A stretch of 64,000 nt of DNA from contig NW_027307649.1 in NCBI RefSeq assembly GCF_964275005.1, positions 1,131,001 to 1,195,000 of the forward strand, read 5' to 3'. Origin of the DNA: Diadema setosum (taxonomy: Eukaryota; Echinodermata; Echinoidea; Diadematoida; Diadematidae). Both the position numbers and the translations under genes were made by a program. The stretch's first letter is position 1; the number at the start of each line of letters is the position of its first letter. The notes below the pieces were generated by a model. The model was not told the origin of the DNA. It was given only the letters and a program-made list of their open reading frames with translations, and searched no databases. Of the stretch, positions 1 through 64,000 are shown in pieces.

Positions 1-2
1 GT

Positions 3-104
3 CACTACGAGGGGTGCAGCCGAGCCTTCGCCCAGTCAGGGAACCTGAAACGCCACTTCAGAACGCACGTCCTGGATCGTAAACTGGAGCGAATTTCAGC
101 TTGA
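3..104 (+). CDS. C2H2 zinc-finger protein, C-terminal part of last exon (partial)
   Basis: The window opens inside an open frame of 33 codons closed by TGA at 102-104. It encodes the second half of a classical C2H2 zinc finger: a Cys at residue 5, the linker and helix AFAQSGNLKRH with the first zinc-binding His, then FRTH with the second His. This C-x12-H-x3-H spacing is canonical. A basic 12-residue tail follows. The first Cys of the finger and all upstream exons lie outside the window, so the gene cannot be named. Such fingers bind DNA or RNA in the nucleus; the target is unknown. It could be the final finger of a multi-finger transcription factor. The splice acceptor is not visible. Confidence 0.8.
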   Translation, partial: HYEGCSRAFAQSGNLKRHFRTHVLDRKLERISA

Positions 105-310
105 ACGGTGGACATGTCTAGCTGATCGAACTCAGAACTGTGTTAAACCATGAAAGCCATTTCAACTCAGGAAATATTATCACTTTGAGCAGATAATTTC
201 AATATGATATCATGTACGCTTTAAGGCATTGGTGCTTACATGCCACGGTTGTATATATTTTCATCGCTTGCGAGTTCATTCAAGATAATAAAGCAAGTCA
301 TGTTCTATTA
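105..310 (+). terminator. 3' UTR and poly(A) signal of the zinc-finger gene
   Basis: AT-rich non-coding sequence follows the stop codon. A canonical AATAAA hexamer lies at 287-292, so cleavage is expected at about 305-320. Nothing else in the first 500 bases looks coding. Confidence 0.55.
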
Positions 311-528
311 CCCTAAAGACATTTCTGAATGTTTCGTCATTCTTTGTGTTTTGCACAAGTTCCTACGGTGAGAAATGATTGTGTATGCGCATGAATTACA
401 GAGGATGTTCTATGCTGTTTTCTTGATGTATGTGTGTGTGTCTGTGTGTGCGTGAGTGCAAATGTAGGTGTAGATGAATATACATATATGGTGCATATCG
501 CTTTATTTACAGTGCGGGCATACTTGTG

Positions 529-529
<1 letters not shown>

Positions 530-573
<44 letters not shown>

Positions 574-600
574 ATATATATATATATATATACATATATA

Positions 601-643
<43 letters not shown>

Positions 644-645
644 TA

Positions 646-693
<48 letters not shown>
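530..693. repeat. (TA)n microsatellite with interspersed AGTACA units
   Basis: A long run of TA dinucleotides, broken three times by the same short interruption (atagtacatata). The repeated interruption suggests slippage expanded a higher-order unit rather than a pure dinucleotide. The tract translates in every frame to Tyr/Ile repeats, which are not genes. Confidence 0.95.
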
Positions 694-696
<3 letters not shown>

Positions 697-2841
697 CATG
701 TTGAGAATTCACGTATTGGCTCCACAAAGAAATGAAGAAACAAACTGAGATATGGCAATATTAAACCCCTCCCCCAACTACCCAGATACATGTGTACACG
801 TACTGCTTAACTAATAAAAAAACAAAAAACAAAAACAAAACAAAAACATGCTATAATGATACAGAAACAACATTTAACACAATATACACAGACACACAAA
901 CATCAGTAAAATAATTCCATATAGAAACATGTAGAACAATGTACCACACAACTGATATCATGTGTATCATAATTTATACTTCTGCAATAACCATTCTCTA
1001 TATGACACAATACGTAACACCAAGCATAACAACGTGTAATGCAGTGCAGTGTTTCTGTAAAAACTTCAACATAAAGATATTACTGATACCATATTCATGA
1101 TTTGTGACCGTCAGTTAAAGTATTCTGATACCTGAAGGTATATTTCATACACACAGTTTGTCACACTGCTCAACACTAAGGTGTGGCAATATATCTCTAA
1201 CAGTTATTTGACTAAAACAATCTTGTGAAGTAATAATTTTGTTATATTCTTTGAATATATTCACTTGATCTTGCCATCCAAAAAGATCAAGAGTTCCACG
1301 TAATTTTGATTAAATGTTTAAAGTGAAACATCAGATATCATATCTGTCAGCAATATCTGCCTTAATGTGGTTCTGAAATGTAATTAAAACTGATTTATGC
1401 TCTACTGCTAGGCACAGTTGTCATGAATTCTTCTCAATATGATGATTACTCTCTAAAATTTACAGTTGATAGTAATACACTGGGGTAACATTCTAGCAAA
1501 CTGTTTACAGGATGGGCAGTGTTCACTCACAAATCAAGATGATTGGATAGTGTGTTTCTTTTTAAGCATGATAGAGTTCAGAAGTACAGAGTGAGTCACA
1601 AAAATGTCCCATCATTTTGAAGTTGTCTTCTTGGAAGTATGAACATTTAATCAAAACCCATGATTACGATGTTTATACTTCAAGCAAGACAACTACAAAA
1701 TGACGAGACATTTATGTTTTTTCTGGCTCACTGTGTAGTGATCAACTGATAACCACATCAATAAATATCACTGTTGTATGGAGAGATTAAATACTGTAAG
1801 GAAGCTTTTTTCCACACACCCAAGATAACTACAAGTGATATGCCTACATGGGGCAAGTCTATGCAGTCACACAACTCATATGATACAATTCAAATGTATC
1901 TACAGCCAGAGCTCAACAGTAACATTTTTGTCTGGTGGTTTTTGGTGGCCTGGAAAAAAAAAAAAAAAAAAAAATATGTAGTGGCCCTACATAAAACCAA
2001 AAGTAACATTCCATTGTCAATCTCAGTTGCTTGATCAAGCCAATAAATGATAAATTTGGTGGTCTGGCACCATTTTTTTTTAGTGGCCCCAAGCCATCAC
2101 TAATGTCAAGCCCTGCCATAGCAGAGATCTCATTTATGAGTCTGCTACAATCTCCCCTAATAAGAGATTACATGTGAAAGACCATGCACACAGCAGCCAA
2201 CTGTGAAAAGCAACTAACATTACACCTAAGTCTTCTCCAAGGGTTGTTGTCATATTCGAAAGGGGCACAAGGATTATCAATGAACTGCAGGATCAGGCAA
2301 AGGGAAAGAAGCAGAATTTACCAAGTTGAATAAATCAGTCTCATTTGGAAATGTTTATCAATGCAAGTGTGTTGCATTTAATTGGAGTTATTTCCACAAC
2401 ATTTTGAAAGAAACACAGAATCAAATTTTACTGGCTATTTCACTCTAAGACAAAAATAATGTTCACCCTTATTTGGGAAAGAAACAACTATCTATAGAAG
2501 ATGATTGTGACATTCAGCATGAATAGTGAGCAGATGCTTTTGAGAAAAAAAAAATCCACCTTTTTTGATGTCAATTATTTCTACAACCACCAAATTCATC
2601 CTACAAGGAAAAGAAACTATTACAACTGACTTTAATATAATGCGTATTGAGATTCGGAAAAACAAAACAAAACAAAATCACAAAACTTCATCCATCTAAT
2701 GTGACCATATCTATTTGAATAAATAGGAGTTACATCTTATCTTCACATTCCTAACAACAAAAAGGGTCACACTACCACTGGCTAATTACTGATAATCATG
2801 GGGTTACTAATTTACCATTTGTAGCATGAATCCAAACCATA
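694..2841. other. Intergenic, no gene seen
   Basis: AT-rich sequence with no credible exon on either strand. It holds one dispersed repeat copy (about 1,913-2,119, separate entry) and an A-rich tract near 1,953. Around 1,600-1,710 there is an imperfect inverted repeat: acaaaaatgtcccatcattttg and its approximate complement near 1,690-1,720. Confidence 0.6.
1913..2119 (-). repeat. Dispersed GGCC-motif repeat, copy 1 (reverse)
   Basis: Read on the minus strand, this has the pattern AGGGCTTGACATTAGTGATG followed by recurring GGCCACT and AGGCCACC motifs. The same organisation, starting with an 'aGGGxTCG..ATTAg' block, recurs forward at about 7,672-7,890 and 35,578-35,762. The copies are diverged and I cannot assign a class; a SINE or a fragment of a larger element are both possible. 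Confidence 0.4.
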
Positions 2842-3310
2842 TAGTGTACAAGCTGATATTTTCGATAATGAGGAGGTCTCAAACATTTTCGCAAGATGCT
2901 GTTTTTGTGAATTGAAACCAAGGCTACCGTCACTGTACTACATGTATTAGCCTAGAGCATAGCAACATATTCATGTCTTCCGTGGAATAATTTGAAGAAT
3001 TTTTTTCATAATTACGCAGTACCCGCTGCATGCTATAAGGATTAGAACACTTGCTGTCGGGCGGAAGCTCGGTGGTCTAGTGGAGATGACGCCTGTCCAG
3101 AGATCAGGAGGTTGTATATTTGAATCCTGCTCGAGTATGTACGCTCATGATTTTTGTTACCATGGCTACTACTAAAACACTGATCAATTCAGTGCTTATT
3201 TGCATCTATGTAGGGCAATTTGTCAATCAGTTGCAACATATTCATGTGTTGTTAAATTCGCGGTGCAACAGTGATTCACAAAATTTGTGAAAACAACAGC
3301 TTATACAGTA
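2842..3310. mobile_element. MITE (ACTGTATAAGCTGTT family), interrupted by a SINE
   Basis: Ends are imperfect inverted repeats: the left starts TAGTGTACAAGCTGATATTT, and the right end read backwards is TACTGTATAAGCTGTTGTTT. Without the inserted SINE and one copy of its target duplication the element is about 198 bp. An uninterrupted copy of 207 bp with the same ends and internal order is at 8,244-8,450. The flanking TA and the TIR style resemble Tc1/mariner-derived MITEs, which is inference. Confidence 0.75.
2977..3232 (+). mobile_element. tRNA-related SINE with 15 bp target-site duplication
   Basis: Flanked by an exact 15 bp direct repeat, GCAACATATTCATGT, at 2,962-2,976 and 3,233-3,247. Inside is a pol III A-box-like sequence, TGGTCTAGTGG (3,073-3,083), and a degenerate B box ending TTGAATCC (3,117-3,127). 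About 95 bp precede the A box, so the tRNA-like part is not at the 5' end. The 3' tail is GGGCAATTTGTCAATCAGTT rather than poly(A). A second, more diverged copy is on the minus strand at about 58,372-58,605. Confidence 0.75.
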
Positions 3311-3417
3311 GTATCTCAGGAAGAATGGCACATTAAAGTTTACTGTGATCAAATGTTGGCTTATGGTCCAATGTAAAATTGCAACAAACTTATGTTTTCA
3401 ACAATCAGAGCACAATA

Positions 3418-3603
3418 TAGTACACTCCTGTTATAGGAAAGTCCTCGGGACTGGCGGTTTACTTGAAATTCTTGAAATTTACGAACAGCTGCAAAACTAA
3501 CCGTATAAAGATATACACATGATAATTTATGGGGATGGATTTTTACTTCATTTTAACAAGAATTTTGATATAACCATGTTCACTATAAAACAGGAGTGTA
3601 CTG
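3418..3603. mobile_element. MITE, AGTACACTCCTGTTATA family, copy 1
   Basis: Inverted ends: AGTACACTCCTGTTATA at 3,419-3,435 and TATAAAACAGGAGTGTACTG at 3,584-3,603. A TA dinucleotide flanks both sides (3,416-3,417 and 3,604-3,605). The reverse complement aligns along its length with 62,372-62,556. TIRs of the form CAGTxxACTCC..GTTATA with TA duplication are typical of pogo/Tigger-type MITEs; that class is inferred from family knowledge. Confidence 0.7.
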
Positions 3604-5327
3604 TATGCAGTTTACAGACTGAACTAAGCAACAGAAAAATGAAGGACATCAACTAGTAGTAAATACTTTCTTGGTCACAATGCAAGTAAACTTTGTTTGC
3701 TCGCTTGCAAGGTATACTGTACTACGTTTACAGCATGATGAAATTCCCAAGGATCATTCTATACTGTAACAACACTGTCATACTGTAAGTTCAATTGAAT
3801 TTCAGTATATACCAGTCACACACTGGAATTTGGGATGTGTAATCATTATGAACAGGCAGCAGCTACCAAGAAAGATGGAGTGACTTAAGTACAGGCTCAA
3901 AACTATGATGCATAAAATGGCATCTCATCCAGAAAGTCTCTGAGAGAGCTATGAACAAAATATACAGACACCAGAATTTACACATGAAAGAGTTGGTAGC
4001 TTTTGCTTCTCTATACAACACAACAACAACAACAACAACATATTTGTGTGAATATCATTATAGTGATGTTGAACACAGTATGCATGGCTGGTGATTCAGT
4101 ATTCTCTAATCTTGAAAACAAGCATGTGTATTAATACAGTCTTTGTGCATGGCTGACTAAATTTCTGTCACTTTGTCCAAGACAATGACATAATCAGACA
4201 GTGATGACATATCACGATTTAAACATTAAGGAATGCATTAGATTTATACTTATGAAGTGATCATACACGGTAAAATAAGTAAATATGTAGTTCATGACCA
4301 TAACTAAAGCATGATGACCCACAGCCAGACAGCACTACACAGAGAGTATTAAATTTAGCTACATGCTGTACAGAGTACTGAATTGCAAACAGCTATCAGG
4401 AAGGTACATTGTGCAGGAAACAAGAACCATATAATGCCAGTTGGGGTAAAGTTGACTCTCTCTAAATCACACAAAATATCAAAAAATTGTCACTGTGTAA
4501 ACAGCAAATATTTGGACATTATTGCAAACGGAGAAAACCTGTACCTGCATGAAGCTATTGCATAATAACAACAATATTTAAACATGAAACAACTATAAAT
4601 GTAACCCATCACCTAATAACCTTCAGACTAATCAGAAAAGTACATCCTACAAGATGTGAAATGCCCTTTCTTCCAGGATTCTCTTCACTACTGTAACTAA
4701 ATCACCATTCAGGAAAGTAAAATTTGTTCGGACAGTCTACCAGGACACAGGCTCGGACTGCACTGGTAATTCATTAGTATACCGTTATTCATTTGTGGGT
4801 TAGCATGTCAATTGTGTAACTGGTAACTTGGAGTGGAATATATACCTGATTTTTTCAATGAATATGCGCCAGATTTAAATGACTTTAACATGATGAAATA
4901 TCATTGTACATGTCAGCCACTTGTTGATATTTTTGTCAATTACTGGTAAGCATCAGAGACTACTTTTAAATTGCACAACATTGTTGCAGTCCATTTGAAT
5001 ATGCTGGAAAATGGCAGTTTTGGTTAAATGGTACATAGTATACAAGGAGACTTGACAGAAACTCTGAACAGTTTTCACTTCTCAATTCAAAATTAAAACA
5101 AAGCATAATCTTAAAATTTGCCATTCCTTTGATAAAGCATCTGGGGATAAAAATGGGACTTTGTACTTTTAAACCACAGCTAATCACTTTGAATATGCCC
5201 AACTAGGGAGCAATTAATAATTGCCTGAACATCACTTATCCTATGTTTTGACACTGAAAATCTGGGGAATGGTAATGCACTTGATAGCACAAATGACTCC
5301 AAGGGACCCTCCTCCCTTGGTTACCAC

Positions 5328-5369
<42 letters not shown>

Positions 5370-5854
5370 TTGAAGAAGTGGAGGAAGAGAGGTAAGAGAA
5401 ATGAGAATGAGCCACACCCTTCAATCATCTCTGTAGTAAGACCTTTTCGTTGGAGTGTATGAGAACCATTTTCACTCATGAAGCCATAGGTACAGTTGGT
5501 TAGCACATCCACAGTGTACAAGTTGACAAACTCTCCAAAGGCTTGTCGATACCAGTTGAAACAGTCAGGAAGCTGAGCGAGTGTGACCGAGACGTCAGTA
5601 CGATGTCAGAAATGAGAATAATATGCCAGATTTAGGACAATGGCAAACTTGGGGTGAATGCATACTCACTTTGGGCAGAAAACGCAGGAGACAATGTTGC
5701 GCACATGCAGAAATTCAAACTTATGTCATATGTAGCTGTCCACAGTGTTAACGGGCAAGTGGCTTAAGTCCCCAGTGTGCAACTGGACGACTCTGGGGAA
5801 AGTCATGGGTGAATTCCCGCAAGATCCTTCCCCCTCTCATCGGCAGTTGCTGTG
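3604..5854. other. 3' flank of VPS50, no gene seen
   Basis: No supported exon. Simple repeats are (CAA)n at about 4,016-4,041 and (GAT)n at about 5,328-5,369. The minus-strand 3' UTR of VPS50 must run leftwards from 5,854, but I could not pick a convincing AATAAA complement close to the stop codon, so its end is undefined. Confidence 0.5.
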
Positions 5855-5968
5855 CTACCTTGGTCTGCTCTTCTCAAAGTCCTCAATGGCATTCAGGATC
5901 CTCTGGCGAGATTTCTTGGAGCTGACGGCACAGGACACCAGGCTACTGAGCTGCTTTGCCGAGTACTC
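5855..5968 (-). CDS. VPS50: VPS50 terminal coding exon
   Basis: Thirty-seven codons plus TAG. It continues WVKEHK from the previous exon into [24 protein letters not shown] and ends SRPR. The KKSRQ..L.AI.D pattern matches the C-terminus of vertebrate syndetin, so the C-terminus is complete. Confidence 0.93.
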   Translation of the reverse strand, partial: EYSAKQLSSLVSCAVSSKKSRQRILNAIEDFEKSRPR

Positions 5969-8900
5969 CTGTCCACCGTGCAAACGGCAATATCAGAATG
6001 AGAAAAAGGGGGGGGGGGGGGGAATGTCAGTGATATAGAATCATGAGGCTTCTGGGGGGACTTGGGTAGCTTTCCCCTTCCACTGGAAGAAGAGGAAGTA
6101 CAAAATTGACTGAGAATAGCTCTGAGCTAGGGTGAAGGATGGTGGGATAAAGGAAGGATTTCCATGGAAGGAACATAAATAACTGAGAAGATAAGAACAG
6201 ACACATATTTCCTATTCCACGAGGAGTGGTAACTGGTTGGATTCACTGCTTGTAATATTCCTATCTATAATCTACGGTTACAATTCCCTGATTGCCCTTT
6301 ACCGACAATATGATCATGCTCACTGTACTATTAACTCTTTATGTGCCACATTCGCACATCCGACTCGGTCGACGGCGTGCCAACTTCTTATATTCTGCTC
6401 AAACGCACCAATCCACCCAATCCGATCGATAAATCGCCAAATGCCGCGGTACAATTAAAGCGTTTCTCGCGCTTCCGTTCCTCTCACATATAGCTTACAT
6501 TTCATGTAGTGATTGATTATCAAGAGGTGTTCTCTACTGGATTTGAGAGTAATTTCTAGGTTCTGTCACTGTTTTGTGTGCAAAAGTCATGCCTTTGCAG
6601 TAATGTAGCTACTGGTCATGTGAAAGAAAAACAATCATAGATTTGTCATACAATAATACATCAAAGCAAAACTTGGCATTTTCTCTACAACTTTACTCAC
6701 TATTTGTTCAGATCAACAGAAATTTACAGAAGTTACAAAGACTTGAACAACAGAATGTTTTCTCAAAGCATGAAACCGTTAGTGTCTCAGAATAATGTGG
6801 CACAAAGGGGGTTTCCACCATGGCACATGAAGAGTTAAACTTTCATATTACTTGAATGAAAGATCTTCTTATTCAAAGGCGCTAGTAGCTGCTTGCATTT
6901 GTATTGCTATTTTTGTTTCACTAGGAAAAAAAGACATTCACTCTCTTGGCTCTATAAGGTTGTTTCAAACCAGTTTACATGGCAACAAATGGCTATGACA
7001 TCACATTTTTTGTACTCTATCAAAGGTAGCATGATGGCTCCATTGGCTTCACTTCGCCACATGCTATAGAGTCCACACTGATTGATAACAAACCTTGTGT
7101 TCCTTCACCCAGAGTTCTATGTCTGTCTCAGACAGGTAGTAGGCCTTCACGTAGGCTTCCACAAAGTCCCGGTCTGGAACAGGTCTGAGTACAAACAAGC
7201 CAAAAGAACAGAAAGACTAAAATCCAATGCTGTGTGACGGTCAATTGAAGTTGATACAAAAGCAGGTTTCAAATTATACTTTTCTAAAGGACTATGTAGC
7301 TACAGTTGTTCTCTACATGTCTCTATATTGAAACACAAGAAAACCTTCCTTTTTCACATATTCCAAAGCAACATGTCACGATCACACAAGTCATGCAACT
7401 TACACCAAAAGGATTACGCATTGTTATATTTTGGGGTTGTGTTTTTTTTGTTTTTTTTTTTTGGGGGGGGGGCCACAAAGATATTCTAATAGACAGTTTG
7501 ACAAATTATGTCAAAGTGCACATGAGCAAATTTAGGATTGATCAGGTGGGGGGTTTGTTTGGTGACAAGAGGCTTGAAAAGAAAAGAGCCTCACAAACTC
7601 ATGAGCTTATCAGCTTTCTCCTTTCAAGCTAGTGCTTTAGAAAAACATAAATCATCACCTTGTCCCATGTGCCAGGGTTCGTCATTAGTAGTGCCCCGGG
7701 GCCACTAGATATTGATGTCAGGCCATAAACTTTTTAAAAGGCTATCTTTTGGTGGCCTGATCCGGCAAAGAAGATTAAAAATGGATTGTTATGTTTGCCC
7801 TTGTTTCAGGTCACCACAATTTCAGATTCAAAGATTCTAGTGGCCCAGACGGGCCATCAGAGAAAATGGTTAGCGTCGAGTCCTGTGTGCATACATGGAG
7901 TCACAAGTAAAATTCCTGTTTCAGGAAAAACATTTTGAACGTTCATTTCCCGTCTGATTTGAAGAAACACCTGCAGTTGCATTGGGTCAGATTTTTGGTT
8001 TGAAGTTACACTCTGTGAACAGCAGACAAAGGTCTACTAAGAAAAACAACACAGTCATTTAGATGCAGAGTTATAAAAGCAATATCATGGACAGCACCTG
8101 AACGGTTTCTTTAGGCAGCAGTGAAAGAACATTGAAGAGAGGTTGTTAACATATTAAAAAAGGTAGTTGGATTATGCAAGTGGGTGATATCCAGCTTTAC
8201 AACTGTTTGGTTTCAATGGTTAAAAATTCAAGTTCATTTGAACTACTTTATAAGCTGTTATTTTCGTGTACAGATATTTTCACGAATGACGAGGTCTGGG
8301 ACATTTTTGTGAGATTTGTTTTCGCAAGTGGAAACCTTGGCTATCGTAAGTGTACTGTTGCCCTAGCGCATGGCTACATTTTCGCGTGTTGTTAAGTTCG
8401 CGGTCCAAGAGTGATTCGCAAAATTTGGGATAATAACAGCTTATACAGTATCCTTTGCTTTGAACTGATCTATTCATCACAGCCCATTCGAGCCTGGTGA
8501 TGCTCTTCAATTCATCACAGACCAGAAAGAAAGAGAGCCATAAACTCACTTGACTTGAGCGATGCCTTCAATCTTGATGAGGAACTGCTGGAAGTCTAGC
8601 TGCATCAGGGCCCTGCCCTCGTTACTGCACTTCTTGGCACTGGCAAAGCTGACAGGATTGAAGACAAAGAGGGCGCTAGTGACACTTACTGGAAAAGCAG
8701 AAACTTTGGCAAAATTCATTTCTTGTGTTAGGCCCATTTCAGAGAACTTTGTTCATTTGCAAGCACTCTGATGAGAATATTTCTTTCTCACGGCATATTT
8801 TGGCACAAATAATGTGAAAGTTGTGACAGCAACCACTACACTAATATTCAGATATGGAAATATAGAATATAAAAGGATTTGGGTTATTTTCATGAGTCAA

Positions 8901-11900
8901 GCAATTAGCCGAGGGAGTTCATATACCAACCATTTCAGAAGTATCACCATCATCACTATCATCATTTAGTAAATAAACAGTGTATCTTAATGGCAAAAAG
9001 CACTCACCCCTCAACTAAGATCCTATTTGCCAGGCGAATGACATGTTCCCACAGCACACGGTGAGCTTCCATGGGGATTGGTACTCTCCTAATGGCAAGA
9101 AGAAGAAAAAAGGATACCAATGTCAGCTGTCCACTTTAAGTCAACTTTCGGAATAAATCAAACATTTAAAAAGACAGTGCTACGTATCCCTCCAATACGA
9201 ACAGAAGTTTCATGTGTTTTGCAAACAACAAAAACACACCAAGATGTTAGTAACAACCAAACATGCAATTTTGGGGTTGTGATGATGTCATCACTACACA
9301 CGTCTACTATTGACCTGTCCTGTAAGTGAATACAGGTAGCAATGACAACCTTTAGAAGAGGGGTCATAGTTGATAGATTATCTACCACAAACAGATTTAT
9401 GTATGTTGGTGTACAAACCATAGGGAGGGAAGTGTTCAATTTTGCATCAGTTGTTGTGACCACTATTACAATAATGGTGAAAACGTTCTAAATCTTAAAT
9501 CTGACTTTGATGACACTCCTCCCATGCTGTCTGCCAGAGTTTACCCTATTCACTGAAGTCATCTGAACATGGCATTTGTGCATTACACATAGATACAGCT
9601 CATGCTTTGTATTTCTTTAGAAAACCCTATGCACTCCATGTATCTGCATCATCAGCACAATCATTATGCAAGATTATGGAGACAGGTTTGTAGTGGAAAC
9701 TATCACAATAATGCCCCCATATCCCAGCTAATAGTTTGCATTCAATATCATGTGCAAAATCTCACAAAACTTTGAATTTGATTGTGAAAACCCTGACACA
9801 ATCTGGTGTATAGGGGGCGCTCTAAACTATCTCTTTGGGAAGAAGGAATTCTACCGATGCTCTTACTTGTTCATGAGGTCCAGCCGGCTACTAAATCCAC
9901 TCATGTCCTGGGAATAGGAATTAAAGAATATGAGGAGCAAAAATGATTAAAGTTCCATGTTTTCAATCTCTCATTAGAAATTTCCTACAAATTTCAATTA
10001 GAACTTAAGATTTTCTTCTTCCACTTAAACAAAGAGATATATTAAATGTAAAAAAAAAAAATAGTTACAGACATAACCACATCATTTACATTAACTAAAC
10101 ATTTTTTACTGATATCATTCATTCAATGATGAACCATTTTTAACTCAAAGGGAATGGATCAGTTGATACATAATCAAAGTAGAAATGTCGCTTTGGCGAC
10201 TGGTATGCCTCCGCCATAATGCATGATTTTCCCAATAGGTCTAGATAGTACATGTGGACAATGTGTGATTACATTTTCACAAAATTGGCAAAATATTGAA
10301 ATGACAAGTTTGTCACAAATGTGTTGAATGTTCACCTTCCTTGACCTAGGTTTAATTGGATGAATAGGAAAGCATGTATCTAGGGATTTAAGGACTTTAA
10401 CTCGACTTTGACCCATTCATACATTTAGGCATTGAGTAATTTTCAAGGTACAGGTGTGGAGAAAAAGTGCAATTTCTGAATTGAATAGTAAATTGTTACC
10501 ATTTTCATCTGGCCCTTGACCCTAAAATTCATAAGATAATCACTTTCAGGTAGAACATGCATAATGTGTACTAAGTTTCAAGATAACTTGAGCCACTTCC
10601 GAGATATGGAGGAAAAAGTTAGTTCAGCACTTTCACTTGATCTTTGACCTTTTGACCTTTGAGGCAAAAAAAGAAGAAAAAAAAAACTTTCCAGAGAATT
10701 TCTATTAGGTTACACATGTATGCATACACAAAGTGTTAAAAAAATAACCCTGCTGGCATTGCATGATAGGAGCGAAATAGTAAAATTTTAAAGTGTTGCA
10801 CTTGACCTTTGACCCCTGACCTTTGACCCCATGAACCCTACATTCTCTAGATAATCACTTCCAGTCAGTATATGTATATACTATGTTCCATGAAGATACC
10901 TTGAACAATTTTCCAAGGTATGGAGAAAAAAAAAAGTTTTAACATTTTTACTTGACCTTTTGACATTTGACCTTTGACCTCATGACCCACACTTTCACCA
11001 GAGAATCTTAATTGGGTAATACATGTATACACTAAGTTTCAAGAAAATATCTTCAGGCATTCAATAGATATGGTGGAAATAGTGAAATTTTATGTATTTG
11101 ACCCTGACCTTTTGACCTTTGACCTTTGACCTCATGACCCAAACTTTCACCAGAGAATCTTAATTGGGTAATACATGTATACACTAAGTTTCAAGAAAAT
11201 ATCTTCAGGCATTCAATAGATATGGTGGAAATAGTGAAATTGTATGTATTTGACCTTGACCTTTTGACCTTTGACCTTGAGCATGTGCACCCAAAAGTTG
11301 ATAGGCACAACTTCACCCCCTAATACACATACATGCCAAGTTTCATTAGGATACCTCAACGGGTTTTGATAGTTACCTTGTCCACAAAATTCATTACGGA
11401 CGGACGGAAGGACGGACGAACGGAAGGACGGACGGACGGAAGGACGGACGGACGGACAATTTCATAACTTCCCATATCTTCATCCAATTTTGATCAAATG
11501 TTTGCCTTTGTGCTCATTCAACTTTACTCATTCTTTTCAGATATAAGTTTTACAGGGCCCCGTTTTATCAAAAGATAAAATCGATTTTAAATTTCCTTAC
11601 CACACAGGCTGCCATAGACTTACAGTTGAAATCAACTATATAATCAATTTTAACTCTTCATAAAACAGGGCCCTGCAGGTCCGAAATTGGCCTTTTAGCT
11701 GACCTGGAGCAGAGCATCCACATAGTGGCTGTGCTGAGACATGATGTCCCTAATGTCCCACTTGACAGTCATCATCAGCTGCAGGATACGGTCGTAGTCC
11801 ATGCAGCGGGAGGCCACACCCCGGTAGATGGGCTTCCGCAGGTCGCTGGCCACACTGACCGTCTTTTACATGATCAGAGAGAAAATCAGTCATTTTCAGC

Positions 11901-14900
11901 AGATGGAGTGACAAGAGAAAACAATGGTCAGGTCTGCCTGAATTAAAGTGGGTCCCTCTTAGACAAGTTTAACCCACTTGAATACACAATGCCCCAAGTT
12001 TCATTTTTGGCTAAATGAGGTAATGCCGTCATAGAACAAAAAATAACAACTAAAATTTACATGAGTTTGAGTGTTTGGCATCTATTTGCATGCAGAGTTT
12101 AAGCCTTGTGAGTGTGGACAAGTGTGATTTGGTTTGAAAACTGCGAAAAAAGGTCATTTGGCCGAGAAAGCAGGAATTTCATAATCATGTTAAAATATAA
12201 AGTTTATCATCTTCACTTTCTCCTATCCAAACCTGAAAAAGGCCAATACTTAGAAATTCTGAACTTTTTGGATTTAACTACAAGCATGTTGATATGGCAT
12301 TCTGAATGAACCTATTGCCTTGAATTCCAAAAACTTAGTTCCAATAAAATCTATGAAACATTTTCATTGGGAAGCCTTTATATTTTGTTGTGGGTTTAGT
12401 TGTGTGTTTTGTTTTGTTTTTTGACTGTTTATTTGTTATTTAAAAATATTAATGTTCCAACATCAGAACAACTAGGTTGGGCAAGTTCTTCTTAAAACCC
12501 TCCTGGTTACAGGTGAAAAATGGTTTACCTGAGAATAAAACTGCTGGAGGAATGCTTTCTTGCTCGCTGGAATGACAGCTTCAAGGTGGGGCTGAAGCAA
12601 CTCAAACTGGCTGGCAAGGAAGATTCTGATGGAAACAAAAACAAAACAAAAGGATTTCCAGACAGACGGTGCAATACAAGGTGAAATTAACACATTCAGA
12701 AGAAGAAGAAATAAACCAAAAACGCTCGAACACATTTGATTCCAGCAATAACAGTACAGAGTTAACATTATTAGCATATTGCTTGCTTGCACAGCACCTC
12801 TATACAAATAAAACACTTTAATATCTGGACAATCCTTTACATGTAGCTGCCAATCTGCAATCAAATCTCTGCCGGCAAATTTATGGTATGTTTTGTCTTT
12901 CGTTTTGATATTGATATCAGGAATCATTTCCTGATTTCCTAGTCAAGCATGCAAAAAGAAAAACATTGGCACGGCAAATAAAGGCGAACGTTGGGACCAA
13001 ATGTACCACAATGAAATATCTGTACACAAATTTCCGTTTAATCTGAGTAAGCAACCAAAGAATCCTCTATTCTTTTCACTATTCAGTCAACAGTCCGTGA
13101 ACAAAACATTCAAATGCTGAAGAAGAAAACGACCAAGCAGTTCCAGGATTTTAGATGAAGGCATTGAAGATAGAGAGTCGGTACAGTGATATGACCACAG
13201 TGTGCCTATTGGACTATCAATATGTGATTTGAAAAAGGGAGGGGGAGGGTGTCCAAAACCAGCCCTTCAAACATGGCCATCCTGGTCAACTCAGTCTGGC
13301 TAACCAATTGCTACGCCATTTTATTTTGCATGTATAACATACATGCATATCTGCCAACCCTACAACTTAATAAATCTGAACAAACAAAGAAAAATTATTT
13401 TAAAAACTGAACTTTCATAAATTTCATATACTTTACTATTAAAGGTAGGGGATACCTTTTACAGACCTCCCAAAATGCAGCAAAACATTAAATATGAACC
13501 TCAGGGGACTTATTTAGGCCACTGCTGAAAAATTTGGAAGTCAACAGTTATCTACAATTTGAATAATGCACAAAACTCAACTACTCAGTAGTTCTGTGTG
13601 TCAGCCACACTTAAGCCTTTTTGTTGCAGTCTTCTGTATTTTTTATCTATAAACACAAATATAAAAGTATAAGAGCTGATGTAATAACATATAGAGTGTG
13701 TGGCAAGAATGTATATAGAAATGTTTGTAAGTTTTGATGAACTTTCTTCACAAAATATACATGATGGACACACATGCAGTGCATGGGTCTGCAAAGGTAG
13801 CCTAGTAATGTACTGGAATTTACAGTGAGCCCCGAAAAAAATTCAATTCAAAATCTAACGGTCAATAAAAATGTACTTACTGTTACCTTCCACTTTCAAT
13901 ACTTTATGGGAGTTTCTAAAATGATACTCTCTTCAACATACCACTGTATTTATACAACTCTTCATTTAAGGTATGCAAATGGGATTCCCTACCTTTAACA
14001 GATATTTCCAAAAATCAGAAGACACTGAAATTAATGTGTTTTCTTTCAGTGAAAAATCTGAATAGTCAGATTAAAACTGAACAGTTGGCAGGTATGTAAT
14101 CGAATACATGATAAACTGCAATAAAATATTTTATATTTGTCACCATAAACTGAAGAAAATGCTTGATGACAAATAAGCTGGTAAAATAAATATCAGGGAA
14201 ACCTGACATAACTTTCAAGAATGGAAGTTAGTCAAACCTTAATAAAAATATGATGAGACAGATCATTGTAATGATCTTGTAATATGAGTCACATGCCCAA
14301 AACTGATTGATTACAGGATTAACAGGTCGTATTGTAAGATATCACTAATATCTAAAGAAGTGACCGTGATGGTTCTGAGAGGTACTGTTGGGGGTACCAT
14401 TCCTATGAGAATTTACTGCTATCTGCAGTGACAAGTTTTATGTATTTCACACTCCTGCACACTCATCTGGGAAGGTTCATGGTTCAAAGCCCCCGAGTGT
14501 CCACTTACAGTGCCTCGGTTCCCACTACCCTCTCAGCAAGGCCGTAGAGTCCTTCATTACTGTTTAGATCCACGATGGGTGACACGTGAGGGAAGCCAAC
14601 CTTCATCTGCACAACACAGTAGGCAAGCAGAAAATGTGAAAAAAATGTAAATTAAAATTGGATGAAAGAAAAAGGGTGTGCAAGGATGCTACAAGTTCAC
14701 ATTCTCTTCCCAAATTCTTTTACCATGACTCACATGACTTACTAGGCATGGTGGCTATTACATTGACCGTACGAAAAAGAAAAGTTTGCAGCCACACAAA
14801 CACAAGACGTAATATTTTGCAATCCCTGTTTGCTGCCTGGTATTTAAAAAACAAACAAACAAAGATGACAATTGACCGAAACAATGAGCAAAGAATTGCA

Positions 14901-17900
14901 ATTCCTACAGAAAGGCTTTCTTGACTACTGACATATTTTTGGAAACAATTTTCGCATTTATATTCACAGGAACCTGACAACACATACAGCACCTTCGTGA
15001 GAGCTGCCTGCTATATTTGATCACCTATATGACTTGCTTGATGTAAACACCTCAGATATAGAAATTCTTTGTTGAAGGATAACACACTTCCACAGGTACA
15101 AAGGCCAGAATTCATAATATAGGCAATTTACATCTACTCCATGGATTATGCAAATTTTGACTGTGTATATGTCATGAAGGAGTCAGCATTTTTTTGTTCA
15201 GTTGTTTTTGGAAGAGTGTTCAACTATAGCATGATGAGCTTGAAGTCAACCAGTGTAGTCCAGTGAAATGTGAAAACATGGTACAACATATTAATCTGGT
15301 AAGGGTCACAACTTTATTTATCAGGACCACAGGAGCAAGGGCACTGTCTGACAAGCAAAGGATGAACACACTGACCTTGCCATCCAGGTGGCTGTGGGGT
15401 TGCTGCATCATCCCGGCATTAGGGTCGTGGTCGATCAGGTTGTCGCTGATGCGCTTCAGTGTCGTCCACAGCTTGCTCCCCAGAGAGGCCCCACTCATTG
15501 TACTCTGCACAGTGAGACAATTAGCAGCATCAGGGGGTGAGTTTGATCTCACATGATCAGACTCATGGTATCACATGATCAGGCTGAGTGCATCACATGA
15601 TCACGTTGAGAGTGTCATGTGAACAGACCTAGTCCATCACATGATCAGACTGAATGTGTATGCCATGTTATCTAGGAAATTTTCATGTCCAAAGAAAATT
15701 ACTAGTCTCGACTCTTACACTGATGGATGATAACTCCTGGCAAAATGCCTAGCTCCTTCTGAAGGAACCTGAAACAATTGGTCCAGTATTACCTTACTCA
15801 TTATCATTAGTGCGCTTTCTTCCTGACGTGTAAAACAATATCTTAACACTGATACATACAAACTGATTAATTTGGGGGGGGGGGGAGTTATCTTTTGAAG
15901 CAGACTGGAAAATGAAAAATAACTGAATTTGAGCTTCTCTTTAATACTTAATTAGATTTCTGACTTATGAAATCACGGAACTGGAATCCTAAGACACATA
16001 CCACATCAGTAGCGAAAAAGGTGTAGACAGCAAAGATGTAATAGTCGAAGAGCTGAGACATGCAGAGAACCACATCAAACGCTATCGGCTTCAGCACAGA
16101 CATCATGTTCATGTACTTGCCTGCATGGGAAGAATTAGGAGCACAGAGATACAATAAATCAACATAACACAAGTTTACTTATGGCCCATCCATTTCATAC
16201 TAGTTCACTTTGCTTTGCTTTGCTTTGCTCTATGTCACTTCATATGAATTTTCTTCGCTTTGTTTTTAATTGACACTGCTCAATTACTACTTTATCTATT
16301 ATAATGATAGATAAAAACAAATACACAAGGGTGAGAGAGCATTAGAAAATGTGTGAAGCACTGTGCTGCCTCAACCTTACTTCAAAAACACTGTACTGGG
16401 CATTAAACAAAACATTTCTTCTGCATGCTAGAATAGGCATTTGGGCAATGATCATAAACAGGCAAGTGCCCATAGCCCCAGGAGTGTGTTTTAGTTGTCC
16501 TACACAAGCATGCTATGTGGCTAGTGGGTTTCTAGCACCCTGCTATATGTATAGCTTCAGTAAAAACAAGTGCTCACAATGTGCCTTGTAACATCTCTTT
16601 CTTTTCTGTGTCTTGCATACATGTCTTTAATTTAGGCACTGGTTATTTTTAATGCACACTCTATGGAAGCACAAAGTACTGCAGATTCTGAATATTTTAC
16701 ATATGGTCACCAGTGGTAACAAATTCGCAAAATATCATGCCCGTGAAATATTCTGCATCTACAGTAATGGTCACCAGTGGAGAGGGTACTTTCTTACCAC
16801 AAAGCCTGAGTACTGTAAGAGTTGTGTTGGTAAGAATGGGACCCTTGGCATATTCCCTGTTTGCTTTCTTCTTCTTCAGTGAGTTCCTATTTGGAAAGAA
16901 ATACATTTGTGAGGGAGAAGCATATCACAGTGATGAGAGTCTTCATTCATATCACTACTGCACAGTCAGCAACAACATATCGCAAAAAGTGCCCCACATT
17001 ATAAACCATAGGAGGAGGAATGCCAATTTTAAAACAGAACCAAGGCCATAAAACAGAACAGAACCATGATTTTCTGTGATTTTACCATAAAAATATAACT
17101 CCTTTCCAGAAGCTTTGGTGAGATTTGAGAAGAAATAACAGCCATATCTGGAGACATCACTTTAATTCTTTTTCTTCTCAAAAAAAAAGAAGAAGAAATG
17201 CATGAAAAGTTTTCTCTAGGGTTAGCAAAATTGACAATCACAGACTGTACTGAAAACAGTAGAGAGGCATCAATGCACATAGTATCATTTTATGCTACGC
17301 CACCACAGTCACATGATAAGTACACGGTATGCATCTCTTTTATCTTCGTATGAACAATGAATTTGTGTTTGTACAGAGCATGTATGTACATATACATGTG
17401 CATGTATGTATGGATCTACAATGTATGCTTGTATGGATGTCTGTATGGATATGTCTGCCTGTAAGTGTGTGTGTACATATTGTATGTATCTACAATGTAT
17501 ATACAATTACTGCCACCTGTCGCTGGAATCACCTTTTGACTGGTTGTTCCCCAGTTCTCTCGTCCACGTAGTCCTGCTTCAACTCATCTGGGACATCGCT
17601 GTCATCGGAGTCCTCGTACCCTAAGAATTTTTCATTGCTCTGATGGAACATCAAGACCAGAAAGAAAAGAAAAGAATGCTGGGTCTCAGGGACATGTGTA
17701 TGTTACACTTTAATCTAACTCTGATAACTCTAAGAGAAAGCATCACCACTACCAGCATTTCATATTGTTAAGTACAAGAAAGAGTTGCTACAGTGACATT
17801 TCAGCACAAGGAGCCAATATTTTCAATAAAGCAAAACAGGAAGATTTTTGCATAATAACTGAACCCAATGCACACCTAGTCTAAGGTCTGTGTGTGTGTG

Positions 17901-20900
17901 TGGGGGGGGGGGGCAATTTCACTGTGCATCCTCATTTTAAATACTTATGCGACCACAGAATGATTCACAGAATAAGAATGAAGTGGATTTTTTTATAGTT
18001 TCTTCTTCACCACTTAGAGTTCATAGTAATAAATATCTAGAGTAAAATCTTATTCACAGACAGTAAAAGCAAAAAATAAAAACTTAGTAACAAAGAGAAT
18101 GCTCTGTATTAGAAATATGGAGTCTGTGAGTGCACATTACAGAACTCAACAGCCCAATCGCTTTGGCATTATTAGGCAAAAAACAAAAACCAAATATTTG
18201 TTCTTTTGAAGTCTTTACCCCATTTGCTGTTCCTTCCTCCTCGTCTTCATCCGTGGCAAACTGCTTGTCAAACGGACTCCCCTGGTCGGCGTACTTGACA
18301 AAGTAGCCCCGGTCCTGGTCGGTGGGCGAGAGGGGAACGTTGCGCCCCTCGCCCCGCCCCGGGGAGCCGAGGTAGTCCCTCATGAAGCGGAACTCGTGGA
18401 GGCTCTGGTAGGAGAAGTTGCTCTTCACAGGGCACGGCTCCCAGCCCTCGTTTTCCAGGAAGATGCGCAGCTCATCAATGCGAGCTCTGAACAGATAGGA
18501 CACAAAGAAAGACATTGTAGATGATCACAATTTCTGTTTTAATGTTAACAATGACAGTAGTGATGATGACATTACTGATATTAACATTAAGGATAAGAGT
18601 AGAAACAAAACTTGATACTGATGATACAACCATTTTTGTTGCATTATATACTTATGCTGCATTGTGATACACATTACTGTCAAATGTGTTGTAATGATAG
18701 ATGGAACAGATGGAATTATCTGAAATTATATACAGAGAGTTGTTGAATACTACTTATATGATTATGAAAGACTATGATTATATCTTTTGACTGGTAAATA
18801 ATTTTAAACTTTTGTTACAGATGCTTTACTAAATGTACCTATATTTTGTAGCACAAACAAGTTGTACTGGTCCTAACTGTAGAAAAAGCATCGTCCTTTC
18901 ATAATGGGAGAAAATTATGATAACTATACAATCCTTAATTGTAACTACACATGGTTTATCCCTAGTAAATTCATATCCCTTTGGTTCCTTGCAATATTTT
19001 CCATAAGTATGAATCTCTCTCTTGGTCCCTAGTGGATGTACATCTCTCAGTATGCCCCTGGAAATTATACATCTCTAAAGACCTGTGTCTGTACAATGCT
19101 GAGATGACACCCCTCCCCCTTCCTACCTGTGATAGCTCTTGAAGTAGTTGAGACTCTGCTGTCGAATAGAGTCGTGCAGTCCCTCAGACTTGCTACCACA
19201 AAACTCCTCTCCAACTGATATCAATCTGCAGCACCAAAGGGGACACAGAATAACAATATATTTTAGTAAAAGAAACATAAGGAAATATGGGTAGACAGAC
19301 AGAAAGACAGCAGATGAACAGGTATTCATTTCTCAAATAACACAGTGGGGCACAAAATCAAATACATACTCTTATCCTGAACATTATGAAGCACTGATAA
19401 TTTGTTCATAACCAGACTGACTTTCAAGGCCAAAAACAACCTATGAAATTAACAATACATGAAAACAATGCTATTTTACTGTGTGCTCATTCTTACTTTT
19501 CTTTACTTCTCTATTTATCTTCATCACATTCTTTATTTCCCCCCAGCTCTCCTCATCTACATCCACCAACTAGTGGAAGAAGCAGAGGAGCAGGAGATAT
19601 CATCATATCCTCCGACCATTTGCAAGAATTATCAAATCTACAAATGATTCCAAAAGAAAGCCATAAATACAAAAAAAAAAAGTTTTTGTAATAGGAAAGT
19701 ATTCAAATAATTACTAAAACATTTTTCTCCTTCTTCACTTCAGATTCTGTAAAGTTAGGAATGCTACTAAATGTCCAGCTCACCTGTTGACTAGATCCAG
19801 TACATAGATGAAGTCATCATACTTGAAGTTGGAAAGATCTGTGCCCTGAAGATACGTTTTGACCTTCTGCTGCACATCCTTGAATGTCAAACAAATAAAA
19901 CAAAAATAAAGACAGTCTAAGGCAGGAGAAGAAGAAATACCATACATTTGTATCATCCAAACTCTAACACATTTTAGAAATGTTATAATCCTGACAAGAA
20001 AAAGACAGAGAAAAACTACATCACATAACAAAGTAATACGACTGGAAAAGACCGTTACTTTGCTTTACTTTGTGCGTGTGGACTTTGTTGTTGTTTCTCT
20101 ATTAATAATTGTTCTGCTGTTTTCATTTCTATATCTATATAACCATATTGTAAAATTTGCTCACAACAGTGAAAGAACGTTTACACTATGAACATCAAAA
20201 TATCCTGCTGATGTGTTCACAGAAATGGTTACCTTGCTCGCAATACTGGAACAAATTTCAAGTTGAACTGCACACAAAATGGGTCTATTAGTAATTTCAT
20301 TGCAGATGTTGTAGCTTGGCAAAAGAAAGAAACTAGAAACTAACACATAACAACAAGACTGAGAAAACCATGTTGATACTATAATTCAGTTATTTCTGAT
20401 GATTAATTTGCAGTATAAATGAAAATGGGGAAAATGCCTCAACTACCACTACTGGTGACCCATTTGTATGCAAAGTACATGGCATTTTGAGATGGTATTC
20501 GTGAGGAGGCTACTCACCTGCCATATCCTAGCCAGCCCATGCTCCAATTTGGTCCTGATGTACTTTCTGCTAAAAGCCTCCTCAACATCACTGGCTTGAG
20601 TTATCTCCTCTGCAAAGATGAGAGGGAGACAACACCATTATTGAGGATATTAAACACAGGTACTGAGGATGACACCAGTATATGAGGATGACACTAGTAC
20701 TAACGATAACACTAGTACTGAAAATGACACCAGTATTCAGGATGATACAGGTATTATTAATTAACGATAACACAAGCATTAAGAATGACTTGTATTTAGG
20801 ATGACATCAGTATTGAGGGTGATACAGGTATTAAAGATAACACCAGCCCTATTTAAGAATAACGGCACGCTAGAATTGTCGATGACTTTGGTATTGAGGA

Positions 20901-23900
20901 TGTCACCAGTATTGTAACCAGTTACTACAGATGCATTAGTGTTATTAAAGGTGACATTGATATGTAGCATTCTAAGATTATCTCTCTATTTGACTCCATT
21001 ATCTCTCCAACAATAAAAAGGAACCTTAACAATCTTGTGCATAACATTAGAGTTCCATTACTCATCATATGACATCACTCTTCTAGATCACTACAAAGAT
21101 ACATCAAGTTTGTGGATTATCTTCCATTGCATTTGGGGGCTTAAATGTGATCTATAGCTCATAAAATCTGAGGGAATGAATTGACTAAGCACAATCAGCA
21201 TTCTTTTGCAAATCTACACCATTTCAAAGTCATTGAAAGACCTCTCTTCATGTCGCAAGGCTGAAGATCTCTCATTACTAACAATTCAAATCATCCTGAA
21301 TAGTCCCACATAAGGTCATCATGTAGGTCAGCCCGAGGGTCATTCCGAAAGTCACTCAAATATACATATTCGAAAAACTTTTTTTATGGGTCCATGATAA
21401 CCAATACACTTATTTTTCATTGGCTTTACCATATGAGATCATCTCATAATCCATTTCATACAATGAAAATAAGCACACACACACAAAGATGTCCTTTTCA
21501 TGATAAACAAGAGGAATAATTTTATGAAGGATGGGATGCACAGCAATGCACAGCAATTGCCTATTTGCGCACAATTATGTACGAGAAACAACAAAAGATA
21601 TCTTCATGTTTGGTACTTTTATGGAAAAACCCACAGGCCAACCCCACAGACAAATGCCACAGACTGACCCCACTGACCAACCCTGCTGACCACTGCCAAT
21701 GACCAACCTGATTCAGGGGTCACAGCCTGGTCACCGCTATCCTGCTTGTTGTGCCACTCCAGCGTCTTGTAGTAGCTCTTCATCACTTCCCACAATGCTT
21801 TGCATAGGTCTACCAGGCAAGGAATGTAGGTCTCCATGTGGATTTGCTGCAACAAATGAAAAACATGACACAAGTTAAAGGATCAACTCAAAATAGCAGT
21901 ATTCAAGCGTCTTCTTTCACAAAACAGTCAGTATAAACTGCAATATGGGCAAACTGCAGCTTCTATAGCTGCAACTTGGCACCAACCAATGAGCTACAAG
22001 TATTGCAGTTGTAACTATGGTATCTGCAGTTATTGCGATTTACAACTGAACATCTTTTTGATGAAATAAAGCCCAGATATCAAAGGAAGTATGTACCTCT
22101 GATCTCTGCCAATTAAGATAGCCTTTCAGGAAAAAACTAGAAATGTCGCTTTGGCGACTGGTATGCCTCCGCCATAATGCATGATTTTCCCAATAGGTCT
22201 AGATAGTACATGTGGACAATGTGTGATTACATTTTCACAAAATTGGCAAAACATTGAAATGACAAGTTTGTCACAAATGTGTTGAATGTTCACCTTCCTT
22301 GACCTAGGTTTAATTGGATGAATAGGAGAGCATGTATTTGGGATTTAAGGACTTTAACTCAACTTTGACCCATTCATACATTCAGGCATTGAGTAATTTT
22401 CAAGATACAGGTGTGGAGAAAAAGTGCAATTTCTGAATTGAATAGTAAATTGTTACCATTTTCATCTGGCCCTTGACCCTAAAATTCATAAGATAATCAC
22501 TTTCAGGTAGAACATGCATAATATGTACTATGTTTCAAGATAACTTGAGCCACTTCCGAGATATGGAGGAAAAAGTTAGTTCAGCACTGTCACTTGATCT
22601 TTGACCTTTTGACCTTTGAGGCAAAAAAAGAAGAAAAAAAAAAACTTTCCAGAGAATTTCTATTAGTTTACACATGTATGCATACACCAAGTGTAAAAAA
22701 AAAAATAACCCTGCTGGCATTGCATGATAGGAGGGAAATAGTAAAATTTTGAAGTGTTGCACTTGACCTTTGACCCCTGACCTTTGACCCCATGAACTCT
22801 ACATTCTCTAGATAATCACTTCCAGTCAGTATATGTATATACTATGTTCCATGAAGATACCTTGAACAATTTTCCAAGGTATGAAGAAAAAAAAAAAGAA
22901 GTTTTAATATTTTTACTTGACCTTTTGACCTTTGACCTTTGACCTCATGACCCAAACTTTCACCAGAGAATCTTAATTGGGTAATACATGTATACACTAA
23001 GTTTCAAGAAAATATCTTCAGGCATTCAATAGATATGGTGGAAATAGTGAAATTTTATGTATTTGACCCTGACCTTTTGACCTTTGACCTTTGACCTCAT
23101 GACCCAAACTTTCACCAGAGAATCTTAATTGGGTAATACATGTATACACTAAGTTTCAAGAAAGTATCTTCAGGCATTCAATAGATATGGGGGAAATAGT
23201 GAAATTTTATGTATTTGACCTTGACCTTTTGACCTTTGACCTTGAGCATGTGCACCCAAAAGTTGATAAGGCACAACTTCACCCCCTCATACACATACAT
23301 GCCAAGTTTCATTAGGATACTTCAACAGGTTTTGATAGTTACCTTGTCCACAAAATTCATTACGGACGGACGGAAGGACGGACGGACGGACGGACGGACA
23401 ACCCGAAAACATAATGCCTCCGGCACCACTTCGTGGCGGAGGCATAAAAAAAAAAAGTACATGTATGTCACAGGCACATGGAGTTGCTTATGCAGGAAGG
23501 GTGTGGCAGAAGCACAAGGAGATACCTAAGTCAGCTGGTACACATTTCACATGCGTAGCAAGACATATAGACATTTATGGCAGTGTAAAGATACACATGA
23601 TGTCTAAATAGATTGGTTTATCAATTATCTACATTTATGGACGTTTCTGCAATCCTGAAGTAGTAACGACCTACTCTATTAACCTGCATCTCAAAAACAT
23701 TTTTTAATACTTAGAATCCAGTTTGCATGTAGTTGTTGCTACGGTGGGTAAATCTCAGGCATGCTTTCAGGTTGTCAAGCAGAACCATTATCAGAAAGAC
23801 ATGCATTAAATTTGAATATGTCCGTAAACCAGTCTTTAAAAATTATGTCAGCATCAACCTACCGAGCATAGGTCACGATAGGGCATCTTCTGGAAGCGAG

Positions 23901-26900
23901 AGTCGGTGGGACCACTGACCAGCTGGACATAGCCCAGGACAATCTGGAAGGCTGTGTTGTGGATAGCACTGGTGAAGTGCATGTGCAGCTGGTCCATAGC
24001 TATCTGCATGGGACAATAAGGAGGGAATGGCATGAAAAGGAAAACTATATACATGATTATAAATTTATAATTAGTTTCCATTTATTACAATATTATAACT
24101 GCTCCTTCTTTATCCCTTTGTATTCCATTCCAAATAGCAATAGAACAGAATTTGCAAATGTATTTCAGACAAAGTTTCACTCAGAGGTTTTGATTAAATT
24201 GGCTCATTCCAATTATTAAAACCAACAAAAACAACTGACAGAAATGTGGATGAGACAACCAAATCAAGTATCACTACATCTTTGTTTAAAATTCATGGTA
24301 TGAAAGAGAAGTTAATACATGGAGAAGTAATAGCAACAAGAAATGTCGCTATGGCAACTGGTATGCCTCCGCCATAATAAATGGTTCTCCTAATAGGTCT
24401 ATAGTACATGTGGACAATGTGTGATTACATTTTCACAAAATTGGCAAATTAAAATGACAAGTTTGTCACAAATGTGTTGAATGTTCATCTTCCTTGACCT
24501 AGGTTTAATTGGATGAATAGGAGAGCATGTATTTGGAGATTTAGGAACTTTAACTTGACTTTGATCCATTCATAAGTTTATGCACTGAGTAATTTTCAAG
24601 GTATGGAGACAAAGTGCAATTTCTGTATTGAATAGTAAATTGTTGCCATTTTCATCTGGCCTTTGATCCTAAAAATCACTGTCAGACAGAACATGCATAA
24701 ATATGTAGTAAGTTTCAAGATAACTTGAACCATTTCCTAGTTTTGGAGGAAACAGTTAGTTCAGCACTTTCACTTGATCTTTGACCTTTTGACCTTTGAG
24801 CCAAAAAAAAAGAAAAAAAATTAAGAGAGAATCTCTATTGGGTTATATTGTACATGCATACACCCAGTGCAAAAAAATAATCCTGCTGGCATTGCATAAA
24901 TATGAGGGAAATAGTAAAATTTTGAGGTGTTGCCCTTGACCTTTGACCCCTGACCTTTGACCCCATGAACCCTAGATTCTCTAGATAATCACTGCCAGTC
25001 AGTACATGTATATATATACTATGTTCCATGAAGAAACCTTGAACAATTTCCAAGGCACAGAGAAAAAAGTGAAATTTTAGTATTTTTACTTGACCTTTTG
25101 ACCTTTGACCTCATGACCCCAAACTTTCACCAGAGAATCTTAATTGGGTAATACATGTATACACTAAGTTTCAAGAAAATATCTTAATTGGGTAATACAT
25201 GTATACACTAAGTTTCAAGAAAATATCTTCAGGCAATGCATAGATACACAAAACTATGGAGGAAATAGTGAAATTTTATGTATTTGACCTTTGACCTTGA
25301 GCATATGCACCCAAAAGTTGATAGGCACAACTTAACCACCTAATACACATACATATCAAGTTTCATTAGGAAACCTCACAAGGTTTTTTTAGTTACGCTT
25401 GCCACAAAATTCATTACAGACGGACAGAAGGACGGAAGGACGGAAGGACGGACGGAAGGACGGACGGACGGACAACCCGAAAACATAATGCCTCCGGCAC
25501 CACTTCATGGCGGAGGCATAAAAAACAATGATTAAACACTGAAAATCTGCGGGGAAAGAATGGATTTGTAGAGTGGAATCATCTTACATGTGTCTTGCCA
25601 AGGAGACGGTATGCAGCCTGTAACTTCTCGTAGTGCCTGATGTCAAAGCTGTTACAAGTCTTGGCCAGTGCGTGATCGAGTTGTTCCTGTCATGAGAGAG
25701 GAGCATATTAAGTAATCATCAAATAAGTAGACATTCATATGAATGTATTCAACAACAAAGTGAGAAGCTTTGTCTCCATGAATAGAAATCAAAACTGCAC
25801 ACACAGAATGCTATTAAAAGAGAAATTCAATCATACAGCTGCAAATATTCTCTGAATAGGCAGACGTAACAGTAGCCCTACATTAGCTGGTGTAACAGCA
25901 CCTTTACATTAACTGATGTAACAATGCCTTTACATTAGATAGTGTAACAGTACCTTTACCTTAGAAAGTGTAACAGTACCTTTACATTAGCTAGTGTAAC
26001 AGACTGAATTATGACTTGCTTTATGCAGCTGACAATGAAGCAATGAAAGCCTGTAAGCAAGCATCTTCATGACTGACGTCTTGGAGTCCCGTCCAAAGGA
26101 CAAGACGATGATATCAATATCGGGTCTTGCCTACAGGTCACAATTTCTGCTGCGAGCAATCTCCAACCAGGGACCTTAGAATTGATTGGTTAAAGTCACG
26201 TCTACTGAGCCTTTCAAGCTCTGTCATGTTTACATTTCAACTGGTTAAGTGGAAAAAGTATGAAGCGCTATTTTCAAATGTACACATTTCTTGTTCAATG
26301 TGCACTTATCATCAAAAAGGATAAAAAATAGTTCCTCTTACCTCTATAGTTTCTAATGTATCCTGAAGTTTCGAGCTGAGTTCACTGTAGCAATGTGATA
26401 TTCACAGAGAAGTGTTAATCACATGAGATTTATGAAAAGTCCTCATAAAAATGTTTGAAGGGCACATCTAATTATGGCATGCACAATCAACCACTCCAAT
26501 CCAGAAACATTTTGAGCCACATTCTTTTGTCACTTTATCATGCTTTAAACAATCATTTTATTTGTTGTTCATGCACTCTATTATCACCAGTTATTCTTTC
26601 TTTTTTTAATGAACATCACATATCTATATGTATTAAAGGTCACATTACCAACTCCTGCCAAGGTCAAAAGTACACTTTATCCTCCACTGTAATGCTATTG
26701 TAAGGTCATGAATTCCATAAAAGTCTATTGAAGATTTGATGTTGAGTTGGGAGGCAATGAGTGGAGTACTGCAATTTTCCCCAACACACACACACACACA
26801 ATCTCGGGGAGTCATGGGATTTTTTTTTTTTTTTTTTTACTATTTTATGTCCATCTGGGAATAATCACTGCAACTTCAAGTTATCTTTAACAGTTATCTT

Positions 26901-28766
26901 TTTTTTTTTTTAAGGCCAAAAATTATACAATATGTCATAACACTGCAAGTTTGGTCTTTGAATGGATTTGTAGCATAGAACATCATTGTGTCATCTTTCA
27001 AAATCACTTTGGATGGGGAGAAAAACTTGGCAGCAATTCAAGTTTCATCCCATTTCTATCACTAACAAGTCATTCACTTAAAAAGCTACAAACTACCACA
27101 AAAAGATATCCAGGAAAACTCACCTGATACAGGTGTAATGACGAAATGTGCTTGCTGCTCGTTGGCATTCCTGACAGAGTTGTATGGCCCCTGGGTAGTC
27201 CTCCTCCTACACATACAAGTATTCATAGTATGAATAAACACCTATACAGAACTAGACATGGTAGCATCAACAACCTGCTTTCTATATTTCTACATGAATA
27301 TGATGTCAACAGGTATTAAACTGTCTCATCTCTTTTTGTTGACACAAGAAGTATATTCACACCATGACTAATTGCTACAAAGAGCAGAGAATCTCTCAAG
27401 GAATTGACAGTTGGCAAGTATCGTAACAAAACCAAAATCTCTAACAGGACACACCTACTGTCTAAATGCACACATAAACACACATGCATGGGACAGTGTA
27501 CACTGTGCACATTTGACACTTTTGATTTACACTAATTGGGGAAAATAATGTAGGTCTCAGGTTAGGAGGAAGACTATCCTGCTACGCTCATTCCCATTGA
27601 TAAGCCAATTTGCTACATAAGCAACAGTATTTGCGAACAGGTCCTTAATTGTGCGAGTTGCACTGCCTACAAATAATCTACCCCAAAGAGGTTACCAGGA
27701 AATCAGCATCTATTAGCTAGAGACATGAATCTATTCCTTTTGCGTATTCGATTTCTTTCATGCTTTTGACAAAATTGCAGCTTAGTATACATACAATTTT
27801 TGTATGGGCTAGTTCAAGGAGATTGGGAACTTGGTCACGGGAGGGCTCCTGCCTTTAATACAGACACTATGATATTGGAACTATCCTTACCTCCATCAGC
27901 TCTCGCAGCCGTATATCCGTTCTTTGCTGGAAGCGAATGATGAAAGAATGAATAATTGGATACATTTCATCACAACGTAGTACTGCAAAATACAAAATGA
28001 TATTTACATATTACATAATTGAATAGCAGTCCTAAAATACAGAAAAACAGAACAGAAATATTATGATTTTTGCACAGTGCCTTTATAGCAAAGCATCATA
28101 AGCACACTGACATGATACATATTTCATCGCAAGAAATTGTGATGCAGAATTAGTCTGCTATTCACGGCAAAGATTTCTTCACATGTACCAGAGTCTTGAT
28201 GGTATGGAGTGACTTGAGGAGTGCTAGGAGTTGCTGCTTCTTTCTGTGGTTCTTGAGAATCCTCAGGCTGGCCACAGTGAATCCCTGCTTCGTCATCGAC
28301 AGCTGCCTACGAAGTTGTAGAGGGAAGCAGATAATAACACAACGTCATCCAATATCATTATCTTTATCAAGCAGCTATTAGCTTTGAAGGTTGCATCTCC
28401 CTTTTACAAATGTCACTAAATTTGCATGGTTGCAAAATAGTGTTTCCGACATCATGCATGTAATTTTACTGTAATACACATTAAAAGTTTTTAAAAGAAG
28501 AAATGAAAAATTAACCCCATATCACTCAAGAATACACTCCTGTGTTTTTGCACCGAGAGTAACGGTACTAACAAAAGTATTGTTTTCCTCTTCATCATTA
28601 AAGAAGTTTCCAGTTTTACTTTTTTGAGGGATAGTCTGAATTACTTATCTCTACAATATACCAGCTTATAAAAGGAATTGTAACTTCCAGGGTTGCAAAA
28701 GGGACTCATGAACTTAGAGATTTGTACTCAAGCATCACTTCTTTGACCTGTAAACATTCTACCCGC

Positions 28767-28829
<63 letters not shown>

Positions 28830-28910
28830 AGAAGAGCATTCACTAGCTACATCCACGAATGCTCTTCTTCTCGCACTACATAGACAATGTATATATAGAT
28901 ATATATAGAT

Positions 28911-28977
<67 letters not shown>

Positions 28978-31900
28978 TATATATCATCCAAAGCAAAACT
29001 GAAACAAAGTTCATGCTGTATTCACCAACAGTTTATTTTGGCACACAAATTTTTGAGCGATTCACTCTTTCTCAAGTGTTGATACTGACAGAACAATTGT
29101 TCTCTCAGTATCAACACTTGAGAAAGAGCAAATCACTCGAAAATTTGTGTGCTGATATAAACTGTTGTTGAATACAGCATGAACTTTGTTTCAGTTTTGT
29201 TTTTGATGATATTATCACGCCAACACGTTGACAACTTACTCAATATATACATATGTATATATCAGAGTGTGTCCTGCATGAAAGCCATCACTTTCCCTGC
29301 AGACTGCAGAAGTAATATTTTTTAAGGTCCAGTATTTGAGTATATATGCACTTGCACAAAAGTGATCAACTTGTACGGACAGTCGCTTCGCAACTGTCAC
29401 CATGCAACAGCATAAATACCAGAAAATTTAAGACCCAAGCTTTGCTGCTGCTGCGTGTGGACTGTAGGCCCAGCACACAGTATAAACAGATACATAATTA
29501 TTTGATTAAATGTCTCCTGAAGTTCACACAATTCATCTAAGACTACCGTTCGTGTGAATGTCTAAGCACATTATCAACAAGCAAACAGGAAATCATACAT
29601 CACACTTAAAACTGGAAAAAGCTGCTAAAACATCTCTGACAAATCAAAATAATTTTGCGACAATCCTACCTCCGTCCATTCTTGCAGATGACATTTGCTT
29701 TCTGCAGGGAAGACTGCAGCTCCATTACTCTCTGTAACTCCTGTGGACAATGGCAATAAAAAAAATTAAAAAAAGTTTTAGAACTGTGTAATTTGTTTGT
29801 TTGACTTCAGACTCAAGCCAGCAAAGCTATACTGACGGAAATTTGTTGCAACAGTCCCTGGCTAAATTTTTGCTTTCTACCAAATGTTTGATAATCAGTG
29901 TTTGAAGGCAGTCAGTTTAGGAATAATCACAGCTTAAATAATCAGAGTATCAACATGAACAAAATTAGAAATCACGTATATGAATGGGTAACAATGTGTT
30001 GTGTTAAAATTGGTGACACTGGTATTATTGACGAGTTGAAATACTTGTTAATGTTGCCTTTTTGTTAGTTTCTGACATTGTTAAAGTTTGTTGTATTTTC
30101 CATTGAAAAAGTAACTGCATACACAAACCATAACTGATGACTCATTTTTAGTGTAGTTTATGACAACTATATCTTAAAAAGTCTAGTTGTATAATTGTTA
30201 ACTTGAATCATCACTGAATAATCCTTTTTAAGCCATTTGTGTAATTTTGTGAATGAATGCCTATAAATACAATACCATGGCTGTAATTCACAATAGGTAG
30301 TTTAAATTTAGTACATGGATTATACTGTATGAATATTGACTGCGCACCAGACATCTAACACTGAATGCAACCTGACTAACATTTCTGTCTATTTTGTGCT
30401 TGTTTCCGTACATGGACTAAATCAATCAAAGGATTTAATTTAGCTATCTTTGTGAATTCTGGCTTATATGCTTTTATTATTTTGCTTCTTGAACTTAATA
30501 ACAACTGCTTTAAACAACTCCTATATTTTGTTCATGTAATTGAGAAAAGAAAAATACCCCATGGCTAACTTACTTTGGTATAGGCAGACTGATTTTCCAA
30601 CACGACATCAGACACCTTCTTGGATACCTTGAAACGTAAAACAGATTCAATGAAAGGAGATAATTACTTTACGAAAGGCACAACAAGCACAATGACAGGA
30701 TAGAAAAGACTGCTAAGTACTGTATAGCTTGTTGTCCTATTTTGTAAAAGCATGTGGTCTTGTGTGGACCTGTATATCAAAATAAATATGTGAGACTGAG
30801 TCTGGAAAAAAAAAAGAAGAAGAAAATACACAATCAGGACAATGTAACGTCAGATTATCAGACCTTTAACTGATATCAAATTCACATATTAAAATTTTCA
30901 AGATGGAGCACATCTTTCTGCACTATCAATATCATGCTTTGTTTCAGACATCTTGAAGTTGCATTACTTTTAAAGTGAATATACAGTCATTGCATGTTAA
31001 TGTTGACTTCAATAGGAAGAACACAACTACACAGCAGCGGCATAGCAGCTGAAATTTCATCAATATTTGCCATCAAATGAGGAAGTTATGGATTATTTAT
31101 TAAAATTTCCTACATTTTACCAGAGAGTGACTTTATTTACAGTCCTGTACGCAAATTACAAGAGGTGATAATGTCATGGCCTCACAAACGTACCCACAAA
31201 AATTTCCACGAAATATCCATGACATGCATTCATGGGGAAAAATTATATCCTTCATATTCCACTGCTTTGGAGCTGTAATAAGTTAGCATTTATACAGTAA
31301 TAACAAATGGGAGATACAATTGTAGTAGCTGAATCATTGACGAAAAGAATGATTTTTATATGTAAACACCAATGCGTAAGTGTTGAGGTGATGACATCAT
31401 CCACTCTAATTTGCGTAAGTGAGTGCATCCTGTACATCACTATTTTGCTGAACTTCAAAACTCAGCAGCTTCCTTATTTTTTTTTTTATTCTGGTTTATG
31501 AAACTGTTACTGTTCCATTTATGGTACAACAATTGTATCTTATTCTTCATGAAATTAATTTGAACATGGAGCTGACATCCTTTTTGAGAGAAAATAATAA
31601 TTATGTCCATGCTTTCAGATATCTAATCTTTACTATTGTAGCCTTCATCATTTCTCCCACAAGAGCTCCCCAAGCTGAACTTGCTAGAACCACCACATGT
31701 ATCTTCACTTGCAACTTACCGCTTGCAGCTGACGCCTGAGCTTGTTTCTGTCTTCATCAATCTGAGACAGGTCCAACTGATCTGAACTGGCAAGTTTCTG
31801 GAGATAAAAGTATGCAACCGATGAATTACTTGATGTCTTAGTCTATATACCGAGACTGTTCTGGCATACATTCTCCTTATGCACAGGAAAGGCAGTCATT

Positions 31901-34900
31901 AATATCAGACTTTAACAACAACGACTCTATCAATAATTGATTTCATATACAATGCCTTTTTATTTTGTGTTATTAAAAGCATCTAAAAAATCTTGTAACT
32001 TTGGTTACGAAACATTCTTTTTATATTGTACTAAATGCATTATCATACATGGAGAATCAAAAAATGAAATGAAGTATTATCCCTGCAATATAGTATTCTT
32101 GACTCAAAATGTCTTGCTTCATTTGGCTTTTGATGTGTGAAATAAGAAGCTAAAAAAGAAAAAAAGAATTGGACAGTTTTTAAGTCTTAAGAAATATTAC
32201 ACATTAAACTTGATCTTTCCGTGTCTCCAAAATAAAAATAAAAATAAAAGGGCAATAAGCAGAGGACATCTTCCAGGGTTTGATTGGAAAGGTCAAAGGT
32301 CAAATTTACCTGCAATTCATAGTCGCTACTGTCAAAGGACTCCCCAGTGAAGTACTCTTCCTCAATACTGGCTATTACCTGTGTTTCAAACAAAAAGAAA
32401 ATGCTGCTACAACAAGCTAACACTGAGTCAAAATAAAGTAGAACATAGCAGATTTTGCTTACTATCTATGTATGTCCCTGCAAATCTTCAAAACTTCCGA
32501 TAGTATTGATGATTCAATCTCCACATGTATCTTTCTTAAAATGAGAAGTCACATCACGAGTCGTCATGCGCAAGTCGTAGGGTTCAGACATGTTTCTGGG
32601 AAGGCTTCCATCACTCATTTTCTCCCACCATTTTTCCCTTGTCGTCATCGGTGCTATTAGCATGCAGAATACCTCTCATTTCTCAAGCCATGTCAGAAAT
32701 TCCAAAAACGTATAAGTTACAAACTCCCAAATATCTGACAAAACTGTCAAAATCAAGTAAAAAATAACAGGGAACAGCAATGCAGAGGGATCTTTTACAA
32801 ACAAGCATAAGAACATTGAAGCTCCCACCTCAACCAGTGCTACAACCAGTTCCCTCATCCAGTATCAAGCAAAATTGAAAACCTTAAAAAAAAAAGGCAT
32901 CGCTGGAACTGCACAAAAGAAAGCAAAATCTTATCTGAGATTGGATTTCTGAAAAACAGAACAACATCATTACCACTGACAGTACCATTACTACTATCAT
33001 TATCATGAATGCTTTAAATAGCTAAAACTGAACTGCTGGACTTCTATGCAATACTAAGAATACAGTCTAAATATTATGCCATTTCACATCTGAAATACCA
33101 CATCACAAATATAGTACCACTGAAATTGAATTGTTCAATGTTCCAGTGACAAGGACATACCTCAGCTTCTTCCACTGGGTCATTAGAAAATTCTCTGTCC
33201 TCCTGAAGAAGACAAGAAAGGAAGAGGCAATAAGATTTTTTTTTTTTTTATAACGGAAAACTCCCACATTACTAGTGTTCTTCTCAACAATGCATGTTAC
33301 AAAACAATACCTGACACATATTGATAAAAATTACTACTTACGCACAGATAAATCTACAAGTGGCTGCGAAAAAAGAGTTGATAATTCAAGCGATGATTTC
33401 ATCACTATTCCCCTTGATCATATTTTGTATGTTTAGTTTCTCTTCTTGGAACAATAACACATGTATGTTCATTTATGATAATTCTGCGTCATCATCATCT
33501 TTATCATTATCATTATTGTTATTTGTAAATAAGTTATATTCTATTATCATTATCATTATCATTATCATTATCATTATCATTGTTTTTGTTGTTGTTTCCA
33601 TATTTTCCATATTTTTTCAAGTTCCTGTTATAATTATTATTATCATCATCATCATCATCACTATTATTATTATTATTATTATTATCATTATTATTATTAT
33701 TATTACTATTACTACTTCTACTATGTTACCATTATTATCATTAACATTTCCCTTTTTTAAGTTCCAACCAAATGTTTTTTTTTTTTCAAATTTCCTTTGA
33801 TCCTCGAGAAGTATTTAATGCATTATGCATCAAATGTCTGCAAAATTTGCTTTATACATGTACACACAAAGAAGCAAAACATTATATCATGTTGACAGCC
33901 ACACTGAATGTATTTTGATAGAACTTTGAAATATACAATTTCACCATGAACAAAATGCCCCCCCCCCCCCAAAAAAAAAAAAAAGAATGCCATAGAATGA
34001 AACATTTAAAGCCAGACCTTAGTGTAGACTTTCTGTACAGGAGCAGCTGGAGGCGGGGGTTCATCGTCTGTTGGGCTCGTCTCCTCAAAACTAGCACTAC
34101 TACCACTGGCCTGATAGCAAGAGAAAGAGCAAGGTTCTAAATTAGACACAAAAACATTTGGGATAAATATCACTGTAACATGTAAGAGTACAAGGATGAA
34201 AACTTTGTTCTCCTCATCAATCCTCCTTTCTCCTTCTTTTCTTCTCTGCATCCTCCTCAGGGACAAGTGACAGTGGTTAGTGACAAGTGATCAGGCAGAC
34301 AAATCCTAACATGCAACTGGAATTTGTTGCAAGATTTAAACCTCAGCTCTATACCTTTGGCTTTAATTACAAGTAGAATGGTCATGAAACCAAAGAGTCT
34401 ACATAAAGATTGAACATGCTTACAACCCTGTGGGTGCTGTGAAATACAAATGTACACTGTACAGTTATTGGGATGGACAACATTTCAATTCTTAACATCA
34501 TGCCCAGCCCAACTTGTGCCATTCTGTCAGTCTGTGTTGGCATATTATATGCATTTGTACAGCCTCCCCTAAGCCCTCCCTATTGCTTTGTTTTGTTTTG
34601 TTCCGTTTTTGTTTTGTTCTTGTTTTTTTCTCCAACTGTGGTGTGTGGATAAACTTCCATGCTTTTAGAAGAGGAAATACAGTGTACACAATGCATCTTC
34701 ACTGAGTATTATACCCAGGGTCAACAAATACAAGTATCTGGGAGTCACCATATCTTAAGGACCTCCAATGAAAAACACACTGTCAGCTCATACAAGGCAA
34801 GATAAGGCTAGCAAAACCCTTGGGCTGTTAAGGAGAACCCTGTCATCGTGTTCCAAAGTTGTAAAATCCAAAGCATACATGAGCCTTGTTCGACTTCAGC

Positions 34901-37900
34901 TCGAGTATGGTTCTGAAGCCTGGAATCCCTATACTTCCAGTACTGCTGAAGTCTTAGAAAGAGTGCAGAAAGCGGCTGCTCACTTTTTCACATGCGACTA
35001 CGACAGATTCACATCAGCTTCAGGGCTTATCTCTAGTCTGGGGTGGGATCAACTGCACATACGTCGTCTTGACGCACAGAGCACCATGTTTTATACATGT
35101 AGCATACATCACCAGCTGGTCAACATCCATCTTCCTCACTCCATAACCCAAGCTCCATACATCAGCAGAAGAGATTATATACTCATACAAGCTCACCATC
35201 CCCGAAGCAACAACTGATTCCTACAAATTCTCTTTTTATCCCCGAACCACTCGCATCTGGAACCAGTTGCCAAGCATGGCAGTTACTGCCCCAACAGTAG
35301 CTGCCTTCCAGGAGGCTGCCCTTTCTGTCATCAGATTCAGAGGGTTGAAACCTCCTGTGGGTTCCATGTTGCTGTAAATCTTACAGAATTTTTTTGTGTG
35401 CACATGACTATTTTTATTGTAAATATGCTATGAGTATGATTGACTGTACCGCACCATGATCACCTAACTTACTGTCACAGCACATCCTACCCCAGTTTAG
35501 TTCGCGGAAAAAGCTGCTCGCCTTCAGGGATTATCTCATCAAGGTTCAAGTGTATCCGAATAGTCACTACCTACCACAGGGTTCGGAAATTAGCGATGGT
35601 CCGCTGGCCATTGGCCACCCGAAATCACGTCGGACTAGCTAAAAATCATAAAATTCTGAAGTTACTAGTCCATCTGGCCAGCCAAAATATTGCTTCAATG
35701 TCAAAATTGATTCTAAGTAGTCCGCCTGGCTAGTTAAAAAAAAAAAAGTTAAGTGCGACCCCTGCTCTAACCAGCCTGTCTGTCGTGACTGTAGTGTAGT
35801 CATCCCATACTACTTCTACTTCTACGAAGATACTCAGCAGGATCCATACATGTAAGTCAGGATGTAGGCCTAGTGCTAAGGAATTGAACTTAGGTGATTA
35901 CATGTAGGTGCTCATTTGCAGTGCATGCTTGTTGGTGCATCTATATATAACATATTATACAAATATACTTGGCCTTGAGAGTTTCTTGTTAAAACTATGA
36001 GCAGAGGTGACTCCAAACTAGTACTATTCACTGAGGCCCGAAGTGAATAGTACTAGTTTGGAGTCACCGAGGCCCATAGTTTAACAAGAAACTTGAAACT
36101 AGGCAAAGTATATTTGTTTTATATTTTGGATCAAAAATTTGAATAAAAAGTGAAAATCATTATAGGCTTAGCCACACTGCGGCGGCAGCGCAGCGCCTGC
36201 AATACGCAACAGTGCGAGAGATCGGAAATTGAAAAACGTAGTATGGTTGGGTGTTCATAATATCGGACACCTAACGTTTTTCTATCAATAGAAACGTGAA
36301 AAATCTCACAATTTGCCTGAAATTTTACTCACGTGTGGAGAAAATACTCCGGATTCACAAGCGCGCACTGAAAATGCGATCTGAGGTACGCGCTCTAGAT
36401 GGCGGCTTCGAACGCGTGGGGTGTCATTTTTTCCGCACTCAGTTGCCCGGCTCATATCGACCGACCACCCCGCCCTCTATTGACAATACGTATAAAGCGT
36501 ACTTAAACGCGTTTTTTTCGACAAGCTGCTGTTTTTTTCTAGTCGTAATTTTTTCCCCAATAATATTTGAATATATTTTGAATCCTTCGATATTACTTTT
36601 GAAGGACTGTTTGATGAATTTGACTTGATTTTCATTAGGAAACTTTTCATCGTAATTGAAATAAATTAGATGAGTCGGTTTGTTTTTTCACGGTATTCAT
36701 TTCTCGTTTCTGCATCAACTCGTACGGTCGTAGCGCAAGCGGGCGACAAAATGTTTATGTCATGTGTATGTGTAACGTACTGTGCACGATCGTACAAGCG
36801 GCGGTGACAATTTTGCGGTCAAAATCGTCAAATTTATTACGGAAGGATACTCTACCTCTAACAACGAGTCAGCAAAGGTAGGCCTAGTTATATGTAGTTA
36901 CACGATAAACCTTATTCGATTTTGCTAAATTTCGGTAATTTAGAGGGAATACTTAGTTGTTTTCGCCACATTTTACTTGGTAGCGTAGCCCAGTGAAGAA
37001 TCGAACACCGTTGCGCGTAGTCCCATGCGTACATTTTCTTTCTGTACGCGCAATGCCTTTATAATGCGCGGCCGGTCGTTATGGACCCGGTCGGTGGGTT
37101 GGACCCCTACCATAGTCCTAGCCGTGGCAGAGTTGCCCGTCGCATGTATCCAAGCGCTCGTATGGCCGCTGCAAACCTGAACAGGACGCGGACGGGTACA
37201 CTTGATTGTAAAGAAGGGTGATTGTGACATCATTTTGCAAATAGTATAGACTATTTGCAAAATGTCGTCATAAAAGTGACGTCATTTTGCAAATAGTACT
37301 TCATGGCGTATCAAACACACCAACACTCTAAAATAGTTCAAAATACCTATAATCACGTGAAGCTCTTTTAACCAATCAATGGAAGACAAATTTTTGATCC
37401 AAAATATAAATAAAAATATAGGCCTATAACTGTTTAGGGGCCTAGTCTATATCAACGTCACAACGAGTCGAGTAGGCTACATCTACATCTAACGTTACTG
37501 TACAGTACCGTCACCAGTGCCACCAGTGGCAGTGGTCACTAACACAACGTTAGAGACTCCAGCTCCAGTCATTGCCAGTCACTACAGTAGTTTCTAGTGT
37601 GGGTTGGGGTAACACCAAAGAGGTTACATATAGGCCCTATATAGAACCTCTTTGGGTAGTAACACTAACTGCGACCAGCAGCCCCTACGCTATGCGTATG
37701 GGGCTGCTGGTCGCAGTTAGGGAAACACAGCCCGCAGTGCTGGGCTGTGTTGTCCCCTCGGCCCCCGCGCCAGCCACAGTGCGGTGTAAACTTACTTAGT
37801 AATTCGTCACTGACACTGTGACTATCATTATGTACATCTCAATACATTAAGCAGTTTATCCATCTTAAACACTAGACTATAATAGAAATAAGACACTCAG

Positions 37901-37967
37901 CATGATGATGAAATACAGAATATAATGTGTTTACCTGTCTGCTGATAAGCGTTTTTATCCTCTTCAT
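5855..37967 (-). CDS. VPS50: VPS50 / syndetin (CCDC132), complete, 30 coding exons, 958 aa
   Basis: Subunit specific to the EARP tethering complex (with VPS51, VPS52, VPS53), acting in endosome-to-surface recycling and dense-core vesicle maturation. Exons in transcript order: 37967-37935, 34110-34018, 33202-33161, 32378-32310, 31797-31720, 30627-30574, 29740-29670, 28306-28189, 27926-27891, 27206-27124, 26384-26342, 25686-25588, 24003-23863, 21846-21708, 20609-20518, 19878-19784, 19225-19127, 18486-18219, 17639-17533, 16886-16798, 16120-16002, 15504-15376, 14606-14509, 12625-12529, 11862-11704, 9907-9867, 9088-9008, 8648-8550, 7184-7094, 5968-5855. They sum to 2,877 nt; all junctions are GT/AG and in phase. 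Landmarks shared with vertebrate syndetin: start [74 protein letters not shown]. Human protein is about 964 aa, so this looks full length and intact. Confidence 0.96.
7672..7890 (+). repeat. Dispersed GGCC-motif repeat, copy 2
   Basis: Starts CCAGGGTTCGTCATTAGTAG and carries recurring GGCCACT, TGGTGGCCTG and AGTGGCCC motifs, ending near CGAGTCCTGTG. Same organisation as the copies at 1,913-2,119 (reverse) and 35,578-35,762. Lies in the last intron of VPS50. Confidence 0.4.
8244..8450. mobile_element. MITE (ACTGTATAAGCTGTT family), uninterrupted copy
   Basis: Inverted ends: TACTTTATAAGCTGTTATTT on the left, and the right end read backwards is TACTGTATAAGCTGTTATTA. Internal blocks 'cgaatgacgaggtctgggac' and 'gtgttgttaagttcgcgg' match, in order, the two halves of the interrupted copy at 2,842-3,310. 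It sits in a VPS50 intron about 200 bp from an exon. Confidence 0.75.
10182..11458 (+). mobile_element. TGACCT-rich dispersed repeat, copy 1 (3' end missing)
   Basis: Begins AGAAATGTCGCTTTGGCGAC and stays closely similar to 22,139-23,446 for its length. Contains an internal tandem duplication of about 130 bp (about 10,965-11,245) and many TGACCT half-sites. It ends in a (GGAC)n run at 11,398-11,458 and lacks the terminal hairpin seen in the other two copies. No coding capacity seen, so it is non-autonomous if mobile. It lies between VPS50 exons 25 and 26 and is antisense to that gene. Confidence 0.8.
11105..11132 (-). promoter_or_regulatory. DR2-DR1-DR1 array of AGGTCA half-sites (copy 1)
   Basis: Four exact TGACCT half-sites at 11,105, 11,113, 11,120 and 11,127, spaced 2, 1 and 1 bp. 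On the minus strand this reads AGGTCA direct repeats. The 1-bp-spaced pairs equal the consensus AGGTCAAAGGTCA used by RXR, HNF4 and COUP-TF type nuclear receptors. Binding is not shown here; the match may be incidental to the repeat. Confidence 0.45.
11555..11673. mobile_element. Short MITE with GGGCCC ends
   Basis: About 119 bp bounded by GGGCCCCGTTTTAT and its inverted partner ATAAAACAGGGCCC, AT-rich inside with ATCGATTTTAA / ATCAATTTTAA blocks. Related ends occur at 39,445-39,563, 60,794-60,940 and 60,942-61,089. It ends about 30 bp from a VPS50 exon boundary. Confidence 0.65.
13443..13994. mobile_element. MITE with TTAA target duplication (AGGTAGGG ends)
   Basis: TTAA at 13,439-13,442 and again at 13,995-13,998 flank ends AGGTAGGGGATACC and, inverted, AGGTAGGGAATCCC (12 of 14 match). 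TTAA duplications are characteristic of piggyBac and Kolobok transposons. 552 bp long with no open frame of note, so non-autonomous. Lies in a VPS50 intron. Confidence 0.65.
15543..15658. repeat. Degenerate tandem repeat of CACATGATCAG units
   Basis: Four or five imperfect units of about 28 bp, each containing ATCACATGATCAG or a close variant, starting about 40 bp upstream (in the VPS50 sense) of an exon acceptor. CACATGATCA is palindromic in its core (TGATCA). Confidence 0.65.
18219..18486 (-). CDS. VPS50: VPS50 longest exon, variable acidic linker
   Basis: 268 nt coding from [20 protein letters not shown] into a Gly/Pro/Asp-rich and Glu-rich linker ([11 protein letters not shown]). It is GC-richer than neighbouring introns. 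The first part is conserved in syndetins; the linker is the usual poorly conserved region between the N-terminal VPS54-like part and the C-terminal domain. Confidence 0.93.
20635..20925. repeat. Degenerate tandem repeat, about 18 bp unit
   Basis: Many imperfect copies of a unit close to GAGGATGACACCAGTATT, with variants such as GATAACACTAGTACT. It begins about 25 bp beyond the 5' edge of a VPS50 exon, so it occupies the adjacent intron end. Confidence 0.7.
22139..23446 (+). mobile_element. TGACCT-rich dispersed repeat, copy 2 (full length)
   Basis: Starts AGAAATGTCGCTTTGGCGAC, with ATGCCTCCGCCA at 22,160-22,171. It ends with the inverted partner TGGCGGAGGCAT (23,434-23,445), followed by an A-run. 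The 3' end is itself a hairpin: ATGCCTCCG..CACCAC / GTGG..CGGAGGCAT. Half-site arrays occur at several places, e.g. TGACCT at 22,918, 22,926, 22,933 and 22,940. A (GGAC)n minisatellite precedes the terminal hairpin. No protein is encoded. Confidence 0.85.
24339..25520 (+). mobile_element. TGACCT-rich dispersed repeat, copy 3
   Basis: Same start and end as copy 2 but more diverged and about 125 bp shorter. It has lost one unit of the 130 bp internal duplication and gained its own tandem duplication of about 52 bp (CTTAATTGGGTAATACATGT block repeated at about 25,140-25,225). It ends CGGAGGCATAAAAAA, with the same hairpin and A-run. It lies between VPS50 exons 12 and 13. Confidence 0.82.
25866..25995. 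repeat. Tandem repeat, 5 x 26 bp
   Basis: Five head-to-tail 26 bp units with the pattern GTAACAGTACCTTTACATTA plus GCTAGT, starting at 25,866, 25,892, 25,918, 25,944 and 25,970. Units differ by a few substitutions and no indels. It is in an intron of VPS50. Confidence 0.9.
27891..27926 (-). CDS. VPS50: VPS50 36-nt small exon
   Basis: Twelve codons, [12 protein letters not shown], between CAG acceptor and GTAAGG donor, phase 0 on both sides. It bridges the conserved SLHTIKTL and [10 protein letters not shown] segments, so it is required for continuity of the conserved region. Being a multiple of three it could be skipped without a frameshift, but conservation argues against that. Confidence 0.9.
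28764..28980. repeat. Compound (TA)n-(GA)n-(TA)n microsatellite with embedded hairpin
   Basis: A (TA)n run, then (GA)n, then an inverted repeat CGAGAAGAAGAGCATTC / GAATGCTCTTCTTCTCG (about 28,824-28,875), then a long (TA)n run. The foldback element at 28,982-29,213 abuts it. Confidence 0.9.
28982..29213. mobile_element. Foldback element, about 108 bp arms
   Basis: Nearly perfect palindrome. The left arm runs from ATCATCCAAAGCAAAACTGA to GTTGATACTGA. The centre is GAACAATTGTTC. The right arm mirrors it and ends CAGTTTTGTTTTTGATGAT. It would form a long hairpin in single-stranded DNA or RNA. It sits in a VPS50 intron beside a (TA)n tract, a common MITE target. Confidence 0.85.
33485..33720. 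repeat. (ATT/ATC)n microsatellite
   Basis: Long run of ATT, ATC and GTT trinucleotides and CATTAT units. It translates to poly-Ile and is not coding. Located about 300 bp from the third VPS50 exon. Confidence 0.9.
34700..35377 (+). pseudogene. LINE reverse-transcriptase C-terminal fragment, broken
   Basis: Conceptual translation shows [12 protein letters not shown], a stop at 34,756-34,758, then a 149-codon frame with [29 protein letters not shown] and [12 protein letters not shown]. These are the hallmarks of the region after the catalytic domain in CR1/L2/Jockey-type non-LTR retrotransposons. A frameshift near 35,215 moves the rest ([13 protein letters not shown].., stop at about 35,377) to another frame. 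The catalytic part is missing, so this is a 5'-truncated, dead copy, as usual for LINEs. It lies in VPS50 intron 1 on the opposite strand. Confidence 0.85.
35578..35762 (+). repeat. Dispersed GGCC-motif repeat, copy 3
   Basis: Starts AGGGTTCGGAAATTAGCGAT, with GGCCATTGGCCACCC, TCTGGCCAGCC and CGCCTGGCTAG motifs and an A-run, then GCGACCCCTGC. Organisation as in the copies near 2.0 and 7.7 kb. Confidence 0.4.
35961..36115. mobile_element. Foldback element, about 75 bp arms
   Basis: Left arm AAATATACTTGGCCTTGAGA..GACTCCAAACTAGTACTATTC is mirrored by GAATAGTACTAGTTTGGAGT..AACTAGGCAAAGTATATTT with few mismatches and almost no loop. The right tip overlaps the start of the larger inverted-end element that follows. 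Confidence 0.8.
36104..37430. mobile_element. Putative 1.3 kb element with inverted ends
   Basis: TATATTTTGGATCAAAAATTTG at about 36,120 recurs inverted as CAAATTTTTGATCCAAAATATA at about 37,388-37,409. The interior is GC-richer than its surroundings, with many CpG, and contains a perfect hairpin CATTTTGCAAATAGT / ACTATTTGCAAAATG at 37,232-37,265. No transposase was recognised. Whether these are true transposon ends is inference. Confidence 0.4.
37617..37750. repeat. Cluster of three consecutive hairpins in VPS50 intron 1
   Basis: AAAGAGGTTACATATAGG / CCTATATAGAACCTCTTT (37,617-37,653). AACTGCGACCAGCAGCCCC / GGGGCTGCTGGTCGCAGTT (37,667-37,718). ACACAGCCCGCA / TGCTGGGCTGTGT (37,725-37,750). 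All lie within 135 bp, about 185 bp past the exon 1 donor. The middle arm pair is perfect over about 20 bp and GC-rich. Confidence 0.75.
37935..37967 (-). CDS. VPS50: VPS50 first coding exon
   Basis: Eleven codons, [11 protein letters not shown], ending at a GTAAAC donor. The start ATG is chosen because the peptide matches the N-terminus of animal syndetins (a short basic M-K-x-I-K-x-L-x-x-RQ block) and the exon phase fits the next exon. Intron 1 is about 3.8 kb and contains a LINE relic and hairpins. Upstream, a transposon-like element begins within about 45 bp, so the promoter and 5' UTR may be partly transposon-derived. Confidence 0.88.
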
Positions 37968-38009
37968 TTTGAGAAATCAATCCTAGTTCCCTACACCTTG
38001 TACACTGGC

Positions 38010-39120
38010 CAGCCCCGGTGCTACGGTGCAATTAACTCACTGATAAGAGGCCAAAGCTTTTGAATTCTTAACGGTCATCGAAGCGCTGTGCGGAGGGAAG
38101 GACAAAAAATCTCGAAAGTTCACCTCCTCGTATCTCCCTTATTTTACCACCAAATCCCTTGAAAGTTCACACATATATCATATATGAATATATCATCCTT
38201 CATATGATTTTTGGGCGAAAACGCTGATGTATCTTTCGAGATATGCGTATTTTTCTGCTTGAGTCGACTGTGGGAAAGGGTTACGATTTTTTCCCCGACA
38301 CAAGTCTGCGCCTGCATGAATATGCATTTGATCAACATATTACTAGTCTGTATACTCCAGACTCACTACCTGCGAAGTCTCGTGTTTGTGCAATTAGTAG
38401 TTAGGTGAAAATAAGAGCAAAAAGACAACCAACTTTAAGAGAAGATACTGGACATGCACAACTAGATCATCCTCCTGCGCATGCGTTTTCTACTGGTGAG
38501 TGCACGCTTAGCCAATCAGCGGTGTCAGGCTCGGCGCAATGCGACAGAGGTCGATTTTCGGTCAGCAGGGTGGTGAGTGGGCAAGAGAGGAACCCTGCTT
38601 TGTGCTTCAACTGTTTCAAGCAGCACAAAAACCAATACATCGGACTGCGTATTCCTTACGCCATGGATTTTACGTGGGTCACAAGTGACAGTGATCTCGA
38701 TTTTTTCCAGACATAGCTGTGCGCCAAATGATACAGAAAAGATATTTGGAGAGCAGCATGGATATACTACCATAAGTCATATACCGAAGTTTCATTTTTG
38801 TGCAATGAAGGAAAATGTGAGAAAATAACACTTGTTTTGAGACCAAATTTTCTGTTTTGGAAGCTAAGTTTCGACATTATTTTCACACGTTTATCCTCAA
38901 TAAAACCCCAAATAACTAACATTACGAGTTAGAGAATAGTTTCTTCTTCAGTTTGCTGTACAGATTTAATCATTTGATGGCTTTGAGGTGAGATATTGCG
39001 ATTGTCCTGCAACACTTCCCCAGCGGTTTTACGCACACAAGCTGTCTACTTTTTGCAACTGAGGCTTCGAGGTCATAAGCTTTTGGCGAGTTAATTGCAC
39101 CCTAGCGCCGCGCCTGTGGC
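38010..39120. mobile_element. Putative DNA transposon abutting the VPS50 start exon
   Basis: GGTGCAATTAACTC at 38,025-38,038, preceded by CCCCGGTGCTAC, is mirrored at about 39,089-39,112 by GAGTTAATTGCACCCTAGCG. The similarity continues outward (CACTGGCCAGC versus TACTGCCACAG) and inward to an AAGCTTTT motif. The interior has no recognisable transposase. I see no unambiguous target duplication, so exact ends are uncertain. The VPS50 promoter must lie inside or beyond it, or in the roughly 45 bp between. Confidence 0.5.
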
Positions 39121-39444
39121 AGTACGATCCTCCCATCAAAAATTGGGTGAATAAATTATCCACAGCGCCCTCTGCTGTTCAATCAATCGTATTATTGCTA
39201 CCATACCACCTGTCAACCCCACAGAACAAGATAGTACTCAGTAATGGAATCTGATCACGACTCGGCAAGTATTTCTAGTGTATCTCAGTGGTGCACTATG
39301 CGGTTGTGTGGAACATTTCAAAAAAAAGGAAAGAAAAAAGAGAGACAATTCAAAAGGGATGTTGCTAGGGTTTTTTTTATGGGGAAAATGGGGCCCTATC
39401 GAAAATCTCAAATAAATTACCCCAGCTAGTACCGATAGGAAATC

Positions 39445-39563
39445 GCCCCGTCTTATAAAGCCTTCAAATCAATCACAAATCCCCAAATCAATCGCAACTT
39501 GCATAGCAGCACACACAAAACTTGTGATTGATTTCTATCACAAGTCTTTATAAGACAGGCCCC
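39445..39563. mobile_element. Short MITE with CCCCGTCTTATAAAG ends
   Basis: Ends GCCCCGTCTTATAAAG and inverted CTTTATAAGACAGGCCCC; the interior repeats AATCAATC and GATTGATT blocks. It is organised like the GGGCCC-ended elements at 11,555, 60,794 and 60,942. Confidence 0.6.
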
Positions 39564-39974
39564 AGACGATATTATGAAAAAAAAAAAAATCAAACGATAT
39601 TATCCTTCAAGTTACGTAATGTAATATGTATAAATTATGTTGGAGACAAGGGAGCTCATGGAACACACACACACACACACAAATGCCTCAACCAGGGAGC
39701 TCTGAGGATAAAAAAAAAAAAAAGTCTTCACATACAACATACTGAACAAATAAGATGATGAAATAATTTCCTCATAGGAGCTCATAAAATACATTATTGT
39801 TTCACATCACTCATAAATATTATGTAGATCTAACACACGCGCATGTTCGCACCAACACATACATGTACACACACTCACACACATGTACTCACACACACGC
39901 GCGAACTAACACTCTACACACAATAATGCATACACAAAGGCTTCATTATGTGTGTAGGCCGGCCTACACATGTA

Positions 39975-40129
39975 CAGGGGCGGATCATGGATTCTGTAAA
40001 GGGGAGACACCTTTACAAAATTAAAAGGGGGCTCATGCAGCCCCTCCCATTTTTTCTATTTCTTTTGTTTTAAACAAAATAAAGAGGGGGCGCGCGCCCG
40101 GTGCGCTCCCTCTGGATCCGCCACCGCGT
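39975..40129. mobile_element. MITE, AGGGGCGGATC family, copy 1
   Basis: Left end CAGGGGCGGATCATGG, right end CTCTGGATCCGCCACCG. Inside are CACCTTTACAAAATTAA and a GGGGGCGCGC tract. It aligns throughout with 62,014-62,165. These inverted ends are widespread among animal hAT-like MITEs (family knowledge). Confidence 0.7.
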
Positions 40130-41199
40130 AATAGTTTGTTCTTGGCTGATTGGGAATATTAAGTACGGGATATATGACACTGTCAAAATTTAAGTCAACT
40201 TTGACTCATTATTTTATTGGACATTAAGAAACAAGACTAACATGATGAAGTGTAGTCCAACACATAGTGTACAATTTATATGTTCCAGAAGTTGAATTTG
40301 AGATTATTATTTGATTCAATTAATTCCTACTGACATAATTTTTTTCTGCCGCTTTTAAAGAAACAATTTTAGAAACACCCAGATGTAAATTAAAATGGAT
40401 TAACTCTTTGATGACACGATTAAAAAGAGATAGGTGAAGAATGCGACAAAGTTTGTAAAGAAATTCATTGTACATTATCTGTGATTGGATATAAGTTAGA
40501 ACAGAGTCATAAATACAGTATAATTACTACCTATATTTTTATTGATATTTTGTAAATGACATTTACAGAAGATTCAGGAGATTTATGAGTTTATTAATAG
40601 TGTTTTAGCAATCGCGGGCTGTGTTTGCGGCAGTGCCTGTAACCTTTCGGTAATTATGTTTGTGATATATGTTTCATATTATTTTGTACAGGCCTATTAT
40701 TGGTTTTGAATTTGCATACCCCAAATGGGGTGATCCAGATTAACTTTCAACACATTGTTAGGTTGCCTATGTGTGTTTGTGTGAACTTCAACTATCTAAT
40801 ATTATGATTCATCTGCTTAGTCAATGACTATCGTTATTATACAGCATCATCATTGTTATCATTTCTGATAATATGAAGAGTTTTATCACAAAACGAGCTC
40901 ACTAGATTTCGGCTAAGTTGAGATAATTGTGATTAAAGCTGCAAAAAAATAAGAAGAAATTATGGGATATTTTTAATCATAACTTCTAGAATATTCCTTG
41001 TTATGTTGCAAATGAGGTATCACCGGAAAGGGTTTTATTTTTTGCTCTATCTTATTCTGACGATGGACATACTTTAAAATGTTTTCAATTGGGGCTTAGC
41101 CCATTTTGCAATGAAACTCTTCATATCAAGTTTGCAATTTGACAGTAGGCCCCCTTCAATAAGTAGCGCTAGGTATTAATGAGTGTGCAATCTTATTAT
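40130..41199. other. Intergenic, no feature seen
   Basis: AT-rich sequence between two MITEs. I found no exon, repeat arm or motif worth naming on either strand. Confidence 0.5.
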
Positions 41200-41205
41200 G
41201 GTTTA

Positions 41206-41511
41206 CAGAGACTCCAACTCTCCCGTTTTCGACGGGAGAACTCCCGCCGAAAACCCATTTTTGCAAAATCTCCCGTTCTCCCGCTCAGGAGATTTAATTT
41301 CTCCCGCCCTGGCTCTGTGTCTCCCGTTGGAAAGGATTTCTTACTAAATTGCTATTGTATGTTGAAAAAATAAGCCTTAGATAGCACCAGAGAGCATCTA
41401 GAACCCTAGGAACTTCGCGCTTCGTACACATCAACTTGGAGTCTCCCGTTTGCTAAGGGTTTCAGGCGGGAGAATCTCCAGATCAGAAGGTGCTTTGGGT
41501 TGGAGTCTCTG
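41206..41511. mobile_element. MITE with CAGAGACTCCAA ends and GGTTTA target duplication
   Basis: Inverted ends CAGAGACTCCAAC / GTTGGAGTCTCTG. The direct repeat GGTTTA is at 41,200-41,205 and 41,512-41,517. Inside, CTCCCG or CGGGAG recurs about ten times, including the pair TTTTCGACGGGAG / CTCCCGCCGAAAA. No coding capacity seen. The superfamily is uncertain; a CAG..CTG end would suit hAT, but its duplication is normally 8 bp. Confidence 0.75.
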
Positions 41512-41579
41512 GGTTTAATTCCAGACTACTTTTAATTTTGTCATATTGTAGTTGTTGGCATTGTGATTTTTGACTGCTT

Positions 41580-41765
41580 ACATCCAGTTGATCGAGTCGG
41601 CCAAGAGGTGGCGCGCAGCAGCTGTGATGACACGATAACCGATCCGATCCGAATTACACGTACTTTATTAATTCAGTACAACACTGGCAAGAAAGCTCGT
41701 TCCGGATCTCGTTTCTGAAATCGGAAACACTTGATTTGTATGCAGACCAGATCTTTACACAACAG
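41580..41765 (+). promoter_or_regulatory. Possible CpG-rich promoter / 5' UTR exon ending at a strong donor
   Basis: A CpG-richer stretch (ATCGAGTCGG, GGCGCGCAGC, CGATCCGATCCG) ends at ACAACAG|GTACGTC, a near-consensus donor at 41,766. It could be a non-coding first exon of the downstream plus-strand gene or of an unknown transcript. There is no direct evidence beyond composition and the donor. Confidence 0.2.
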
Positions 41766-41989
41766 GTACGTCAACCCCCTGACTTATTTATCATGATGTT
41801 GATTTCAGTGTTTGGTGCAACATGCTAGGGATGAGCTACGTTCTTTCACAGATTTTGCACATACATGTCTGCCAGGTTGTCTTCTGCTTGGGAATAGAAT
41901 TTTGAAGATGTAGTCCCATACCCTTATATTTCTGTGGTGTATGGAGCTCGGTCGAAATCACTTTGTCCTTGCTGGTGCTGGGCCAGGCG

Positions 41990-42615
41990 GGGTCGGGCTA
42001 ACTCGGCCCACGGGACATCTCGTCCCACCTGTCGAGGGTGGGCCGAGTTGTCCCACTCGTTGGTATCGATAGTGATCGTGAGCGCTTGTCTGTGTTTGAG
42101 TTTATTTCGTCTTTAAGACGTCTTTTCTATCCGTAATTTTGATGGAATTGTGCTCAGTGGTTTCTGTAAAGAATATTTGCCAACTTTTGGGGGATACAAC
42201 GACGTAAAAATGAAATTTCAGACGTTTTTATCGCGGTTCGCGATCCCCATAGGTTCACGTTCATTTCGCGCGGTGGGCTAACTCGGCCCAACTAAGTTTT
42301 AGCTGTTGTTTTGTCAGTAAATCTCCGTAAAACTATCAATTTTATCATGTATGAAGGTGTATTCAGGGTTCCTTCAACTAATTTCATCTTCGAGGGAATT
42401 TAATTTTCCACATGTTTGGGGAAATGTTGGATATTTGTTGGCATGGTTTCATCTTTGCCGTGTATCTTTTCATCTTTGCTCGCTCACACACACAGTGGCA
42501 GAGCTGAGCTGGCAGCGCCATGCCCACTCGGGGAGACGCGGCGGCGGGGCGCGGCGGGGCGCGGCGCGTGGGGCGCGAGAGGCAGAGGGAGCAGCCGGCC
42601 ACTCCGTACCCGTAT
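41990..42615 (+). repeat. Left long terminal inverted repeat
   Basis: Contains GGGCTAACTCGGCCCA at the tip (about 41,995) and again at about 42,278, an AT-rich middle, and a very GC-rich inner end (GGCGGCGGGGCGCGGCGGGG near 42,540). A frame of 102 codons across it is shared with the right arm, but it follows from arm identity, not from protein selection. Confidence 0.85.
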
Positions 42616-43418
42616 TAGTAGAAAAGAAATCAAATTATGTAGCAGATCATTCGATGTGAACTACATGAAGGTCATTATATGCATTTGATATTAACTGTTA
42701 AATGTTTTGTTGTTGCTGTTGTTGTTGCTGATTTTATGTATAGATCTGCGATCTAGCTCAAAAGTTATTTCTGTCCAATAAATGTTACCTTTTTTCTTAA
42801 TAAAAACAAACAAGCAAAAGTCAAAGGGGCGAGTCTGTTCGCAGTCTGTTCATGGGCATTACCGTGGTAATTAATAAATTGTTTGATATCCAGTGGTCAG
42901 TTATTTGACCTGTAGATATGGATGGTTTGGTTGAATGGTTGATATCATGAAAACAGTAATGAAATGTAGTGCTAGCTAGATTGGCCTTGTTTATGATTGT
43001 AGGGCCTACCTTTTGTGTGTACTTTCAAAAATAAAAAGGAATTGTTTTTGTTTTGATGACATTGCCATTTTTGCCATTGGGAATCCTTACCCTAATTCAA
43101 GAGAAAAATCCTCTGCCACCTATACCTGCACGATAATGGCCAACCGTCAAGTTCTTTTTCTTTAATTTTCTTTTTTGTAATTTTCTTTTTATATATGCAC
43201 TGTTGCTACAGTGTATATCTCTCTCTCCCTATGTTATGTATACTGTGATGATCTATTGAATCAAACTTGGACTTCATAGCTTAATCTTTTCCATGCCTTA
43301 GCCCTATTACATGTGTTAATCTTTACATTTTTATTTATTTGTACAAAACAAGGCTGATTATAAAATTCTCAAATCCTTGCTTGTCCTGCACTCATACTGT
43401 TGAATTCATGCATGCACA

Positions 43419-43449
<31 letters not shown>

Positions 43450-46400
43450 GCAGCAAAGATGAATAGCTTCTCAAATGGTCTTCCTTCTCAAGCACGGTAC
43501 TCAAAGTGTTACCGGTACCTAATTTGCAGTCATGCAGGGTCACAAAAGAAACATTACAACATGCAATGGTAGGCTTGGTAAGGTCATGCATATAAGCTCT
43601 CATCTTCCTTCACAAAAGAATCTGTTGTTTTGTGGCCATTGCATCCTTTCGACTGTTGCCCTGCCTGCCCTTGAATACAATGTACCTGTATGGCTCTTTC
43701 CAAGACTGCAAGATCACAGCAAATTTTGAATAATATTAATGTGAGCATGTAAAGTATGTTTTGTTTTGTTTTGTTTTGTCATTTTAACATCTATTACATA
43801 TTTCCTCTCTATTTTTTTTTTTCTTGAATAACAGAACATTCTCATTTGACTTGAAATAATACTTTCATTTTCAATTATCATATTACCAAGTATCATCTGT
43901 GTACAAAGCTTTCTTTCCACAACTGCATTGTAAAGTTCTGTATTTTTTTATGATTCTTCGTCTGGCTCTATAGATCGCCTACTGCCAATATTTCCGCTTC
44001 CTTTCCCCGTCTCTCTTTCACTCTTCCATCAACCCATTCTTTTCTTATGCGTGATGTGTTTGTCAAGTGTCAAATGAGATTTGATTTGAAACACTGCATA
44101 CTTCATGTGAATTGCACACCAGTATTTTTTTTTTTCCGAATTCATATTTACATAGAACAACTAGTGTGTGCATATCTACACTGATGTTCAATGTAGACAA
44201 ATTTGATATCTTTAATTAAAAAAAAAAGTCTCAAGTAGTGCTGTACTATGGATATCGAAATGTTGGTGATGATAGTGGCTCTGATTATTTGTAGTAGTAA
44301 AGAATTATTTGATTACGAATTTAGTGATCATGATTTTAACAAAAGGTGACAGACACAATTTCCCATTGATAGTGTCCTTTGAAATGCCGGGTTTTTTCAC
44401 TCTTTTCCCCTAAATATTCCCCAAAGTGTTGATTGCATAGTTGAATAACAACTCTAAGAACATGAAGAATGCAACAGCTCGCGTGTGTGGAATGAGGATG
44501 CCCTCGCATTTGTTTATGTGACAGTGGATGAATTGTTATTATCTCCAAAATAGCAAAAAATTTGGAGAGGGAGGTGCTCCGCTGACACTGAAAATTAGAT
44601 TTTGCTCACTATAAGTTCGATATCTTGTCTGATCACCTCCAAATTTGATGTCGTTTCCCGAAACTTATTACGCATGCATACGTTGTATAAGATATGTTTA
44701 ATTAGTGTTAAAGTATTTTGGTTACCATGGCAACAAATAAACATAAGCAAGTTCCGTTTCACATTTTCACCCTTTTTAGCTTGTTACTTATTATTTTATG
44801 TATTCACAACATAAAGTAATATATATAATAAAGTATTTAATTATGTTTGAAAAAAGCTACAGCGCCCTCTTGTGTTTTGTCTTAATTTTTTTTTCTGTGG
44901 TAAACACCATTTTCTTAAGATTTGGACCTGTAAATGCTCCAAAAGGTTAAAATGAAGTTCAAATGTGTCTTGATATGTCTAGATAGAAATCAACAGCAAA
45001 AACTAGTTGCAATTTCGCCTAAACTGCCCGACATATGCCTTAAAATTAGTTAATTTAATATTCTCTTTGTTTTCTTTGTATTTTGACAAATTGCTCCGTC
45101 TTTGTGGTTTCCAAGAAAAGTTTTGATGGTGCCATTTTGTCGAGTATGTCTTGATTTACATTTGTTCCACATTTCAGAGCAATTGATAAAAAATATTGAA
45201 ATTATAGAGGGAGCGGATTGTGCCCTCCATGGTTTACCGAGCTTAAAAAAGGTATTCGGAGTTATGAGGGTTAACGGCTGATACTGAGACTAAGCTACTT
45301 CTCTTGAATTGCTATCATAGCAAAATATCATCTACAGATACATACCATTTCAAAATGCATAAGCAGAATTTGTCCCTTTAAGTGGTACCAATATCGTAAA
45401 AATCTGGTCTTGGCCCATGGACTAATTCTTCTACTCCGGAGGGATCCTAACCAGGAATGCAGGTATTGATCAGCCTGCCTGTTATTCCACAAGTCCTTCA
45501 TTATTGTACCTGATTTCAGAATTCTTGTATGTGGCAGCTTGCCGGTTACCATGGTCACACAGTCTGGTTCTAAGTAGGAGCCCTGCTGGAATGTGACTCC
45601 TGATGAGCTTATTCTCTATGTATAAGTTGCAGCTGAACAAACTTGCTGGTATAGGCCCCATCATATTTCTAGTACCATAGCCCAATTCTAAACTCACCTT
45701 TGACTTCATGCTGAGACAGACTGCTGTACATTTTTATTTTGTCTGTACTATTTTCATGAGAAATATGAAAATACATGTAAATTGAAATTGAAATTGAGAG
45801 TAACAGGAATGGAAGAGACCAACTAAAATGTAAAAACCCAACTCACTATGACTACAAATGAAAATAAACTGGATGAAGGTGTCAACAAGCTGAGGTGAGA
45901 ACTTATTTCTTCTTTTTCTATGTCACTGTTGAACATCCCAATGTAGTGGCCGACTGGACAAGGGAAGTTAAGTTCGGACTACCGAACTTAATATGGAATG
46001 TTAAACAAAAGAGTAGGTGTGGTGTGAAAGGGGTGAACACATGAATGGGAAAGGAATGAGGGCAATAAAAAGAAACAGCATACAGGTCAATGAGAATGTG
46101 TGTCAACCTATGAACCTATACAATTACAAACTGAACAAAATATAATGATCTGAGATTGAAAAGAATGAAATAGCCAAGAAGCTCAACAAATTCAAGTTTG
46201 CTGTCTTACCGTGGGCCTACAGGCCATCATAATAAAATTTTAGGCACAGGGGTAAGAAAAAATGTGAAATATTAGCGAATGTTAAGCTTTGTCGAAAGTT
46301 CTAGGTGTTATAAAAAAAAAAAATCCCACCCCTTTTGATCTTTAATGCGATGTAGTTCCAAAACTAGTACTACAGTACAATCTCAGTCTCAGAGCTTACC

Positions 46401-47689
46401 TGGTCATATTTTCCCCTACCAGGCCCTACTAGCAGTATCCATCCTGCACAAGTCTGTATGCAATTCAATACCACAGAGTTTAATGGTCTATCCTGCCAGA
46501 GAAGTAATACCTGGTACGGTACTTGGGTGTAAAAGAAAGAAAGAACATACATGTACTAATGTAAAATTAATTTCAGGGCCAATAGTATTCATTGTTAGTA
46601 GCAAGGTGCAGTCTATATGACAATTCAATGATAAAGTGATAAGTTAGGTTGCTACATAGATGAACTTCGATCACAATGTAATTTACTAACAAAAGTTATT
46701 GCTTTATCTGCTGCTTTCGTTACAAGGTTGTATATTCCATTCATTTCAGTACCGGTATAACAGTATTTCTTCAAATTCATGAAATTCTTCCATCGAGATG
46801 TTTTTTAATGCAAACTTTTTGACAAATTGCCCTACATCGATGTCAATAATTATCTCTATAAATCATCATATTTACATAAACATTTATATCGATGTACGTG
46901 TAGGGCAATTTGTCAATCATAACAACAGTATTTCTGTTAGCAAAGTACATTGAATAAATATCACTTTGAAAACAGACTTCACCATAGTACGGGTACTAGT
47001 AAATCATTTCACTTTTCAGACACAAAAAGGTGACATTTTCACATAATAAAACTCATATTATTTCACAAATATATTCGTAAATTAAGGAGTAGTGTCCCAA
47101 CATAACGAATAGTGTCATCCGAGTCACGTGATAATTGCCAACAATACAGCATGCATCCAAATCGCTATTTTATGTGTGTCTGTGTGTTGTGTGTGTGTTT
47201 CTTTTTAAACGATTTTTTTTTTTTTTAATTCAGTGTCAATCATTAATAACGTTGATGCTGGGGGATAGACAGAAAAACAGCAAAATGACAACTGCAAACT
47301 GCACGAGGTTGGAATACATATCATTGAGTCATCCTGGAAAAAAAAAATATCAGAAAAAATAAAAGACAAAAAAAAAAAATCAGAAAAAAAAAAGAGTCAA
47401 GCAACCCCCTATATGCCCAGCCTTTAACAGAAACCCTTGCCCTTGGCCTTTACCTTGGCATTGGCTGGCGGTAGCATGCACACCAGCTCAGCCCAATTCA
47501 CGCGACGTTGCAGCAAAACACAGTTGAGTTGAAACAAGTTGCTCCCTCTCTAGCCCTCAGCTCAAAGTTCAAGACAATGGATAGGAAAATGCCAACTGAC
47601 TACTGCATAGAATTTACTTACGCGAGAAAATTGGGAAGTGCAGCAAATGACGCCTTTTCCTCCAATTTCAACCACCGCCCGTATCTGTA
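42616..47689. other. Interior of the long inverted-repeat element
   Basis: AT-rich, with no supported gene. It holds a T-run at 43,420-43,447, a poorly preserved reverse-transcriptase-like stretch near 43,600-43,700 (LSTVALPALEYNVPVW; weak), an unidentified pair of minus-strand frames at 45,328-45,709, and the 98 bp palindrome at 46,819-46,916. Microsatellite-like A-runs occur near 47,340-47,395. Confidence 0.5.
46819..46916. mobile_element. 98 bp palindromic element sharing the SINE tail sequence
   Basis: TTGACAAATTGCCCTACATC on the left, ACGTGTAGGGCAATTTGTCAA on the right, with further ATCGATGT / ATATCGAT pairing. The 18-base end motif TGTAGGGCAATTTGTCAA is the same as the 3' tail of the SINE at 2,977-3,232 (ATGTAGGGCAATTTGTCAATC). 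Confidence 0.7.
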
Positions 47690-48328
47690 GCGACGTTTGA
47701 CGGAGTGGCTGGCTGCTCCCTCTGTGCCGTTCGCGCGGGTGCCCCGCGCCGCCGCCCCGTGCCTCGCCGAGAGTGGGCATGGGCATGGCGCTGCTCAGCT
47801 CTGCCACTGTGATGTGTGAGCGAGCTGCTGGTGGCGAGACCGGTGAGGTGCGGATACGGCAAAGATGAAACCATGCGAACAAATATCCAACATTTCCCCA
47901 AACATGTGGAAAATTAAATTCCCTCGAAGATGAAATTAGTTGAAGGAACCCTGAATACACCTTCATACATGATAAAATTGATAATTTTACGGAGATTTAC
48001 TGACAAAACAACAGCTAAAACTTAGTTGGGCCGAGTTAGCCCACCGCGCGAAATGAACGTGAACCTATGGGGATCGCGAACCGCGATAAAAACGTCTGAA
48101 ATTTCATTTTTACGTCGTTGTATCCCCCAAAAGTTGGCAAATATTCTTTACAGAAACCACTGAGCACAATTCCATAAAAGTTACGGTTAAAAAAGACGTC
48201 ACAAAGACAAAATAACCTCAAACACAGACAAGCGCTCACGATCACTATCGATACCAACGGGTGGGACAACTCGGCCCACCCTCGACGGGTGGGACGAGTT
48301 GTCCCGTGGGCCGAGTTAGCCCGGATCC
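47690..48328 (-). repeat. Right long terminal inverted repeat
   Basis: Inverse of 41,990-42,615. Between about 48,000 and 48,240 it is almost base-identical to the left arm, with small differences such as the GACGTC-flanking segment. The GC-rich inner end is more diverged (indels around 47,760-47,850). Confidence 0.85.
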
Positions 48329-48559
48329 GGCCAGGCGAGCTTGGTGGAATTACAGAACCTACTTGATACTTGGTAGTTCGAACTCTTCCAAGCGGAGTTC
48401 GAACTGGAGATGGCGGCACAGGGTGGACTCAGCTGAGTTATAATAAAAAGTAAAAATAATCTAGGAATAAGAGTGACTGAATTTGGGAGATAATAATTAT
48501 CAAACGTGTTACTGTGTGAGTGTTACACTTTTACAGTTAAATTTATCTGATCTGTGTCA

Positions 48560-48960
48560 AATTCCCAAGGTAGCATCTCATTCTTGTGAAAACAGGATAA
48601 ATAGTGTAGATCTTCTTCCTGTCTGTGTTGGATTGAGTTCTATTTGAGCAAACTAAACAGCAAAAGGAAGTGAATGGCACTTGCTTTCCTGTTGTTGATT
48701 GTAATAAAGCAAGTTGTTGCCCGTCTTTGAACTTGTTCAATAGAGGAAATATTCATGTTGCTGGTATCCAGGTCCCAAGCAGCACTAGCGTAGTCAAGAT
48801 GAGGATAAACAGAAAGATATAACTTCTCCTTCACAAAGGTTGAGTAAATGGAGAAATTTTGTCTGAGGAAATTTAGGGCACCAGATGCTTTCATTGTTGC
48901 TTGGTGAGTCTGGCTGTTCCATTGTGCGGGTTGTTCTGAATATTAACACTAAGGAAGGTA
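48560..48960 (-). pseudogene. LINE reverse-transcriptase C-terminal fragment
   Basis: Minus-strand translation gives LSVNIQNNPHNG, then after a break KASGALNFLRQNFS, then LYLSVYPHLDYASAAWDLDT and IEQVQRRATTCF. These match the YLGV / KA..LGFLRRNL / VRP.LEYAS.VWDP / LE.VQRRAARF pattern of non-LTR retrotransposon proteins. It is shorter and from a different lineage than the copy at 34.7 kb. Stops and frameshifts show it is dead. It lies just outside the Mutator-like element. Confidence 0.8.
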
Positions 48961-49664
48961 CCGTACTAGCTTAATCTGCTTCTACTCTTCAAGGGTTAAA
49001 TGCCAAGATGTTGTATGATATAATGCCTGGGACTCTTTTCCTGGTGATAATGTCATTCTTGTCACTTGATTTCCTCTGGTGGTACAACAGACAATTATCA
49101 CCAGCTTGTTGTGCTTATGACATTGTCGTGAATGTCATCGACAAAAAAGGACTTTAATCTTAATCCTGGAGGTGGCTCTTTCCCTATTTCATATCTGAGC
49201 TGAATTTTTGTCAAATCATTTATCTGAGCATGAAGTTTTCACTATGGTCACTGGTCATGCTGTTTGTTGATGTAAATTAAATCAATTTTATGTTTGTGCT
49301 TAGATAATGTTTACTTTAGTGACAGTACTTCTAGATCCTGCTCTACTACATACTGGGTACAGCTACAGCTGAATAGTACATAGTGGAGTATGTCTTGTAC
49401 AGTCCTAGCCTTGCAGTTTCTAGTACTAGAACATTACACCAAACTGTTGATAATGGGCTTTGTATTCCACATAATGACATACTAAGAAACTTGCTATGGG
49501 ATTGGTCAAGAGCTGATCATGTGATAAAACGTAGTTTTGCCCATCACATCACCTGAGAAGAAAAGTTCTTTACACTCTATGATGACAGTCATTTTGTTTT
49601 GCTGATTTCTTAGTCCACATAGTCCTAACGCGTGATGTAACCTACAATTTTGAGTACGCGCGAA

Positions 49665-49739
49665 ATAAAAGTGCATTGCACTGTGGTCTATCATTTGACC
49701 TGGGTCAAGTGATAGACCACAGTGCAACGCACTTTTTAT
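49665..49739. repeat. Near-perfect 75 bp hairpin
   Basis: ATAAAAGTGCATTGCACTGT..CATTTGACC then TGGGTCAAGTG..ACAGTGCAACGCACTTTTTAT. The arms are about 35 bp with three or four mismatches and almost no loop. It lies upstream of the SEC22A-like gene. Confidence 0.85.
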
Positions 49740-49799
49740 AATGTCAGTGAGACGATGCAGTGTTTGTAATCGCCAGCCTACACCCAAAGTTGACTTGTA

Positions 49800-49899
49800 T
49801 GGGTTATTACCGTACCATGCGTGCACGTAGTGTACCGGTAGTTGCCTTGCTCATGCTTGTGTTTCAGAATGTTCAGTGTTTTTAGCAACAGCATGATTG
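49800..49899 (+). other. Possible non-coding first exon of the SEC22A-like gene
   Basis: A very strong donor, GATTG|GTAAGTG, occurs at 49,900, about 650 bp upstream of the acceptor preceding the first coding exon. The nearby sequence has a few CpGs. The 5' boundary is unknown; this is a guess from the donor strength and position. Confidence 0.3.
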
Positions 49900-50175
49900 G
49901 TAAGTGAACGTAACCTAAGCCCTAAAGGCTTGGCCGAAGGATACCTAACACGTTAGATCTATATCTACCAGGACAGGTCTAGACTCTCCGAATCTCGCTA
50001 GACCTAATGTAGGCCCTACAGATCTGCAGTTTTAGTATTTTTGGACTTAGAGTCTAGTCTAACTAGGTCTATCTAGCTGTGTTGTTCGCCCCCCCCCCCC
50101 CCCTTCCCGTCTTGTTCCCGACAGTTAAAATTATTTCAGATGTGGAATTAAACGGGAATATAGATGTGGAATATA

Positions 50176-50348
50176 AAGCAAATAATCAACTTTTGATTTC
50201 AGGCAATGAGACAAACTATCACTTCCTCGGCGATCTGAATGTGTACGCTATCTTTCCTCAGCTGCCGCTTTGGAAAGATAGCTACATCCAGATCGCCTCG
50301 AAAGTGATAGTTTGTCCCATCACCTTCACCAACGTTGATTATTTGCTT
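50176..50348. mobile_element. Foldback element upstream of the SEC22A-like start exon
   Basis: AAGCAAATAATCAAC..GACAAACTATCACTT..GGCGATCTG..GCTATCTTTCC is mirrored by GGAAAGATAGC..CAGATCGCC..AAGTGATAGTTTGTC..GTTGATTATTTGCTT, with a loop of about 14 bp. Arms are about 80 bp with small asymmetries. Confidence 0.8.
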
Positions 50349-50611
50349 ACTATTTCAGTTGATACATGTAAATGCTTGTGTTAACCAGCATTGATAATAA
50401 TCGACCATCTACAGCTCCTCTTGGAATGATAAGTTTCAATCTCATATTGTTGGTGACAAAATTTGGTTCAATTTTGAATTTTCTATGTCTGTGATATATT
50501 TCTCTCAAATTATTACTTTCATTCATTTTCTTTCATTGAATTTGTGGCAGCGTGCTGTATCATCCACAGAAGGGATCATCCACTGCCGTCTATACAAAAA
50601 TCACGTCCTCC

Positions 50612-50629
50612 ATGTATCCAACGTCATGA
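50612..50629 (+). promoter_or_regulatory. Upstream ORF overlapping the SEC22A-like start codon
   Basis: ATG TAT CCA ACG TCA TGA starts 14 bases before the main ATG and stops in the overlap ATGA at 50,626-50,629. This 5-codon uORF in another frame would let ribosomes terminate exactly on the main start. Functional effect is inference. Confidence 0.5.
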
Positions 50630-50894
50630 GTGGCAGCGTACTGTTTGCCATGATAGCCCGTCTGAAGGACGGGCTGCCGCTGTCGGCCACCACGGACCAC
50701 GATCCCAACAGGAGGGTGCTGGAAAGCAAGAAGTACGCCAAGATACTGTCCAGAAAGGCCGCCCACTTCCCTGACAGATGTTCCATGTTCACTGGTAGCC
50801 ACTGGCTCTAGTAAGGATAACATGTAGTCTATAGTATTATTATTAGTCTTGTTTATATGTTCTTGTTTATGTTTGTATTGTTTTGTTCTTGTTT

Positions 50895-50926
<32 letters not shown>

Positions 50927-53900
50927 CAGTAGTCTTGGTTGTAGTATTTTATTTGGCAAACTTGCAGACATTCAGTAGTGTATATAAATGCTTTATAAAG
51001 TGTCAAGAGCAAAATTAAATGGAGCGTTCGTTTAATAACCAAAGAAAGTTTCCCTTTTAGAATCCCAGTAAAGAGCTGTCTAATTGCTTAATCAACACAT
51101 ATTCTTTCCCACCAACATTCAGGAAAGACAGCATTCCATGGAATGCATTGATTTGCAGTGTTTAGAAGCAATCAGAGTGTAAAATATCAGCATGACATGT
51201 ATTTAAACATAAATTCAAATGCTGATCAAATGTATGCATGTCAAAGTGGACTAGAAGCATCAATGAAATGCTTTCACTTTCCTCCTCGTATGCAGAACAA
51301 AATTTGTTCAATTATTTGTCACATCAGAATCATACCCTCAGGTGCCTGAATATAATTCTGTTCATCTTGATCATGCATTAATTGTTATATCATCTTTTGT
51401 TAGCATCATCTCGTCTTTGGGCGTGTGTTTTATCACGATGTGCGAGGAGAGCTACCCCAGTGTGCTGGCCTTCTGCTTCCTGGATGAGCTCCAACGGGAA
51501 TTCATCTCCAGCTATGACAACAGGAAAGTGGACAGCGTGGTGCGGCCCTACGCCCTCATAGACTTTGGTGAGAGGAGTTGATCAGTTCCTGAACAGTTGA
51601 CCAGATTACTAAGAGATTCAAATCTTAGCACACCATCATAATAGAGGCTGTACCTGAAAACAAAAAAAAAATGTGCTGAAAGTTGAAGTTATCAAACCAG
51701 GTCATTCTCCGTGCACTCACCTGTGCAACTAGGAGAAGACGTGTTTCTTCTTCTAGTCAACACAGTAGTTGTGTCAACACTGTTTGATTTATGGCCATAC
51801 TGTTAAAAGTGCGTAGACCCGGTAGTTGCGGGGGCACTGTTGGATGATAGTGCCGATCACCGTTAGCATTGATACGAAGATTGCCAAAGTCGAGCTGTCA
51901 TCAAGAGTAAATCGCGTAGGTGTTGCTAGGTAACATTGCCTTCGTTGTTTTCTCTGCGCATCATGCAGTCTGTAGTGATGCCAGAGTGCGTGCTTCTTAG
52001 TGTGACGTCACAGAAGAAGTTTGCTAAAGCTGTCATCATCAGCCGAATCATGAGCCAAACTGTGATCGGACCACTGACTACAGTGGATCGGACTTCTTTG
52101 GACTCATGGAAATGGGTCAAAGCATAAGCGCTAAAGAGGAGTGGATAGCATAGGTCTCTGTAGGAAACTTGCGTCGTCTGCCCTCATTATGCATTCGACT
52201 AAACCACTGGGTCTATGTGCCTTTAAACTGGTGTGCTAGCTGTTGTCATTATTTTTTTTTTTGACTCATGCTGTGGAATTGACTTTATTTTTGTTAGATA
52301 AAGAATAATATTGTCAGAAAAAAATGTACCATTACTTGCCCCTTTCAATTTATGAAGAAAATATCTGCATTAATATGTCTGAAGACATCTAATCATCAGC
52401 AAACAGTCCCACCTGAACATGCCCATGTATGCCTTTTGTTTTAAGGTCAGAGAATTGAGGGCAGTAATGTAGCACAAATTTACATAGACTAGGAATGACT
52501 GAGTATAATCAGTTGACTTCAAGGAAAGTCTGTCCTTGTTGCAATGCCATAGCAGTTTAGATCACCACAACTAAAAAAAACCCACTTTTTTTCTGTATTA
52601 TCAATCAGATCGAGTTATACAAAAGACAAAACAAAGATACAACAACACACTGACCCTCAGCAACAGGAAGAAGTTCTCCGACATGACCCTGGAGGTAAAG
52701 CTCCGCCCCCCGTACCGGATCAGCATTGAGGATCTCCAGTCGTCATCAAATGCCAACGGTCACACCCTTTTCCACCAGGCCCAAACACATCAGCAAAGCC
52801 ACCACAGAAATACAGCATTCCATACAGTGAATATTGTGGATGCAGACCCTCATGAACCTAAAAGTAAGCTCCTCTTCTTCTCTTAACCAATCAAATGTCA
52901 TAAATCCTCTTTAACCCTTGCTGTGCTGTATTTAGCATATCGGCATGCACACTGGAGTGCTTTATACACCAATTATCACAGATGTTTGGAAACTTATTGT
53001 CAGTGAGTAGAGTTTAGTAGTAGAAGGCTTCACGGTACACCACATATTCTTTCTTAGGCATGTGTGTGGGCCATATACATACCTTCTACTACTAAATATT
53101 CTACCGCCACGGAAACCTTCAAAAATGTCATCAATAGGCCCGGTCAGACTGGCAAAAGATCGAGAAGTTTAACATCACGATCTTTAAGATCTCGAAGTTT
53201 TTGCCAGTGTGACCACAAACTTCTTGCAAAACTTCCCACTCCAACTAGAGATAATTCCCTCACCCCCATCAAACTTCTCGATCTGTTTGCAGGCGGTGTC
53301 TCCGAAGCTTGAGGCCATCGTCATGTACATTGTACAGATGTGTATTGTTACGTCACATTCACTAGCCATCGAACAGCACGCTCTTTCTTTTTTCTTGCGC
53401 GCACGTACCAATGACCCAAACTTCGCAATCTTAAACTGCTTGATCTTTTGCCAGTCTGACCGCACCTAATGAGTAGAGATTACGTAATCCCCTTAATCTG
53501 TATAGTGTCAGTGTGGCTTTCTTGTTGGACTGAGGCACACTGCTACACCTGAGAGAGGGCTCGCTAGTCTACAACTAGGTTAAGTTTAACTCGTTGAGGA
53601 CGGACTGATTTTGCTACAACATGCATTTCCCATAGACACCTGCCCCAGTATGTATACTCGGGACTCATCCTCAATGGGTTAAGTGGATTGCTGAATGCTG
53701 ATGACAAAATTTCACAAGTGCCTGAACACATAGAGGGTCTATCAACAATGGTGAGATTGCTGGTGGAAGTGGAGTCTTTATAACATGGAGGAGTTCCTGC
53801 ATTTGGCATCACATGTTTATCAACTTTTTGTGTTACAGTTATCATTACACTCAAGAGAACTGACCCTTTCTATCATTATAAGACCAAGATATGCATTACT

Positions 53901-56900
53901 TGGGAAAAGGGAGGTGGGGAGATTCAGTGGAGGTGTAAGAATTTATGTCTTAATGCAATGGCTAAATCAGTATGAACGTAAATCAAGCACCTATTACATT
54001 TATTTATTTATTTTTTAAGTTATGAAAGTCAAATTGAGTGTGAAATGCTATTTTGACCGTGAAGCAAAATCTCTCATCCCGCTGAAACAGTGATATAAAG
54101 GGATAATGATGCTGATGGGTTTTTGTTTCTTTATCTGCTTCTGAGACACAAGGAAGTAATGTTTTTTTACTTTGACTCTTATTTCACCCACCTATGACAT
54201 GTCCAATTATTAGGTTATCATATGAAGTGTTATTCACATAAAGCTGTTGCCGGGTAGTGCTATTCATAAATCTTAAAATGTACTTGCCTGTTCCTAGCAA
54301 GACTTTGATAGGATAGTGGGGATACCTGTAACATTATTATTTCATTCACAGTCATATTTTGAAAAGAAATTACTACTTTTTAATACAAAAAAGTTGTTTT
54401 GTGTGAAAGCACTGAACCAGAGGAAGACAACTGATGGCCCAAGAATATGGCAATACGAGGAGTGACAGTGGATCAATTTATCCATTCTTTCATATCAGCA
54501 AGCAGTCATTTGTGTGTGTGTGTCTGTGTGTGTGTGTGATGCAATGTGATACTTTCATCTATATGTCGAGTTTGAAAATTAAGTTTTCAACTGTGACTAA
54601 GTCACACTGTGAAATGCCTTGTGCAGTCATACTCACCAGATGGCGCTATACAAAAAAAAAAAAAAAAATTGTCAACTAGGCCAAGCCTTGCTATACACGT
54701 ATACTAGGATACATTGTATCATGAACAAAAAGTATATGCAAATATCCAGTCACAGAACCAGTTGAAAGTGACAGACAAATTCATGTCAAAGGTTATGTCA
54801 GAGGTCATGTCAAAGGAGATGTCAAGGCTGATACTGTGGAGGAGTGTCTTTAGGCCTTCCGACTGGAAACCTCACAGGCTCAGGAAGTAGTCATATGTTT
54901 ATTTGTACAATTAACTACACTTTCCAAAAATGGTAACTAGTATTCTTTATTGTTATTTTGTGCATGCTCTGTCTACAAAGATAAACCATGACAGCGGGCA
55001 GCACATCGCTTTAATGATTGACTTGAGGAAGGCTTATTCAGAGAGCTGCAATTCATACAAAGGGCATAGGAAGTTTCAGTTAGCTGAAAGCTGTTTGAAT
55101 GTTTGTTTTGAATCCATGGTTGATTCTGCTATAAGTGTATCATCATGATTGATAGGTTTTTGAAGCACTACAAATAAGGAAAATGTATTCTACAAAATAC
55201 CTATGAAAACTACCTTACAACCAGCAGTCCCACAAATGCACCCATGTTGGTAGATTTTTTTTTTAATAGTAAGCAGCAGTTTTTCTTTCTTTTTTCTTCA
55301 AATCTGAATAAATTCGTGCTTGTTCAAACAAACAACTGAACATGGATATGGACACAACCAATCAATTAGTGCAAAACACAGTACTATTCCATAGGCTATA
55401 CCACAGTGCACACACATTATAATGAGTTGAAATAAACCATTATTATGTTTTTATTTTTTTTATGTTTTTTTTTGTGTTGGTACGTAGTTCAAGAAAAACA
55501 ACAACAACAGCAACACTTGGATGTCGTTCTAAACCTGTTGACGATAAGTTCTGTGTGTAGGTAGGTAGTTCAAAAAAAAAAAACACTTGGGTGTCATTCT
55601 TAACCCATTGAGGATGAGTTCGAGTACACTCGGGCAAGTGTCTAAGGGAAATGCGTGTTGTAGCAAAATCAGCCCATCCTCAGTGGGAATAATGAATGTG
55701 CAGGGTATTCATATGTCAACAATTTCTGGTTAAAGTCTGTAAATTCCTTAGTGATGTACATTTGGGGGGGGGTAGAGTATTGTGTATGCAGCTGTGTGCA
55801 ATGTACAAACAGTGGACAGAAAAGAAGAGAGAAATATTGTACAAATATTTGCAGTCTTTTCATTCTGAAAACCTGGAAGTAGTGATACATTTGAGGAAGG
55901 GTGAAAAAGATAGAGAAAAAAGAGTCTTTTTTGTTTTTGATATGCAGCTATGCTGCAAATAGCGATATAAGCAGGCATATTTGAATGTGTTTTGTATTTG
56001 AGTATACATTGTACATTAATTGTGTGTAAATACATTCAATGAGCATTCAACTTCTGCTGTTTTTCTCTATCTATCCATGTATGTATGGATGTACTGTCTC
56101 TGTGTGTGGGGTGATATGTGCACAATGTGTTTTGATTGGATAAAGTGAAATGAATGAATAGAAAATAAATTGTACATGAAGAAGACAATCTTCAAATTGG
56201 GAGTGCCTTGTTATAGATTAGGAGATAGAAAGATGGTTGAAAATGTTTAAAACAATGTACAATTCATACGGTGTGAAGATAGATCAAGAAAATAATAACA
56301 GCAAGAGGAAATCAATATCAGTAGTTGCTATTCATCATAGTAGCTTGTGATTCCTCTATAATTTGTATCCAATGCATTCATATCTGATCACTGCATACAT
56401 TTCTTTGTCGGTTTCCAATTAATTTGATATTTGCCCAGCTGTCGGGGATCAGCATTACAGACATTGATGGTTTACTTTGAGCTGTAACTTTGTATCATTA
56501 TCTACACATGCACACACACACACACACACACACCTGACAAACCTGTATAGCTTGAAATGTCAAGTGTGCAATTCACACAGGTATAATGTATGATATGTGA
56601 AAGTGATGAAGGAGATCTGTGCAACGTGTCCAGTGTGTCTCATTTCTGTACCCCTGAAAGGAGAGGCGTAGAAATATATGCAGCTTCCAATATATTTCGC
56701 ATACGTAATCTGGTGGAATTAGCCTGCATCATTGCACATTTGGTAAGAGTAAAATTGAATTAGTTTCTGCAGTTGTTAATCATCCTTTATGTATTGTTTA
56801 AAATTGACCTTTTTGTGCTGAGAGCATTTTGCCTGTAGACTTATTATTTGTGGATGTTCACCTTTCTCTCTCTCTTTATAGTTTCAATCTCAAGAGGGTA

Positions 56901-59867
56901 ATTTTATGATAGTGTATGTTTTAGTTGTTCTAAAAGCATTCTATTCAGACGTGTAATTTCCTGTTTTCAATGTCTTAATTTTGTTTAAGTGAATTATTGG
57001 ACTATTACTTCTGGACTTGTTGTAGCTGCTGGCTTGTGTAGTAAACTTGGTGCACGAGTCTTGACTACATACTATTTGTCTATACTTTAACTCACTCTGA
57101 ATTGAAAAGTGTTTCTGAAAATTGTGCAATTTAGTAATTGCTGATGGAGGATTTTTTTGTGCAGGTTCCTGAAATATTCAAAATTCTGATCCCAGCCGTA
57201 GACTGTTGATGTTCACATGTGTTGAATTTGCTATCTCACTCTTTGTGAGAACATTCATACAGTGGGAGAAATACATTCACCTAGAGGAAGACAGAATCAT
57301 TTTTACATTGTGCACTTCATATTTCATTAATGTTCATGTTTTCTCCCTTTTGCTCTGTTTAGTTTTGTTGTCGAAGATGAGGGATGAGGCTTTGAGAGCA
57401 TGTTGTTTCTCATGCTACAATGTGTCAGATTGCTGTCATGCTGAACTCTCTGCAGATTATTTTGTTCATGTAATTCTTCAAATGCATTTTGTTAGGAGTG
57501 AATGTGGGTCTTTTATCAAATCTGGCAGTATTGTCCCTGTATTAATGACAATCCTCTCAAAACCATTCCACTCTCTCCAGTGTGAGTAGGTCCTCATATT
57601 TTTCTTTCTTTGACATAAAGCTTCTGTCACAGTTATTACACCTGCGTGACAAATTCTGCTTGTTTTGATATCTTAAATACTTCCTGAAAATATTATTGTC
57701 TCTATTTTATGCCCTTTCTCACCACTGTTCACAGATTTTACGAGACCATTCCACACGCTAGACTGGATGGCGAAGCTACTGCTTGTTTTGTCAATACTTT
57801 GTGGCACATTAAATCTGTCACGAATCATTCTAGTATTGACATTTGGTACCAAAGCGGTGAGTATAAAACTCAGAGAAGTGTGTTCCTAAGAGGAGGACTT
57901 TCTACAAAACAGTATTCTCTACATTGTAGAAAAGAGTACAAACAAATATAGATTAACTCAATCTCTCTGTCTCAAAGGAAAACATTTCTGCTTGATAGCA
58001 GTGCTGCCTTTGATATGCCTCATGTATGTAGATGTCTAATAATTTCTATATTTCTTCTTTTCCATGTAACATTGGTTTAACCCTTAATGTGCCATCGCAG
58101 CTTTTAGTCAGTGCCAATGTGCTAATGCTCCAGTACCAGCTGTCTTAGGAGAATCAATGACAGGCAGACAAATAAATCTTAAATGTTTGGTGATTCCACA
58201 ACAGTGGAATCTGTCATGCCAGCATTAGATCAATAGTCATAAAATCATACCTTGGACGTGGGCTTAAAGTTATACCAAACTTATTATACTTGCCAAACCT
58301 GATTGGATGTTGATTCCAAGAAAGCCACATCTCACTCTGTCATTTGTGTGTGAACATGAGTGTGGCGTTGCGACTGATTGACAAATCGCCCCTTCATCAA
58401 CATAAATAAACACTGATTAAAATGTTTTAGTAGTAGCCATGATAAAAATCATCCATAGGCATACATACTCATTTTGAACTGCAACCAATGATCATCTGAT
58501 TATTGATACATTTCATATCCACTAGACTACTAAGCTTCCGCCTACAGACAGTGGTGGCTCCGATCCCTTATAGCAGCCATTTGATACTGCATATTCATTA
58601 AAATCAGTGATTCTTTCGTTAAAGCAATGGCATAGTATTGGTTGAGGTGAGGATTCAGCTTTTAATTTTTTTTAACCCATTGGCCCGAATTCACGAAGGT
58701 GGTACAAATGAAACCATGGTTTAAACCATGGACAAAAACCATGGAATGCCAAGTGTCGCATGGGATATTTCGCTACGAAATCAGTAATTTCGTCGATGAA
58801 ATGATTATTTTGTAAAGAAATGACAACATTTTGTAACTAAATGAACATTTCGTCCACGAAATGATAATTTCGTTAGCGAAACAGTCATTTTGTCGACGAA
58901 ATGACAAATTTCGTAACGAAATATTCCGTGTGACACTTGGCGCTCCATGGTTTTTGTCCTTGGTTTAGACCATGGTTTCATTTGTACCACCTTCGTGAAT
59001 TCGGGCCATTGAGGACAAGTCCCGAGCATATCCCGAGTACACTCGGGCAGGTGTCTATGGGAAATGCATGTTGTAGCAACATCAGTCCACCCTCAATGGG
59101 TTAAGATACTTGGAAATCACTCTATAGATGTTAAAGAGCATACAGTTCTAACAGGAATTCAAAGTTTTGTTGATGAAAATTGGTTTTGAAATGGCTGAGA
59201 TATCTAAAAACAAAGTAAAACAAAGCGATACTTATAAAAGCAAGGTCCTACCTTTTATTAGCCTCGCTTTGTTTTGGATATCTCGGCCATTTTAAAAACA
59301 ATTTTCATCAAATGATTTTATAAGCTTTTATGTATGCCAATGAAGGTCAATTTAGCAATCATTTGCAATAAAAATAACTTGACAGAAGAATCATCAATTT
59401 GAATGAAGTGTAGCTCTATGCTGCATTATGTTCTTGTGATGATTGATAATAATCAAATAATGAAATAATCACACATGCCATACATTGCATCATGTAAGAT
59501 TGTGATGGATATGTGTATGAAGATTATTGTGGAGTCAAATAAACGAGTGAAATTTTGTTCTTTTTTGCTTTTTTTTTTCCAGTATGAACCCGAGGAGCAG
59601 GTCATTGTCATCAAGGCCATGCTGACACTGCTCGTGTCATCGCTGCTCTGCTACCGCCAGGCCTTCACACTCTGGGGGACGGTGGCCAAACGTTCTCCCC
59701 GCGAGGTGGCCGTCTGCGCCCTCATCATTCTGTGCAACCTCTACCTCTACCACCTCTACTGGCGATTCCTCTTCACCGTCGCCTTCCACTCGCTCATCGC
59801 CGTTGCTGTCACGATAAAGTTGAGGGCGGGCTCCTTCGAGTGGAAACTTCCGCACTACACGGTATGA
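50626..59867 (+). CDS. SEC22A: SEC22A-like longin-domain membrane protein, complete, 5 coding exons, 336 aa
   Basis: Coding exons: 50626-50810, 51404-51567, 52609-52863, 57735-57856, 59583-59867; 1,011 nt including TGA, with all phases compatible and GT/AG introns. Residues 1 to about 117 are a longin domain: LKDGLPLSATTD, ILSRKAAHFPDRCSM, SSLGVCFITMCEESYPSVLA and FCFLDELQREF align with vertebrate SEC22A. VKLRPPYRISIEDL is the next conserved block, followed by a His/Gln-rich linker. Residues about 213-330 hold about four membrane segments, starting with LLLVLSILCGTLNLSRIILV. As in SEC22A and SEC22C, no classic SNARE helix is obvious. Human SEC22A is about 307 aa; the excess is in the linker. 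Family role: ER/Golgi traffic. Similarity is closer to SEC22A than SEC22C by eye, but it may be co-orthologous to both. Confidence 0.9.
51807..52222. mobile_element. MITE with TTAA target duplication (AAGTGCGTAGACCC ends)
   Basis: TTAA at 51,803-51,806 and 52,223-52,226 flank AAGTGCGTAGACCCGGT and inverted ACTGGGTCTATGTGCCT. 416 bp, no credible protein, although modest frames exist on both strands. TTAA points to piggyBac/Kolobok-type origin. Lies between SEC22A-like exons 2 and 3. Confidence 0.65.
53008..53102. mobile_element. Short inverted-end element (TTTAGTAGTAGAAGG)
   Basis: TAGAGTTTAGTAGTAGAAGG and inverted CCTTCTACTACTAAATATTCTA bound about 95 bp. First of three small elements packed into 53.0-53.7 kb. 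Confidence 0.6.
53135..53468. mobile_element. 334 bp DNA transposon derivative (GGTCAGACTGGCAAAAGATC ends)
   Basis: TIRs of about 39 bp: TAGGCCCGGTCAGACTGGCA.. and inverted TAGGTGCGGTCAGACTGGCA.., both continuing AAAGATC. The left end is itself a hairpin, because an inverted TTTTGCCAGTGTGACC lies at about 53,199. Flanks read AAT on both sides (53,132-53,134 if the tip is AGGCCC) or TA if the tip is GGCCC; the target duplication is ambiguous. No transposase. Confidence 0.75.
53586..53682. mobile_element. MITE, TTAACCCATTGAGGA family, copy 1
   Basis: Ends TTAACTCGTTGAGGA and inverted TTAACCCATTGAGGA. Internal order: GGACTGATTTTGCTACAACA, GCATTTCCCATAGACACCTG, then a CGAGTATAC block. The same parts, inverted as a unit, occur at 55,600-55,692 and in the interrupted copy at 58,672-59,104. 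Confidence 0.75.
55473..55692. mobile_element. MITE, TTAACCCATTGAGGA family, copy 2, with tandem duplication of its flank
   Basis: Element at 55,600-55,692: TTAACCCATTGAGGA at the left, degraded TCCTCAGTGGGAATAA at the right. The left flank and first bases are duplicated in tandem: GGTACGTAGTTCAAGAAAAA..CACTTGGATGTCGTTCTAAACC at 55,480-55,530 corresponds to GGTAGGTAGTTCAAAAAAAA..CACTTGGGTGTCATTCTTAACC at 55,561-55,605. The A-rich part differs in length. Confidence 0.6.
58372..58605 (-). mobile_element. tRNA-related SINE, copy 2 (diverged)
   Basis: On the minus strand it shows, in the same order as 2,977-3,232: CTATAAGG, GGCGGAAGCTTAGTAGTCTA (A box TAGTCTAGTGG), ATGGCTACTACTAAAACA, and tail GGGCGATTTGTCAATCAGT. 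The B box is degraded. No clear target duplication. Confidence 0.65.
58672..59104. mobile_element. MITE, TTAACCCATTGAGGA family, copy 3, split by another element
   Basis: Left fragment TTAACCCATT (58,672-58,681). The rest is GAGGACAAGTCCCGAG..TCAATGGGTTAA (59,011-59,104). Removing the insertion and one ATT gives a 104 bp element with perfect 12-base ends, comparable with the 97 bp copy at 53,586. Confidence 0.85.
58682..59007. mobile_element. 326 bp foldback element nested in a MITE, ATT target duplication
   Basis: Arms of about 90 bp start GGCCCGAATTCACGAAGGTG on both ends with few mismatches. ATT at 58,679-58,681 and 59,008-59,010. The centre is a run of small palindromes of the form ATTTCGTNNACGAAAT, repeated about six times. 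GG-start ends with a 3 bp duplication fit PIF/Harbinger-type MITEs, by family knowledge. Confidence 0.85.
59169..59312. mobile_element. Foldback element just upstream of the last SEC22A-like exon
   Basis: TGTTGATGAAAATTGGTTTT..GGCTGAGATATCT..ACAAAGCG is mirrored by CGCTTTGTTTTGGATATCTC..ATTTTCATCAAA. Arms are about 50-58 bp and the loop about 36 bp. Located in the intron 270 bp before the final coding exon. Confidence 0.75.
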
Positions 59868-60793
59868 GAGAAGAGAGAGAAAAGCCATAGACAACAAGAA
59901 AGGAGAGATACAAACATATTTTTACCAAGAATTCCAATTTATATTTTATGCAGTTGGTAGAGTCGCAAGTGTAGAAAAGAGGGAGAATCTTCATATAGGA
60001 GCATAGAGAAGCTAGTCTAGGTTTCAGCCTGTAATGTATTACATCCTGTGATGGCCTTCCAACAAATGTTTGCTTTTCAAAGGAAATTGTTCACAGCAAA
60101 ATCATTTTGTCTGTATATGATCATGATAAGACACGCTGCCATTTTTAAAATTGTTGAGGTGTTGCAAAGCACAGGCACGTCTCCCACAATTTGTTTATAC
60201 TGCAATAAGTATGATAAGAAATTGGGATAGAATGTATTAGTTGACTTGTATATGAAAGGCATGGTTAGCCCTATGTGTGCTTAGACACTTAGCTTCACTT
60301 GCCAAACTTTTTTTCATTGGCATTCAGTAATCCATCCAAATTGGACCTAGTTGTAAATTTTTAAGCCCACTCAGATGTAACAATGTGTGACAGGCCAACA
60401 GGAAGGCCATGGTAACACAATAGGGATCAAGGAGATTAGCTAATCTCTGCTCATTGACAGTTCGTTTTGTCAGTAGATTAATTTGGATTAAAAGTCATCT
60501 GGGATTGGTTGGAATGTAATCATAATGATGAGGAAATGAAATCCCTATGATTATTTTTTTTTTATCTGGATTCAATCATTATTGTATGACATTATTGAGG
60601 GGCAATGAAAATGTTTGAAGTTGGGATGACATGGGTTGTGGTTCTGATAGTGGTGAGTAAAGCCTGTAAAGACTTTGTTACCTTGAACTTCTTTTCATGT
60701 CACTATAGGCAGTGTTACTGCTAAAGTGGTTTCCAATTATTGTGTGCACACTATAATGGGTGAAAGACGCAGGGCAGCATGCCTCATACAGCA
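59868..60793. other. 3' UTR and flank of the SEC22A-like gene
   Basis: Non-coding AT-rich sequence after the TGA. I did not find a canonical AATAAA close to the stop, so the 3' end is undefined. No other gene seen. Confidence 0.45.
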
Positions 60794-60940
60794 GGGCCCT
60801 GTTGCATAAAATCCAAATCAATCTTAAGTCAGAATATCAAACATAAGTCTCTGAATACTCAATTCTGATTGGCTGATACCAGACTTATGTTTGATTTTTC
60901 TGACTTACGTTTGATTGCATCTTTTTATGCAACAGAGCTC
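60794..60940. mobile_element. MITE with GGGCCCTGTTGCATAAAA ends
   Basis: GGGCCCTGTTGCATAAAA is mirrored by TTTTATGCAACAGAGCTC. Inside, TTAAGTCAGAA and AACATAAGTC have inverted partners. It touches the next MITE with one base between. Confidence 0.7.
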
Positions 60941-60941
60941 A

Positions 60942-61089
60942 GGGGCCCGTTTCATAAAACTTGTCATCAGTGACAAGTTGTCATAGATGTGAAAAGCTAC
61001 TGAAATCCTTGCATCTGATTGGCTGAGAGCAAATTTGTCATAGAAATGTGGCAGTTGTCACTGATAACAAGTTTTATGAAATGGGCCCC
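60942..61089. mobile_element. MITE with GGGGCCCGTTTCATAAAACT ends
   Basis: GGGGCCCGTTTCATAAAACT is mirrored by AGTTTTATGAAATGGGCCCC. GTCATCAGTGACAAGTTGTCA and TGTCACTGATAACAAG pair inside. The middle, ATTGGCTGA, is shared with the neighbour at 60,794, so the two are related subfamilies. Confidence 0.75.
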
Positions 61090-62013
61090 AGGTCTTCCAG
61101 TTAGTGTTGAAGATGTTATCAAGCTGTTCCATGGTAGGTGCCGCTCTGTCTCTTGTCTCCTGTTGTATTTGCGTCCAGGAGGTTTTATATCATGTCTTTT
61201 TATTTGGGGCCTATCAGAGTGTACTTCTGAAAATGAATGTCTGTTGGCCTTGGGCAATTCTTAGATATCTACTACCTACAATGTGTATGCTAAAACTTTA
61301 TCTCGCCCCCTATCTTTATTCTACCACAATCTTCCAAAAGATTTCCTGCAGTGAAAACTTGCAATTCTGAAAATGCAGGTGCACCAGACATAAAAATATA
61401 ACATTCTAAGGATATTCATTCAGTTAAGTATTGCAATATGTGTCTTGTATGATACCATAGTACATGTACTGTATTTGTCCTGTTGAATGAAACACCTACT
61501 GTAGTGGTGATAACAAAATGGAAGCAAACAGAATTTCTGGCAAAACACGCCCTTCTTGTCCAGAAATTCAATACACTTTGCAATCAACATTCAAGACCAT
61601 GTTTTGTAAGTACCAATGCATCCAAAAAATTCACTTCATTCGACGCAATTGTTGTATATGTTTGTTTTCACAGCTCATTGCGAGAGATAAAGATAACTTT
61701 CGTCTCATTTTATTTCATTAACTGTAGGAGGATTTCTGTGTTTGAAAGTAGTAAAATTTTCTTGGTTCTGTTGTGTGATATAGAAGTAAATAGGGTTTTA
61801 CATCAAAGTCTACCACTGCTACACTTGATATTTCCCACATTTCTGTATGAAAGTTTTATTAAATGAAGAAGCTATTATTGTTCTCTTTTTTTTTTAAGCA
61901 TAGTTGCCTGTTATGAATGCTGTAGCCTTTCATCAGGGGGATGTTTAACTGGATATAAAAATTTTTATCAAGGATCTAGCAATTACATGAAAGTTATGGT
62001 CTTTCTAATTACA
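61090..62013. other. Intergenic, no gene seen
   Basis: Contains an uninterrupted plus-strand frame of 127 codons at 61,483-61,866 with no recognisable domain and AT-driven composition. I do not call it a gene. Confidence 0.4.
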
Positions 62014-62165
62014 GGGGCGGATCCAGGAAATTCCATAATGGGGAGGCACCTTTGCAAAATTAAGGGTGGCGCATGCCCCCTCCCTCATTTTATCTTTTTA
62101 TTTTTGTTGTTTTGGAAAAAAATTAAAGAGCGCCCCCCCCCCCCCCCCCCCCGGATCCACCACTG
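62014..62165. mobile_element. MITE, AGGGGCGGATC family, copy 2
   Basis: CAGGGGCGGATCCAGG on the left, CCGGATCCACCACTG on the right; CACCTTTGCAAAATTAAG inside and a 22-base C-run at about 62,131-62,152. It aligns with 39,975-40,129 along its length. Confidence 0.7.
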
Positions 62166-62371
62166 TAATAAAGCATTGGTTTTCATGTAATTGTGTGAGC
62201 TTAGGCTGAGTGACTTAAAGCAAAATTTCTCTACTCATGATAGTTTCTCAGGCCTCATGATAATTGGCCCAGAGTAGTTTCCTCCATCTTCTGTGCCCAT
62301 GGAATAACAAACTGAAAATCTTGAAAACTGAAAATCTTTTTGTGTAAACGTACACTTGATTTTACATTGTA

Positions 62372-62556
62372 CAGTGCACTCCTGTTATAATTAACATGGT
62401 TATGACAAAATTTCAGATACAACAAAGTAAAATTCAGGTCCCAAATTTATCATCTATACATGTTTATACACTTTATTTGTTTGGTTATAATGAAATGTCA
62501 ATATTATGAAAGAAAAACTGGTGGTCCCAAGGACTACGTATAGCGGGAGTTGCTTT
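62372..62556. mobile_element. MITE, CAGTGCACTCCTGTTATA family, copy 2
   Basis: Left end CAGTGCACTCCTGTTATA, preceded by TA. The right end is degraded (TATAGCGGGAGTTGCTTT). Shared interior with the reverse complement of 3,418-3,603: AACATGGTTAT..CAAAATT, AAGTAAAA, AAATTTATCAT, GTCCCAAGGACT. Confidence 0.65.
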
Positions 62557-63639
62557 TAAAACAGATTCAAAATTTTACTGCAACTATGGCTGAAAGTGAG
62601 ACAACTCAATAATCAGATGTATTTTTTTTTCTTTGGTGCCTTGAAAATGTATTTTGATGCTTTGTTTTACTTTTGTGCTAAGGAAGAGCAATCATGATAA
62701 TCTTTGAAGAAACATTGTGTACATGTCCATGAAAACACTGACTGCAGCCAGTAACATTGTCTGCATCAGTAGCATGTTGTTGTAAGACTAAACCATTACT
62801 TATTTTAGTATGAAAAGCTAGAACTAGAAGAATGCTATAGATATTCCTTTAGTCACATAGATGCATGTATAAATTTTCAGTCTTATGTGAAAAACAAAGA
62901 ACATGAAACCAAAGACAATGATTCCTTCCTTGTGATAACATGCATGTTTGAATTGTTATGTTCTCAGTTGCTTTGCAGAAAACTATTGAGTTTTGAATAA
63001 TGAAGTTGTATGCATTTGATAGCTTATAAAGGTGGTTTAGAAAATGAGTATGTCTATGATATTATCTCAAATTAATGCTTTTGAAACCTCATGATGATGA
63101 TCTTGCTGCTGGCTAATACAGTATTGACTGTTATAGAAATATTGTTTGAAAAAAAAAAAAACAATAACAAACACACTGATTTGTATCCAACATGTAGTAT
63201 GTAATGCCTAAGCCTTTCTCGCTCTGGTTTGTGATCTTTACAGATGTGTTAAAAAACAATGAATGAACAAATTTACTCACTTTTGTTGACAATGGTGCTT
63301 TCCAGCTGCAAGCAATTGTAATACATGTACAATGTACCATTCGTTTAAAATCATACATGTATATGAACAGAAGATAGTTGTAATATATGCTGTTTTGAAA
63401 GACAGCTGTTGAAATACAAATTAGAAATAAAAATGTACGGACCCATTTCATTCCTTCAAGGTTGTACCTTAGTAATGTTTTTACATTTTTTTTTTCCAAT
63501 GATAGATTTTGGGTTTTTCTTATTTGATCTTCTCATGTTTCCCTTCTCATTTCCTCCGCTATCTCTTTCCACACATATTCTTGGTCGTGAGCTCTCATTG
63601 TGTTTGATGCTGTAACTTTGATCGAATGGAATTGATGTT

Positions 63640-63885
63640 GACTACTAGTATACTACTAACTACTGCTGTTACTACTTCTACTACTACTCCTCCTCCTACT
63701 ACTACTACTACTACTACATTGTACTACTACTACTACTACTTGTACTTCTACTACTACTACTACTACTACTACCACTACTACTACTACTACTATATCTTCT
63801 ACTACACACCTACTACTATTACTAATACTACTACCACTACTACTACTACAACTACTATACTACTTTTACTGCTACTACTACAGTA
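63640..63885. repeat. (CTA)n microsatellite
   Basis: Long impure CTA/ACT trinucleotide run with CTT, CCT and ACC variants. Not coding. Confidence 0.95.
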
Positions 63886-63969
63886 CTGTCAGTGTGTTTT
63901 CAGACAAGCTTTACATGAATTATGCAATTAAATGTATGTGTGATTGTATTTAGGTGCCTGCCTTGTATG

Positions 63970-64000
63970 TGTGTTTGTTTGTGTGTGTGTGTGTGTGTGT
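63970..64000. repeat. (GT)n microsatellite at the window edge
   Basis: GTGTGT run with one TTT interruption; it continues past the window end. Confidence 0.9.

What the first reader, a model, noticed from the sequence alone, without database searches (positions are those of the whole stretch)
41990..48328. Mutator-like element with about 630 bp terminal inverted repeats and a 9 bp target duplication, no recognisable transposase
Seen: two long, nearly identical inverted arms (41,990-42,615 and 47,690-48,328) and the direct repeat GGCCAGGCG immediately outside both (41,981-41,989; 48,329-48,337). Known: long TIRs with 8-9 bp duplications define Mutator-like elements, which can carry captured host DNA. 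Inferred: a recent, non-autonomous insertion of 6.3 kb between two divergent genes, or an undescribed family with unusual GC-rich inner TIR ends. The tip motif GGGCTAACTCGGCCCA is repeated about 280 bp further in, as subterminal transposase sites often are.
Basis: partly seen in the sequence, partly recalled or inferred. Interest (0 to 1): 0.8.

Follow-up and report, generated by a model that had tools for sequence, protein, structure and literature searches.

The report
Parasitic DNA element with long arms
This 6.3 kb stretch is a recent copy of a mobile DNA family with long mirror-image ends and no transposase gene found in the copies read; it is probably moved by an enzyme encoded elsewhere, and it is an ordinary kind of thing although this family may not have been catalogued.

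Summary
In detail: two inverted arms (41,989-42,607; 47,700-48,328) flanked by a direct repeat. It belongs to a multi-copy DNA transposon family. The tip 23-mer occurs 105 times in the 913 Mb genome (reversed-pattern control 0); the 100 listed places give 41 +/- pairs, ten of them 7.7-8.1 kb. Copy L014 is 99.6% identical over its full length, elsewhere, with another target duplication. Corrections: the duplication is usually 8 bp (32 spans: 19 exact at 8, 4 at 9, 2 at 7/8, 7 none), so the element is 41,989-48,328 with TSD GGCCAGGC. No captured gene was recognised: 76% of the interior is shared family sequence and 1,171 bp belongs to another dispersed repeat. Mutator membership is not shown: no transposase was recognised in the 21 of 41 pairs read in full, and 0 of 27 MULE and 0 of 52 P-type domain matches lie inside a pair. 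The 8-bp sites lean to T2/A7, as in hAT. Best reading: a recently active, non-autonomous, long-TIR, foldback-like DNA transposon of unassigned superfamily. A pair 51.7 kb apart with an exact 8-bp duplication may be a giant composite element; unproven.

The parts
41981..41988 (+). left target-site duplication GGCCAGGC (8 bp)
48329..48336 (+). right target-site duplication GGCCAGGC (8 bp)
41989..48328 (+). whole non-autonomous transposon, 6,340 bp; L014 is 99.6% identical over its full length
41989..42607 (+). left terminal inverted repeat (tip GGGGTCGGGC)
47700..48328 (-). right terminal inverted repeat (tip, reverse strand, GGATCCGGGC)
41995..42009 (+). 15-mer GGGCTAACTCGGCCC, candidate transposase site 1 of left arm
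42012..42026 (+). 15-mer GGGACATCTCGTCCC, site 2 of left arm (1 mismatch to the pattern)
42040..42054 (-). 15-mer GGGACAACTCGGCCC, site 3 of left arm, inverted
42275..42289 (+). 15-mer GGGCTAACTCGGCCC, inner site of left arm
48028..48042 (-). 15-mer, inner site of right arm
48263..48277 (+). 15-mer, site 3 of right arm, inverted
48291..48305 (-). 15-mer GGGACAACTCGTCCC, site 2 of right arm
48308..48322 (-). 15-mer GGGCTAACTCGGCCC, site 1 of right arm
42608..44253 (+). left interior, shared with the 7.7 kb family members (element 1-2265 = L026 1-2241, 90.7%)
44254..45424 (+). 1,171 bp from one end of an unrelated dispersed repeat, standing in place of 2.6 kb of family sequence; among the copies read, only the window copy and L014 have it
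45425..47699 (+). right interior, shared with the family (element 3437-6340 = L026 4861-7742, 92.9%)
46819..46916 (+). about 100 bp hairpin with 41-nt arms (73% complementary), MITE-like by eye; its ends also match window 3196-3232

Best explanation
The feature is a recently inserted, non-autonomous, cut-and-paste DNA transposon of a multi-copy long-TIR family. A transposase made elsewhere in the genome binds the repeated near-palindromic 15-mers in the arms (inferred). It pairs the two slightly different tips, cuts at GGGGTC and GGATCC, and inserts with an 8-bp (sometimes 9-bp) stagger. Shown: tips, duplications, copy number, different insertion sites. Inferred: transposase binding and mobilisation in trans. 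The commonest form is about 7.7-8 kb and no transposase frame was recognised in it. The window copy and L014 are one sub-lineage in which 2.6 kb of interior was replaced by 1,171 bp of another repeat. The superfamily is unassigned.
For: The tip 23-mer occurs 105 times, with 0 in the reversed-pattern control; the 100 listed places form 41 +/- pairs. Tips are fixed and asymmetric: columns 3, 4, 5 and 30 differ between left and right in 17 of 17 copies. Of 32 spans whose flanks I read, 19 have exact 8-bp duplications, 4 exact 9-bp, 2 match at 7 of 8 and 7 have none. Similarity stops at the tips, and L014 is 99.6% identical with other flanks. L022 and L033 each match L026 end to end at about 97%. 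Six long copies show mean pairwise identity of 0.963-0.996 per 250-column stretch, with no stretch standing out as conserved. No Pfam match over its cut-off in 30 frames of the window element and its edges (best E 0.0067, a pilin model).
Against: No transposase source was identified, so mobilisation in trans is inferred. Seven of 32 spans lack a duplication. Only 21 of 41 pairs were read in full; of the rest, four were read in part (C16 19.3 kb, C6 51.7 kb, C4 53.4 kb, C10 25.5 kb) and the others not inside, so an autonomous copy with a transposase other than MULE or P type could be among them. A transposase split into short exons would also escape the reading-frame lists.
Confidence: 0.9

Rival explanations
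1. Mutator/Foldback (MULE) superfamily: the element is moved by a MULE transposase.
For: Long TIRs and 8-11 bp duplications fit MULEs (PMC6446971). Four of 23 exact duplications are 9 bp. MULE domains exist in the genome (27 matches). Foldback elements are mostly placed in Mutator (PMC4079207).
Against: 0 of 27 MULE matches lie in a tip pair; the nearest is 742 kb from one of the 100 listed tips. The two MULE-bearing stretches fetched have no similar tip (best 7-10 mismatches of 22) and no inverted repeat of 20 nt or more that encloses the MULE frame, within about 3 kb either side. Most duplications are 8 bp with a T2/A7 bias.
Confidence: 0.3
2. hAT or P superfamily with unusually long TIRs (as Galileo is for P).
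For: 8-bp duplications in 19 of 23 exact cases. Symmetrised position 2 is T 19 versus A 2, p = 0.00125 over the four positions by shuffling, the nTnnnnAn pattern stated for Hermes (PMC10368747). The window site GGCCAGGC differs by one base from GGCCAGAC, the first proposed P-element site (PMC10299278). Galileo has long TIRs with repeated THAP sites (PMC3688188). 52 P-type RNase H matches, several with long open frames.
Against: 0 of 52 P matches lie in a tip pair; the nearest is 124 kb from one of the 100 listed tips. The one P family looked at has no similar tip within the 5 kb read, but its ends were not reached. Only 5 of the 19 sites have both T2 and A7. 9-bp duplications occur. hAT transposases were not searched. 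The newer P-element consensus, ATRGTCCGGACWAT, fits the window site less well.
Confidence: 0.4
3. Transposase of another or undescribed superfamily (Merlin, KDZ, or unknown).
For: Neither of the two transposase types searched sits in a family member.
Against: Only two domain types were searched; absence from non-autonomous copies is expected anyway.
Confidence: 0.25
4. Inverted duplication of host sequence that is not a transposon.
For: The arms are CpG-rich and promoter-like in composition.
Against: Many copies with the same tips and different duplications.
Confidence: 0.01

Closest known systems
Foldback-type elements (Drosophila FB4, Tetris; nematode Tm1; the sea urchin foldback cited in PMC4079207)
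   Same: Long TIRs with internal repeats, 8-10 bp duplications, non-autonomous copies (PMC4079207, PMC3169594, PMC8277862; passages read)
   Different: No sequence comparison was possible. Here there are four dispersed 15-mers per arm; Tandem Repeats Finder listed only one overlap of 2.1 copies of 17 bp at the right tip and a GC-rich run at the inner left arm, not a long tandem array.
Galileo (P superfamily)
   Same: Very long TIRs with repeated transposase-binding sites (PMC3688188, passages read)
   Different: No P-type match inside any pair; 8-9 bp duplications rather than the 7 bp that I recall for Galileo
hAT elements such as Hermes
   Same: 8-bp target with nTnnnnAn bias, subterminal repeats near the tips (PMC10368747, passages read)
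   Different: Hermes TIRs are 17 bp; here about 630 bp; 9-bp duplications also occur here
Pack-TIR / Pack-MULE elements (PMC8277862, passages read)
   Same: TIR transposon whose interior is partly foreign to the family
   Different: The foreign 1.2 kb is part of a dispersed repeat, not a recognised host gene, and it stands in place of family sequence; the origin of the common interior was not traced

Membership tests
Class II TIR DNA transposon | terminal inverted repeats at fixed ends in independent copies | tested here: met
   17 of 17 copies
Class II TIR DNA transposon | short target-site duplication | tested here: met
   8 bp in 19, 9 bp in 4, 7/8 in 2, none in 7 of 32 spans
Mutator-like element (MULE) | 8-11 bp duplication | tested here: met
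   as above; range from PMC6446971
Mutator-like element (MULE) | MULE transposase in an autonomous relative with the same ends | tested here: not met
   27 PF10551 matches, 0 inside 41 pairs made from 100 of 105 tip places
P superfamily | P-type transposase in a relative with the same ends | tested here: not met
   52 PF21787 matches, 0 inside 41 pairs made from 100 of 105 tip places
P superfamily | 8-bp duplication | tested here: inconclusive
   19 of 23 exact duplications are 8 bp, 4 are 9 bp
hAT superfamily | 8-bp duplication with nTnnnnAn bias | tested here: inconclusive
   bias present, p = 0.00125, but only 5 of 19 sites have both T2 and A7, and 4 of 23 exact duplications are 9 bp
hAT superfamily | hAT transposase with the same ends | not tested
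   no hAT family search was run
Foldback-like structure | long TIRs with internal repeats | tested here: met
   about 630 bp arms, four 15-mers per arm
Pack-TIR | captured non-TE host sequence | tested here: inconclusive
   the window-specific segment is part of a dispersed repeat with 52 matches, 40 of 195 candidates scored; the origin of the common interior was asked but not answered

The most novel reading that the evidence does not exclude
The family's ends can mobilise very large DNA. The span C6:10340994-10392696 (51.7 kb), with a left tip, a right tip and an exact 8-bp duplication CTTGATTG, would be a composite giant transposon. It keeps only 44 bp of the left tip, has a full right end, and carries unrelated DNA in the 9.9 kb of interior that I read.
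Probability: 0.15. Interest if true: 0.6.

Novelty: new member of a known kind. Interest (0 to 1): 0.32.

Why it matters
It gives a clean, recently active long-TIR family in what is probably an animal genome, with asymmetric tips that stay fixed while arms and interiors vary. That makes it usable for asking which transposase superfamily drives foldback-like elements and why such long arms are kept. The 51.7 kb span, if it is one element, would show how far such ends can carry DNA.

Tried and rejected
Rejected: chance inverted repeat; host inverted duplication. A captured gene was not recognised: the 44,254-45,424 segment is one end of a dispersed repeat at least 2.6 kb long. The interior extras of other copies look like separate insertions: L017 carries a frame with RVT_1 and CCHC, and L021, L029, L030, L031 and L015 carry segments whose two ends look inverted by eye.

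Led nowhere: Rfam (0 matches at gathering threshold); tip, tandem-motif and arm patterns in viral contigs (0 in each of 3 scans); tandem-motif pattern in prokaryote genomes (5 stretches, actinobacterial by title, taken as chance); two arm frames against the protein database (0 of 3 and 0 of 34 candidates at E 0.01); the motif in the literature (38 papers, of which the 15 listed have unrelated titles). Strong homogenisation of the two arms of one element was tested and not supported: left-left identity between copies (0.977) exceeds left-right identity within copies (0.964); left-right between copies is 0.960. Mismatches between the window's two arms are clustered (8 in 50 bp, 8 of 20,000 shuffles); one search lists left-versus-right differences shared by 13 or more copies mainly in the same stretch and at the inner end. 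The host species was not identified; Syndetin_C at 12.5 kb (E 1.7e-5, below Pfam's cut-off) suggests an animal. My thought of sea urchin, and the TU elements, is recall only.

Full report
Observation. The inverted arms and the flanking repeat are present as described. The arms align over 606 columns with 580 identities and 51 gap columns. Of the outer part, 468 bp are ungapped with 13 mismatches. The direct repeat GGCCAGGCG is exact on both sides; a repeat of at least 9 bp came up in 14 of 20,000 random placements in the window. The tip motif recurs. Four 15-mers per arm match GGGNYWACTCGNCCC with at most one mismatch, and no other place in the window does. In the left arm they start 7, 24, 52 (inverted) and 287 bp from the tip; the right arm has the same arrangement (one search prints 8, 25, 53 and 288 because that slice begins one base outside the element).

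A family in the genome. The window lies at C21:1131001-1195000 of a 913 Mb genome in 102 contigs. The left arm gave 44 matches, with 40 of 115 candidates scored, so this is a lower bound. The tip 23-mer with up to 3 mismatches occurs 105 times (51 forward, 54 reverse) and 0 times in the reversed-pattern control. The 100 places listed form 41 +/- pairs of 0.3 to 53 kb, ten of them between 7.7 and 8.1 kb. I read 16 other complete copies with the window copy, four more, and the flanks of 11 further spans, 32 spans in all. Exact 8-bp duplications are found in 19, exact 9-bp in 4 (L026, L038, L039, C2), 7 of 8 matching in 2 (L020, C11), and none in 7 (L015, L021, L036, L037, C6 16 kb, C4 53 kb, C10 25 kb). 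L020 and L037 were judged by eye from the printed flanks. The script placed the decayed right tip of L036 wrongly; by eye its flanks match at 6 of 8.

Ends. All 17 copies compared have a left end (G or A)GGGTCGGGC and a right end GGATCCGGGC; four columns of the first 30 separate left from right in 17 of 17. The window's ninth repeat base, 41,989, is thus the first base of the element and the duplication is GGCCAGGC. Between-copy identity of left arms (0.977) and of right arms (0.982) exceeds left-right identity within a copy (0.964; 0.960 between copies), so the arms are not being strongly homogenised.

Interior. The closest copy, L014 on C13, matches the window element at 99.6% over its whole length, in different flanks with the duplication GTCTGCCA. 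L022 and L033 (7,757 and 7,727 bp) each match L026 (7,742 bp) over the full length at about 97%. The window copy is the same element with L026 positions 2,242-4,860 replaced by 1,171 bp (44,254-45,424); 76% of its interior is matched by L026. The 1,171 bp are one end of a dispersed repeat of at least 2.6 kb with 52 matches, 40 of 195 candidates scored. Extra segments in other copies look like separate insertions: a retroelement frame in L017, and segments whose ends look inverted by eye in L021, L029, L030, L031 and L015. Arms are CpG-rich (observed/expected 1.24-1.46 over eight copies) while interiors are depleted (0.46-0.64), which suggests that the interior is older or differently methylated DNA (inference). 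Where the common interior came from was asked twice and not answered, so an old capture of host DNA by the founder is not excluded.

Transposase. In 30 frames of the window element, a few of which run into the flanks, no Pfam match reached its cut-off (best E 0.0067). Of the 41 pairs, 21 were read in full and four in part (C16 19.3 kb, C6 51.7 kb, C4 53.4 kb, C10 25.5 kb). Their frames of 100-110 aa or more were listed by script and looked at by eye: the longer ones look like nested retroelements. Only four frames of other family copies and one of the 51.7 kb span were put to Pfam. Short exons of a spliced transposase are not excluded. MULE domains: 27 matches genome-wide with 68 of 68 candidates scored. 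P-type RNase H domains: 52 matches with 70 of 70 scored. None is inside any of the 41 pairs; the nearest to a listed tip are 742 kb and 124 kb away. Two MULE-bearing stretches show no similar tips and no enclosing inverted repeat within about 3 kb. One pair of P-bearing stretches shows no similar tip, but the copies run past both ends of what was fetched, so their ends were not seen. The 19 exact 8-bp sites prefer T at position 2 and A at position 7 (T 19 versus A 2, symmetrised; p = 0.00125 over positions; 14 of 19 have one of the two, 5 both). This pattern is stated for the hAT element Hermes (PMC10368747, passages); P elements also have 8-bp duplications (PMC10299278, passages). It weighs against a plain Mutator reading but does not decide, since 9-bp duplications also occur and MULEs span 8-11 bp (PMC6446971, passages, section 6).

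Giant spans. Two +/- pairs lie 51.7 kb (C6) and 53.4 kb (C4) apart. The C6 pair has an exact 8-bp duplication. Its left end keeps 44 bp of the tip, and its right end is a full, older-type arm plus interior (81-87% to L026). The 9.9 kb of interior read has no match to the four family sequences compared; one of its frames looks like a reverse transcriptase by eye but has no Pfam match at E 0.01, and its other frames were not searched. It may be a composite giant transposon, or an old element broken up by later insertions. The C4 pair matches at 5 of 8 positions only, in an AT-rich repeat.

Comparison. Structurally this is a foldback-like long-TIR element: Tetris has long TIRs and 8-10 bp duplications (PMC4079207, passages), FB4 TIRs of about 700 bp and 9-10 bp duplications (PMC8277862, passages), Tm1 composite TIRs and 9-bp duplications (PMC3169594, passages), and Galileo long TIRs with repeated binding sites in the P superfamily (PMC3688188, passages). 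I could not compare with Repbase or Dfam, so the family may already be catalogued. PMC8277862 reports no Pack-MULE in animal reference genomes and one, Ssk-FB4, in fly populations; nothing here shows a further one.

Verdict. An ordinary kind of thing, well documented here: a recently active, non-autonomous, long-TIR DNA transposon family of unassigned superfamily.

Noticed in passing
C6:10340994-10392696 of the window's genome (ends L063, L064; interior L062): Left and right tips of the family 51.7 kb apart with an exact 8-bp duplication CTTGATTG; possible composite giant element.
   Followed up: partly
C6:39085064 and C18:36246021 of the window's genome (L069, L068): P-superfamily RNase H domains in open frames of 767 aa, 99.1% identical over the 5 kb read: suggests recent P-element activity in this genome.
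   Followed up: partly
L026 (element 3936-4776): The 7.7 kb family members contain an imperfect palindrome of about 0.84 kb with ends GGCTGCGTTCACATAG, apparently a nested foldback element that was carried along.
   Followed up: partly
10176-11433 and 22134-23399: Direct repeat of 1.27 kb, 97% identical, with internal repeats; a related third copy at 24339-25185.
   Followed up: no
28981-29212, 35949-36127, 50167-50357, 58678-59011: Self-palindromic stretches of about 180-330 bp (77-91% identical to their own reverse complement), perhaps hairpin MITEs.
   Followed up: no
36001-37500: CpG-rich stretch (observed/expected up to 1.74), a possible promoter region.
   Followed up: no
12472-12942 (minus): Weak Syndetin C-terminal domain match (PF10474, E 1.7e-5, below Pfam's cut-off), perhaps a VPS50 gene.
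   Followed up: no
34759-35214 (plus): Frame that looks like a reverse-transcriptase piece by eye (no Pfam match): 9 relatives in the protein database, best 74% identical, none with a Pfam domain listed.
   Followed up: no
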